A DNA stretch of 47,335 nt from Phycisphaerales bacterium (GTDB taxonomy: Bacteria; Planctomycetota; Phycisphaerae; Phycisphaerales; SM1A02): assembly GCA_028823105.1 (NCBI GenBank), contig JAPKCC010000011.1, positions 1 through 47,335 of the forward strand, written 5' to 3'. Of the stretch, positions 1 through 47,335 are shown piece after piece. A program made the translations under genes and the position numbers. Numbering within the stretch: position 1 is the first letter of the stretch; each line of letters begins with the position of its first letter. Below the pieces are notes generated by a model. The model ran no database searches. It was not told where the DNA came from and saw nothing but the letters and a program-made list of their open reading frames with translations.

Positions 1-30
1 CTTCGGATCCTGCTTCGGATCCTGCTTCGG
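1..30 (-). repeat. 12-bp tandem repeat encoding D-P-K-Q at the window edge
   Basis: Two and a half copies of a 12-bp unit (plus strand cttcggatcctg) encode Asp-Pro-Lys-Gln repeats in the C-terminal tail of the giant secretin. The array runs off the left edge, so its full length and the stop codon are not visible. Confidence 0.85.
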
Positions 31-3000
31 ATCATCGATGGGTTCGAATGCCTCATTGAGTAGCCCGCCGTTGCCCTTGAGCCCACCATCGCGAATCTGT
101 TCGCGAATCAACTCGGGAAGCGGAAGCTCACCGATCATGGAGTCGGTCCAGGATTCGAGGGTGCCGTCGTCAGGTGACCTGATGACTCGCGGGGTCAGCA
201 CGATGATCAGCTCCGTCCGTCGTCGGGTCTCCGTCTCCGATCGGAAGAGGCCACCGATGAAGGGGATGTCACCGAGGAATGGGATCTTCATATCCCGTCG
301 CTCGCTGTTCTCCTCGATCAACCCGCCGATCACTACCGTCTCGCCGTCTTTGACGGTGACCGTGGTGTCTGCCGTTCGCTTGATAATGATCGGGCTGCTG
401 AACGTCTCACTGATATCCGTGGTCTGCTCGCTCAACCGGGAGATCGTCGGGCGGATGTTCATGCGAACGAACCCGTCCGGGTTGATCGTGGGTCGAACCT
501 CTAGAATGATCCCGATTTCCTGAGCCGTGACGGTAGTGGTCTGCGTGCCGGTGTCAAAAGTCGCGATTGAATCGGGGAGCCGGATCTCCTGTCCTACCTG
601 AATGCGACCGTCTTCATTGTTCGCGACGGTGATCGAAGGACTGGAAAGCAGTTGCAGACGACCCTGCGCGTGCATGGCGCTTAGTACGAGACTGAGATCC
701 GTGAAGCCCACCGAAAACGATCCCGTGAGCGGCTGATTAAAGACATCAGGCGAACCGTATCGACCGGTGGTTTTGAGGGGAATCACCCCGACCTTCTCGT
801 TGAGCGTGACGCCGAAATCAGAGTTGTCATCGAGGGTGATCTCGGCCAGCATGACCTGAATGAGAACCTGCGGAGGATCGACATCGAGTTCCTTGATGAT
901 CGATTGGACCTGTTCCATGTACCGGGGTGATGCATTCACCAGCACCGCATTGCTCTTGAGATCCCCGACGATCGTGACTTCACGTTCGAGCAGCCGGGCG
1001 GCCGAGGGCAGTTGATCGGAGTTGAGCGTCTGCACCAACTTTCGCTGATCCTCGCTGACGAACTCGCTCACCACTCGGGCCACTTCGTCAGCCTGAGCGT
1101 TGCGAAGTGTGTAGACGAGGGTCTCTCGTTCATTGGCCGTTTCGGCATCGAGTTCCATGACGACCTCACCGACGAGTTCGAGGTACTTCGGCGTGCCGGA
1201 GACGATCAGCGAGTTGGTCCGACTATCCACGGTGATCGACAACGCCTGCCGCTCGTCGGGGACCATTGTCAGGTCGGTGCCGAACATGTTGCCACCGTCC
1301 GGGGCACCAGCCCCACCGATTCCTGAGGGCTCCATCACCGCGGCGCCGGCAATATCTTCGCGAGGCTTCAACACGTAGAGATTGCCCTGCTGACGAAGTT
1401 GGAAGAGTTCGGTAAGGATCTCCGCCATCGCATCCGCATCAGCGTTCACCAACTTGAAGACCTCAATCCGCTTGGAACCCGTGGAACTGGTGTCGAGATC
1501 ACTGATCATCCGCTCGATCAATTCCATGGACTCCCGTGGCGCACTGACGATCACGGTGTTGGTACGGATGTCGGGGGTGAGCGAAATCGAATCACGAATC
1601 GCACTAGAGACTTCGACCTCCATCTTCTCGGAATCGGCGCCCGGCTCCACGCCATCGATCTGCTGGAGATACCGCATGACGGTCCCGAGCTGGCCGGAAC
1701 GACCGCGGCGACCGCCGCCGTCGAGCACACTCTCGATGAGCGCGACCGTTTCAAGGACATTTGCCGAGGCGAGCGGGAGATACTTCACTTCGACGACCGC
1801 TCCCGGGCGTTCCGAGTCGAGTCTCGAAACAAGGCTGCGGATCGCCTCGATGTCCGCCGGCGCCCCCGACACAAGGATGGCGTTGAGTCGATCGTCGGCG
1901 GTGACCCGGATGATCTCTTCGCCACGCCGCCGGTTCTCGGTACTCACATAGAGCTCGTCGACCAGATCAACCAGGTCCGACGCCCGGTTCCGGGCCACGG
2001 CGATGATCTCCACCGATTGACCCCCGATACGGTCGTTCTGCGCCTTCTTCAATAGTTCGACGAGCTCTCGAACCACGATCTGGTTCTCGCGGCTGGCGGC
2101 AATCACCAGGGCGTTGCTTCCCTCGAGCGGTTCGATCGACACGCGATCGCTCGGGGCCTCCGATTCGCCCAGACTCTGCATCCGGTCCCGCATCAGGGAC
2201 TCCAGTCGCGGCGCGATGTCACGGGCGGATCCGGTCTCCAGGGTGAGCACCTCGATCTCGACCGCGGAGTTCATGGGCGTATCCGCAAGCCTTGCCACAA
2301 GCTCGTTGATCGAACGTCGGTCCTCCGGACTCGCTGCGACCAGAAGTGAATTGGTCCGTGGATCGGTGATGACCAGTGGCTTCTGTCGACGAGCAACATC
2401 TGCGGGGAGATCCGCGTAGCGACGCTCCATGACCCGATTCACCGCGTCGGCGATTCGATCGAGACCGCCCTGCATGATCGGAACCACCTGAATGTCTGCA
2501 ACGCTTCCGATCGAGTCGACGTCGAGATCGGCGGCCAACCGCTCGATCACCTTGAACGTGTCGTTGCCGGCAGCCACCACGAGTGCGTTCGATCGATCAT
2601 CGGCCATGACCACGGCCTTCTCGAGATCCGCGGTCTCCGGTTGAACCTTGCGCATCCGTTCGAGACGAGCGTCCATGAGACGTTGCACCATTGGCCCCAC
2701 TCGGGAGGCGCTCGAATTTGCGAGCTTGATGATCCTAATTTCTCTAAATTCAACGGGGATTTCAGTGTCGAGTCGTGCCAGAAGATCCTCGAAGAGTTTG
2801 AAGCTCCGACTGCTGGTGGAGACCACGATCGAATTCGTACGCAGATCGGGGATCGCCTTGATCCGGTCTTCCTCGCGAATCAAGTCCGCTCGGAACTGCT
2901 GCTCAAAGAGTTGGCGAATCACGGTGGTGATTCGTTCGGCCGAACCGTGCACCACGGCATAAATCCGTACCGCCGCACCCGGAGCCGCGGCCTCGATGTC

Positions 3001-6000
3001 GAGCATCGCGACGAGTTCCTCGACCAGAGCGAGATTCGCCGGGCTGGCCACCACCACCAGGGCATTCAACTGAGGATCGGCCTTGACCATCAAACGCGAG
3101 AGCGGGACGAACACGTCGCTTTCGACCGCTCGAGTTCCACCCACTCGCATGGCTCGCAGGCGAGCGATCTGATTCTGCATCGGCGTCGCGCCGGGAAGAT
3201 CTGTCTGGCCTTCGATCACCGCCGCATCGATGAATTCCGCAAGGTCCGCGGCATCCGCATACTTCAGACGAATCAACTTCGGCTCAACCCAACCGGTGCC
3301 GATCTCCGAATCGAGCTTCCCCTTCATTACTTCAACGAACGCGACCGCCGATTCCTTGCCGGCCGCGATGACCGTGTTGGTCCGTTCATCCACGGTCAGT
3401 GCGACGCGTTCGGTGAGCGAGGCGCCCAATGCACCCTCCGGCATTGCGGGGATCTCGAGACCCGGGAGAACCGCGAGATTACGGCCCTGCTCGAAGAGAT
3501 CCTCGACGATCGAAACAAACCGATCCGCCGCCATGTTCTCCAGGGGGAAGATCTGAACGGTGAGTGCCTCGGTGCTGGGGAGTCGATCGAAGAGGGACAC
3601 AACTTCCACCAACGCCTTGACATTGTCGGGCGTCGAACTGATCAGGATCGAATTGCCCGCTTCATCGGCGATGACGCGAATCGGTTTGGTGAGATCCAGG
3701 GAGATGAGTTTCCCACGACGATCCACCATGTTCAGGCGTCGGATTTGCTCCTTGACGGCGGCGGCGATCGCATTGCCGTCCGGCCCGCCGGCCGGATCGA
3801 TCACCAGATCGACCAGCTTCATGACCGCAATCGCACTTGCCCGCTGCAAGGCCACGACCCGGAGTTCGGAGGTGCCGATTTCACTATCGGGTTCCGCATC
3901 GATCACCTTGAGAATCCCGAGAATCGTCTCCCGGTCTACGGGATTGGCCACCACCAGGACCGCGTTGCGGCCGCTGAGCGTGGAGATCTTGATCGGCTCC
4001 ACGACGAGCCGCGAGGTCGAATCCGCCGGCTGCGGCTTGTCGAGCCCGATCTGCTTCACCGCTCGCTCCGCCACCGCGGCAGGAATGTTCTCGAGGTCGA
4101 TCAGGAAGATCCCCTGTCCTGCCGCCGGCGCCAATCGATCTATCTCCCGGACCGTCTCCGAGACTTCCTTGAAGAAGGGAGCCGTGGAAGCGATCACCAA
4201 GGCGTTACCGATGGCATCCACTTGAATCGAGAAGGGAACTTGGGCCTGCTTGGCCTTCGCGGCGAATGCTTCGCGAACTGCCTCCGCTACCCGAGCCGCC
4301 GGGGCCGATTCGAGTCGGAGCACCCGAACCGAAAGGCCCTTCGAATCTGCTTCCTGCTGCAACGCATTTGCCAGGGCAAGAATCTGCGCGAACTCCTCGT
4401 CGTCCGCTCGGACGATCACCGCGTTCGCGGGCCGATCACCCACGATACGCAGCGTCCCTCCGCGATTCTCGCCTTCCGGCAGATAGATCGTACGAAGCGC
4501 CTCGGCGAGCGACTCTGGGTCACCGGCACCGACGGGAATGAGCCGTGGTGCCGGAAGGCGGATGAAATCAGCCACGTCGAGCTGCTGAACAATGTGCTGG
4601 ATCTTGGCCAGATTCTGGCGGTTCGCAGAAATCACCAGCGAATTAGTCTGCACCTCGGCGCTGGCGCTCACCCATTCCTCGCTCTGCATCAGCACCGGCG
4701 CGGCTGCTTCGTTTCGATCCCGGCTGGGTCGCTCGCCTTCCGGCTGACGATTCTCACTCCGACTTGAGTTCTGATTGCGCCGTGCCGCCTCGACCTGCGG
4801 ACGGAAGGCGTCGTTGATCGCCCGAGAGACGCTCCGCGCATCGGCATAGACCAGCGGAAGTACTGCGAGTTGCAGGGATGCGTCGTACTCTTCGCTGTCC
4901 AGCTGCTCGACGAGTGCAAGGATGCCCTTCCACTCCGGCTCTGCCGCGGTTACCACCAGGCTGTTCGTCGCTTCGTCGGCAATGATTCGGACGTTCTGCT
5001 TGCCCGGCGTGTCGGCTTCCATCGCGTAAGGGCCGTAGAAGTTCGCGAGCGCCTCTTTGAGTTTCGTGGCGTCGGCGAATTGCAGGGCGACGAAATCGGT
5101 GCGACGGGTTCGGGTTCCGGGTGTGTCGAGCTCCGACAGAATGGAATCGATGACTTCGAATTGGTCTGGCGTAGCGCCGACGATGAGTTGATTCTCGAAA
5201 CGGTTGTAGTCCACCGCCACATCCTGCCACTCAAATCCTCGAGCCAACAGCAAGCGTTCGATGGTGTAGGACACGTCCACGGCCGGGGCGTAGTCAAGAG
5301 TGATGATGCGATACTCGATGGGACTTCGCGCGGGTGCCTCTTCGAGCTTCGCAAGGATCGACTCAATCACTGGGAGGCTCGCCTTAGTGGCAGTGACCAC
5401 GATGGAATTCGATCGGCGGTCGGCGACGATCGTCGCCTGGACCTCAATGGGGGCGGAGCCTGGTTCCGCGCCGTCCATCTCGATCGAGATACCTGTGGTT
5501 CGACCATTCTCGTCGAGCCGCAACGTCTCTTGAAGAATACGGGTCGCTTCGGAAGCATCGGCGACGGCGAGGCTATAGGTGCGGATCACGCTCTCAGTGG
5601 TGTCGTCGGGAGCGTCCAGACGACTGATCAGCGCCGCGATCTGAGGGTAAATCTGGCTGGGCGCGTTGACCAAGATGGAGTTCGTTCGAGCGTCCGGCGT
5701 GATGACCACGCCTTCTCCACCTCGACGGGCGAACTGAGCCCCGACCAACGTCGCCATTTCGACCGCATCGCCGCGTTCGATCGGCACGATCTCGATCGAG
5801 CGGGCCCCCGAGAGATCCGGGGCGTCGATCCGTCCGACGAGATCCTTGACCATTCTCACATCGTCCGCGCTTCCGGCCACCAGCATGGCGCCAGAATTCG
5901 GGATCTCGGTCACCACCACGGTCGCCGCCTGCCCGGTTGCCCGCGCGCGACTTCTTAGAAACCGATCCACCGCGTTTGCCACGTCTTGCGCATCAGCAAA

Positions 6001-9000
6001 CTCGGTCCGTACGACCTCGATCTTCGATTCGCCGCCCGCCATCATCGTGTCAAGTTCGTTGATGATCGACTTCACGCCGGCTTGCTGAGTTTCACTTCCG
6101 ACCACGAAGAGCGTGCCAGATCGTTGGTCAGCGAAAATTTTGGTTTCCGACTCGTCAGGCTCGCCCATCCACCATCGCCGATTCTGGGAGCTTTCGACCC
6201 CGAGCGCGTCTCGAAGCACACTCTCCATGAGCTCCACGTCGGTGCCAGCCAACTGGTAGTAGCGGACGACCCGCTTTTCGTCATCCGGCGTGGGAACGTC
6301 GAGCGAGCTGATCAGATCTTCGACTAGTTCGAAGCGGTCTCCCCGGCCGCTCACGATCAACGCGTTCAATCGTTCGTCGACCTGAATCGCGATCGTCCCG
6401 AGGCTGTCGCGAGACTTGTCGCCTCGACGCGACATCCAAGAACGGATGACATTGCCGTCGCTCATGGACAGCGACTGCACGAGCGACTCGACGGTCTGCG
6501 ACGCGTCTGCGGCACGAGCATGCTTCAAGGCGTAGATCCGATACTCGTATCCCGCGGTCGAGTCCTTCTCGTCAAAGGTGGCGGCAAGCTTGCTGACTTC
6601 CTCGAACGTAGGTTCATCACACGCCACCAACAGCGTGGCTCCGCCGGTTCGCCCAGTGATCGCGACCGTCGAGGACTGAGCTCTGCGGCCTCGCCCCGAC
6701 GAGAAGAGCTGCGCTCGATCGTCGTAGAACTGTTGGATCGCGTCGGCGACTTCGCCCGCATCCGCCCGCTGAAGTTCGAGCGTCTGAACCGGGAATCGGC
6801 TCGTCGCCTCGCGATCGATTCTCCCCAGAACGTCCTTCATCTCCGAAAGGGTTGGGCCGTCCGCCCTCACCAGCAGAATTCCGGACTCGTCGTCGGGAAG
6901 GACCAGCGTGGTGGATCGCAACCGTTCATCGTTTCCGATCACCGCCTGGTCGAGGATCCGTGCTGCGGTGCTCGGCTGCGCCGAGACCAGCTCGATGACG
7001 GTGAGCGGATTCCGTTCGCTTCCGTCCTCGACGTCGAGTTGCTTGAGCAGGCTCTCGACCTCGGCAAGTTCTTCCGTGCTCGCCGTCACGATCAGTTGGT
7101 TGCTCCGAGTGTCAACCGCGAAATCAGGTTCCGCGGCTTTCGACGAACCACTTCGGCGGATGTTTCTGAACCGAGTCTGGAAGATCTGCCGGAGGGTCTT
7201 CTGGAGTTCGGCAGCACGTGCATACCGAAGCTCGAACAGCCGGAGCGTGGTCCGATCACCCTTGGGCGACTGGGTCGCGAGCTCGATGTATCGGTCGACA
7301 AACGGAATCGCCGCCTCTGGTGCCATCACCACGAGCGCATTCGCTTCTGAATCCGCCACGGCCGTCACCTGCGTCGGATCGAACTGCGCCTGGACCGTCC
7401 GGCCGTCTGCATCCAGGGTGATCGCCAGTTCGTTGAACCGTCCCTTTCCAGGCCGGAGCAATAACGCGTTGAGACCGCTGGCCGCTCGATCAGCGCTCAT
7501 GTCGGTCAACCGGTAGACCCGGACCACCACTCGCGCCGCCTCGGCGGGTCGGGCCACCGACGCGATAAGATCCGCGATGAGCGAAAAGTCGTCCTCGCGA
7601 CAGGCGATCACCAGAGAATTCGAGGTCAGATCCGGAACCACTGCGGTCCGCCGGCTGAGATCCCCGGGTTTTCCACCCGCGGGAACCAGTTGGCGAAGAG
7701 TCGCCGACACGACATTCGCAACGTTGCGGACATCCACGTTCGCGGGAAGCGGGACCGTTCTGATCACGCTTCCTTCACCGGGAAGCGAATCCTCAACCTC
7801 GGCGGCAAGCCCCTGGACCTGATCCAGCTCTCGCGGCGAACCGAGAATGATGAGCGAGTTGGTCGCCGGGTCGATCGCGATGATCACTTCGGCTTCGTCC
7901 TGGACCACAGCCGCCGGTTCCGTGTCTTGAGCCGCCACGGGAATTGCGGAGAGCGAGACCGCAAGCACTGCCGAACGCGCGAAGCCGAGTAGGCCTACCG
8001 GACCGGGGGTGGTCGCTCGGGAGATCTTGCCTCCGACCTTTTTCTGAGGCTTGGTTCGTTTCAGAAGCTCGTCGATGGGAACGATTCGCACCCGATCGTC
8101 GTCCTCGCGATCGAGCATTCGCTCGATCATCCGGGCGATATCTTCCGCCGAACCTCGGCTCGGATCAATCGGGATGGTCCGCAACTCTCGAGCCACGTTC
8201 AGCGATGCGTCGTCGATGCTGTTCACGATCGATTCGATCTCCGTGAATTGGTCGGGCGTCGCCCGGACCAGCAAGGTGTTGCTTGATGCATTGACTCGGA
8301 TCGCCGGCGGAGCTTGCCCGTCGTCGTCCTCGGCGAAGAGTTCGTCGAGCGTGGTCGCAAGTTCACGAGCGTCGGCGTTTCGGATCTCCAAGACTCGAAT
8401 CGACCGGCCCCCGTCAACCCCCGCAGGCACGTCGAGTTGCGAGACGAGTTGCTCGGCCGCGTTCAAGACGGCACTTGGCCCCGTCACCACAATCGCGTTG
8501 AGTCGGTCGTCGGCGAGCACGCGGATCGTCGCCTCTTCGGGGATCTGTCCGCGAACCTTCGCCATCATCAATTCTGCCCGCATCCATCCCGGGAGATCCT
8601 TGGGATCGACGCCCGCTTGCTCCGCGAGCATTCGTTCCACGAGCGGGGCGATCCGAGCGGCCGACGCATGCTTGAGAAAGACAGTTCGAACCTGCACGCC
8701 GCTCCCTGAAGTTTCCATGACCGTCAATTGCGTGGCCACGATTTCCTGGAGACGAGGCGATGCGGTCACCACGATCGCATCGGATCGTCCGGCGGACGCG
8801 ACCACCGGCTTCGGCTCACCTGGCCTTGACGATACGGCTGCATCGAGCGCCGCCTGCAGGGCCGACGCCATTCCTTCGGCGCCCCCTGCCGGAACTGGAT
8901 ACACCCGGACCTCGACCGTATCTCCGGCCGAGTCTTGATCAAGCTGCTTGGCAAGCGTCGTAGCGATCGACTGCAACACTGCAGGAGCAGATACCAGGAG

Positions 9001-12000
9001 CCGGTTGCCGGACACGTCCGCCGTCACACTCGGCTCGGCCATCATCACCCCCGCCCGCATGGCGTCACGAAGTGAGTCCGGCCATCGAGTGCGATCCCGG
9101 AGGATCGGGCCGATGGTCGCTGCCACTGCGGTCGCTTCCGCATTCTTCAAAGTGATCACCCCAAAGTCGATGGCGGGAAGCACCGGCACGTTCGCGTCCC
9201 ATTCCTGAAGCAGCGCGATGGCTCGATCCGCTTCCCCTTGGGTGCCCACGACCAGGATGGCACCGCTCTCCGGCTCCAGCATGAGTTCGAGGCTGGACCG
9301 TGTTCCGCCGGGGCGGGTCTGGTCGAGGACCTCTTGCGCCGTCCCCAGAAGCCGTTCCGCGTTCGCGTTTCGAGGGGTGAAGGTGGCGTATGTTCGTTCG
9401 GAGTTCGCGTCGGGCCGATCGAGTTTTTCGATGAGGCTTCCCGCGAGACTCACCGCCTGCTGGGGACCACTGACGATCAGGCTGTTGGTTCGATCATCCG
9501 CTTCGACTCGGACCTTCGGAGTGAGATCCACCATCCCACGACTCCGGCGAATCCGCTCCATGAGAATTCGAGGATCACTTCCCTGCTGGTCGTCGAGCAG
9601 GGTCTGCACGACCGGGGCGATCCGCGTGGCATCGGCGTGCGCAAGATCGAAGGTCCGAGCATCCATAGCGTCGGTCGCGGGGCGTGCGTCAAGTGGCTCG
9701 ATGAGCAGCTGGACCTCTTCGATTTCTTCCGGGATTCCAACCAGCAGCAGAGCGTTGGAACCGGCTGCGGGGACGACCTTGACCGCCATGGCATCTCCGG
9801 TTGCCGGGCTGGTCATGCTCGGGAGCGCCTGCTGCAACGCGGCCGCGACCACGGTGGCGTCCGCGAACATCAGCGGGTGCACCCGAACCGTCGGATCACC
9901 GACGACCGACGCGGAGGAATCGAGCGTTCGGATCAGCTCTTCCGCCACCGGCATCACGATGTCCGGAGCCGAGATGATGATGGTGTTGGTCTTTCGATCG
10001 GCGGTCACGGTGAGCAGCCGTTGAATCTCACGATCACTTCCCCGGGAGGACTCAACCATTCTCGCCACCAAAATCTCGCGGAGCATCGGCGCGAGGGAAT
10101 CGGCTCTGGCCTGCGTAAGCCGGAAGGTCCGAAGGCTGGTCGCCGGCACCACGGGGCCAGACTCGAGTGATTCGATCACCTTCGTAATTCTCGCGAAGAT
10201 CTCTGTCGGTCCTGAGACGAGGAGGGTGCCACTCGCGGCATCTACCGTGATGGAGATGGAAGTGGACACACCTTGCTCGCTTCCCCCGAGATGTCCGTCA
10301 TCCGCAAGCTCGCGGAGCATCTTGGCGGTGGCTTCCAACTCGAGGGTGGGTAGTTTCCAGGTTCGAATTTCGGTCTCTTCGCCGAGTTGTGTCTGGTCGA
10401 GTTGCTGGACGAGCTTCTCGAATCCCGCCATCCGCTGGATGGGGGCGTCGACGATCAATGCGTTCATCTGCGGATTTGCCCGGACCACGACTTCGCGAGG
10501 TTGCTGCAGATCAGCCCGAGGTCGGCCGCGGCTGTCTCGGGGCATCGGCGGCTCCGGATACATCTGGTCGATCGTCTTCGCCAGGTCCTCCGCCCGCGCG
10601 ACCCGCAACGGGAAGATTCGGATCTCCCGACCTTCGGCGTCAAGTCGGTCGGCATCGTTGAGATCCGACACGATGGTGCGAATCTCTTCGAGAAGATCCG
10701 GATGCGCCGCCACGATCAACGCGTTGGTCGCAGAATCAGCACTGATTCGCACGGGTTTCGCGGCCTTCTCTTCGTTCGAACGACGGTCGTAGGTCTGACC
10801 GAGGGCCAGCGCGAGATTCCCCGCGTCGGCGGTTCGGACCTGAAGGATGCGAATGGGTGGAAGGGCCTCGTCCGCGGTGTCGATGGTGTCGATGATCTGG
10901 CGGATAATCTCATGCTCGCGGGGTTCGGCCGCGATGAGGATCGCATTCACCTGCGGAAGTGCCTCGATGACCGGAGGTGGGCCTCCGAGCGTCGCGACGG
11001 CGAGTTCGTTTCCGAGCAACTCGGTCAGCATTTCGACGACCTCGGTCGAGTCGCTGTGTTGAAGCGAGAGGAGACGGATGTCCGGCGGCCTCGCCTGCGT
11101 CGATTCGAGTTGCGCGACCACCTGACTGAATCGATTCAACGACTCGTCTTCGCCGACGGCAAGAATGGTCCCGTTGACCGCATCAACTTCGACTTCCACC
11201 GCGGTGAAGTCCGGGTTGCCGGCGGTCTGTTCCTCAAAGAGCCGGGTCGCTCGGGCGGCGATCTCGGTGGCATCTCCGGCCGTGATCTCGATGACCCGCA
11301 GGGCTCGAGTGACCGGGACGGCTTCCAGATCCGCGAGGATCTCCTCGATCTTCCCGAACGTGAACTCGTCGCCAGCCACGATCAGAGTTCGACTTCGAGG
11401 TTCGAACTGAACGGTGACCTCGACCGCCTTTTCACCATTCGTGCCGGGGCGACTGAGCACGCCCTGCTGGGCGAGATTCTGGAGTGTGCTGGCGATCTGC
11501 GATCCTTCGCCGCGGACGATGTTCCAGGTTTTCAATGATGCCTGCGGAGGCAACTCGATGCGATCGAGCTGCTGCACCAGTTCCTCGAAGCTGGCCTTGC
11601 GTCCGCTCGGTGCCTCAATGATCAGCGTGTTGGTCCCACCATCGGCACTCACGAAGACCTCTCGCGGCTGACGAAGGTGCGGAAGCGGACGCCCGCGGGT
11701 ATCAAGGGGCATCGGCGGCTCGGGATAGAGCGTGCCGAGGGCCTTCGCCAGATCTATGGCCCGAGCGAGCCGCAACGGAAAGATCATGGTCTCCCGTTCC
11801 GCTTCGGTCTCGGTGCTTCGATTCAACGACTCGACAAAGTCCTTCATCTCGTCGAAGACCGCTTCGTGGGCCGTGACCACCAGGGTGTTGGTCGCTGCAT
11901 CGGCTTCAACTCGAACCGGCTGCTCTCGACGGATGTCGTTGGGCCGGGCGTCGTACCGGGAGGTAAGCAGCCTCGCGATCTGCGTGGCGTCGCTTCCCCC

Positions 12001-14253
12001 AAGTTGGAGCATCCGGAGCGGCGGCATATCCGTCGGCTCGAACACGTCGAGCTCGCGAACGAACGCCTCGATGGACTTCACTTGGGCGCTGTCGCCCCGG
12101 ACCCAGAGGCTGTTGGTCGGCGTGATGACCTCGATGGTGGGCGGCGCGATCAGTCGGCCATCACCGATTTCCGTCGTTGTCTCGATCATGGCGAGAAGCG
12201 GAATGAGAACTTCCGAAGCTCTGGCCTGTTGGATCGTGATCATCCGGCTCACCGGCGCCGGCGGAAGCAACCGCCGTGCTTCAGACAAGGATCGCTCGAA
12301 GGCCTGGACCGACTTCGTCGAGCCCATCACTTCGAAGACGCCCGTGACCGGATCGACGGATACTTCCGGCCGAGGGAGTTCGCCTTCCGCAAGCATGCCC
12401 GCCTGCCGATCGAACGCCGCCAGCGACCGCTCCAGCAGGAGGTTGCCGTCGCTCGTGCCGAGGGGGATCACGCGGTAGGTGATGTCTCCGGGCTGAGGAC
12501 GATCCAGGGTGGTCAACAGTGTGTCAATGGTGACGAACTGATCAGGCCCGGCGGTCACGATGAGAATTCCCAACGCGTCGACCGCTTCGAATGTCGGCGG
12601 CGTGAACGGACTCCCGTCGCGCGGCTTCAGCATGGATCGCGAGAGCGTCGACAGGGAATTCACCAGACGACTGGGAGCGGTCGAGTTCACAGTGAACTGA
12701 CGCACCATGGTTTTGGCTTCCACGGTTGCTTCAGCGGAAGCGAGTGATCGTTCGAAGGCATCGAGTGCCTCCTTATTTCCTTCGATCACCAACCGCCGGG
12801 AGGGAAGATCAAAGTCCGCTTCCACTACCAGCGAGGGTTGCCCGGCGGTCATGGCCTCGAACATCCGCGTGGCTCGAGCCACGGCGACGGCAGGGTCGAC
12901 CGCGTCGACCATGAGGTAACGAACTTGCCGATCCACGCGACCCGGCTGGTCGATGAGAAGGATCGTCTTTCGAACGGAATCCAGGTCTCCCGCCGGACCG
13001 GCGGCAATCAGGCTCTCTCCGTCAGGCCCGGGCACCAGTTTCACCACAGCCGCCTGTCGCGGCGTGAATACCGCCTGGCAGGCCTGAATCGCTGATTCTG
13101 GCGATGCATGGTTGAGCGACAGCAAGGCCACGGACGCCGCCCCAGGGTTATTCGTCGCTCCGCCGCTCTCGAGGTCGGCGAGGAAACGGGTTGCATGATC
13201 GATCAATTCCGCATCGGCGGAGATGGTCAGGCGATTCGTCTCTTCGAGTGCGACGTAGGTCGGCTGCTTCTCCTTGGGAAGCCCCGCGAAGAGCGCGTCG
13301 AGTTTGGCCCGTGCGTCGGCGACCGTGAGCCGCTCGAGCTGGATGGTCCGCATCGACATCACTGAACCGACGTTCTCCGAGTCGAGCAACTCGATGGCGC
13401 TCCGAAGTCGCTCAAGACGACGCGGAGTTCCTCGAGCGATGATCGAATTGGTCCGTTCGTCGGCGGTGATTCGGAAGCCTACAGGCATCACGTCTTCTTC
13501 GACCTGGACCTTCGCCTTGCCCCGAGTCACCGTCTTGACCACCCGCTCGCTCATCAACTTCGTGAGCGTCGGTAGAAGTTCGGTGGCGCTCGCATACCTG
13601 AGCTGGATCTGCTCGACCTTGTTCTCGACGTCTTCGCGATCGAGTTCGTCGACGATGAGTTGAATGCGACGGACGTTCGCCGCCGTCTCGACCAGGAGCA
13701 GCGAATTCTGCTCGGGAAGCGCGACGACCATTCCGTAGTCGGCGACCATCTCCTTCAACTGCTCGGAGACGTTTGCGGCCGTGGCATTGAGGAGCGGCAC
13801 GATGAGCGTCACCAGTGTGTCCGCGGTCACGTTCTCCGGGAGTTCGCCGACGAAGGTGGGGATGTTTTCCTTCTTGATATTCGCGAGTTCTTCCAACACC
13901 AGCCGGCCGTCTTCATCGCGAAGCACAAGCCCCCGAGTCTGCAGAAGAAGATTCAACGTCTCGAGCGCCTTCGGGAGCGGATACGGGGCCGGGTTGATGT
14001 AGTCGACCGTCCCCTCCGGCACTTCCGCATCTCGGACGATCGGAAGACCGGTCACCCGCGAGAAGTAGTCCAGCACCTGATCCCAGGTTTGGTTCTTGAA
14101 ATTGAACCGCACCTGCGGCACGCCTTGGTCATCCAGGACCGGGCGAGGCGGTTCGCCATCCTCCTGTGCGTACGCCAATGGCGCACCCACGAAGAGGCCG
14201 ATCGAGGCCGTCGCAAACATGGTCCACCGAGCACACTTCCGGATCTTTTTCAT
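1..14253 (-). CDS. gspD: Giant type II secretion secretin (GspD-like) with about 52 N-domain modules, 3' end outside the window
   Basis: Outer-membrane secretin of a type II secretion system, expanded far beyond the usual 650-750 residues. The frame is open from ATG 14253 (GGAG about 7 nt upstream) to the left edge, 4751 codons. Residues 1-29 are a signal peptide ending AYA before QE. Residues about 38-105 resemble the N0 domain. Then come about 52 modules of roughly 65-95 residues, each ending in a strand of the type D-x-R-T-N-S-L-I-V followed by a helix ending L-D. The cores recur every 210-300 bp from about 13690 down to about 950. The pore domain (residues about 4455-4692) has the hallmarks IQVMLAEI, LSSPSI and IPFLGDIPFIGGLF. 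It ends in a hydrophilic tail with D-P-K-Q repeats. Module 38 carries an Arg/Asn/Glu-rich insert (about 4700-4800) and module 51 a Gly-rich insert (about 1245-1400). The family assignment is firm; how the modules assemble is unknown. Confidence 0.93.
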   Translation of the reverse strand, partial: MKKIRKCARWTMFATASIGLFVGAPLAYAQEDGEPPRPVLDDQGVPQVRFNFKNQTWDQVLDYFSRVTGLPIVRDAEVPEGTVDYINPAPYPLPKALETLNLLLQTRGLVLRDEDGRLVLEELANIKKENIPTFVGELPENVTADTLVTLIVPLLNATAANVSEQLKEMVADYGMVVALPEQNSLLLVETAANVRRIQLIVDELDREDVENKVEQIQLRYASATELLPTLTKLMSERVVKTVTRGKAKVQVEEDVMPVGFRITADERTNSIIARGTPRRLERLRSAIELLDSENVGSVMSMRTIQLERLTVADARAKLDALFAGLPKEKQPTYVALEETNRLTISADAELIDHATRFLADLESGGATNNPGAASVALLSLNHASPESAIQACQAVFTPRQAAVVKLVPGPDGESLIAAGPAGDLDSVRKTILLIDQPGRVDRQVRYLMVDAVDPAVAVARATRMFEAMTAGQPSLVVEADFDLPSRRLVIEGNKEALDAFERSLASAEATVEAKTMVRQFTVNSTAPSRLVNSLSTLSRSMLKPRDGSPFTPPTFEAVDALGILIVTAGPDQFVTIDTLLTTLDRPQPGDITYRVIPLGTSDGNLLLERSLAAFDRQAGMLAEGELPRPEVSVDPVTGVFEVMGSTKSVQAFERSLSEARRLLPPAPVSRMITIQQARASEVLIPLLAMIETTTEIGDGRLIAPPTIEVITPTNSLWVRGDSAQVKSIEAFVRELDVFEPTDMPPLRMLQLGGSDATQIARLLTSRYDARPNDIRREQPVRVEADAATNTLVVTAHEAVFDEMKDFVESLNRSTETEAERETMIFPLRLARAIDLAKALGTLYPEPPMPLDTRGRPLPHLRQPREVFVSADGGTNTLIIEAPSGRKASFEELVQQLDRIELPPQASLKTWNIVRGEGSQIASTLQNLAQQGVLSRPGTNGEKAVEVTVQFEPRSRTLIVAGDEFTFGKIEEILADLEAVPVTRALRVIEITAGDATEIAARATRLFEEQTAGNPDFTAVEVEVDAVNGTILAVGEDESLNRFSQVVAQLESTQARPPDIRLLSLQHSDSTEVVEMLTELLGNELAVATLGGPPPVIEALPQVNAILIAAEPREHEIIRQIIDTIDTADEALPPIRILQVRTADAGNLALALGQTYDRRSNEEKAAKPVRISADSATNALIVAAHPDLLEEIRTIVSDLNDADRLDAEGREIRIFPLRVARAEDLAKTIDQMYPEPPMPRDSRGRPRADLQQPREVVVRANPQMNALIVDAPIQRMAGFEKLVQQLDQTQLGEETEIRTWKLPTLELEATAKMLRELADDGHLGGSEQGVSTSISITVDAASGTLLVSGPTEIFARITKVIESLESGPVVPATSLRTFRLTQARADSLAPMLREILVARMVESSRGSDREIQRLLTVTADRKTNTIIISAPDIVMPVAEELIRTLDSSASVVGDPTVRVHPLMFADATVVAAALQQALPSMTSPATGDAMAVKVVPAAGSNALLLVGIPEEIEEVQLLIEPLDARPATDAMDARTFDLAHADATRIAPVVQTLLDDQQGSDPRILMERIRRSRGMVDLTPKVRVEADDRTNSLIVSGPQQAVSLAGSLIEKLDRPDANSERTYATFTPRNANAERLLGTAQEVLDQTRPGGTRSSLELMLEPESGAILVVGTQGEADRAIALLQEWDANVPVLPAIDFGVITLKNAEATAVAATIGPILRDRTRWPDSLRDAMRAGVMMAEPSVTADVSGNRLLVSAPAVLQSIATTLAKQLDQDSAGDTVEVRVYPVPAGGAEGMASALQAALDAAVSSRPGEPKPVVASAGRSDAIVVTASPRLQEIVATQLTVMETSGSGVQVRTVFLKHASAARIAPLVERMLAEQAGVDPKDLPGWMRAELMMAKVRGQIPEEATIRVLADDRLNAIVVTGPSAVLNAAEQLVSQLDVPAGVDGGRSIRVLEIRNADARELATTLDELFAEDDDGQAPPAIRVNASSNTLLVRATPDQFTEIESIVNSIDDASLNVARELRTIPIDPSRGSAEDIARMIERMLDREDDDRVRIVPIDELLKRTKPQKKVGGKISRATTPGPVGLLGFARSAVLAVSLSAIPVAAQDTEPAAVVQDEAEVIIAIDPATNSLIILGSPRELDQVQGLAAEVEDSLPGEGSVIRTVPLPANVDVRNVANVVSATLRQLVPAGGKPGDLSRRTAVVPDLTSNSLVIACREDDFSLIADLIASVARPAEAARVVVRVYRLTDMSADRAASGLNALLLRPGKGRFNELAITLDADGRTVQAQFDPTQVTAVADSEANALVVMAPEAAIPFVDRYIELATQSPKGDRTTLRLFELRYARAAELQKTLRQIFQTRFRNIRRSGSSKAAEPDFAVDTRSNQLIVTASTEELAEVESLLKQLDVEDGSERNPLTVIELVSAQPSTAARILDQAVIGNDERLRSTTLVLPDDESGILLVRADGPTLSEMKDVLGRIDREATSRFPVQTLELQRADAGEVADAIQQFYDDRAQLFSSGRGRRAQSSTVAITGRTGGATLLVACDEPTFEEVSKLAATFDEKDSTAGYEYRIYALKHARAADASQTVESLVQSLSMSDGNVIRSWMSRRGDKSRDSLGTIAIQVDERLNALIVSGRGDRFELVEDLISSLDVPTPDDEKRVVRYYQLAGTDVELMESVLRDALGVESSQNRRWWMGEPDESETKIFADQRSGTLFVVGSETQQAGVKSIINELDTMMAGGESKIEVVRTEFADAQDVANAVDRFLRSRARATGQAATVVVTEIPNSGAMLVAGSADDVRMVKDLVGRIDAPDLSGARSIEIVPIERGDAVEMATLVGAQFARRGGEGVVITPDARTNSILVNAPSQIYPQIAALISRLDAPDDTTESVIRTYSLAVADASEATRILQETLRLDENGRTTGISIEMDGAEPGSAPIEVQATIVADRRSNSIVVTATKASLPVIESILAKLEEAPARSPIEYRIITLDYAPAVDVSYTIERLLLARGFEWQDVAVDYNRFENQLIVGATPDQFEVIDSILSELDTPGTRTRRTDFVALQFADATKLKEALANFYGPYAMEADTPGKQNVRIIADEATNSLVVTAAEPEWKGILALVEQLDSEEYDASLQLAVLPLVYADARSVSRAINDAFRPQVEAARRNQNSSRSENRQPEGERPSRDRNEAAAPVLMQSEEWVSASAEVQTNSLVISANRQNLAKIQHIVQQLDVADFIRLPAPRLIPVGAGDPESLAEALRTIYLPEGENRGGTLRIVGDRPANAVIVRADDEEFAQILALANALQQEADSKGLSVRVLRLESAPAARVAEAVREAFAAKAKQAQVPFSIQVDAIGNALVIASTAPFFKEVSETVREIDRLAPAAGQGIFLIDLENIPAAVAERAVKQIGLDKPQPADSTSRLVVEPIKISTLSGRNAVLVVANPVDRETILGILKVIDAEPDSEIGTSELRVVALQRASAIAVMKLVDLVIDPAGGPDGNAIAAAVKEQIRRLNMVDRRGKLISLDLTKPIRVIADEAGNSILISSTPDNVKALVEVVSLFDRLPSTEALTVQIFPLENMAADRFVSIVEDLFEQGRNLAVLPGLEIPAMPEGALGASLTERVALTVDERTNTVIAAGKESAVAFVEVMKGKLDSEIGTGWVEPKLIRLKYADAADLAEFIDAAVIEGQTDLPGATPMQNQIARLRAMRVGGTRAVESDVFVPLSRLMVKADPQLNALVVVASPANLALVEELVAMLDIEAAAPGAAVRIYAVVHGSAERITTVIRQLFEQQFRADLIREEDRIKAIPDLRTNSIVVSTSSRSFKLFEDLLARLDTEIPVEFREIRIIKLANSSASRVGPMVQRLMDARLERMRKVQPETADLEKAVVMADDRSNALVVAAGNDTFKVIERLAADLDVDSIGSVADIQVVPIMQGGLDRIADAVNRVMERRYADLPADVARRQKPLVITDPRTNSLLVAASPEDRRSINELVARLADTPMNSAVEIEVLTLETGSARDIAPRLESLMRDRMQSLGESEAPSDRVSIEPLEGSNALVIAASRENQIVVRELVELLKKAQNDRIGGQSVEIIAVARNRASDLVDLVDELYVSTENRRRGEEIIRVTADDRLNAILVSGAPADIEAIRSLVSRLDSERPGAVVEVKYLPLASANVLETVALIESVLDGGGRRGRSGQLGTVMRYLQQIDGVEPGADSEKMEVEVSSAIRDSISLTPDIRTNTVIVSAPRESMELIERMISDLDTSSTGSKRIEVFKLVNADADAMAEILTELFQLRQQGNLYVLKPREDIAGAAVMEPSGIGGAGAPDGGNMFGTDLTMVPDERQALSITVDSRTNSLIVSGTPKYLELVGEVVMELDAETANERETLVYTLRNAQADEVARVVSEFVSEDQRKLVQTLNSDQLPSAARLLEREVTIVGDLKSNAVLVNASPRYMEQVQSIIKELDVDPPQVLIQVMLAEITLDDNSDFGVTLNEKVGVIPLKTTGRYGSPDVFNQPLTGSFSVGFTDLSLVLSAMHAQGRLQLLSSPSITVANNEDGRIQVGQEIRLPDSIATFDTGTQTTTVTAQEIGIILEVRPTINPDGFVRMNIRPTISRLSEQTTDISETFSSPIIIKRTADTTVTVKDGETVVIGGLIEENSERRDMKIPFLGDIPFIGGLFRSETETRRRTELIIVLTPRVIRSPDDGTLESWTDSMIGELPLPELIREQIRDGGLKGNGGLLNEAFEPIDDPKQDPKQDPK
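181..895 (-). other. Secretin pore (C-) domain within the giant gspD
   Basis: This part of the giant gene encodes the beta-barrel-forming secretin domain, residues about 4455-4692. It opens with PQVLIQVMLAEITL. It continues through LSSPSITVANNEDG near 580-660, a typical secretin stretch. It closes with VVIGGLI, the block IPFLGDIPFIGGLF at about 243-296, and ELIIVLTPRVI near 181-215. All family hallmarks are present in order, so the outer-membrane channel looks intact even though the periplasmic part is hugely enlarged. About 60 further residues follow before the window edge. Whether a pilotin-binding S-domain follows cannot be seen. Confidence 0.92.
7930..8043 (-). other. Internal signal-peptide-like segment inside gspD
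   Basis: In frame with the giant secretin, residues about 2071-2108 read as a second Sec signal peptide. A basic stretch (KKVGGKISRA) is followed by GLLGFARSAVLAVSLSAIPV and a VAA cleavage-like site before QD. It splits one N-module: the first half ends near 8085 (VRIVPID) and the second half, with DPATNSLIILG, resumes near 7870. No in-frame ATG precedes it, but a GTG at 8089-8091 has GAGGA 10 nt upstream and could start a separate exported product. Frame continuity on both sides was checked codon by codon. It may be a fusion scar, an internal start, or a real membrane anchor. Confidence 0.8.
10165..10870 (-). repeat. Copy 2 of the internal multi-module duplication in gspD
   Basis: Second copy of the modules 9-11 type block (here modules 14-16). 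The PEPPMP landmark lies at about 10541-10560, versus about 11708-11728 in copy 1. The divergence between copies is clear at protein level, so the duplication is old compared with the copy count, but it is younger than the split between most other modules. Confidence 0.8.
11330..12040 (-). repeat. Copy 1 of an internal multi-module duplication in gspD
   Basis: Modules 9-11 of the secretin closely match modules 14-16 at 10165-10870. Shared landmarks are LYPEPPMPLDTRGRPLPHLR here and MYPEPPMPRDSRGRPRADLQ there, with the same order RMLQ/RILQ, IFPLR and FEELVQQLD/FEKLVQQLD. The offset is 1164 bp at the RMLQ site and 1167 bp at the PEPPMP site, both multiples of three. This implies an in-frame block duplication of about 389 residues (five modules) with one codon gained or lost. 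Confidence 0.8.
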
Positions 14254-14354
14254 ATTCTGGCTCCAGCGGAAGTGGACCCCGGTCTCCGACCGGTTGATGA
14301 GCATCCACATCCGTCGTTCCGAACCGCCGAGGCGATCATCACCTCAACCGATGA

Positions 14355-14373
14355 CCTGGGAATCCTTCCCAGG
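14355..14373. promoter_or_regulatory. Perfect hairpin in the gap upstream of gspD
   Basis: CCTGGGAA-TCC-TTCCCAGG forms an 8-bp perfect stem with a 3-nt loop, about 100 nt upstream of the gspD start in the 246-bp gap after the gspM-like gene. No T tract follows on either strand, so it is not a textbook terminator. It may be an mRNA processing, attenuation or operator site. The function is inferred only from position. Confidence 0.4.
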
Positions 14374-14417
14374 CGATCAAGGCTTTATCACAAAAGGGCT
14401 CCATGCCCCAAGATATA

Positions 14418-14441
14418 GGGGTCATGGTACCCATGGACCCC
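14418..14441. promoter_or_regulatory. Imperfect hairpin downstream of the gspM-like gene
   Basis: GGGGTCATGG-TAC-CCATGGACCCC pairs over ten positions with a single-base bulge. It lies 60-80 nt downstream of the stop of the gspM-like gene. With the hairpin at 14355 it makes two stem-loops between the short gsp genes and the giant secretin. A weak terminator or a site that separates expression of the two parts is possible. Confidence 0.35.
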
Positions 14442-14499
14442 CATCCATCGTGGTTCTCCGCCCAAAATCCATCAGTTCTGAGCCAAGGACGCCCGGTTC

Positions 14500-15483
14500 T
14501 CAAGGAAGCGGACGATCCAGAGTCGAACCGATCAGCACTCGGAAGGTTTCGTCGCCGACTCGGAAGCTGGCGATGTCGCCGGAGGCGGCTTCCAGTTGCA
14601 GGACGATCTGCCTCCCGATTCGCTTCTTCCCCGACAGGGGCAGTTCGATCGTTTCACCGCTCTCGATCTGCCGGAGCCATGCTTCCGTCCCATCCGGCCC
14701 TTCCATGATGCCGGTCAGCAACCAGAACGACCGAGGATTCGCTCGAACCACCGGCGGAGTCGGCCTCGGCACGATGACGTCCGGAGTCGCCGGCGTATCG
14801 GGGAGTGAGAAGGGGTTCGCCGCCACCAGCGACTCGTACCTGGTTCCAGGTCTTCTCGATGAACGCGGTCGTTGGTCGAGTTCGCCGTCACCGGCGAGAC
14901 CGGGAATGAACAGGGTGGCGACTCCGACCGCGATCGTGATCGATTTCCCCTCCCGATCGGGATCGAGCCTCACCTGCTCGATCCGTTTCAACCATGGTGT
15001 GGCATCAAGCTCATGCAGGAAACGAACCACGGCATCGATCGGCCCCACACCCTTGACGTTCGCTCGCACCAGCACGAAATCTGGTTCTTCGCGAAAGGCG
15101 CGTTCATTTCCGGATCTTGAGAACTCGCGCACCGCGGGCGTCGCGATCACTGCGGCGCCGATCGTGGACACGCTGGCACCCCTGATACCCGCAGACTCGG
15201 CGAGCATCGCCAGCCGCCTCCGCAGATCACTGTCGACGGATTCCAGTTCCGAACCGATCGAACGATCGACGACCATGGCGAGACGTTCGTCCAGCGCCGG
15301 ACGTTCCGTCCGTTCCTCTCGAACCGTCAGCAAGACATTCCGATAGAGGTCGATCTTGCGAACAATCTCGGATCGATCGCCGCCCAGCCTCCCCGCACCG
15401 ACGGCCCAACCCAGCACGCCGGACCCACCGAGGACCCCGAGTGCCACAGAGACGAGAACGAGTCTTCGCTGCCGACGATTCAC
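14500..15483 (-). CDS. GspM/PilO-like inner-membrane protein with a C-terminal PilP/GspC-type domain
   Basis: T2SS assembly-platform protein of 327 residues. It starts at GTG 15483, which overlaps the gspL stop as GTGA and has a strong GGGAGG site upstream. A short basic N-terminus precedes one membrane helix (residues about 8-32). A periplasmic part (about 60-205) looks like the PilO/GspM ferredoxin-like fold, with VDAVVRFLHEL-type strand-helix spacing. It then has a linker with ANPFSLP (about 222-228), a motif typical of PilP/GspC linkers, and a compact C-terminal domain (about 245-320: LLTGIMEG, TIELPLSGK, VGDETFRVLIG). PilP and GspC proteins contact the secretin N0 domain, so this fusion could be the link to the giant secretin. 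The M-like part is fairly secure; the C-like part is inferred. Confidence 0.65.
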   Translation of the reverse strand: MNRRQRRLVLVSVALGVLGGSGVLGWAVGAGRLGGDRSEIVRKIDLYRNVLLTVREERTERPALDERLAMVVDRSIGSELESVDSDLRRRLAMLAESAGIRGASVSTIGAAVIATPAVREFSRSGNERAFREEPDFVLVRANVKGVGPIDAVVRFLHELDATPWLKRIEQVRLDPDREGKSITIAVGVATLFIPGLAGDGELDQRPRSSRRPGTRYESLVAANPFSLPDTPATPDVIVPRPTPPVVRANPRSFWLLTGIMEGPDGTEAWLRQIESGETIELPLSGKKRIGRQIVLQLEAASGDIASFRVGDETFRVLIGSTLDRPLP

Positions 15484-16973
15484 TCCTCACCTCCCGTCTC
15501 GGAGTCGGACTCGGAGTCGGGGTCGGATTCGACCGGACCAGGATCAATCACCTTGGTCCGCATCGAGAAACCGAAGGGGTAGGGAAGTCGTCTTCCGCCC
15601 CCGGCATCCGCCCCGGTCGTTCGCAACACGTACCGATCATCCGCCACGAGTACATCGCGGACCTCTGCCGCGGCATCACGACTTCGGGATTCCCCTTCAA
15701 CGATAATGCGGACGTTGGGATCAACCACAAATTTCTTCTCGGGAGTGAAGGCGATCTTGTCGTCCTCGAGAAAACCTCCGAATTCATCGAGGACGGTTCC
15801 GCCCCTGTCGATGCCCGGCGCCGCCACCACCAGGAGATGTTCCAACCAGGCAGGTCGGACCGACGTCCATGCTTCGAGATGGCCGGCGCGAAGGACATCC
15901 CGTTTGAATCTGAGATGCTCGTCCTTACCGGCTCTGGCCTTCCCCAGTAGGTCGGTCGATTCGGAACGAAGAGACTCAAGCTGCGACCCTCCGATCGTCC
16001 AACCGATACCCGCCGCGATCAAGGCCAGTCCCGCGATCGCAAGCGTCTTCTGGCGAATCCTCGCGGCGCGATCAGGCGTCTTCCGAGGGGCTGCCAGATC
16101 GACCTGGCGATCGGCCGCCGTCGGAAGCAGGAGACCCACCAGGGGCCACACCCCACGCATGTCTACATCGGCCTGCACCCGGCGATCACCGATGAACCGC
16201 TGGGTGGTGAGTCCGGTGGCCTCGGAAATCCGCCCGATGGAGTCTGCAATCTGTTCACCACCGAGCACCAGAAGCATCGGGGATTCAATCTCGCCCGCGG
16301 AGACGCGATAGCTCAACCAGCTTCGGCGGATCTCTGGAACGAGTTCGTCCGCCGTCGGCGGCGCACCGTCAACGCCGTCTAGGGCGACGCCGCGCGACCA
16401 CTTGAGAAATCCATCCTCGACCAGCCCCAATTCAAGGCCCTCCCCAGTCACATCGAGGAACAAGGTCGGTTCCACCGGATCCGCAAGTCGCATGGCGCCA
16501 TGGCAACGAGGAGCGATGCGCGCGACTTTCAGGCCTGCCGCATCGGCGATCGCGTGGATTCGCTCAATCTCCCGCTTCGGGACCGCCACCGCCTCGACCA
16601 CGAAGACCCCCGGGTTTCGTTCGATGATCGAGAAGTCGATCACCGCATCTCCCGCATCGATGGGCAGTTCCCGTTCCACCGCGATCTGGACCATCGCCGG
16701 AAGTTCGTCAGGATCATCCGTGGGAAGTTCGAGACGCTTGAAACTCGTGATCGAGCGATCAAGGGCGAAGACCGCCGGGCCCGCGCCGAGGCCGGCGCGG
16801 GCCATCGCCGCGCCGAGGGCCGCGCCGATCGCCGCAGCGTCGTCGGTCGCGACGCTCTCGGGGATCGTTTCAAAGACCGTCGCAGTCAGCGTGGTTCGAC
16901 GCCCCGGACGAATTTTCACCGCACGCAGGGCGCGGTGTCCGACATCGACGGCGAGTTGGATGTTCCGAGCCAT
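15480..16973 (-). CDS. gspL: GspL-like protein (PilM-type ATPase fold fused to a PilN-type domain)
   Basis: Inner-membrane platform component of 497 residues. Residues 1 to about 270 resemble PilM/cytoplasmic GspL (actin-like fold): AVDVGHRALRAVKI at the start, ALDRSITSFKRLELP and MVQIAVERELPID. One membrane helix lies at about 309-330 (LAIAGLALIAAGIGWTIGG). A coiled segment and a PilN-like periplasmic domain with a VRIIVEGE strand follow, and the protein ends in a Ser/Asp/Glu tail. It starts at ATG 16973 with AAAGG upstream and overlaps the next gene by 4 bp. GspL normally recruits the GspE ATPase to the membrane; no gspE is visible here. Confidence 0.8.
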   Translation of the reverse strand: MARNIQLAVDVGHRALRAVKIRPGRRTTLTATVFETIPESVATDDAAAIGAALGAAMARAGLGAGPAVFALDRSITSFKRLELPTDDPDELPAMVQIAVERELPIDAGDAVIDFSIIERNPGVFVVEAVAVPKREIERIHAIADAAGLKVARIAPRCHGAMRLADPVEPTLFLDVTGEGLELGLVEDGFLKWSRGVALDGVDGAPPTADELVPEIRRSWLSYRVSAGEIESPMLLVLGGEQIADSIGRISEATGLTTQRFIGDRRVQADVDMRGVWPLVGLLLPTAADRQVDLAAPRKTPDRAARIRQKTLAIAGLALIAAGIGWTIGGSQLESLRSESTDLLGKARAGKDEHLRFKRDVLRAGHLEAWTSVRPAWLEHLLVVAAPGIDRGGTVLDEFGGFLEDDKIAFTPEKKFVVDPNVRIIVEGESRSRDAAAEVRDVLVADDRYVLRTTGADAGGGRRLPYPFGFSMRTKVIDPGPVESDPDSESDSETGGEE

Positions 16974-17023
16974 GCGTAAGGCCTTTCTGATGCCCGAGTC
17001 TGCGACCGAGACGTGAACCGATC

Positions 17024-18790
17024 CTACCTACCTCCGGTTGCAGGTCGCCATCGCCCGCCAGGACCGCGGTCACTCGACCCTCCGCCGGATTCGGCGGTTT
17101 CCTCCTCACCTCGACCCCTCCCCGAGCCCCCAACCCCGGGGCCGAAGAGCGGTTCTTCAGACTCGAAGAGACTTGGAGGCTCCAGAGACGTCGAATCCTC
17201 CCCGAAGAGCGAGCCCTCCTCGAACAAGGGCGGTTGGTCATCGAAGAGCGAGGGCGAATCGTCGAATAGTGACGAGGGCTCGAAGAGCGGGTCCTCCGCG
17301 AAGAGGCCCTCGCCGGCGACGTCGTCGGCCAGTCCGCTCGTGCTCGGGTCAAAAGGCTCGAATTCGAATTCTCCCGAACGGGCGGCGACGATCCTCGCGG
17401 CGAGCTCGAGCATCGTGACGTCCCGAAGTTCCACCACCCGCGGCGGAACGGAGCCACAGTCGAAGACCACCTCCCACACCGTGGGGTGTTGGAGCGAATC
17501 GTCGACGGCACCATCTGCAACAAACCCGACCGCGATGGTCATTCTCCAGAGCAGGGATCGGGTGGTGATCCGAGGCGCGATTTCGTCCCATTCCTCCGCC
17601 TCCACGAGCCCCTCCGCCACCGGCCAGAGACGATCGAACCTGCGATTCGCCGCCAATGATTCCCGTCGCGCCACGATCGCCGCGGCCAGTTCAGGCCCGA
17701 TGCCCTTGATCCCCAGAAGCGCCGCGGTGCTCGCGGTGTTGATATCGAGCAATCCATTCCGCCAACCACTCGACGACTCGGTGAGTGAGTCGTAGGCCAA
17801 CCCGAGATCACCGAGACCCCGCGACTGCATGGATCGAAGCCGAGGCATCAACATGTCCTCGCCCGAGTTCGTAGCCTCCTCCTCGACTTCCACCGACGAC
17901 GCTTCCGACGCGGCCAAACCCTCAACCGCATCGTCCTCATCGAGCTCTGCCGGAGCATCCTCATCGGGAGGCGACTCTGTTTCGAGGAACTTCTCTAGGA
18001 GCGCTGCGGTGTCACGGTCCTCGAGGCCCAGCGACTCGACGTCTTCGGCGGTCGCGGTCCCGTCCACCAGCCGCGGCGAACCGTCGAGCCGAACATCCGG
18101 CTCGAAAGAATGCACCGTGAGGAGATCTGCCAGACCACGGACCTCGGCGCCAAGATCCGCGTCGAGCCTGGCGAGTACTCGGTCGCCGATCGCGCCCTGA
18201 TCTGAATCGACCCGCGAGAGAATCGAGACCTCATCCAGCGGTCCGTGAAGCCGAGCGGGACTGAAGGACACGTCTCCGACGAGCGAAAGAAGATCAAGCA
18301 CCGAATCGAATCGGCCACCAGGCCTCGCGCTCCGAGCGGCGATCGCCGTCCTCGATTCCTCGATGGTCATGAAGCCGGTATCGGCGAGCGACTCCGCGTC
18401 GACCAGATTGAGATCGAGCCTGCCTGCTTCCGCGATCAGAAGAGCGCCTCCCGGTCCCGTCGGAAGCACGCGAGCGACCGCGACGCCTGACCCAAGTTCG
18501 CCTTCGAGTTCAAAGAGTTCGAGGTTTTCGGGCAGGCGAGGCGTTTCGCCACGCAACATGACTACCCGCTCCCGAGCCAGTTCTGCGGCAACCGCCCGGA
18601 TAGCGCTTCGACCGAATAATCGAGACTGCTCGAAATCCGCCACCGCGCCGAGACCCGCGACTTCCGAACGAACGAGGTGGATCACGCCGAGGGCCAGCAG
18701 CATGATCCCCATGCCGATCAGCAACACCGCGGCGAGGGCCATGCCTCGCGGATTTCGACCGTGCGATGGCGCTCGCGTCCTTCGAATCAC
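17024..18790 (-). CDS. gspK: General secretion pathway protein K, minor pseudopilin
   Basis: Tip pseudopilin of the T2SS, 588 residues, longer than the usual 300-350. It starts at GTG 18790, overlapping the gspJ stop as GTGA. The N-terminus has GMALAAVLLIGMGIMLLALG, the pre-pseudopilin type of GspK, where Gly precedes the hydrophobic helix. The helix-hairpin-helix region (about 345-382) reads LDINTASTAALLGIKGIGPE. GspK-family members carry this kind of repeated SAM/HhH-like fold. The C-terminus (about 493-550) is a tandem array of SLFDD/PLFEE-like acidic motifs that I do not recognise from the family. The last 30 residues are Gly/Arg-rich. Confidence 0.85.
   Translation of the reverse strand: MIRRTRAPSHGRNPRGMALAAVLLIGMGIMLLALGVIHLVRSEVAGLGAVADFEQSRLFGRSAIRAVAAELARERVVMLRGETPRLPENLELFELEGELGSGVAVARVLPTGPGGALLIAEAGRLDLNLVDAESLADTGFMTIEESRTAIAARSARPGGRFDSVLDLLSLVGDVSFSPARLHGPLDEVSILSRVDSDQGAIGDRVLARLDADLGAEVRGLADLLTVHSFEPDVRLDGSPRLVDGTATAEDVESLGLEDRDTAALLEKFLETESPPDEDAPAELDEDDAVEGLAASEASSVEVEEEATNSGEDMLMPRLRSMQSRGLGDLGLAYDSLTESSSGWRNGLLDINTASTAALLGIKGIGPELAAAIVARRESLAANRRFDRLWPVAEGLVEAEEWDEIAPRITTRSLLWRMTIAVGFVADGAVDDSLQHPTVWEVVFDCGSVPPRVVELRDVTMLELAARIVAARSGEFEFEPFDPSTSGLADDVAGEGLFAEDPLFEPSSLFDDSPSLFDDQPPLFEEGSLFGEDSTSLEPPSLFESEEPLFGPGVGGSGRGRGEEETAESGGGSSDRGPGGRWRPATGGR
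17140..17310 (-). repeat. Array of eight acidic LF motifs at the C-terminus of GspK
   Basis: About 57 residues of GspK contain eight Leu-Phe pairs, each preceded by Gly, Ser or Pro and mostly followed by acidic residues: GLFAED, PLFEP, SLFDD, SLFDD, PLFEE, SLFGED, SLFESEE, PLFGPG. The region is low-complexity, probably disordered, and looks like a row of short binding motifs. Confidence 0.8.
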
Positions 18791-19596
18791 CGTTGCCCCT
18801 CGCCTTCTGCCCGAGATTCCGAGACCGGAACCGCATCAAGAATCGCGACCACCCGAACGTGATCCGGCCGGGGCATCGGATCGTCGGTGGTGAGGAAGGT
18901 GGGTGACCCGGAGAACGGATCTCCGGCATCGCTTCCAAACTCCGCCGCGAACGCATCGTCGGAAAAAGCCCCTCCCGACTCGGCGTCGAACTCGTCTTCG
19001 CCGTCTTGATCGACATCCGGCATCCACTCGGGTCGCAGCCCCTCTGGCCAGGGAGTCGTCCAGATCGCACACTCGATCGCGACCGGCAGGCCCGCAGCAC
19101 CGCTGTTCCAGGAGTCGGACCACGCCGTCCCATCGTGATACTGAAAACGAATCGCGAAGACGTCCGGCACCAGCGTCGACCAAGCCCCACCGTCGCCATC
19201 TCTCACCTCGAGGCCGCCGCCTCGGAACGCCAACTCGATGGCGTGCTTGTCGAAGAGCGGAGAGACCTCGGTATCTCCCCGGGAAAGGCGGCTCGTCGCG
19301 ACGCCGCTTCGAGTGACCAGGAGCGACGTGGCATCACCGACCACCCCCGCGTCACCGGCTCCGTCGGTCGCCACGACGGTATCCGCGGCACGGGCAAGCA
19401 GTTCAAGGGCCGACGTGGCGCCCTCGACGACCAGCGCTCCGCGCTGGATTCTTTGCCGCGCGTCAACGAGATCATCGAAGACCGTCGTCATCACCAAGAG
19501 CAGGGTGACCACCATTGCGAGCGACAGCAACGTCTCAAGCAACGTGAAGGCGGAAGGGCGTCGTCTCCGGGATCGGACATGCGGTCGAAACGTCAT
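18787..19596 (-). CDS. gspJ: General secretion pathway protein J, minor pseudopilin
   Basis: Minor pseudopilin of 269 residues. The basic leader RSRRRRPSA precedes FTLLETLLSLAMVVTLLLVM, the class III signal followed by the hydrophobic helix. The residue before the cleavage point is Ala, where Gly is usual. Glu at +5 is present. The globular part includes ALELLARAAD and FAIRFQYHDGTAW, in keeping with the GspJ beta fold. It starts at ATG 19596, which overlaps the gspI stop (ATGA) and has GGAGGTGG upstream. It ends in overlap with gspK. Acidic insertions occur near residues 200-235 (DVDQDGEDEFDAE). Confidence 0.8.
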   Translation of the reverse strand: MTFRPHVRSRRRRPSAFTLLETLLSLAMVVTLLLVMTTVFDDLVDARQRIQRGALVVEGATSALELLARAADTVVATDGAGDAGVVGDATSLLVTRSGVATSRLSRGDTEVSPLFDKHAIELAFRGGGLEVRDGDGGAWSTLVPDVFAIRFQYHDGTAWSDSWNSGAAGLPVAIECAIWTTPWPEGLRPEWMPDVDQDGEDEFDAESGGAFSDDAFAAEFGSDAGDPFSGSPTFLTTDDPMPRPDHVRVVAILDAVPVSESRAEGEGQR

Positions 19597-20078
19597 CTCG
19601 CTTCCACCTCCCCGTCCGAGGCTTCCGAAGGCGTCTCAGATCCGGCGTTGCCCAGTCCGTCCGGAACCAACGCGACGAGTCGGGCGAGCTGACGTTCGTC
19701 AAGAGCGAGTGATGAGGAGGACTCATCGACCTCAAAGACCGAGACCACCACCCGAACCAGTCCGACGAAGCCCGATGACTCCGCTTCCATCTCGATCCGG
19801 AACGGAGACGGCGATTCCTCGAACTCTTCCGCTTCGAATCCCGGTTCATCCTCCGAGTCATATGGCGAGACAAGCCCCGCCTCGATCTCGGCGATGCGAC
19901 TCGATGCGAGATCGACGGCGACGATCCTGAGCCTGGCTCGTTCGGCGGCCACGATGCTGTCTCGAACCGCGCCCAATGCGAAGGTGGCGATCCCGACGAA
20001 AATAGCGATGGCAATGAGGGTCTCCAGAAGGAGACCACCGCGACGGTCGGCCTGTGAAGGTGTGAGCCGTCGCTTCAC
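19593..20078 (-). CDS. gspI: General secretion pathway protein I, minor pseudopilin
   Basis: Minor pseudopilin of 161 residues. The leader DRRG is followed by GLLLETLIAIAIFVGIATFA, with cleavage expected between the two glycines and Glu at +5. The stretch LRIVAVDLASSRIAEIEAG matches the usual GspI helix after the membrane segment (A-x-x-L-A-x-x-R-I-x-E). It starts at GTG 20078, overlapping the gspH stop, with GGAG upstream. The C-terminus is an acidic Ser/Glu/Asp tail. It lies between gspH and gspJ as in standard T2SS operons. Confidence 0.8.
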   Translation of the reverse strand: MKRRLTPSQADRRGGLLLETLIAIAIFVGIATFALGAVRDSIVAAERARLRIVAVDLASSRIAEIEAGLVSPYDSEDEPGFEAEEFEESPSPFRIEMEAESSGFVGLVRVVVSVFEVDESSSSLALDERQLARLVALVPDGLGNAGSETPSEASDGEVEAR

Positions 20079-20884
20079 GATGCCGTCTCCGCCGATTCGC
20101 CGCCGGCATCCGGGGCAGCATCGTTGATCGGATCCTCCTCCACGCCGTCGTCTTCAATCTCGCTCAAGGACTCCGGAGATGGAAGTTCGAACGGGACGAA
20201 AGTCGACTGGCCGCTCCATGGATCGATCTTCCACGATTGCATCCGCCCGCGAGAGGCAAGGACCGCGGGGGTCACCGTCACCACGGATCCGTCAGGAAAC
20301 GCGACGGCGAACCGAGTCGGCCCTGGCCATGGCTGCTCAAATGCAGAGGACGACGAAACGGGTGGAAACACTGGATCTAGTTCGTCAAAGACATCGCCCG
20401 GCCGGAGCCCTTCACGCCCCGACTCGGCTTCCGGTGGTGGTTTCAGAGATGCGGCATCCGGCAGTGATCGCCGAGCCCATCGCGACGACACTCGCCGGTC
20501 GGGATTCGACTCATCGAGATCGCGGACATCTTCGAATTCGGAGTCGGAGTCCTCGCGGCCCGATTCTCCGGCGAACACGGAGCCCGGCGACTTCGGATCC
20601 AGTCGGCGGACTTCCACCTGGCGCCCATCGGCGTCGATCATCACCTCGACCGGCGTTCCGGTACGTCGCGCCTCGATCCGAGCGAACCGGACCAGCATTC
20701 CCAGTTGATCTTCGGCAAGGACCACTTCCCGTCGCTCGAGTTCGGCGAGCGTGAAGGGAATCATAATGCCGCCGGCCGCGAGCAAGATTCCGAGCGCGAC
20801 AAGCAGTTCAAGAAGAGTAAAGCCGCGAGATGCCGAGAAGCGGTCTGGTTCAGGAACCGCTCGGCGAGAAGTCGCTGAAGTCAT
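20075..20884 (-). CDS. gspH: General secretion pathway protein H, minor pseudopilin
   Basis: Minor pseudopilin of 269 residues, with a class III signal: SASRG then FTLLELLVALGILLAAGG. The body has FARIEARRTGTPVEVMIDAD, a usual GspH pattern (early helix, then beta strands), and FAVAFPDGSVVTVTP. ATG 20884 is chosen as the start because it puts the prepilin leader at a normal distance (about 20 residues). The frame extends further upstream only as an overlap with gspG. With this start it overlaps the gspG 3' end by 35 bp; no strong ribosome site is visible, so translation may be coupled. The mid-region and tail are rich in Ser/Asp/Glu. Confidence 0.78.
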   Translation of the reverse strand: MTSATSRRAVPEPDRFSASRGFTLLELLVALGILLAAGGIMIPFTLAELERREVVLAEDQLGMLVRFARIEARRTGTPVEVMIDADGRQVEVRRLDPKSPGSVFAGESGREDSDSEFEDVRDLDESNPDRRVSSRWARRSLPDAASLKPPPEAESGREGLRPGDVFDELDPVFPPVSSSSAFEQPWPGPTRFAVAFPDGSVVTVTPAVLASRGRMQSWKIDPWSGQSTFVPFELPSPESLSEIEDDGVEEDPINDAAPDAGGESAETAS

Positions 20885-21362
20885 CCATCGGCTGGCCATC
20901 GGAACCGACTCGGCCGTCATTGCTGGAGATGTCGTCATCGGTACCTTCCTCCTTGTCAGGCCCGATCGAAACGATGTCATAGGCGACACCTTCGACCTCG
21001 GAAGGGTTCCGGTAGATCCACTCGTTTCCCCAGGTGTCGTTGGGGTTCCCCTCCTTGAGGTAGGGACCGCCCCACTTGGAAGAGTCGTCCTCGTCTTCAA
21101 GCTCCTCACGGTTCCAGAGCACGACGAGCCCTTCCTCTTCGGAGGGATATCGCTTCATCTCGACCTTGAACTGCTCGAGTGCCCGATCAAAGGCTTGGAC
21201 CTGCGCGAGCGTGAGCGACTTGTCCGCCTTCTCGCTGGCCCCGACCACATTGACCAGTACCAGCCCCCCGATGGCGAGGATGATTCCGATGACGATCAGG
21301 AGTTCGATGATCGTGAAGCCACCGCGGCGAACCGGGTGAAGACGTCGAGTTTTGTCAGACAT
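20850..21362 (-). CDS. gspG: General secretion pathway protein G, major pseudopilin
   Basis: Major pseudopilin of 170 residues. The leader HPVRRGG is followed by FTIIELLIVIGIILAIGGLV with Glu at +5. The globular part carries GspG hallmarks: ALEQFKVEMKRYPSEEEGL, GGPYLKE, NDTWGNEWIYR and SIGPDKEEGTDDDI. The last matches the Ca2+-binding loop known in this family. ATG 21362 is chosen because AGAAGGAAGGA lies just upstream; an in-frame TTG 27 nt further up is less likely. After the Ca2+ loop there is an extra tail of about 25 residues rich in Asp/Ser/Gly. Confidence 0.92.
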   Translation of the reverse strand: MSDKTRRLHPVRRGGFTIIELLIVIGIILAIGGLVLVNVVGASEKADKSLTLAQVQAFDRALEQFKVEMKRYPSEEEGLVVLWNREELEDEDDSSKWGGPYLKEGNPNDTWGNEWIYRNPSEVEGVAYDIVSIGPDKEEGTDDDISSNDGRVGSDGQPMDDFSDFSPSGS

Positions 21363-21454
21363 GCGTGAATCCTTCCTTCTGTCGGGCAAGGAGGGAAGAA
21401 CCTCCCGCCGACGCTAAACGGCCTCGTCGCGTGAGCAGATCCTTCCGCTCACCG

Positions 21455-21474
21455 GGCCCATCCAAAGATGGGCC
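21455..21474. promoter_or_regulatory. Perfect hairpin between gspF and gspG
   Basis: GGCCCATC-CAAA-GATGGGCC, an 8-bp perfect stem with a 4-nt loop, lies in the 220-bp gap between gspF and gspG. No T tract follows on the minus strand. Since gspG is normally needed in large excess over gspF, an mRNA stability or processing element, or a partial terminator, is plausible. This is inferred from position only. Confidence 0.4.
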
Positions 21475-21582
21475 GTTGAGAAGTCTACCGCCCCGGCTCG
21501 AAAGAGTTTCGATCCCCTCCCAGGCAATCCACCCCCTGATTCCCCGTCAACCCGCCCGCGAGGCTCGCCGGCCAGGACCGAA

Positions 21583-22770
21583 TCAGTCGATCTGGGAACT
21601 CAGGGACATCATCGGCACCACCAGTGCCATGAAGATGAACATCACCGCGCCGGCCAGAAGCAGGAGCATCGCCGGCTCCATCAACTTCAGCATGATGTCC
21701 AGAATCCGGTCGGTCTTCCGCTCCGCGTTGCGAGCGATCCCAACCAGAACCACGGCGAGGTTGTTCGCGCTCTCCCCCACCGAGATCATCTCGACGACCT
21801 CCTCGCCGAAGAGCCCGCTCTCTTCCAGTGGCTTCGCGAGAGACTCGCCGCCACCGACCGCATCGGCGGCCGCGTCGATCGCCTCGACGAGCAACGGATT
21901 GCCCGCCGCCTCCCGGCTGATCCGCATCGAAGCGAGCAAGGGGATTCCGTTGGCCAGCAGCGTGCCAAGCATTCTCGTGAAACGAGCCACCGACATAGCA
22001 CGGGTCAACTCGCCCACGATTGGGATCTTCAGCTGCCAGATTGCGACACGACGACGGACACCGGGTCGGTCTCGGATCATGATCCAGCCAACCGCCAACG
22101 CAACGATGGCGATCAGCATCAATGGCCACCACCCGGTGAGGAAGTCGGACGTGCCGAGCAACATCCGCGTGGCAATGGGGAGTTCCATTTCGTCAAAGAA
22201 ATCCTGGAACTTCGGGACGAAGAACACCAGCGCTGCCGCCACCACACCGATGCCCACCAGAAGGAGGATCGCGGGATAGATCAGATTCCCGATCACCGTC
22301 GCCCTTCGTTCGGACTGATGTTCCAGAAAGATAGAGAGTTCCGAGAGTACTTCTTCAAGAAAACCACCCCGCTCGCCCGCCTGCACCATCGCGATGTGGA
22401 TTTCGGGGAATCCACCGACGGCACGCATCGAGTCGGCGAGACGTTCGCCCTCGGACACCCGCTCGGCGATTCCGTTGACCGCCGCCGCCAGGCGTAGATC
22501 AGCCTTGCTCCGACCGATCAGCGCCAATGATCGCAGCAGTGGCACGCCGGCCTTGAGAAGATCCGAGAGTTGTCCGTATGCCGCGGCGAGACGTCGATCT
22601 GGAAGTCGCTTTCGACGACGACGCCCCGAGACGACGCTTTCACGGACCGAGATCGGCGAGAGGCCTCTCGACTGCAGTTCCGACACGATCGCAGCGCGGC
22701 TCGCGCCTTCCTGCCGGCCGTCCACTCGACGACCTGTTCCATCTCGTGCCTGATACGCGAACACCGCCAT
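21583..22770 (-). CDS. gspF: General secretion pathway protein F, inner-membrane platform
   Basis: Polytopic platform protein of the T2SS/type IV pilus GspF/PilC family, 395 residues. It begins AVFAYQARDGTGRRVDG, the usual GspF start. It has two repeated cytoplasmic T2SSF domains, with FPEIHIAMVQAGERGGFLEE in the first and GEEVVEMISVGESANNL in the second. Membrane helices lie at about 162-190, 210-232 and 365-390. ATG 22770 is chosen over the in-frame GTG at 22779 because it gives the canonical N-terminus; the ribosome site is weak. It is the first T2SS gene of the cluster in the window. The gene upstream encodes a secreted repeat protein, not gspE. Confidence 0.92.
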   Translation of the reverse strand: MAVFAYQARDGTGRRVDGRQEGASRAAIVSELQSRGLSPISVRESVVSGRRRRKRLPDRRLAAAYGQLSDLLKAGVPLLRSLALIGRSKADLRLAAAVNGIAERVSEGERLADSMRAVGGFPEIHIAMVQAGERGGFLEEVLSELSIFLEHQSERRATVIGNLIYPAILLLVGIGVVAAALVFFVPKFQDFFDEMELPIATRMLLGTSDFLTGWWPLMLIAIVALAVGWIMIRDRPGVRRRVAIWQLKIPIVGELTRAMSVARFTRMLGTLLANGIPLLASMRISREAAGNPLLVEAIDAAADAVGGGESLAKPLEESGLFGEEVVEMISVGESANNLAVVLVGIARNAERKTDRILDIMLKLMEPAMLLLLAGAVMFIFMALVVPMMSLSSQID

Positions 22771-22829
22771 GACCACCACTCTACCGAGCGGTCATGGCGG
22801 GTTGCGGGGAACCCCGGAAAATTGCCTAT

Positions 22830-23777
22830 TCATCGCCTTCGACGGCGAACCAGCCCTGCGGCTGCGACCAGGACGGAGAGCATCGCCGGGCCGGGTACGA
22901 CCGTGGAACCCGCCATCTCGTAACCGACCGAGACGCTGACCCACTCGGGCGTCGGAGAGACCTCGTTGATTCGAAGTTGAAAGCCGGAGAGAGCGTAGGA
23001 AGGCAATGTGATGCCACCGCCATCGACGGGCTTTCGGGGGTCGCCGACCTGCGTGAAAATCGTCCAGTTCGGATCGCTCCCGCCGTCACCGGAGTCGTCA
23101 CCGTCGCCGGAGTCGCCGCCGTCGCCGGGATCGTCACCGTCGCCAGAATCGTCACCGTCGCCAGAATCGTCACCGTCGCCAGAATCGTCACCGTCACCGG
23201 AATCATCACCGTCACCGGAATCATCACCGTCACCGGAGTCGCCGGGCGCCCATCCATCGAGCCACATGGTGATCGATCCGTTCTCCCCAAGCGAGATCCA
23301 CCAGGGTGCGGCATCGCCCCCGCCGTAGTCCATATCGACGACCGCAACCTCAGATGCAATCTGCTCGCTGGTCGACGAGGCATACCGGGAATTCGGCCCG
23401 TCATACTCATAGGTGGTGGTGATGTCAGACGGCTGACCAGCAATCGCAAAGAGATCGATGTCAGCGCCTGGATCACTGTTCGGGTTGTAGTAGTTGTCAC
23501 CCATATCCGAGATTCGGATCCAGGAGATCGCCTCCATGCCCACCTGCTTGAAAAGTGATCCCAGGTCGACGGTGGCCACGGTCCGGACGTACGGGTCTCC
23601 CTCATAGTCCGTGCCCATCAGGTCGGCATGAGCTCCTTCGTAGGCGTAGTTCTCCACGCCGCCATTGAACTGGAATCGGCCGAGGTCCAGTTCGATGACA
23701 TCAGCGAATGCGACGGACGAAGAGAACGCGAAGAACGCGGAAACCAAGCAAGACAGCGAGCGTAGTCGGATCTTCAT
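22830..23777 (-). CDS. Secreted protein with SGDGDD repeats and a PEP-CTERM-like tail
   Basis: Protein of 315 residues with no enzyme signature recognised. The signal peptide ends SVAFA before DVIELDLG. A beta-rich domain (about 25-195) contains WIRISDMGDNYYNPNSDPGAD and a VDMDYGGGDAAPWWISLGEN stretch. It is followed by a 55-residue linker of SGDGDD units, then a second short domain. The C-terminus is VVPGPAMLSVLVAAAGL followed by five Arg. This has the layout of PEP-CTERM sorting signals (Pro motif, hydrophobic helix, basic end), with Gly in place of the Glu. ATG 23777 is chosen for its signal peptide and AAGGA/AAGAA upstream. It lies 59 bp from gspF in the same direction, so it may be co-transcribed and might be a T2SS cargo. 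Confidence 0.7.
   Translation of the reverse strand: MKIRLRSLSCLVSAFFAFSSSVAFADVIELDLGRFQFNGGVENYAYEGAHADLMGTDYEGDPYVRTVATVDLGSLFKQVGMEAISWIRISDMGDNYYNPNSDPGADIDLFAIAGQPSDITTTYEYDGPNSRYASSTSEQIASEVAVVDMDYGGGDAAPWWISLGENGSITMWLDGWAPGDSGDGDDSGDGDDSGDGDDSGDGDDSGDGDDSGDGDDPGDGGDSGDGDDSGDGGSDPNWTIFTQVGDPRKPVDGGGITLPSYALSGFQLRINEVSPTPEWVSVSVGYEMAGSTVVPGPAMLSVLVAAAGLVRRRRR
23085..23243 (-). repeat. 18-bp tandem repeat encoding SGDGDD
   Basis: Nine units of 18 bp encode Ser-Gly-Asp-Gly-Asp-Asp with small variations (PGDGGD, SGDGGS). Neighbouring units are nearly identical in DNA, which suggests recent slippage-type expansion. The Asp pattern resembles calcium-binding Asp/Gly repeats, but binding is an inference. 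Confidence 0.9.
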
Positions 23778-24010
23778 TTCTTTGATTCCTTGAGCACGCC
23801 CTCTCATCGCTCCGATTCCTGCAACGGAAACACGGAACTCCTCGAAGGCACTGGGTCAAGGATGCCCCGTGCACAGCACCCTGCAAGTATCCGGAACGCG
23901 GAATTCCACTCGCAGGTACAGCCGTATCGACTGTATCGATTTCACCGTTCGGATCGGTCGTGGTGATGCGGGTGATTCCGTCTGTAGGGCCTTGAACGAC
24001 CGGACATCGG

Positions 24011-26356
24011 TCATTCGACCACGGTCGGTCCAGGCGGAAGGTTTCGCCTCCACCAACGAAGCATTGATCGCCGGAGGTGCAGACTGGTCCCCGCACCTTC
24101 GTGAATGCCGTGACTTCGGTTCGGATAGGCCAACTGATCGAACTGCTTTCCGTGCTTGACGAGTTCGTTCACCATCGCTTCGAAGTTCTGGTAGTGGCAG
24201 TTGTCGTCGCCAGTCCCGTAGACCAGCAGAACCGGATCTTCCAAGCCCGCGGCGTGGTGAATCGGCGAGCCCGCTCGATAACCTTCGGGATTCGCCTGCG
24301 GCGTGTTCATGAATCGCTCTTGGTAGATCGTGTCGTAGTAACGCTGGTCGGCGACGAACGCCACGGCGATGCCCGCCGAATAGATCTCCGGATAACGGAA
24401 CAGCGCGTTCAACGTCATCGAGCCGCCACCCGACCATCCCCAGATTCCGATTCGTTCGGTATCGATCCACGGGTGCGCTGCGATCAATCCGAGGACCGCC
24501 TCCGCCTGATCTGACGCGGCCAGCACTCCGATCTCGCCATAGACGCTCTTGCGCCACGCCCGCCCCTTCGGCGCCGGCGTTCCCCGGTTATCGATGCTTG
24601 CCACCACGTATCCCTCCTGCGCGAGCAGGCGATGCCACAACTGGCTTGCTGATCCCCAACTGTCGTTGACGGTGGTTCCCGCTGGCTCCCCATAGACATG
24701 CATCAGCAACGGCCACTTTCCGGCCTCCGGGTCGAAGTCGGGCGGAAACATCATCCATCCGTCGACGACCACGCCATCCGGAAGCTCGAGCTGAAAAAAC
24801 TCCTCGCGTACCGGTGGGAGTTCGTCGATGCGTGCGGCGAGTGACTCGTTCCGCACGGTTGAAAATCGATCGACCGGCTCATGACTCGGAAGCCGCACCA
24901 GCTCGACCTGAGGAACCTGCGACTTCGAAGACCAACGATGAATGGCGAACCGCCCGTCATCAGAGATCTGGTAATCGTGCGAACCTGGTTGATCCGACGG
25001 CGTGACCCGGACCGGTTCTCCGCCGGAAAGAGACTGGCGATAGAGATACCGCTGGGTCGCGTTCTCCGGCGATGCCAGGAACCAGAGCGCGTCGTTCTTC
25101 GGATCGACTTTCAAGACTGAAATGACGTCCTGCGCCGTCGAGGTCAGACAACGTGGTGCGACACCGTCACGATCGATGATCCAGACCTGGCGCCAACCCC
25201 CCCGTTCACTGACCCAAGTGAAGGCTCGCCCCTGGTCATCGAGCCAGACCACGTCGTCGCAGACGTCCGCCCACGCCGGATCATGATCACGAAAAACCGG
25301 CGAGGGGCTCCACCCCGACGGATCGACGTCGAGCACACTCACCGTGTCCTGCCGACGGTTCACCTGTTGGATCAGCAGGTGCCCGTCCGGCGTCCATTCC
25401 ATGCGAGCCACGTAATCGTCGCGGAGATCCCCGGGGAGTTCCACCCAGCGGACCGGACTGTTCCCGGTGATCGCGCCCGGGGAACCGTCTTCTGAGTTGG
25501 CCGGCCCTCTGGCCAGCTCGATCACGCCGACTCGGCACTTTGGATTGGTGGTGCCTGCCTTTGGATAATGGATCCACTTGAGTTCGGGATAGAGGCCCGA
25601 GGTGAGATCGACGAGCGGAAACTGCTCGACGCCTTCGTCGTCGATCTGCCAGAACGCGATGCGATCGCCATCGGGGCTCCAACGAAAGCCGTCCCGCAGC
25701 GACCACTCCTCCTCGTACACCCAGTCGAAGGTGCCGTTGATGAGCGTCGCCGAACCATCGGTGGTCAACGCCACGGGCGCTCCGTTTGGAAGATTCTGCC
25801 GATAGAGATCGTTCTGGTGAACGAAGGCGATCGCGTCTCCATCGGGAGAGAACTTCGCGAACTGCAGCCACGTCTCTTCGAGATCTCCGCCCATCTTCCG
25901 CAAGGTGCCAGCGGAGAGATCGACTACCCAGTAATCGCCCCGACTATGACGCCGCCACACCCGACGGGTGTTCGTGAAGACCAGAAGCTTCTCGCCATCG
26001 GCGGACCACTGGTAGTCGGCCACCGAGAGGGCTCGCTCTGAACCATCCGGCGTCAGCCTCGCAGCCGGAACCAGCACCGTTCGTTCGCCCGTCTCCGGCT
26101 CGTACCTCGCCAGAATCGGCTGGCCGTCGTCATCACGTTCCAGGGCCGTATAGCCGCCGTCTTCGAGCCAGCGAACCGGCCCAAACCCTTGGGCCGAGAA
26201 TTCGCCGGAGCCATAAATCCGATCAATGGTGAGCGGTTCATCGCCATCCGGCACGGACGCCCATGCCTGACATGCGAAAAACAAAGGCAGCAACATCGCC
26301 AGGACCAGCCCGAGCGTCGAAATCTGTGAACCACGTCGCGAGGAGAAATTCATCAT
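24011..26356 (-). CDS. Secreted dipeptidyl peptidase IV-type serine peptidase (S9B)
   Basis: Prolyl-type dipeptidyl peptidase, 781 residues from ATG 26356 (a second ATG is adjacent at 26353). It has an N-terminal signal peptide (LGLVLAMLLPLFFACQAWA). The beta-propeller domain holds the double-Glu segment DWVYEEEW, which binds the substrate N-terminus in this family. The C-terminal alpha/beta hydrolase has the nucleophile Ser642 in GWSGGG, Asp717/718 in GTGDDNCHYQN and His749 in NRSHGIHEG. The usual S9B nucleophile motif is GWSYGG; here Tyr is replaced by Gly. It is expected in the periplasm or outside the cell, removing X-Pro or X-Ala dipeptides. It lies between clpB and the repeat protein, with 79 and 233 bp gaps. 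Confidence 0.9.
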   Translation of the reverse strand: MMNFSSRRGSQISTLGLVLAMLLPLFFACQAWASVPDGDEPLTIDRIYGSGEFSAQGFGPVRWLEDGGYTALERDDDGQPILARYEPETGERTVLVPAARLTPDGSERALSVADYQWSADGEKLLVFTNTRRVWRRHSRGDYWVVDLSAGTLRKMGGDLEETWLQFAKFSPDGDAIAFVHQNDLYRQNLPNGAPVALTTDGSATLINGTFDWVYEEEWSLRDGFRWSPDGDRIAFWQIDDEGVEQFPLVDLTSGLYPELKWIHYPKAGTTNPKCRVGVIELARGPANSEDGSPGAITGNSPVRWVELPGDLRDDYVARMEWTPDGHLLIQQVNRRQDTVSVLDVDPSGWSPSPVFRDHDPAWADVCDDVVWLDDQGRAFTWVSERGGWRQVWIIDRDGVAPRCLTSTAQDVISVLKVDPKNDALWFLASPENATQRYLYRQSLSGGEPVRVTPSDQPGSHDYQISDDGRFAIHRWSSKSQVPQVELVRLPSHEPVDRFSTVRNESLAARIDELPPVREEFFQLELPDGVVVDGWMMFPPDFDPEAGKWPLLMHVYGEPAGTTVNDSWGSASQLWHRLLAQEGYVVASIDNRGTPAPKGRAWRKSVYGEIGVLAASDQAEAVLGLIAAHPWIDTERIGIWGWSGGGSMTLNALFRYPEIYSAGIAVAFVADQRYYDTIYQERFMNTPQANPEGYRAGSPIHHAAGLEDPVLLVYGTGDDNCHYQNFEAMVNELVKHGKQFDQLAYPNRSHGIHEGAGTSLHLRRSMLRWWRRNLPPGPTVVE

Positions 26357-26435
26357 GGCCACCAGCGTACCGGCTGCATGCGCCATGGATATCAACCTGC
26401 CGCCTCAAAGAGACAACCGTGAGGTGGCCGGAGAC

Positions 26436-29087
<2,652 letters not shown>

Positions 29088-29270
29088 GTCGTTGACTCCA
29101 TTCCCGGCATCGCGATTCCGGATCGCAGGATGCCGATGCAACCTTATGAGCCGCAAGCCCCGTGCCGTTTCAGCGACGGAGCCGGCCGTTTCTTCGGTTC
29201 GTCAGGGCTGTTCTTAAAGCAAGGACAGTGGTTTGTCCTGCCGAAGGGGCAGCCCGGAAGATCTCGCCCG

Positions 29271-30221
29271 TCAACGCGACGTGACGACGGATTCGACTGG
29301 AAAATCAGGAGGAAGAACCTCGGGACGATCATTGAGCCAACTCACCAACCAACGAAACGCGTCCACCAGCCGCGGGCCGGGCCGATTGAACATGGCGTTG
29401 CCGTCGACCATGACCACGGCGTTGGGATCACCACCTGCCACCGCCGGCAGCGCGTTCCACCAGTCCGCAGCCTGCAGGGCCGGAAGATCGCGGCGAATCG
29501 CGGCCAGGTCGTAACCACAGGGGCAGATGATCACCCGCTCGGGTTGCGCCGCCACGATGTCCTCCGGCGTCACTTGCCGACTCTTCGACCCCACGGTGTT
29601 GAGCGAATGGGTTCCGCCCGCCTCTTCGATGAGCCCCGGCGTCCAGTGGCCGCCGACGAATGGTGGATCCGTCCATTCGAGGAAGAGAGTCTCGGGACCG
29701 GGGATGTACTGGTTCACGAAGTCGACCGCGGACCAGTAGCCGTCACGCGCCCGGACCACCGCGACTTCCGACTCCTGCTCCAGGTCGACCGCGGCTCCCA
29801 CCTTCAGGAAATCGTCGAAGACGTCCATCAACGTCTTCGGATCGAGGCTCACGATCGCAGGTGGATCGTCCATTCCGGCGGCGATCGATCGAACGGTCGC
29901 CAGATCGATCGAGCAGACATCGCAGAGATCCTGAGTGAGGATGACGTCGGGCTTCAGCGAAACGAGCAGATCGGCGTCGAGGTGATACAGGCTTGCCGAC
30001 GCGGAGGCTTCACCATCCCCACCATTCAATGCCGCCCTGACCTCGGCATCGATCTCGGCGCTCGAAGTCGCCGTAGTGCGGGCGGCGGTGAGCACCGGAA
30101 GATCGCCGATCGAGCGGGGAAAGTCGCATTCATGGCTTCGGCCGACGAGGAGCGATTCCCCGCCGACGGCACACAGGACTTCGGTCGCGGAGGGAAGCAG
30201 GCTGATCACTCGAGGAGGCAT
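29271..30221 (-). CDS. BtuF-like cobalamin/metal-chelate binding protein without signal peptide
   Basis: Class III periplasmic-binding-protein fold of 316 residues, closest by eye to BtuF-type proteins: RVISLLPSATEVLCAVG at the start, LVGRSHECDFP, LLVSLKPDVILTQDLCDVC and GHWTPGLIEEAGG. These are the conserved blocks of BtuF-type cobalamin-binding proteins. It starts directly at MPPRVISLLPS with no signal peptide, so as read it would stay in the cytoplasm. That would suit a salvage or sensing role more than periplasmic capture, but a mis-set start cannot be fully excluded. No BtuC/BtuD gene and no obvious cobalamin riboswitch are next to it. Confidence 0.75.
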   Translation of the reverse strand: MPPRVISLLPSATEVLCAVGGESLLVGRSHECDFPRSIGDLPVLTAARTTATSSAEIDAEVRAALNGGDGEASASASLYHLDADLLVSLKPDVILTQDLCDVCSIDLATVRSIAAGMDDPPAIVSLDPKTLMDVFDDFLKVGAAVDLEQESEVAVVRARDGYWSAVDFVNQYIPGPETLFLEWTDPPFVGGHWTPGLIEEAGGTHSLNTVGSKSRQVTPEDIVAAQPERVIICPCGYDLAAIRRDLPALQAADWWNALPAVAGGDPNAVVMVDGNAMFNRPGPRLVDAFRWLVSWLNDRPEVLPPDFPVESVVTSR

Positions 30222-30348
30222 CGGTGCATGGTACGAGCCGCGAACGAGGACGCCGGCGGTTCTCTGGAAAAAGACCCGACGACGCGATCGCCCGGAGGAG
30301 CGTCGCCATCCCGCGGGCTCCCGCCTCGCTCACGAAACAACTGAAGAG

Positions 30349-32106
30349 TCAGGAATCAACGGACGCGGAATCCAGCCCCGTCCCGAGTTCGACGGCGTAC
30401 CGCAGACGCAACGGCGACTCCTTCGTGATGGTCATCGCCCCCGAGGTTCCACCCCCTTCGAACGCGCGTCGACCGAACGGGTTGGCCGCGAGCAATCCGT
30501 ACTTCCGGGCATGCCACCAGGTCGGATGGCGGGGATTGCCCCCCGCATCGGTCATCCGAACCCGCACCAGACGTCCATCGACCGGCCCCTCGGCGACGAT
30601 CGACTTCGATCGCCGGCCCCAGCAGTCACCATCGAGCATCCCCTCTGCATTCTCAAGTCGCCCGAGGGCCTGCGGCCCATCGACTCGGAGCGTCGGCGCC
30701 AGCCTCAGGGCGAATGCCCCTTCCTTCGTGTCGCCGAGGATCATCGTTTCGGCGACCGGCTTCAATTCGATGTCCACATCGATTCGTCGCCTTGACGGCG
30801 TGGCGGCGAATCGCATGGTTCTCGACTCCACCGCGACACGACGGCCACCAGCCATCCAGTCGGCGTCGAACCGAAGGCTGCTTCCCTCGACCACGGCGTT
30901 CCGGACCACCACCCGGCAGTTCTCGTCATGCCAGAAATCGTGACCGTCCACGTCACCGTGAGCGAACCAGAGGCCGCGATGATGCGGATGATCGTCCGAC
31001 TCCCCTGCACGACGCTCGAAGGGAAACGCCCTGACCGCGAGTCTTCCACCCGGAGCGTTCAGCGGGAAGACGACCGGAGTTCGGTCCCCGCTTCCCAACC
31101 GGACGGTGCCGAAGAGTTCGTCGCCTGCCCGAACGTCGAATTGACGAGGCGCCCGTCGCCGAGCCGCGATCACCACTGGCACGGGCGCATCACCCACCAC
31201 GACCGTGGCCCGCCGGGACATCTCATCCATCACCGCGCGTTGGTTCGCCAATGCCGGCACCCGATGACGGGGCGGCGAAGAGTGCGCCTCGAGCAGGACC
31301 ATTCCCGCGTAACGGTCCCGCACCAGCAACTCGATCAAGTCCACGTAGGGATACCGCTCGTCACCAAGCTCCCTGACGTGGAGCGTTCCACCGAAGTACG
31401 GGCGGAGCCGCTGGTAGTTCCGTTGCAATCCCTCGCCTCGCAGGTCGCGGGCGTTCGAATTCCAGCAGACCCGCACCGAGGGATGATCCGCGATCTCGAC
31501 GATTCGCCGGATGTGCCCGGGGTCCGCACACTGCCCATGAACCTCCAGCCGGAGTTCCTGCCCGAGATCCGCGGCCATGGGAGCGAGTTCCGCGAGGCTT
31601 CTGCCGATCTGCCTGATCGTCGTCGCCTGATCGACGCCACGATGAAACGAATCGGGCTTGACCTTCACACCTGACCCGCCGACCGACGAGGAGAGCTCGA
31701 GAAAATCTCTCGTGGACCGCTTCGCCGCTGCGAGACGAGCCGGATCGGGCGAATCAAAACGTTCATCGCTTCCGATTCCGACCATCGCCACCGGCGAGTC
31801 GGCGAATCGCTTCCGAATCTCCCGGCGTGCATCGGCGCTCAGATCGCGTTCCACGCCATGCCGATGAGTGGTTCGCAATTCGACGCCTTCGAGTCCGCTG
31901 GCCTCGCAGGCGACGAGAAGCTCCTGAAGCGAGAGATCCCTTCCCCAGAGATAGGTGACCATTCCGAAGGTCAATGCCCGTGGCGTCGCCGTGATCGTGC
32001 CGGCGACCGCCCGGGCGGCCGCGGCGATCCCGGCCGGCCCCGCCACGAGCATTCCCGCCGATGCCGCCAGAAACTCGCGTCGATTCCGTTCCGGAATGTT
32101 CGACAT
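30349..32106 (-). CDS. Tat-exported TIM-barrel sugar isomerase/epimerase fused to a DUF6807 (PmoA) domain
   Basis: Protein of 585 residues. A Tat signal (NRREFLAAS) is followed by a xylose-isomerase-like TIM barrel (about 50-300: ALTFGMVTYLWG, LEGVELRTTHRHGV, ELRLEVHGQCADP, VRVCWNSNARDL). A C-terminal DUF6807 domain (about 320-580) carries its signature DDHPHHRGLWFAHGDVDGHDFW at about 368-388 plus TWWHARKYGLLAANPFG. These two domains are usually separate proteins in planctomycetes. ATG 32106 is chosen for GGAG 7 nt upstream. It sits 38 bp downstream of the Tat-exported oxidoreductase gene, suggesting a periplasmic sugar-modification pair. The substrate is unknown. Confidence 0.8.
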   Translation of the reverse strand: MSNIPERNRREFLAASAGMLVAGPAGIAAAARAVAGTITATPRALTFGMVTYLWGRDLSLQELLVACEASGLEGVELRTTHRHGVERDLSADARREIRKRFADSPVAMVGIGSDERFDSPDPARLAAAKRSTRDFLELSSSVGGSGVKVKPDSFHRGVDQATTIRQIGRSLAELAPMAADLGQELRLEVHGQCADPGHIRRIVEIADHPSVRVCWNSNARDLRGEGLQRNYQRLRPYFGGTLHVRELGDERYPYVDLIELLVRDRYAGMVLLEAHSSPPRHRVPALANQRAVMDEMSRRATVVVGDAPVPVVIAARRRAPRQFDVRAGDELFGTVRLGSGDRTPVVFPLNAPGGRLAVRAFPFERRAGESDDHPHHRGLWFAHGDVDGHDFWHDENCRVVVRNAVVEGSSLRFDADWMAGGRRVAVESRTMRFAATPSRRRIDVDIELKPVAETMILGDTKEGAFALRLAPTLRVDGPQALGRLENAEGMLDGDCWGRRSKSIVAEGPVDGRLVRVRMTDAGGNPRHPTWWHARKYGLLAANPFGRRAFEGGGTSGAMTITKESPLRLRYAVELGTGLDSASVDS

Positions 32107-32144
32107 GCGTCGCTCCACCATCATCACCTCGAGGGCGATCGAAT

Positions 32145-33656
32145 TCAGAAGGAATAGGGCTCGCGACAGTTGCGGAAGAGCATCGCGGTCGCTTCAGGAT
32201 CACCGACGATCGCCTCTCCCGAGGCCTCGACTTGAATCGGCCGGCCCAGCACCACCGGCGTGGCCGACAGATCGACGGCATTGGCCCTCAGGTGCGAACT
32301 CATTCGACTCCATGCGTCCGTCGCGATCGGGTCGCCGGCCCAGGCCGCGTCGATCTCCGATGGCGTCGCGGCGTCACCGAGCTGATGAGAGAGGATTCCC
32401 AGATGACAAAACGCCGACGAGAGATGCCCTTCGACGATGGGCGCGGCCAGGATCTCCTGATCGTCGGCCCGCACCGCTTCGACGAAGTTCGCGAAGTGGT
32501 CGCCGCCACCCTTCCACTCCCGCTGCTTCTTTCCATCTGCATCGATGAAATCGGCCCAGGAGTACGAGTTGGAGATTCGAACCATGCCGTTCTCGCCATG
32601 GACGATATTGCCGATGGACTGGCCTTCGTAGCGGTCCATCTCCCACTTTGCGGACTGCGACGCCTTGTCCTTGGGCAGACCGCGAACTTCGAAGACCAGC
32701 GGCGCTTCTCCGCAATCGAAGATCGCCACCTGCGTGTTCGGAGAGTCGCCGGCATCCTCGTAGCCGAAGCGGCCCCCGACCGACGACACCGCCTTCGGCA
32801 TCTCCCCTTGATCCAACGCCCAACGGGCGATGTCCATCTGGTGGATGCCCTGGTTTCCAAGGTCACCGTTGCCGGTCGCCAGATTCCAATGCCAGTCGTA
32901 GTGGAGCTGCCGACGGTCCAGTGGCAGATAGGCCACCGGTCCGAGCCAACGGTCGTAATCGACCGACGACGGGACGAACTTCGGCCCGGTACTGGCTCCG
33001 ATCGATCTACGCGGCTTGTAGCAAAGCCCGCGAGAGCAGTGCACTTTCCCGAGTCCACCGGAATGCACGAAGTCGATCGCGGAACGGACGCTCGACGCCG
33101 AGCGACCCTGGGTGCCGCTTGCGCAGATGCGGCCACTCCGCTTCGCGGCGTCGACGATCCGCTGCCCCTCTTCGACCACGTGGGAGACGGGCTTCTCGCA
33201 GTAGACGTGCTTCCCGGCATCGAGGGCCCAGCAGGCGAGCATCGAATGGGTGTGATTCGGCGTGGCGATGGAGATCACGTCGATGTCATCTCGGTCGAGC
33301 AGCGTGCGAACATCACCCGTGGTCTCGACTTCGAAGGCCGGGCGGTTCTTTCCGCCGGCGGCGCATTCCGCCGCCCGTCTCTTCAGAACCTCCGAATCGA
33401 CGTCGCAGAGCGCGACGACACGGACGCCCGGCAGCCGGGCGAACCCCATGGTGTGATTCCACCCTCGACCGCGAAGCCCGACCACGGCGACTCGCAGGTC
33501 GTCCGAAGACGCCGAAGCCGGAATCGCCTTCGACTCCGGTTCCGGCGGACCACTCTGCACGGCTGCCGCACTTCGAGATGGAAGGATCGCTCCGGCGGCT
33601 CCCACCGCGGAGGCGGCGATGAACTCGCGTCGACTCGGTATGGAAGGCTTCTTCAT
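32145..33656 (-). CDS. Tat-exported Gfo/Idh/MocA-family oxidoreductase
   Basis: NAD(P)-dependent oxidoreductase of 503 residues. A Tat signal (SRREFIAASAVGAAGAIL) is followed by a Rossmann domain with VAVVGLRGRGWNH, VVALCDVD, DVISIATPNHTHS and the family motif YCEKPVS (about 153-160). The C-terminal domain carries GNQGIHQMDIARWAL, matching the His/Asp catalytic segment of the family, then DYDRWLGP-type and HFANFVEAV patterns common in planctomycete homologues. ATG 33656 is preceded by GGGG. With the downstream TIM-barrel protein it forms a two-gene unit. The carbohydrate substrate cannot be told from sequence. Confidence 0.9.
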   Translation of the reverse strand: MKKPSIPSRREFIAASAVGAAGAILPSRSAAAVQSGPPEPESKAIPASASSDDLRVAVVGLRGRGWNHTMGFARLPGVRVVALCDVDSEVLKRRAAECAAGGKNRPAFEVETTGDVRTLLDRDDIDVISIATPNHTHSMLACWALDAGKHVYCEKPVSHVVEEGQRIVDAAKRSGRICASGTQGRSASSVRSAIDFVHSGGLGKVHCSRGLCYKPRRSIGASTGPKFVPSSVDYDRWLGPVAYLPLDRRQLHYDWHWNLATGNGDLGNQGIHQMDIARWALDQGEMPKAVSSVGGRFGYEDAGDSPNTQVAIFDCGEAPLVFEVRGLPKDKASQSAKWEMDRYEGQSIGNIVHGENGMVRISNSYSWADFIDADGKKQREWKGGGDHFANFVEAVRADDQEILAAPIVEGHLSSAFCHLGILSHQLGDAATPSEIDAAWAGDPIATDAWSRMSSHLRANAVDLSATPVVLGRPIQVEASGEAIVGDPEATAMLFRNCREPYSF

Positions 33657-33719
33657 TCCCCGACGGTACCGAAACGGGACCGGCCCGCAAGCGCCGAATC
33701 ACGAATCATGCCGAATACC

Positions 33720-33741
33720 ATCACCCTTCAAGCGGGGTGAT
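33720..33741 (-). terminator. Possible terminator hairpin at the end of the efflux operon
   Basis: ATCACCC-TTCAAGCG-GGGTGAT forms a 7-bp stem that includes the stop codon of the RND pump gene. No T tract follows, so it is at best an atypical terminator separating the efflux operon from the oxidoreductase gene. Confidence 0.35.
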
Positions 33742-36700
33742 CAAAGAGGATCCTTGGCCGACTTGGCGTCCGGCGGCAAATCGTCTCCCCGCACCCCGAA
33801 GATCCGCTCACGCGTGAATTCGACCATGATGTAGATCACCGGAACGATCAGGAGACTCAGGAAGGTGGATGCGATCATGCCGCCGAAGACCGTCGTACCG
33901 ATCGAATGCCTCGCATTTGCACCGGGCCCCGTCGCGATCACCAGCGGAACGACCCCGAGAATGAAGGCGAAGGCGGTCATCAGAATCGGTCGGAGCCGGA
34001 GTCGGACCGCCTCCATCGCCGCCTCGACGATTCCCCATCCATCTTCGCGCAGCGTCTTCGCGAATTCCACGATCAGAATCGCGTTCTTCGCCGCCAGTCC
34101 CACGAGCATCAGCAGCCCGATCTGGCCGTAGACGTCCAAAGGCAGCCCACGGATATCCAGTGCGATCAGCGCTCCGAGCACGGCCAGCGGAACCGAGAGC
34201 AGGATGACGAAGGGCATCGCCCAGCTCTCATAGAGTGCCGCCAGCACGAGGAAGATGGTGATCAAGGAGAGGCCGAAGATCATCGGCGCGATGCTCCCAA
34301 CCTTCATCTGCTGATAGACCGTTCCGGTCCATTGGTATCCCCAACCCTTCGGCGCCAGAACTTCTTCGGCAACCTTCGTCATCGCGATCACGGCTTCGCC
34401 GCCCGATTTACCCTTCGCTGGACCGCCGATGACCTGGGCAGATTCAAAGAGGTTGTAATGAGGAATATTCATCGGACCCGCCTGCTGTTCGAGTTTTACG
34501 AACTGCGAAAGCGGAATCTGGTCGCCCTGCTTGTTGGCCACACGAAGTTGCAGAATGTCATCGAAGGTCATTCGATCGGCGCCTTCGGCCTGCAGATTGA
34601 CCTGATACACCTGATTGAATTGATTCCAATTGTTGACGTAGTAGCCACCGAGATGAACCTGAAGCGTCTGGAACACGTCGCCCATGGAGAGGCCGAGCCG
34701 AGTCGCTTCGACACGATCAATGTCGAGATTGACCTGCGGCACATCGGTCTTGAAGTCACAAAGCAGTTTGCCGATCTCCGGCATTGATTCGGCTTTCTCG
34801 ATGAACTCCAACGTCGCGGCGAGCAGCGCGTCGGACCCCTTGTCGAGTTGGTCGAGGATCTCGAACTGGAAGCCCCCGGTCGAACCGAGCCCCGGGATCG
34901 CCGGCGGATTGATCGGAATACAGGTGGCACCCTCGATCACCGCAAGGTTCATGCGTGAGGCCTTGATGATTTCGAAGGCCCCCTCACTCGACGCGGTTCG
35001 GTCCGCGAAGGGATCGAGAATCGCGAAGACCACTCCAGCGGCTGAGTCGGAATAGGTATCCAGGAAGTTGTAGCCAGCGACCGTGTTGACGTACTGAACA
35101 CCCGGGGTATTCGACAGGATGGTCGCCGCCTCCGCACACGCTTCTTCGGTGCGTTCGAGCGACGATCCACTGGGAAGTGCCACGAATACGAAGAACCATC
35201 CCTGGTCCTCCGCGGGCACGAATCCCCCTGGCGTCTCCTTGAAACGATTGAACGTCAGCATGATCAGAAGTGCGAAAGCGATCAGGACCGCCCACCACAA
35301 CTTTCGCCCCAGCATGCCGACGAACCGGCTAAATCCACTGGAGATCGAATCAAACGAGTCATTGAAGATTCGGAACGGCTTGATCCGATCCTCGCGGGGG
35401 GTATGGCGAAGCAGCACCCCAGAGAGCGCGGGGCTCAGACTCAGCGAGTTAAACGCCGACAACCCGACAGAGAAAGCGATGGTCAACGCAAACTGGTTGT
35501 ACAACTGCCCGGCAATGCCCGGCATGAACGCGGTCGGCACGAAGACCGCCAGCAGAACCGCCGTGGTCGCGACAATTGGCGGGGTGACTTCTTTCATCGC
35601 CGCGATCGCGGCCTCTCGACGCCCAAGCCCCTTCTCTAACTGCCGCTCCACATTCTCTACGACAACGATGGCGTCATCGACGACCAATCCCACGGCAAGC
35701 ACCAGACCGAGCAGCGTCAAGGTGTTGATGGAAAAGCCGAAGGCGGCGAGCACGGCAAAGGTGGCCACGAGCGAGACCGGAATCGCGATGATCGGAATGA
35801 TCGTCGTTCGCCAGCTTTGAAGAAAGACAAAGACGACAATGACCACGAGACCAATGGCTTCGAGCAGCGTGACCACGAGCTCCGACATGCTGTCCTTGAC
35901 GAAGTCGGTGCTGTCGTAGGTGATCAATGCCTTGACGCCGTCGGGGAATCTCCCCTTTTTCTCCATCTCGTCAATCAACCCTTGGATCTGGTTGCTGAGC
36001 TGGATGGCGTTGGCCCCGGAACGCTGAAAGATTCCGAGCAGGGCCGTTGGCTGGTTCTGGTACGTCGTCGACGTCGCGTATGACTCGGCACCCAGTTCGA
36101 CCCGGCCGATGTCCTTGACCTGAATAACCGCACCGTCACGAACTGCAATCACGATGTCGTTGAAGTCCTCGGCCTCCTTCAACTGGCCCTGCGTCGTCAA
36201 CTGGTAGGTGAACGCCATTGACTCCGGAATCGGGGGTGCCCCGACCTGGCCAGCCGCGACATCGATATTCTGTGACTTGACCGCGTTGACCACGTCATTG
36301 GGCGTGATCCCAATCGAAGCCATCTTGTCCGGGTCGAGCCAGATACGAATCGAATACTCGAGCAGTCCAAAGTTGGTGACCTGTCCAGCACCCGGCAAAC
36401 GATTCAGCGCATCGACCATGTTGATCTGCGCCCAGTTCCCAAGGAAGGAACTGTCGTAGCCTCCCGTGGTGTCGTACAAAGTCAGCAGACAGGTGATGTC
36501 CGACTCGGCTTTGTTGATCGCGACGCCGGAGCGCTGCGTGACGTCCGGCAACTGACCAATGGCGGTCTGCACCTTGTTCTGAATATCCACCGCGGCAATA
36601 TCGACGTCGTACCCGACCTCGAACGTCACGGTGATCGAACTCGCGCCATTCGACGTCGAGTTACTGGCGATGTAAATCATGCCCTCGACACCATTGATCT

Positions 36701-36902
36701 GCTGTTCGAGCGGCGTGGTGATCACCCGCGCCACGACTTCAGCACTGGAGCCGGGGTAGCCCGCGATGACCTGCACGGTGGGCGGCACGATCGGCGGGAA
36801 CAACGAGACCGGGAGGGTGAAGATCGAGACCACGCCGACGACGACCATGAGGATCGCGATCGCGCTGGCGAAGATCGGGCGGGAAATGAAGAAACGAGTC
36901 AC
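33741..36902 (-). CDS. RND efflux pump inner-membrane transporter (HAE1/AcrB type)
   Basis: Proton-driven drug/hydrophobe exporter of 1053 residues, the usual AcrB length. It begins RFFISRPIFASAIAILMVV, the canonical start. TM4 holds GLVVDDAIVVVENVER (about 402-417), with the paired Asp of the proton relay. TM repeats, porter loops and the C-terminal helix block (GLAAKNAILIVEFA) are all present. The start is GTG 36902 with GGAG upstream. It is the last gene of the operon tolC-like, membrane-fusion, pump. A cytoplasmic tail (GDDLPPDAKSAKDPL) closes it. The substrate range is unknown. Confidence 0.95.
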   Translation of the reverse strand: MTRFFISRPIFASAIAILMVVVGVVSIFTLPVSLFPPIVPPTVQVIAGYPGSSAEVVARVITTPLEQQINGVEGMIYIASNSTSNGASSITVTFEVGYDVDIAAVDIQNKVQTAIGQLPDVTQRSGVAINKAESDITCLLTLYDTTGGYDSSFLGNWAQINMVDALNRLPGAGQVTNFGLLEYSIRIWLDPDKMASIGITPNDVVNAVKSQNIDVAAGQVGAPPIPESMAFTYQLTTQGQLKEAEDFNDIVIAVRDGAVIQVKDIGRVELGAESYATSTTYQNQPTALLGIFQRSGANAIQLSNQIQGLIDEMEKKGRFPDGVKALITYDSTDFVKDSMSELVVTLLEAIGLVVIVVFVFLQSWRTTIIPIIAIPVSLVATFAVLAAFGFSINTLTLLGLVLAVGLVVDDAIVVVENVERQLEKGLGRREAAIAAMKEVTPPIVATTAVLLAVFVPTAFMPGIAGQLYNQFALTIAFSVGLSAFNSLSLSPALSGVLLRHTPREDRIKPFRIFNDSFDSISSGFSRFVGMLGRKLWWAVLIAFALLIMLTFNRFKETPGGFVPAEDQGWFFVFVALPSGSSLERTEEACAEAATILSNTPGVQYVNTVAGYNFLDTYSDSAAGVVFAILDPFADRTASSEGAFEIIKASRMNLAVIEGATCIPINPPAIPGLGSTGGFQFEILDQLDKGSDALLAATLEFIEKAESMPEIGKLLCDFKTDVPQVNLDIDRVEATRLGLSMGDVFQTLQVHLGGYYVNNWNQFNQVYQVNLQAEGADRMTFDDILQLRVANKQGDQIPLSQFVKLEQQAGPMNIPHYNLFESAQVIGGPAKGKSGGEAVIAMTKVAEEVLAPKGWGYQWTGTVYQQMKVGSIAPMIFGLSLITIFLVLAALYESWAMPFVILLSVPLAVLGALIALDIRGLPLDVYGQIGLLMLVGLAAKNAILIVEFAKTLREDGWGIVEAAMEAVRLRLRPILMTAFAFILGVVPLVIATGPGANARHSIGTTVFGGMIASTFLSLLIVPVIYIMVEFTRERIFGVRGDDLPPDAKSAKDPL

Positions 36903-36936
36903 GCGTCACTCCGGGGCTGGACGAGCGGATACAGAG

Positions 36937-38208
36937 TCATTTGGAGCTACCCTCATGGCCGGTCGCGGCCGTCGGCTCCGTACCGTGTTTGGCGACGTGG
37001 GACTGACCGGGGTGTTTTCCGCCCTCGGTCTTCTTCGCCTTTGCTGCCTTCTGGTCGGCCACTTCCTTCCGCCAAGCATCGAGCGACAACGTCTTGGAAC
37101 GGACCGCGACGTCGGCCTTCATCCCATAGGGATTCCCCTCGACCACGACCGGGATCCCGGGTTCGAGACCGGTGATCACTCGAAGTTCCTTCCACTGGGG
37201 ACCAAGGACGACGTTGGCCCGGACGAGCGTGTCATCCTTGACCGTCCAGACGTAGGCCTGCTGGGGTTCGTTCTGGATCGCCTCGACGGGAACCACGATC
37301 TGGTTCTTCATGGCCCCGAGATCAACTTCGATCTCTGCGAATAATCCGGGGACGAGCTTGAGATCGGTATTCGGGAAGGATGCCCTTGCGATGAAGGTCG
37401 AACTGTCGACCACCGCCTCATTGTCGACGAGGTCGACGTCGCCTTCGAAGGTCATGGTCGTGTTAACCCCGCTCACCGTGACCGTGACGCCGACCTTGGT
37501 CGACGGCCAGACCGCGAGAAAGTCAGGAAGTTCGGTACCCGCCGGCTGAAAGACCACCCGCATGGGATCGAGATCGACCAGCACTGCGAGATTCTCGTTG
37601 ATACCGGGTCCGACGAGGTTGCCGACGTCGACGAGGCGACGACCGATCCGACCCGCGAACGGCGCCGTCACTTCGGTATACCCCAGGTTGATTCGGGCGC
37701 TAATGAGGTTGGCCTCTGCGACCTGCACCTGAGCCGCCGTCGACTGGCGATTTGATCGGTATTGATCGAAGTTTTGCGCGGAAATCGCGCCCGACGCCAC
37801 CAACGGCTCGTTCCGCGCGTATTCGCTTCGAGCGTAATCGAACGCGGCCTCCGCCGAACGCAACTGGCCCTGAGCTTCTAGGACGTTGGCTTCGTAAGGA
37901 GGTTGCTCGATGACGAAGAGCGTCTGGCCCGCCGTGACCGACGTCCCTTCGTCGAAGAGTCGCTGCTCAAGAAAACCTTCGACCCGAGCCTCCAGCGTGA
38001 CCTGCTGAACCGCCTCGGTATTACCCGGATATCGCCGAAGATCGGGGACGTCCATTTTCTCGGAGTTGACCGAGGTCACCTTCATCGCCGGGGGTTTCGG
38101 AGCGGCCTGAGCCGTTCGACGACCACAACCATTCATCAACACCGCCGCGGAGATACCGGCAACCGCCGCGAATCCAAGAGCCTTCTGGTCGAGCATCATC
38201 ATCTTCAT
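36937..38208 (-). CDS. RND efflux periplasmic adaptor (AcrA/HlyD family)
   Basis: Membrane-fusion protein of 423 residues that bridges the RND pump and the outer-membrane factor. A short N-terminal hydrophobic segment ends NGC-GRR and may be a lipobox (Cys28), though the residues before Cys are atypical. The lipoyl/barrel-sandwich halves (VTLEARVEGFLEQRLFDEGT and VTAPFAGRIGRRLVDVG) flank a coiled-coil hairpin (ANVLEAQGQLRSAEAAFDYA). ATG 38208 overlaps the outer-membrane gene stop (ATGA) with GGAGG upstream, which fixes the start. The C-terminal tail is Lys/Ala/His-rich and unusual. Confidence 0.93.
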   Translation of the reverse strand: MKMMMLDQKALGFAAVAGISAAVLMNGCGRRTAQAAPKPPAMKVTSVNSEKMDVPDLRRYPGNTEAVQQVTLEARVEGFLEQRLFDEGTSVTAGQTLFVIEQPPYEANVLEAQGQLRSAEAAFDYARSEYARNEPLVASGAISAQNFDQYRSNRQSTAAQVQVAEANLISARINLGYTEVTAPFAGRIGRRLVDVGNLVGPGINENLAVLVDLDPMRVVFQPAGTELPDFLAVWPSTKVGVTVTVSGVNTTMTFEGDVDLVDNEAVVDSSTFIARASFPNTDLKLVPGLFAEIEVDLGAMKNQIVVPVEAIQNEPQQAYVWTVKDDTLVRANVVLGPQWKELRVITGLEPGIPVVVEGNPYGMKADVAVRSKTLSLDAWRKEVADQKAAKAKKTEGGKHPGQSHVAKHGTEPTAATGHEGSSK

Positions 38209-39737
38209 CCTGCATCCTCCGCTGTTCCGGCTGCCGCCGTGACGTCCAGCGTATTTTCCTCGATGTTCCAAGATCCCCCCAAGGCCTTGTAGAGGCCGAC
38301 TGCATTGGAAGCGACCTGTCCGTTCACAATCGCAAGTTGCTGCTGCACCGCGAGCAGCTCTCGTTCTAAGTTCAAGAGTGATTCAAGATCTGAGACACCA
38401 CGAGCAAGTCGGTCCGTGGCCAAGGTGGCCGCTCGGTCGTAGGTCGTGGCGGCATCGGCCAGCCTCGACTGCTCTCGAAGGCTCGAGCCGTACGCGACGA
38501 GTGCCGTCTCCACGTCCGCGATCGCGTTGAGCACCGTGGCTTCGTAGGACAGCAACGCCTGATAGGCCAGCTCATTCCGCACGTCGATCATCGAACGAAG
38601 TCGGCCCGCCGAGAAGATTGGCCAGTTGATCTGAACGCCAAACATTCCGCCCAGGTTATCCGGCGAGATCAACCGGTTGAATTGCGTGCTGCTGTATCCG
38701 CCCTGACCGGTCAGTCTCAAGGATGGATACAAGGCAGCCTCGGCGACTCCAATGTTCGCGGCGGCGGCTCCCAGTTTTCGTTCCGCGGCTCGAATGTCCG
38801 GCCGACGCCGGATCACGTCCGCAGGAATGCCGACCGCGATCGTGGTTGGCGGGAGCGGAACACCGAATTCCTCCGCGGTTGCGGCGAAGCGGATCTGCAA
38901 CGGCCCGGGGGGTTCGGCGAGCAGAACCGAGAGCCGATTGATCGCCGCCGCCAATTCGTACTGCAAGGCGGGGAGCTTTGCTTCCGCGACCTGCAACTGG
39001 GCTTCGGCTTGGAGCACCGAAAAGTCGGTCACCACACCCTGTCGGTACTGCTTCTTCGCCAGCGAAAGTGTCTCGGACTGCGCTTTAATGATGCCCTTGA
39101 GCGACTTGATCTGTCCCTGGAGCGATCTTCCTTCGACGTAACTTCGAGCAACCTCCGCCCGAATCGTGATGAGCATGTCGCGGGAGTCTTCGATCTCCGC
39201 GAGCACATCGAATTCTGCCGCCTGCATCGACCGGCGGACCTTCCCCCACAGATCGATCTCCCATCCGAGATCGAGATCGGCGCTGTAGAAGTTCGTCTTC
39301 TCGGCCCCGAAAGACTGGCTGCTGAGCTGGCTCCCCCCCGTGAATTCTGCATCTCCTCCGAGGGAAAGCTGCGGGTAGAGGTCGGCGGCAGCGATGCCAT
39401 AGAGCGATCTCGCCTCCCGAATGCGGCTCGCGGCGGTCCGAAGGTCGAGATTCTTCCGTTCCGCGACCGCGATCAGCTCAACCAACATCGGATCGTTGAA
39501 TCGCTTCCACCATGCCCCGGGGTCGACGCGTTCGCGAGAGACGCCTTCCACCAGTTCCTCGTGCCAGGAATCCGGACTCACCGTCGTCGGAGGCGTCGGA
39601 TCGGGCCCGACCATGCAGCCGACGGAACCGAGCGCCACACACGTCAGCACGCACGGCAGAACTCGGCGTCGGAACAAGCCGCGGGTGGCTTGATACCCCT
39701 GACTCCCCGATTCAACACTTCGGACTGGGACCTTCAT
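38205..39737 (-). CDS. Outer-membrane efflux lipoprotein (NodT/TolC family)
   Basis: Outer-membrane channel of 510 residues for the tripartite pump. The lipobox LGSVGC puts the lipidated Cys at 41. MVGPDPTPP follows, a typical NodT-family start. Two OEP repeats are visible, each with long helices (LDLRTAASRIREARSLYG; RRPDIRAAERKLGAAAANIGVAEAALYPSL). The chosen start is ATG 39737; no good ribosome site precedes it, and a GTG at 39746 is an alternative. It is the first gene of the efflux operon. It diverges from the cytochrome gene across a 136-bp gap. Confidence 0.93.
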   Translation of the reverse strand: MKVPVRSVESGSQGYQATRGLFRRRVLPCVLTCVALGSVGCMVGPDPTPPTTVSPDSWHEELVEGVSRERVDPGAWWKRFNDPMLVELIAVAERKNLDLRTAASRIREARSLYGIAAADLYPQLSLGGDAEFTGGSQLSSQSFGAEKTNFYSADLDLGWEIDLWGKVRRSMQAAEFDVLAEIEDSRDMLITIRAEVARSYVEGRSLQGQIKSLKGIIKAQSETLSLAKKQYRQGVVTDFSVLQAEAQLQVAEAKLPALQYELAAAINRLSVLLAEPPGPLQIRFAATAEEFGVPLPPTTIAVGIPADVIRRRPDIRAAERKLGAAAANIGVAEAALYPSLRLTGQGGYSSTQFNRLISPDNLGGMFGVQINWPIFSAGRLRSMIDVRNELAYQALLSYEATVLNAIADVETALVAYGSSLREQSRLADAATTYDRAATLATDRLARGVSDLESLLNLERELLAVQQQLAIVNGQVASNAVGLYKALGGSWNIEENTLDVTAAAGTAEDAG

Positions 39738-39835
39738 GAAGAGCACGGTACTCGGGAGATCCTCGGCTTGGAGCCACCAGCCACGAAAACCCAAGAATGA
39801 TCCCGATTCCCCACAGAGCTCGGCGGCATTCCATC

Positions 39836-39851
39836 GGTACCATTATGTACC
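39836..39851. promoter_or_regulatory. Small palindrome in the divergent promoter gap
   Basis: GGTAC-CATTAT-GTACC is a 5-bp inverted repeat with a 6-nt centre. The minus-strand centre reads ATAATG, and CATAAT there matches a -10 box at 5 of 6 positions, about 100 nt upstream of the efflux start. It also lies 22 nt before the cytochrome start. No convincing -35 was found, so it is a weak operator or promoter candidate. Confidence 0.25.
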
Positions 39852-39873
39852 CCGCACCCTCCCGGAGTGACTC

Positions 39874-42708
39874 TTGAAAATCCGAAGAATGCATCCGTTG
39901 AGTCTTGGTAACAAGTCGATCTCGAATCGCCACAAGCTGCTTACCGGCGGTATCGCCCTCCTCTTGGCGGGATGCGGCGAGCCGACCACCGGCCCGACGC
40001 CCAGTTCCACGGCGGCGTCCTGGAGATCGGTCGCCGGCGAGATATTGGCCGCCGACTCATCCTGCACGGCCTGCCATGCCGCTGGACCCAATACCGTCCG
40101 TCGACTGGGCGTCAGCCGGGCGCCTCAGATCCTCGGCGAGACGGGCATCGGATCAAGACTCTCGCCAAACGCGATCCGGCAACGGATCGGCGCCCATGGC
40201 GGTGAGCTCGGCCTCCGGATGCCCGATCTTCTCCACGGACTCGAGGCGGCGGAGAAGAACGCTGCAGTGGAGGACTTGGTCAACTTTCTCATCAGCCAGG
40301 GCGGACCGATCGACCCTTTAAACGCGGCAATGGAGGTTTCATCCGTTCAGATCTCCCAAGGCTCCACGATCTGGCAATCCGTTGGTTGCACCGCCTGTCA
40401 CGGCGTCGACCCGGCGACCGCGATCGGTCTCGAAGATCTGACAACGTCTTGGACCCACGGAAGCCTGGCGTCCTATCTGGCTGATCCGCTGGTGGCTCAT
40501 CCCGGCGGACGCATGCCGTCGCTCAACCTGACTGATGACGAAGCCTCTTCGCTCGCCGCCTATCTGCTGGCCGGTGACGGGGTTCTGGAAACGATCGCTT
40601 CGCGGCCAGGATTGCAACTCCACTACTTCGACGGTGATTTCGATGGGGTGGGACCGATCGACAAGGTCGGCGGCTCGGTCGATCCAATCCGAATCCCCGT
40701 CCCCGGTGTTGGACCCCACGCCGGCAAGGACTCCTTCGGACTTCGTCTCTCCGGCGAGATCGAGATCCCCGCCACCGGCGTCTGGAACTTCTATCTCACC
40801 TCGGATGACGGCTCTGGACTCAAGATCGACGGCACGATGATCGTCGACAACGGTGGCATTCACGGCACCATCATGCAGCGAGGTTCGGCCACCCTCGATG
40901 CCGGACGACACAAGATCGACATCGGCTTCTTCGAAGCCTCGGGCGGTGAGGAACTCTCGCTTTCATGGAGCGGCCCCGGCATCGCGCGGCAACCGATTCC
41001 CGCCGATGCCTTCTTCAGCGACGCCACCGTCCTCGCCCCCGACTGGGATCTCTTCGAGCTCGACGAGGAATCGGCCCAGCGGGGCATGCTTCGATTCGCG
41101 AAGACCGGATGCGGCACCTGTCACGTGCCGGAGATGCCGAAACTCGGCGAACTCGCGAACATCCCGCCGTTGTCTTCGCTGATCGCCGGACGAGGCTGCC
41201 TCGCAGAAGAGGTCCCAGCAGCAGCCCCGGAATACCGATTCACGGCGGCGGAGCGTGATCTGCTCGACGAACTGATCGAGAACGTCGCCGCCCTCGATGA
41301 GCCGCTCCCCTCGGATCTCGCCGTCGCGCACACCATGACGCGATTGAACTGCATCGCCTGCCATTCCCGCCCCGACGTCGGCGGTCCGACCGCCGAAGCC
41401 CGCACCCGTTTTGCCTCCAACGACGATGCCGAACTCGGCGACGAGGGACGCATCCCACCCGCCCTCGACGGTGTTGGCAACAAACTACGACTCAACGCAC
41501 TGCGGAACACCTTGACCAACGGAGAGAAAGTTCGCCCGTACATGAAGGCTCGAATGCCGGTCTTTGGTTCCGAACAGACCGATGACCTCGTGATTCACTT
41601 GGTCGCCGCCGACGCCATCGGCTCCGATGGCCGTGAGCCGATCTTCGATGACACCCGGGTCGCCGCCGGCCACGCCCTCACTGGAGTCGACGGCGTCTCG
41701 TGCGTGCAATGCCACACCGTCGCCGGCCATCCCTCGCTGGGCGTACCGGCGGTGGATCTCGCCTCGATGCACGCCCGAATTCGTCCCGGCTGGTTCCGAA
41801 AGCACCTCCTCGATCCACAGAAATCCAATCCCGGCACCCGCATGACGGCATTCTGGGGGAACGGAGGTTCCGAGCGAATCTTCCCCGAGTACCTCGGCGG
41901 CGACCCGACGAAGCAAGTAGACGCCATCCGCGCCTACCTCTCACTCGGCGAATCAATGCCGCTGCCTCGCGGCGTGGTTCCAGATGCGGGCGAGTACGCG
42001 CTGATCCCCATCGACGAGCCGATCCTGTTCGGGACGTTCATGCGGGACGTCAGTCCAAGGACCATCGCGGTCGGTCTGCCCGAGAACGTGCATTACGCCT
42101 GGGACGCCGAACACGCACGCCTCGCCAAGGCATGGCGAGGCGGTTTCATGGACGCGGAGGGCACGTGGCGAGGTCGGGCCGGCCAGCTGGAACATCCAGA
42201 GGGCCGATCGACACTGCAGATGCCCGCCGGTCCCGCAATCGCCGTACTGTCCACCCGCGACGAGACCTGGCCCGAACCCTTCGCCCGCGATGCCGCCGGC
42301 ATCCGCAACGGAGCCTGGAGATTCGCAGGAACCACTCGAAACCGAAACCGCCGCCCCGCCTTCAACAGCGAACTCGATGGCGTCCGGATCACCGAAACGC
42401 CGATCCCTCGTCTCGCCCAAGGTGGCACCCGACTCGTTCGGCGTTTCACCGTTGGAAGTGACAAAGGACGAGGCGACCTCTACATGCGAGCTGCCGTGGC
42501 CGCGTCGATCGTCCCCGCCGGTGGCGAGGGGCGAGAACGCGTCTGGGCCATCAACGACGAACGAATGGTCCGCATCACCGGCGCGGAGTCATTCCTTCGG
42601 GAGATGCCTGGCGGCGGCATGGAGCTGCTCGTCAAGGTGCCATTGAGCATGGTCGGGCGGGAGGATGTCGCCTTCGAAGGCGCCTTCGACGTGGAATTGT
42701 CCTGGTGA
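39874..42708 (+). CDS. Five-haem-motif cytochrome c lipoprotein with PA14 domain
   Basis: Secreted redox protein of 944 residues. The lipobox LLLAGC puts the lipid Cys at 34. Five CxxCH haem motifs start at Cys64 (CTACH), 172 (CTACH), 413 (CGTCH), 493 (CIACH) and 610 (CVQCH). Between the second and third lies a PA14-type domain (about 250-385: LHYFDGDFDGVGP, WNFYLTSDDGSGLKIDG, RHKIDIGFFEASGGEELSLS), a likely carbohydrate-binding module. The C-terminal third (about 690-944) is beta-rich and resembles ethylbenzene-dehydrogenase-like haem-binding folds only loosely. TTG 39874 is chosen for GGAG 6 nt upstream; ATG 39889 is an alternative. It probably passes electrons from the dehydrogenase-like protein encoded next. 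Confidence 0.85.
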   Translation: MKIRRMHPLSLGNKSISNRHKLLTGGIALLLAGCGEPTTGPTPSSTAASWRSVAGEILAADSSCTACHAAGPNTVRRLGVSRAPQILGETGIGSRLSPNAIRQRIGAHGGELGLRMPDLLHGLEAAEKNAAVEDLVNFLISQGGPIDPLNAAMEVSSVQISQGSTIWQSVGCTACHGVDPATAIGLEDLTTSWTHGSLASYLADPLVAHPGGRMPSLNLTDDEASSLAAYLLAGDGVLETIASRPGLQLHYFDGDFDGVGPIDKVGGSVDPIRIPVPGVGPHAGKDSFGLRLSGEIEIPATGVWNFYLTSDDGSGLKIDGTMIVDNGGIHGTIMQRGSATLDAGRHKIDIGFFEASGGEELSLSWSGPGIARQPIPADAFFSDATVLAPDWDLFELDEESAQRGMLRFAKTGCGTCHVPEMPKLGELANIPPLSSLIAGRGCLAEEVPAAAPEYRFTAAERDLLDELIENVAALDEPLPSDLAVAHTMTRLNCIACHSRPDVGGPTAEARTRFASNDDAELGDEGRIPPALDGVGNKLRLNALRNTLTNGEKVRPYMKARMPVFGSEQTDDLVIHLVAADAIGSDGREPIFDDTRVAAGHALTGVDGVSCVQCHTVAGHPSLGVPAVDLASMHARIRPGWFRKHLLDPQKSNPGTRMTAFWGNGGSERIFPEYLGGDPTKQVDAIRAYLSLGESMPLPRGVVPDAGEYALIPIDEPILFGTFMRDVSPRTIAVGLPENVHYAWDAEHARLAKAWRGGFMDAEGTWRGRAGQLEHPEGRSTLQMPAGPAIAVLSTRDETWPEPFARDAAGIRNGAWRFAGTTRNRNRRPAFNSELDGVRITETPIPRLAQGGTRLVRRFTVGSDKGRGDLYMRAAVAASIVPAGGEGRERVWAINDERMVRITGAESFLREMPGGGMELLVKVPLSMVGREDVAFEGAFDVELSW

Positions 42709-42736
42709 CACAACTCGATTCCCTGCCCACGAACCC

Positions 42737-42770
42737 ATGAACCCATCGAACACATGAACCCATCGAACAC
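42737..42770 (+). repeat. 17-bp tandem direct repeat between the cytochrome and propeller genes
   Basis: Two perfect adjacent copies of atgaacccatcgaacac fill the middle of the 95-bp gap upstream of the next start. A third partial copy of gaaccc lies just before. It may be slippage, or paired regulator sites. Confidence 0.7.
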
Positions 42771-42803
42771 ACCGACCCGATCGATCCGAGCCTGGAGCCA
42801 ATC

Positions 42804-44426
42804 ATGAATCAGCCGAACCCGTGCCCGAGTCAATCCTCTCCATCGGCATGTCGACTTCGATCACTGGTGTGCGCTGCTTTGCTGACTTCCATCGCATCGG
42901 TCGCAGCCGCCGCTGATGAATCTGACTACTGGCGGTTCATCGACGTGCCGGAGCCCGACGGGGTGGCCCACGAAGTCGGCGGAATCCTTCCCCTGGGTGG
43001 CGGTCGGGTGATGACCTCCACCCGCCGAGGCGACGTCTGGATCATCGAGAACGCCTACGACCCCGCTCCTTCTGTCGCAGTGGTCGCCGGAAGCCCCGAA
43101 GACAAAGCCACCGAGAACGATCCCCACCGGGTGCGGTTCATCAAGTACACCGACGGCCTTCAAGAACCCCTCGGACTCGCGGTCCATCCGATCGATGATG
43201 CGAAACGCCGAGCCGCGATCGCCGCCGGTAAGTCTTGGAACGGTCCCGTGTACGTCGCACAACGAGGCGAGGTCTCGAGGATGGTGGATGAGGACGGCGA
43301 TTGGCGGGCGGACCGGATCGAGACCATCTGCGATGACTGGGCGATCAGCGGCAACTACCACGAGTACACCTTCGGCCCGGTCTTCGAAGCGGACGGCGAC
43401 CTCTGGCTGACGCTGAACCGCCCGTTCGGAAGCGAGCCATTCGGCAAGAAGGACTGGCGAGGCTGGGCGATGCGGATCGACGGCGACGGCGTGATGCACC
43501 CGGAAGCAGCCGGACTGCGATCGCCATGCGGCGTGGCGATGGGCCCCGACTCGAACATCTACTACACCGACAATCAAGGGGAATGGTGCGGGGCAAGCAA
43601 GATGTCCATCATCGAACGGGGCGACTTCCACGGACATCCCTGGGGAATCGCGAGCACCAAGCGGCCGGAATCACTCGTCGAGTTTCCCGGCGAGATCCCC
43701 GACGGCATCCCGATGCCTGAAGCCGCGAAGCGAATCCCCAACTTCAAGATGCCCGTCGTTTGGTTTCCTTACGACAAGTGCGGCAAGAGCCCGGGCGAGG
43801 TCCTCTGGGACACCGAAGGAACTCTCGGGCCGTTCTTCAAGGGTCAGGCGTTCATGGGTGACCAGCATCACGCCGCGGTCTATCGGATCTTTACCGAAGA
43901 GGTGAACGGCCATGTCCAGGGCGCCGTGTTCCCTTTCCGCAACGGATTCGAGTGCGGGATCATCCGAGTGAAAATCGGCGAAGACGGCTCGCTGATCGCG
44001 GGAATGACCAATCGCGGATGGGGTTCAAAGGGCAACCGACCCTACGGAATGCAACGACTGGAATGGACGGGTGAAACACCATTCGAAATTCGAACCATGG
44101 AGGCGACGCCCGAGGGCTTCCGGCTCACTTTTACTCGCCCCGCAGATCCTGCGACGGCGAGCGAACCGTCGAACTACTCGATGAAGAGTTACACCTATCT
44201 GCTGCACTCGCCCTACGGGAGTCCGGAGACCGACACGGCCCCGGTGACCGTCAAACTCGCGCAGGTTTCGGGTGACAACCTCACCGTGAATCTGATCTGC
44301 GAACCGCTTCGCGCCGGATACGTCCATGAGCTCCGGCTCGACGGCGTCCGAGATGAGGCGGGGGAACCGCTGCTTCATCCCGATGCGTACTACACGTTGA
44401 TCGAGATTCCAAAGGCCGACCAATGA
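42804..44426 (+). CDS. Secreted beta-propeller protein, sugar-dehydrogenase-like
   Basis: Secreted protein of 540 residues. The signal peptide ends SVAAAADE. The body looks like the planctomycete membrane-bound/PQQ-type dehydrogenase propellers (GSDH-like): RFIKYTDGLQEPLGLAV, GPVYVAQRGEVSRMVDEDGD, LRSPCGVAMGPDSNIYYTDN, NRGWGSKGNRPYGMQRLEW. The C-terminal about 100 residues form a separate beta domain (FRLTFTRPADP). No PQQ-binding set can be proven from sequence. It starts at ATG 42804, 95 bp after the cytochrome gene on the same strand. The pair suggests periplasmic oxidation of a sugar or alcohol with electrons going to the cytochrome. Confidence 0.75.
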   Translation: MNQPNPCPSQSSPSACRLRSLVCAALLTSIASVAAAADESDYWRFIDVPEPDGVAHEVGGILPLGGGRVMTSTRRGDVWIIENAYDPAPSVAVVAGSPEDKATENDPHRVRFIKYTDGLQEPLGLAVHPIDDAKRRAAIAAGKSWNGPVYVAQRGEVSRMVDEDGDWRADRIETICDDWAISGNYHEYTFGPVFEADGDLWLTLNRPFGSEPFGKKDWRGWAMRIDGDGVMHPEAAGLRSPCGVAMGPDSNIYYTDNQGEWCGASKMSIIERGDFHGHPWGIASTKRPESLVEFPGEIPDGIPMPEAAKRIPNFKMPVVWFPYDKCGKSPGEVLWDTEGTLGPFFKGQAFMGDQHHAAVYRIFTEEVNGHVQGAVFPFRNGFECGIIRVKIGEDGSLIAGMTNRGWGSKGNRPYGMQRLEWTGETPFEIRTMEATPEGFRLTFTRPADPATASEPSNYSMKSYTYLLHSPYGSPETDTAPVTVKLAQVSGDNLTVNLICEPLRAGYVHELRLDGVRDEAGEPLLHPDAYYTLIEIPKADQ

Positions 44427-44442
44427 ACCGCCGGGAGACGCG

Positions 44443-44922
44443 ATGCAGGATGACCTGAAGTTCATGCGGCGAGCGATCGATCTCGCTCGGCACAATGCCC
44501 TCGAAGTGAAAGCGGGCGGCCCTTTCGGATGCGTGATCGTCCGGGATGGCGAAATCATTGCGGAAGCCGCGAATCAGGTTCTGGCGGACCGGGATCCGAC
44601 CGCCCATGCGGAGATCGTCGCGATCCGCGCCGCTTCGAAGGCACTGAACTCCCACGTGCTCGAAGGCTGCACCGTCTACACCACCGGCGAGCCGTGTCCG
44701 ATGTGCTACGCCGCGTGCTGGTGGGCACGCGTCGCATCGATCCGATTCGCCTCGAATCACGACGACGCGCTGGAGTTCGGCGGGTTCGACGACCGGCACA
44801 TCACCGAGGCACTCGCGCTGCCGGGTGACGCTCGACCGTTGCCCTCGACCGAACTCTGCCGGGCCGACATGCTCGAGGTCTGGCGGGCGTATCACGCCAT
44901 GCCGGATCGCATCCACTATTAA
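44443..44922 (+). CDS. guaD: Guanine deaminase-like cytidine deaminase-fold enzyme
   Basis: Cytoplasmic zinc deaminase of 159 residues. The Zn site is His55-Ala-Glu57 (TAHAEIVAI) and Cys85/Cys88 (EPCPMC). The downstream stretch DDALEFGGFDDRHITEAL matches guanine deaminases of the Bacillus GuaD type (guanine to xanthine) better than tRNA adenosine deaminases or CMP deaminases. The start ATG 44443 has GGGAG 6 nt upstream and lies 16 bp after the propeller stop, so it is probably in the same operon, though its purine role seems unrelated. Confidence 0.85.
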   Translation: MQDDLKFMRRAIDLARHNALEVKAGGPFGCVIVRDGEIIAEAANQVLADRDPTAHAEIVAIRAASKALNSHVLEGCTVYTTGEPCPMCYAACWWARVASIRFASNHDDALEFGGFDDRHITEALALPGDARPLPSTELCRADMLEVWRAYHAMPDRIHY

Positions 44923-44930
44923 TGAGTCGA

Positions 44931-44952
44931 CGAGTGATCCGCGAGTGATCCG
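44931..44952 (+). repeat. 11-bp tandem repeat after guaD
   Basis: Two perfect copies of cgagtgatccg lie just after the guaD stop. They are followed by CGACC-GCCCGTT-GGTCG (44951-44967), a weak 5-bp hairpin without a T tract. The 107-bp convergent gap holds nothing else I recognise. Confidence 0.6.
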
Positions 44953-45029
44953 ACCGCCCGTTGGTCGTCTCCTCCGCGGCTCGACCGGGGCGCTCAAACG
45001 CAGACGCCGAAGATGACCGGCCCAACCCG

Positions 45030-47213
45030 CTACGCCGGGCCCGACGCAGTCGCTGCTTCGAGTTCCGCGACCGTCGGTACTGGCCGTCCCGCGAACTTGC
45101 ACAGGACTGCGAACGCCGGATCAACCGACGTCTTTCGACCGATCACCAGCAATTCGCGGCCCGCGAATACCGGAAGCAGCGACTCGGCCCACGCTTTTCG
45201 CTGCCGGCCCGACTTCACGGACCGTCCCCAGTCACGAAGGGTGCCGGCGAAACGCTGCGACATTCTCTTGACCTTCGTGCGCCCGGCTGCATCCAGGTAG
45301 GTGACCGTCGCGGTCCGACATTCCTCGAGGAAGACCTCGCCACCGAGGTCCTTCCAGCATCTCGCCAGCAGCCGCGCATCCTCGCACCCCTGCCGATCGA
45401 GTTCCTCAAGCAGCCGCTCGTTCGCCTTCTGCGTCTGGGGCGAGGGCAGGGCGCGGATCCTTGCGTGGGCAAGATTCCGCACCGTCCGCCGATAGAGTTC
45501 GAATTCCTTTGTCGCATGCGGTTCAAACTTGGCTTCGAACGCGTCGAGCACCTCGACCGCGGTCATCGCGTCAGGCGCCGCGGAGATCGCGGCCTCGATC
45601 AGGGGCATCGCGAAGGGGTTTCGGTCGAGCGTCGCGTTCATCAATCGAACACACTGACGGGAACGTTGCGACTCGTCGAGATCATCCCACGCCCGGCGCA
45701 GCACCATCGCGTCGGTGAAGGCGTCTGCATCGTGATTTACCGCCCAGGCGACCGACTGATGAAACACCATCGCTCGTCGCCCACCACGATCGTCGTAGTT
45801 CCAACCCGCGTGCACCGTGGTCACCTCGTCGCCACCCGTGGCGTACTGCCCGCCACGACAACGAAAACGTCCGGTCGCCGGGTCGTGTTCCATGAACACG
45901 ATCGCACAATGTCCAGGCTGACCCGCGGTCGACGCGGGAACCCCACAGATCCGATGCGTCCGTGCGCCGATGTTTCCCATCGTGCCGCACACCCCGCCAT
46001 CTTTCCACATCATCTGAATCGAACCGTAGCTAAAAGGGAACGGCTCCACCCGGCGAGCCGACTGCATGTCGAACTGCTGGGCGATCCCACCGATGTACTC
46101 GCCATACGTTCTGAATTCTCCCTCGTCGCGATACTTGGCCCAGATCTCCTCGCGTTCCCGGAGCGGCTGGTTGTCCGCCACGAGCATCATCAGGATTGGC
46201 CATGGCGCGTCGAGTGGGAATCGTGGCCAGGCTCGATCGGTCCCTGAAAAATCGTGAAGGTTATTGCGGATGAACCATGCCATCGATTCACTCGCGGTCG
46301 GCGCCGCGTCCCGCTCCTGGGGCATGCGCCCCTTGGCACGGTACGCGTCGTGGAAGAGATCGTGCGCTGCCTTGATAGAGGTACGGAGTTTCTTGTCCTG
46401 AACCGCTTTGGTCGACTTCTGATGGACCACGCGGTCTCCGCAGTCGACCGCGACTTCTGGGTGACCGTTCGCGACCATGTATGCATTGAACTCACGCTGC
46501 AGTTGGGCGGACGCAATCACGTCGGCGGCGACGAGTCCGCGGTTGACCGTCTTCTGAACCTTGACTGGCTTTCCACGAGGCTTCGCCACGCCCTGGTCGT
46601 CGTATTCCAGTACTGGAAGTTCCCTGACCTCGATCTCTACCTCGATCTGGGGATGATCCTCGAAGAAATTGATGACGTGATCGAACACATCGAGATCGCG
46701 CGAGGGATCCTTCGTATCCACCAGGATTCGAGGGTCGCCGGGACACTCGAGCACCAGCAGAGGTCGAGGAGACACGTCGGGGAGAAACTCTCCGAGGGGC
46801 TTGGCGTCGCCGTCATTCCATCCTGACGCTTGCCGACGGGGTGATGCGTAGGAATCCGCGATTGCAAAGGCGAGCGCGAGTTGGGGGTAGTCTCGACGCA
46901 CCGTCTCTTCGCCGAGATCGATCTCGAGTGACCGAAGCGCCAGCAACACCGGCAGCGGATCTTCTCGGCAACCGTAGACGGAAGCCTTCAGTCCCGCATC
47001 TCCGTCGATCCAAGCGAGAAAGTCTGGCGGAAGTTCGAGGCCGCGATCCCGACAGGCCGCAAGCGTCCGCTCCCGAGCGTCGACGAGGTAGCGGGCGGCC
47101 ATTCGATCAAAAGTGTCAACCGCCGCGAAGGCGACGCGGTCGGCGAGAAGAAACATCGCAACGACGACAAAGAACGCACGAAGGTGTCCGGCTGAGCCGA
47201 GGCGACGCGACAT
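45030..47213 (-). CDS. Large secreted protein with a possible transglutaminase-like core
   Basis: Protein of 727 residues with no firm family. The signal peptide (FFVVVAMFLLADRVAFAAVD) follows MSRRLGSAGH. The N-terminal half (about 30-330) is helical/mixed with no motif I know, but includes LVDTKDPSRDLDVFDHVI. The middle has GGVCGTMGNIGARTHRICGVPAS (Cys409 in VCG) and QPGHCAIVFMEHD (His435). This Cys-then-His layout resembles planctomycete transglutaminase-like domains, but the acidic third residue is not clear. The C-terminal part is helical repeats (AAPDAMTAVEVLDAF, LLEELDRQG). ATG 47213 is chosen for GGAG 7 nt upstream. Confidence 0.6.
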   Translation of the reverse strand: MSRRLGSAGHLRAFFVVVAMFLLADRVAFAAVDTFDRMAARYLVDARERTLAACRDRGLELPPDFLAWIDGDAGLKASVYGCREDPLPVLLALRSLEIDLGEETVRRDYPQLALAFAIADSYASPRRQASGWNDGDAKPLGEFLPDVSPRPLLVLECPGDPRILVDTKDPSRDLDVFDHVINFFEDHPQIEVEIEVRELPVLEYDDQGVAKPRGKPVKVQKTVNRGLVAADVIASAQLQREFNAYMVANGHPEVAVDCGDRVVHQKSTKAVQDKKLRTSIKAAHDLFHDAYRAKGRMPQERDAAPTASESMAWFIRNNLHDFSGTDRAWPRFPLDAPWPILMMLVADNQPLREREEIWAKYRDEGEFRTYGEYIGGIAQQFDMQSARRVEPFPFSYGSIQMMWKDGGVCGTMGNIGARTHRICGVPASTAGQPGHCAIVFMEHDPATGRFRCRGGQYATGGDEVTTVHAGWNYDDRGGRRAMVFHQSVAWAVNHDADAFTDAMVLRRAWDDLDESQRSRQCVRLMNATLDRNPFAMPLIEAAISAAPDAMTAVEVLDAFEAKFEPHATKEFELYRRTVRNLAHARIRALPSPQTQKANERLLEELDRQGCEDARLLARCWKDLGGEVFLEECRTATVTYLDAAGRTKVKRMSQRFAGTLRDWGRSVKSGRQRKAWAESLLPVFAGRELLVIGRKTSVDPAFAVLCKFAGRPVPTVAELEAATASGPA

Positions 47214-47304
47214 GGGATGCTCCGGGGATGGACTCGGATCCCGGCGACAGGCCGGCCTCCGTTCCATCGAATCGAACCGAAAGAAGTCTGGCAGAGATCC
47301 CCGG

Positions 47305-47335
47305 CATAATCCAGCATGATCCGGCATGATCCGGC
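47305..47335 (+). repeat. 10-bp tandem repeat at the right edge
   Basis: Three units, cataatccag, catgatccgg and catgatccgg, run into the window edge in the upstream region of the last gene. The array may continue outside the window. Confidence 0.75.

Follow-up and report, generated by a model that had tools for sequence, protein, structure and literature searches.

A giant type II secretion-type secretin with about 52 tandem N-domain modules in a marine planctomycete

A marine planctomycete of the order Phycisphaerales encodes a protein-export channel about seven times the usual length, which carries about 52 ring-type domains against the three of its relatives. On the sequence evidence, this giant secretin is a real, conserved and exceptionally large variant of a known secretin type. 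It is probably the outer-membrane GspD of a type II secretion system (T2SS) whose neck has grown from N0 plus N1-N3 to N0 plus 52 conserved modules, and we infer that this neck forms a stacked-ring periplasmic conduit of more than 100 nm.

Results

The Giant Secretin Frame

The window, that is, the whole stretch of DNA analyzed (47,335 nucleotides), is the entire contig C75 of a 3.35 Mb genome in 194 contigs. As originally predicted, positions 1-14253 of the minus strand form an uninterrupted secretin frame of at least 4751 residues, open over 4751 codons and with correct coordinates. From base composition alone, the log10 probability of meeting no stop in such a frame is about -62, and the remaining five frames of the same stretch carry 27-187 stops each. 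The start was placed at the ATG at 14253; a further in-frame ATG lies upstream, at 14310. The C-terminal tail (1..177, minus strand) is interrupted by the contig end and its last residues are absent. Homologues L043 and L044 run past the same point, and the printed tail of L043, from the same genus, extends about 30 residues further.

The end of the contig within the gene could point to an assembly or frame artefact, with repeats collapsed or concatenated. This explanation was ruled out, its probability being practically negligible, by independently assembled genomes, some of them single-contig, whose frames match in length and hold colinear modules. No tandem DNA repeat was found within the frame except in its final 33 bases, and the low identity of the repeats makes assembly confusion unlikely. 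Neither a frame break nor an assembly collapse, which the original prediction had named as refuting it, was found, since independent genomes carry the same long frame.

Domain Architecture and Predicted Fold

The protein begins with a Sec signal peptide (residues 1-29, ...APLAYA followed by QEDG; 14167..14253, minus strand), which was read from the translation; the N-terminus aligns in the same-genus homologues. An N0 domain follows (residues ~48-125; 13879..14112, minus strand). A phmmer search with residues 50-292 matched the GspD N0-N1-N2 crystal structures 3ezj, 4e9j and 5mp2, bearing out the N0-like domain of the prediction, and residues 4339-4695 gave PDB sequence matches to N2-N3-pore, indicating that both ends of the protein are ordinary GspD. 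The secretin pore domain (residues 4526-4692; 178..678, minus strand) is complete, as had been claimed: PF00263 (Secretin) aligned over its full length (1-169/169), and Foldseek matched it to GspD cryo-EM structures.

Between N0 and the pore lie 52 tandem N1-type (Secretin_N) modules (residues 150-4459; 877..13806, minus strand), recognized by Pfam, by a profile of their own, by predicted fold and by Foldseek. In the profile search that had been proposed as a check, Secretin_N matched the window protein with 1207 bits in 39 separate stretches, next to the one whole Secretin domain, so the modules do match this family. The profile built from the protein's own repeats gave 53 hits, which resolve into 52 modules after joining the two halves of module 25, the number (about 52) first estimated. 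The expected spacing of 210-300 bp was nearly right; the true pitch is slightly wider, mostly 63-109 residues (about 190-330 bp), with a median of about 240 bp. By sequence comparison, about 48 modules are thus added between two ordinary GspD ends. Two Pfam KH families, KH_DEAH11 and KH_SLS1_1, also exceeded their cut-offs on N-modules (residues 4323-4370 and 2941-2969 of the window protein), a cross-match that agrees with secretin N-domains having a KH-like fold.

AlphaFold models were obtained for residues 3998-4751 and for nine mid-array modules (1130-1860), with pLDDT of 70 and 76. Every module in these two parts was predicted as beta-alpha-beta-beta-alpha. In Foldseek, the best PDB match of the C-terminal model was GspD (E 3e-29), and those of the mid-array model were GspD/XcpQ N-domain chains (E 2e-8 and weaker). 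With a pTM of only 0.34-0.36, the models do not fix how the modules sit relative to one another. Inter-module linkers are short, but disorder is predicted for several long loops and for the long module-25 linker.

Conservation and Orthology of the Modules

Of 101 genomes sampled from the own family, at least 52 have a secretin frame of 2000-5088 aa without stops, including single-contig genomes of 3.84 and 3.94 Mb; the frames of the one-contig genomes G009 and G032 encode 4856 and 4808 aa. For about half of the genomes sampled, no giant frame is among the matches listed. The 56 named related loci come from metagenome-assembled Phycisphaerae/Phycisphaerales genomes, including the chromosome record CP070772.1, and no cultured carrier was identified among them. 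That dozens of related species keep these domains, and keep them in one order, indicates that the giant secretin is real and selected for.

Species of the same genus are 89-90% identical in the giant secretin (L043, 89.5%), and the alignments with L043 and L044 contain just 6-11 internal gap columns over 4751. The comparison with L043 gave a dN of 0.06 and a dS of 0.96, and pN/pS per module ranged from 0 to 0.27; by these substitution rates, purifying selection acts on every module. Modules were then paired across genomes as reciprocal best matches. Against other genera of the own family (f1), all pairs were colinear (52/52, 51/51, 50/50 and 51/51), as they were against the neighboring family f2 (42/42) and a 38-module member (31/31), whereas random pairing left at most 17 of 51 modules colinear. 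The modules are, by these alignments, orthologous by position.

Array Evolution and Spread

The number of modules ranges from 20 to 56 and changes by gain or loss of blocks. In shorter arrays of the order, runs of consecutive modules are missing, such as 10-22, 17-22, 7-11 or 46-47, and L046 has an additional four-module insertion following its module 5. The mean similarity score is 43.9 for adjacent modules and 42.8 overall. Since adjacent modules are not more similar than distant ones, the array appears to be old and not homogenized. Recent tandem slippage was ruled out: the DNA of the array shows no tandem repeat, and neighbors are no closer than distant modules. The clearest later block duplication, with an offset of five, is marked by modules 9-10 and 14-15, which are far more similar than all other pairs; the duplicated modules 10 and 15 lie at residues 820-898 and 1209-1288 of the window protein.

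Giant secretins also occur in further families of the class (f4, f5, f7, f13, f14, f15, f21 and f24; 31-42 modules). Intermediate arrays were found in f16, f18 and f26 (about 15 modules), f83 (10-13) and f71 (7-8), with standard secretins elsewhere. In other planctomycete classes, intermediate T2SS secretins of 1200-2300 aa carry 7-13 modules (L057-L059 of f83, L060 of f71), some with long inter-module inserts. Module order is common within f1, f2 and f5, within f4, f14, f15 and f24, within f7 and within f21, and only partially between these groups. In a quick tree of the pore domain, at least four changes of size class are required, and the starred branches force two. A trait universal to the class was ruled out, because several sampled families list only standard-size secretins and presence in the own family is patchy.

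The Module-25 Linker and a Split Gene

The linker in module 25 (residues ~2066-2121; 7891..8058, minus strand) is variable and of low complexity and contains a hydrophobic segment (GFARSAVLAVSLSAIPVAAQ) that is signal-peptide-like in the window's genus (GFARSAVLAVSLSAIPVAAQD). Relatives have weaker hydrophobic segments at the same position, and the AxA-type end is not universal. In three species of one related genus (L082/L132, L117/L133 and L131), the gene is split exactly at this linker into two neighboring frames. The first encodes N0 and 17-19 modules, with no pore. The second encodes 24 modules and the pore, with a signal-peptide-like start of its own. In one species the split consists of a single stop in the same frame, and in the other two the halves lie in different, overlapping frames. 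This split indicates that two polypeptides can together make up a secretin neck. It is also independent evidence for a non-covalent association between the modules of the two halves, of the kind that stacked rings would have.

The Secretion Locus and Other Secretins of the Genome

The giant secretin gene (D) is the last gene of a locus with the order F-G-H-I-J-K-L-M-D on one strand, and is thus encoded with the pseudopilins G-K, the platform protein F, L and M. For H, I, J and L the matches are weak and stay under the curated cut-offs, and M was assigned by position only. The GspF platform protein (21583..22779; all coordinates here refer to the minus strand) matched PF00482 twice (E 2e-47). 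The GspG-like major pseudopilin (20850..21362; GFTIIELLIVIGI) was read directly from the sequence. The minor pseudopilins are GspH-like (20075..21109; PF07963 and TIGR01708 from residue 93, the true start being inside the frame), GspI-like (19593..20078; TIGR01707, E 6e-5, under the curated cut-off), GspJ-like (18787..19596; PF11612 T2SSJ, E 4e-4, under the curated cut-off, with a pilin-type N-terminus) and GspK-like with a helix-hairpin-helix (17024..18790; 588 aa, PF12836). A GspL/PilM-like protein of 497 aa (15480..16973), with 31 bits to TIGR01175 pilM, under the family cut-off, is conserved beside D. The GspM-position protein (14500..15483; 327 aa), identified by position only, combines a Pro-rich linker with a conserved C-terminal domain and is conserved upstream of D in 40 loci. 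The K-L-M-D order is repeated in related loci, and L- plus F- or K-type neighbors also adjoin shorter secretins of other classes.

No GspE was found within the window; six strong matches to T2SSE-family ATPases lie on other contigs of the genome. For GspC, whose HR domain is the usual N0 partner, no PF11356 match was obtained anywhere in the genome, even at E 10, a search that a diverged partner could escape. In Pfam, NCBIfam and PDB, the GspM-position protein matched no family to any notable degree; it might serve as the N0 partner replacing GspC. Its conserved C-terminal domain carries the motif W-LTG--GPDG-EAWLRN; a GspC-like domain was suspected from this motif and was rejected, having neither Pfam nor PDB support.

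Adjoining gspF is a 325-aa protein (22830-23807, minus strand) with a signal peptide, a C-terminal hydrophobic stretch followed by RRRRR, and 18-bp tandem repeats (23083-23241) coding GDDSGD. It is possibly a sorted or secreted substrate. Two further secretins occur in the host genome, a standard GspD-type one of 924 aa with four N-modules (L125, 1092-3863, minus strand) and a PilQ-like one of 886 aa (L126, 9251-11908, minus strand).

Discussion

With the T2SS secretin GspD (XcpQ/PulD/ExeD; TIGR02517, PF00263 and PF03958), the window protein shares N0, N1-type modules, the pore, its position in a T2SS locus and PDB matches at both ends. It differs in having at least 4751 aa, where the listed solved GspD chains have 472-657 aa, and in that no GspC was found in its genome. 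Because it carries 52 N1-type modules in place of the canonical three (N1-N3), it is better described as a GspD variant than as a standard GspD. The type IV pilus secretin PilQ was considered and rejected: the protein scored 1177 bits as GspD versus 427 bits as PilQ (TIGR02515), no AMIN domain was among its Pfam hits, and the neighboring pseudopilins H-I-J-K are of T2SS type.

A precedent for lengthening a neck by additional N-rings is Thermus thermophilus PilQ, with six stacked rings (N0-N5) that span the organism's wide periplasm, 350 A including the pore, and which has been called one of the largest characterized secretins (PMC5745081). That protein has 757 aa and serves a type IV pilus, whereas the window protein has about 53 N-domains in a T2SS locus. 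Closer to the window, the intermediate planctomycete secretins (1200-2300 aa, 7-15 modules; L056-L060 and L140) also have N-module arrays and probably the same T2SS locus, but with far fewer modules, in an order largely not common with the window array. A link to the crateriform structures of Planctomycetia, outer-membrane structures that join the outer and cytoplasmic membranes (PMC5394234), was considered and set aside, since described Phycisphaeraceae isolates are reported to be without them (PMC8882080). No giant secretin was found described in the literature searched, which left most subscription papers and preprints out of reach. The view that no secretin of this size had been described agrees with this search, in which the largest characterized neck was that of six rings (PMC5745081).

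In the mechanism that we favor, about 15 copies would assemble so that each module closes into one ring, and the rings would stack into a tube running from N0, at the inner-membrane platform, to the pore in the outer membrane. Extrapolated from the 80 A of the XcpQ N0-N1-N2 ring (PMC5646246), that is, about 2.7 nm per domain, a neck of 53 domains would measure about 140 nm. The pseudopilus and substrates would travel through this closed conduit. Two neck sections would meet at the module-25 linker, as separate polypeptides in one genus and as a single, possibly cleaved, chain here, and the position-specific module sequences may keep the rings pairing in the right register. The original prediction of a neck several-fold longer through stacked rings stands as the best mechanism, but the low pTM leaves the inter-module geometry unfixed.

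The same features can be read in other ways. Only N0 and the last few modules of the T2SS secretin may form rings, the middle being a flexible bead chain that bridges a gap of variable width, tethering the outer-membrane pore to the inner membrane. The long loops and module-25 linker that are predicted to be disordered, the unfixed module orientation in the AlphaFold models and the tolerated loss of blocks would all suit such a chain. A tether, however, would need a covalent link to the pore, which the N-terminal half in the split genus does not have. The strong purifying selection on each module's own sequence and the position-specific orthology also speak against it, and we regard it as unlikely. 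The distinctness of each module and its conservation at its own position, together with the reported binding of an effector by XcpQ N0-N1 (PMC5646246), could instead suggest an array for binding or display of substrates, peptidoglycan or polysaccharide, and not a structural tube. But no inserted binding domain was seen, and module fold and size remain near those of ring-forming N-domains, which makes this reading improbable.

Cleavage of the giant chain at the module-25 segment, by signal peptidase or another protease, is a possible though doubtful variant, in which a proximal tube of N0 and 24 modules would dock with a distal tube of 27 modules and the pore. It draws on the AxA-type end in the window's genus, the weaker segments at the same place in relatives and the natural gene split at this point in one genus, with its signal-peptide-like second start. 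On the other hand, that end is not kept in all relatives, and at about 15 residues the internal segment may escape recognition.

The favored stacked conduit also raises the question of why the neck is so long. The deep periplasm offered in the original prediction is not established as the reason. For Planctopirus, a periplasm that is both wide and invaginated has been documented (PMC5394234). In the present genome, however, the four-module GspD-type and PilQ-like secretins work in the same envelope, which weakens this explanation and indicates that envelope depth is not a sufficient reason for the length. A specialized site or substrate class is as likely as envelope depth.

This lineage uses about 53 N-domains, their order kept across genera and into a neighboring family, where the largest characterized neck found has six rings. 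With chances that we judge evenly balanced, the giant secretin would be a two-section conduit of more than 100 nm in which about 50 homo-oligomeric rings, non-identical and each with a position-specific identity, are stacked; it would be several-fold longer than any characterized secretin neck and among the longest periplasmic protein tubes. The natural series of lengths (7, 13-15 and 20-56 modules) could be used for testing N-rings as an envelope ruler, and bears on in-register ring stacking and on the long-distance guidance of folded proteins or a pseudopilus. The naturally split form, moreover, offers a secretin neck assembled from two polypeptides.
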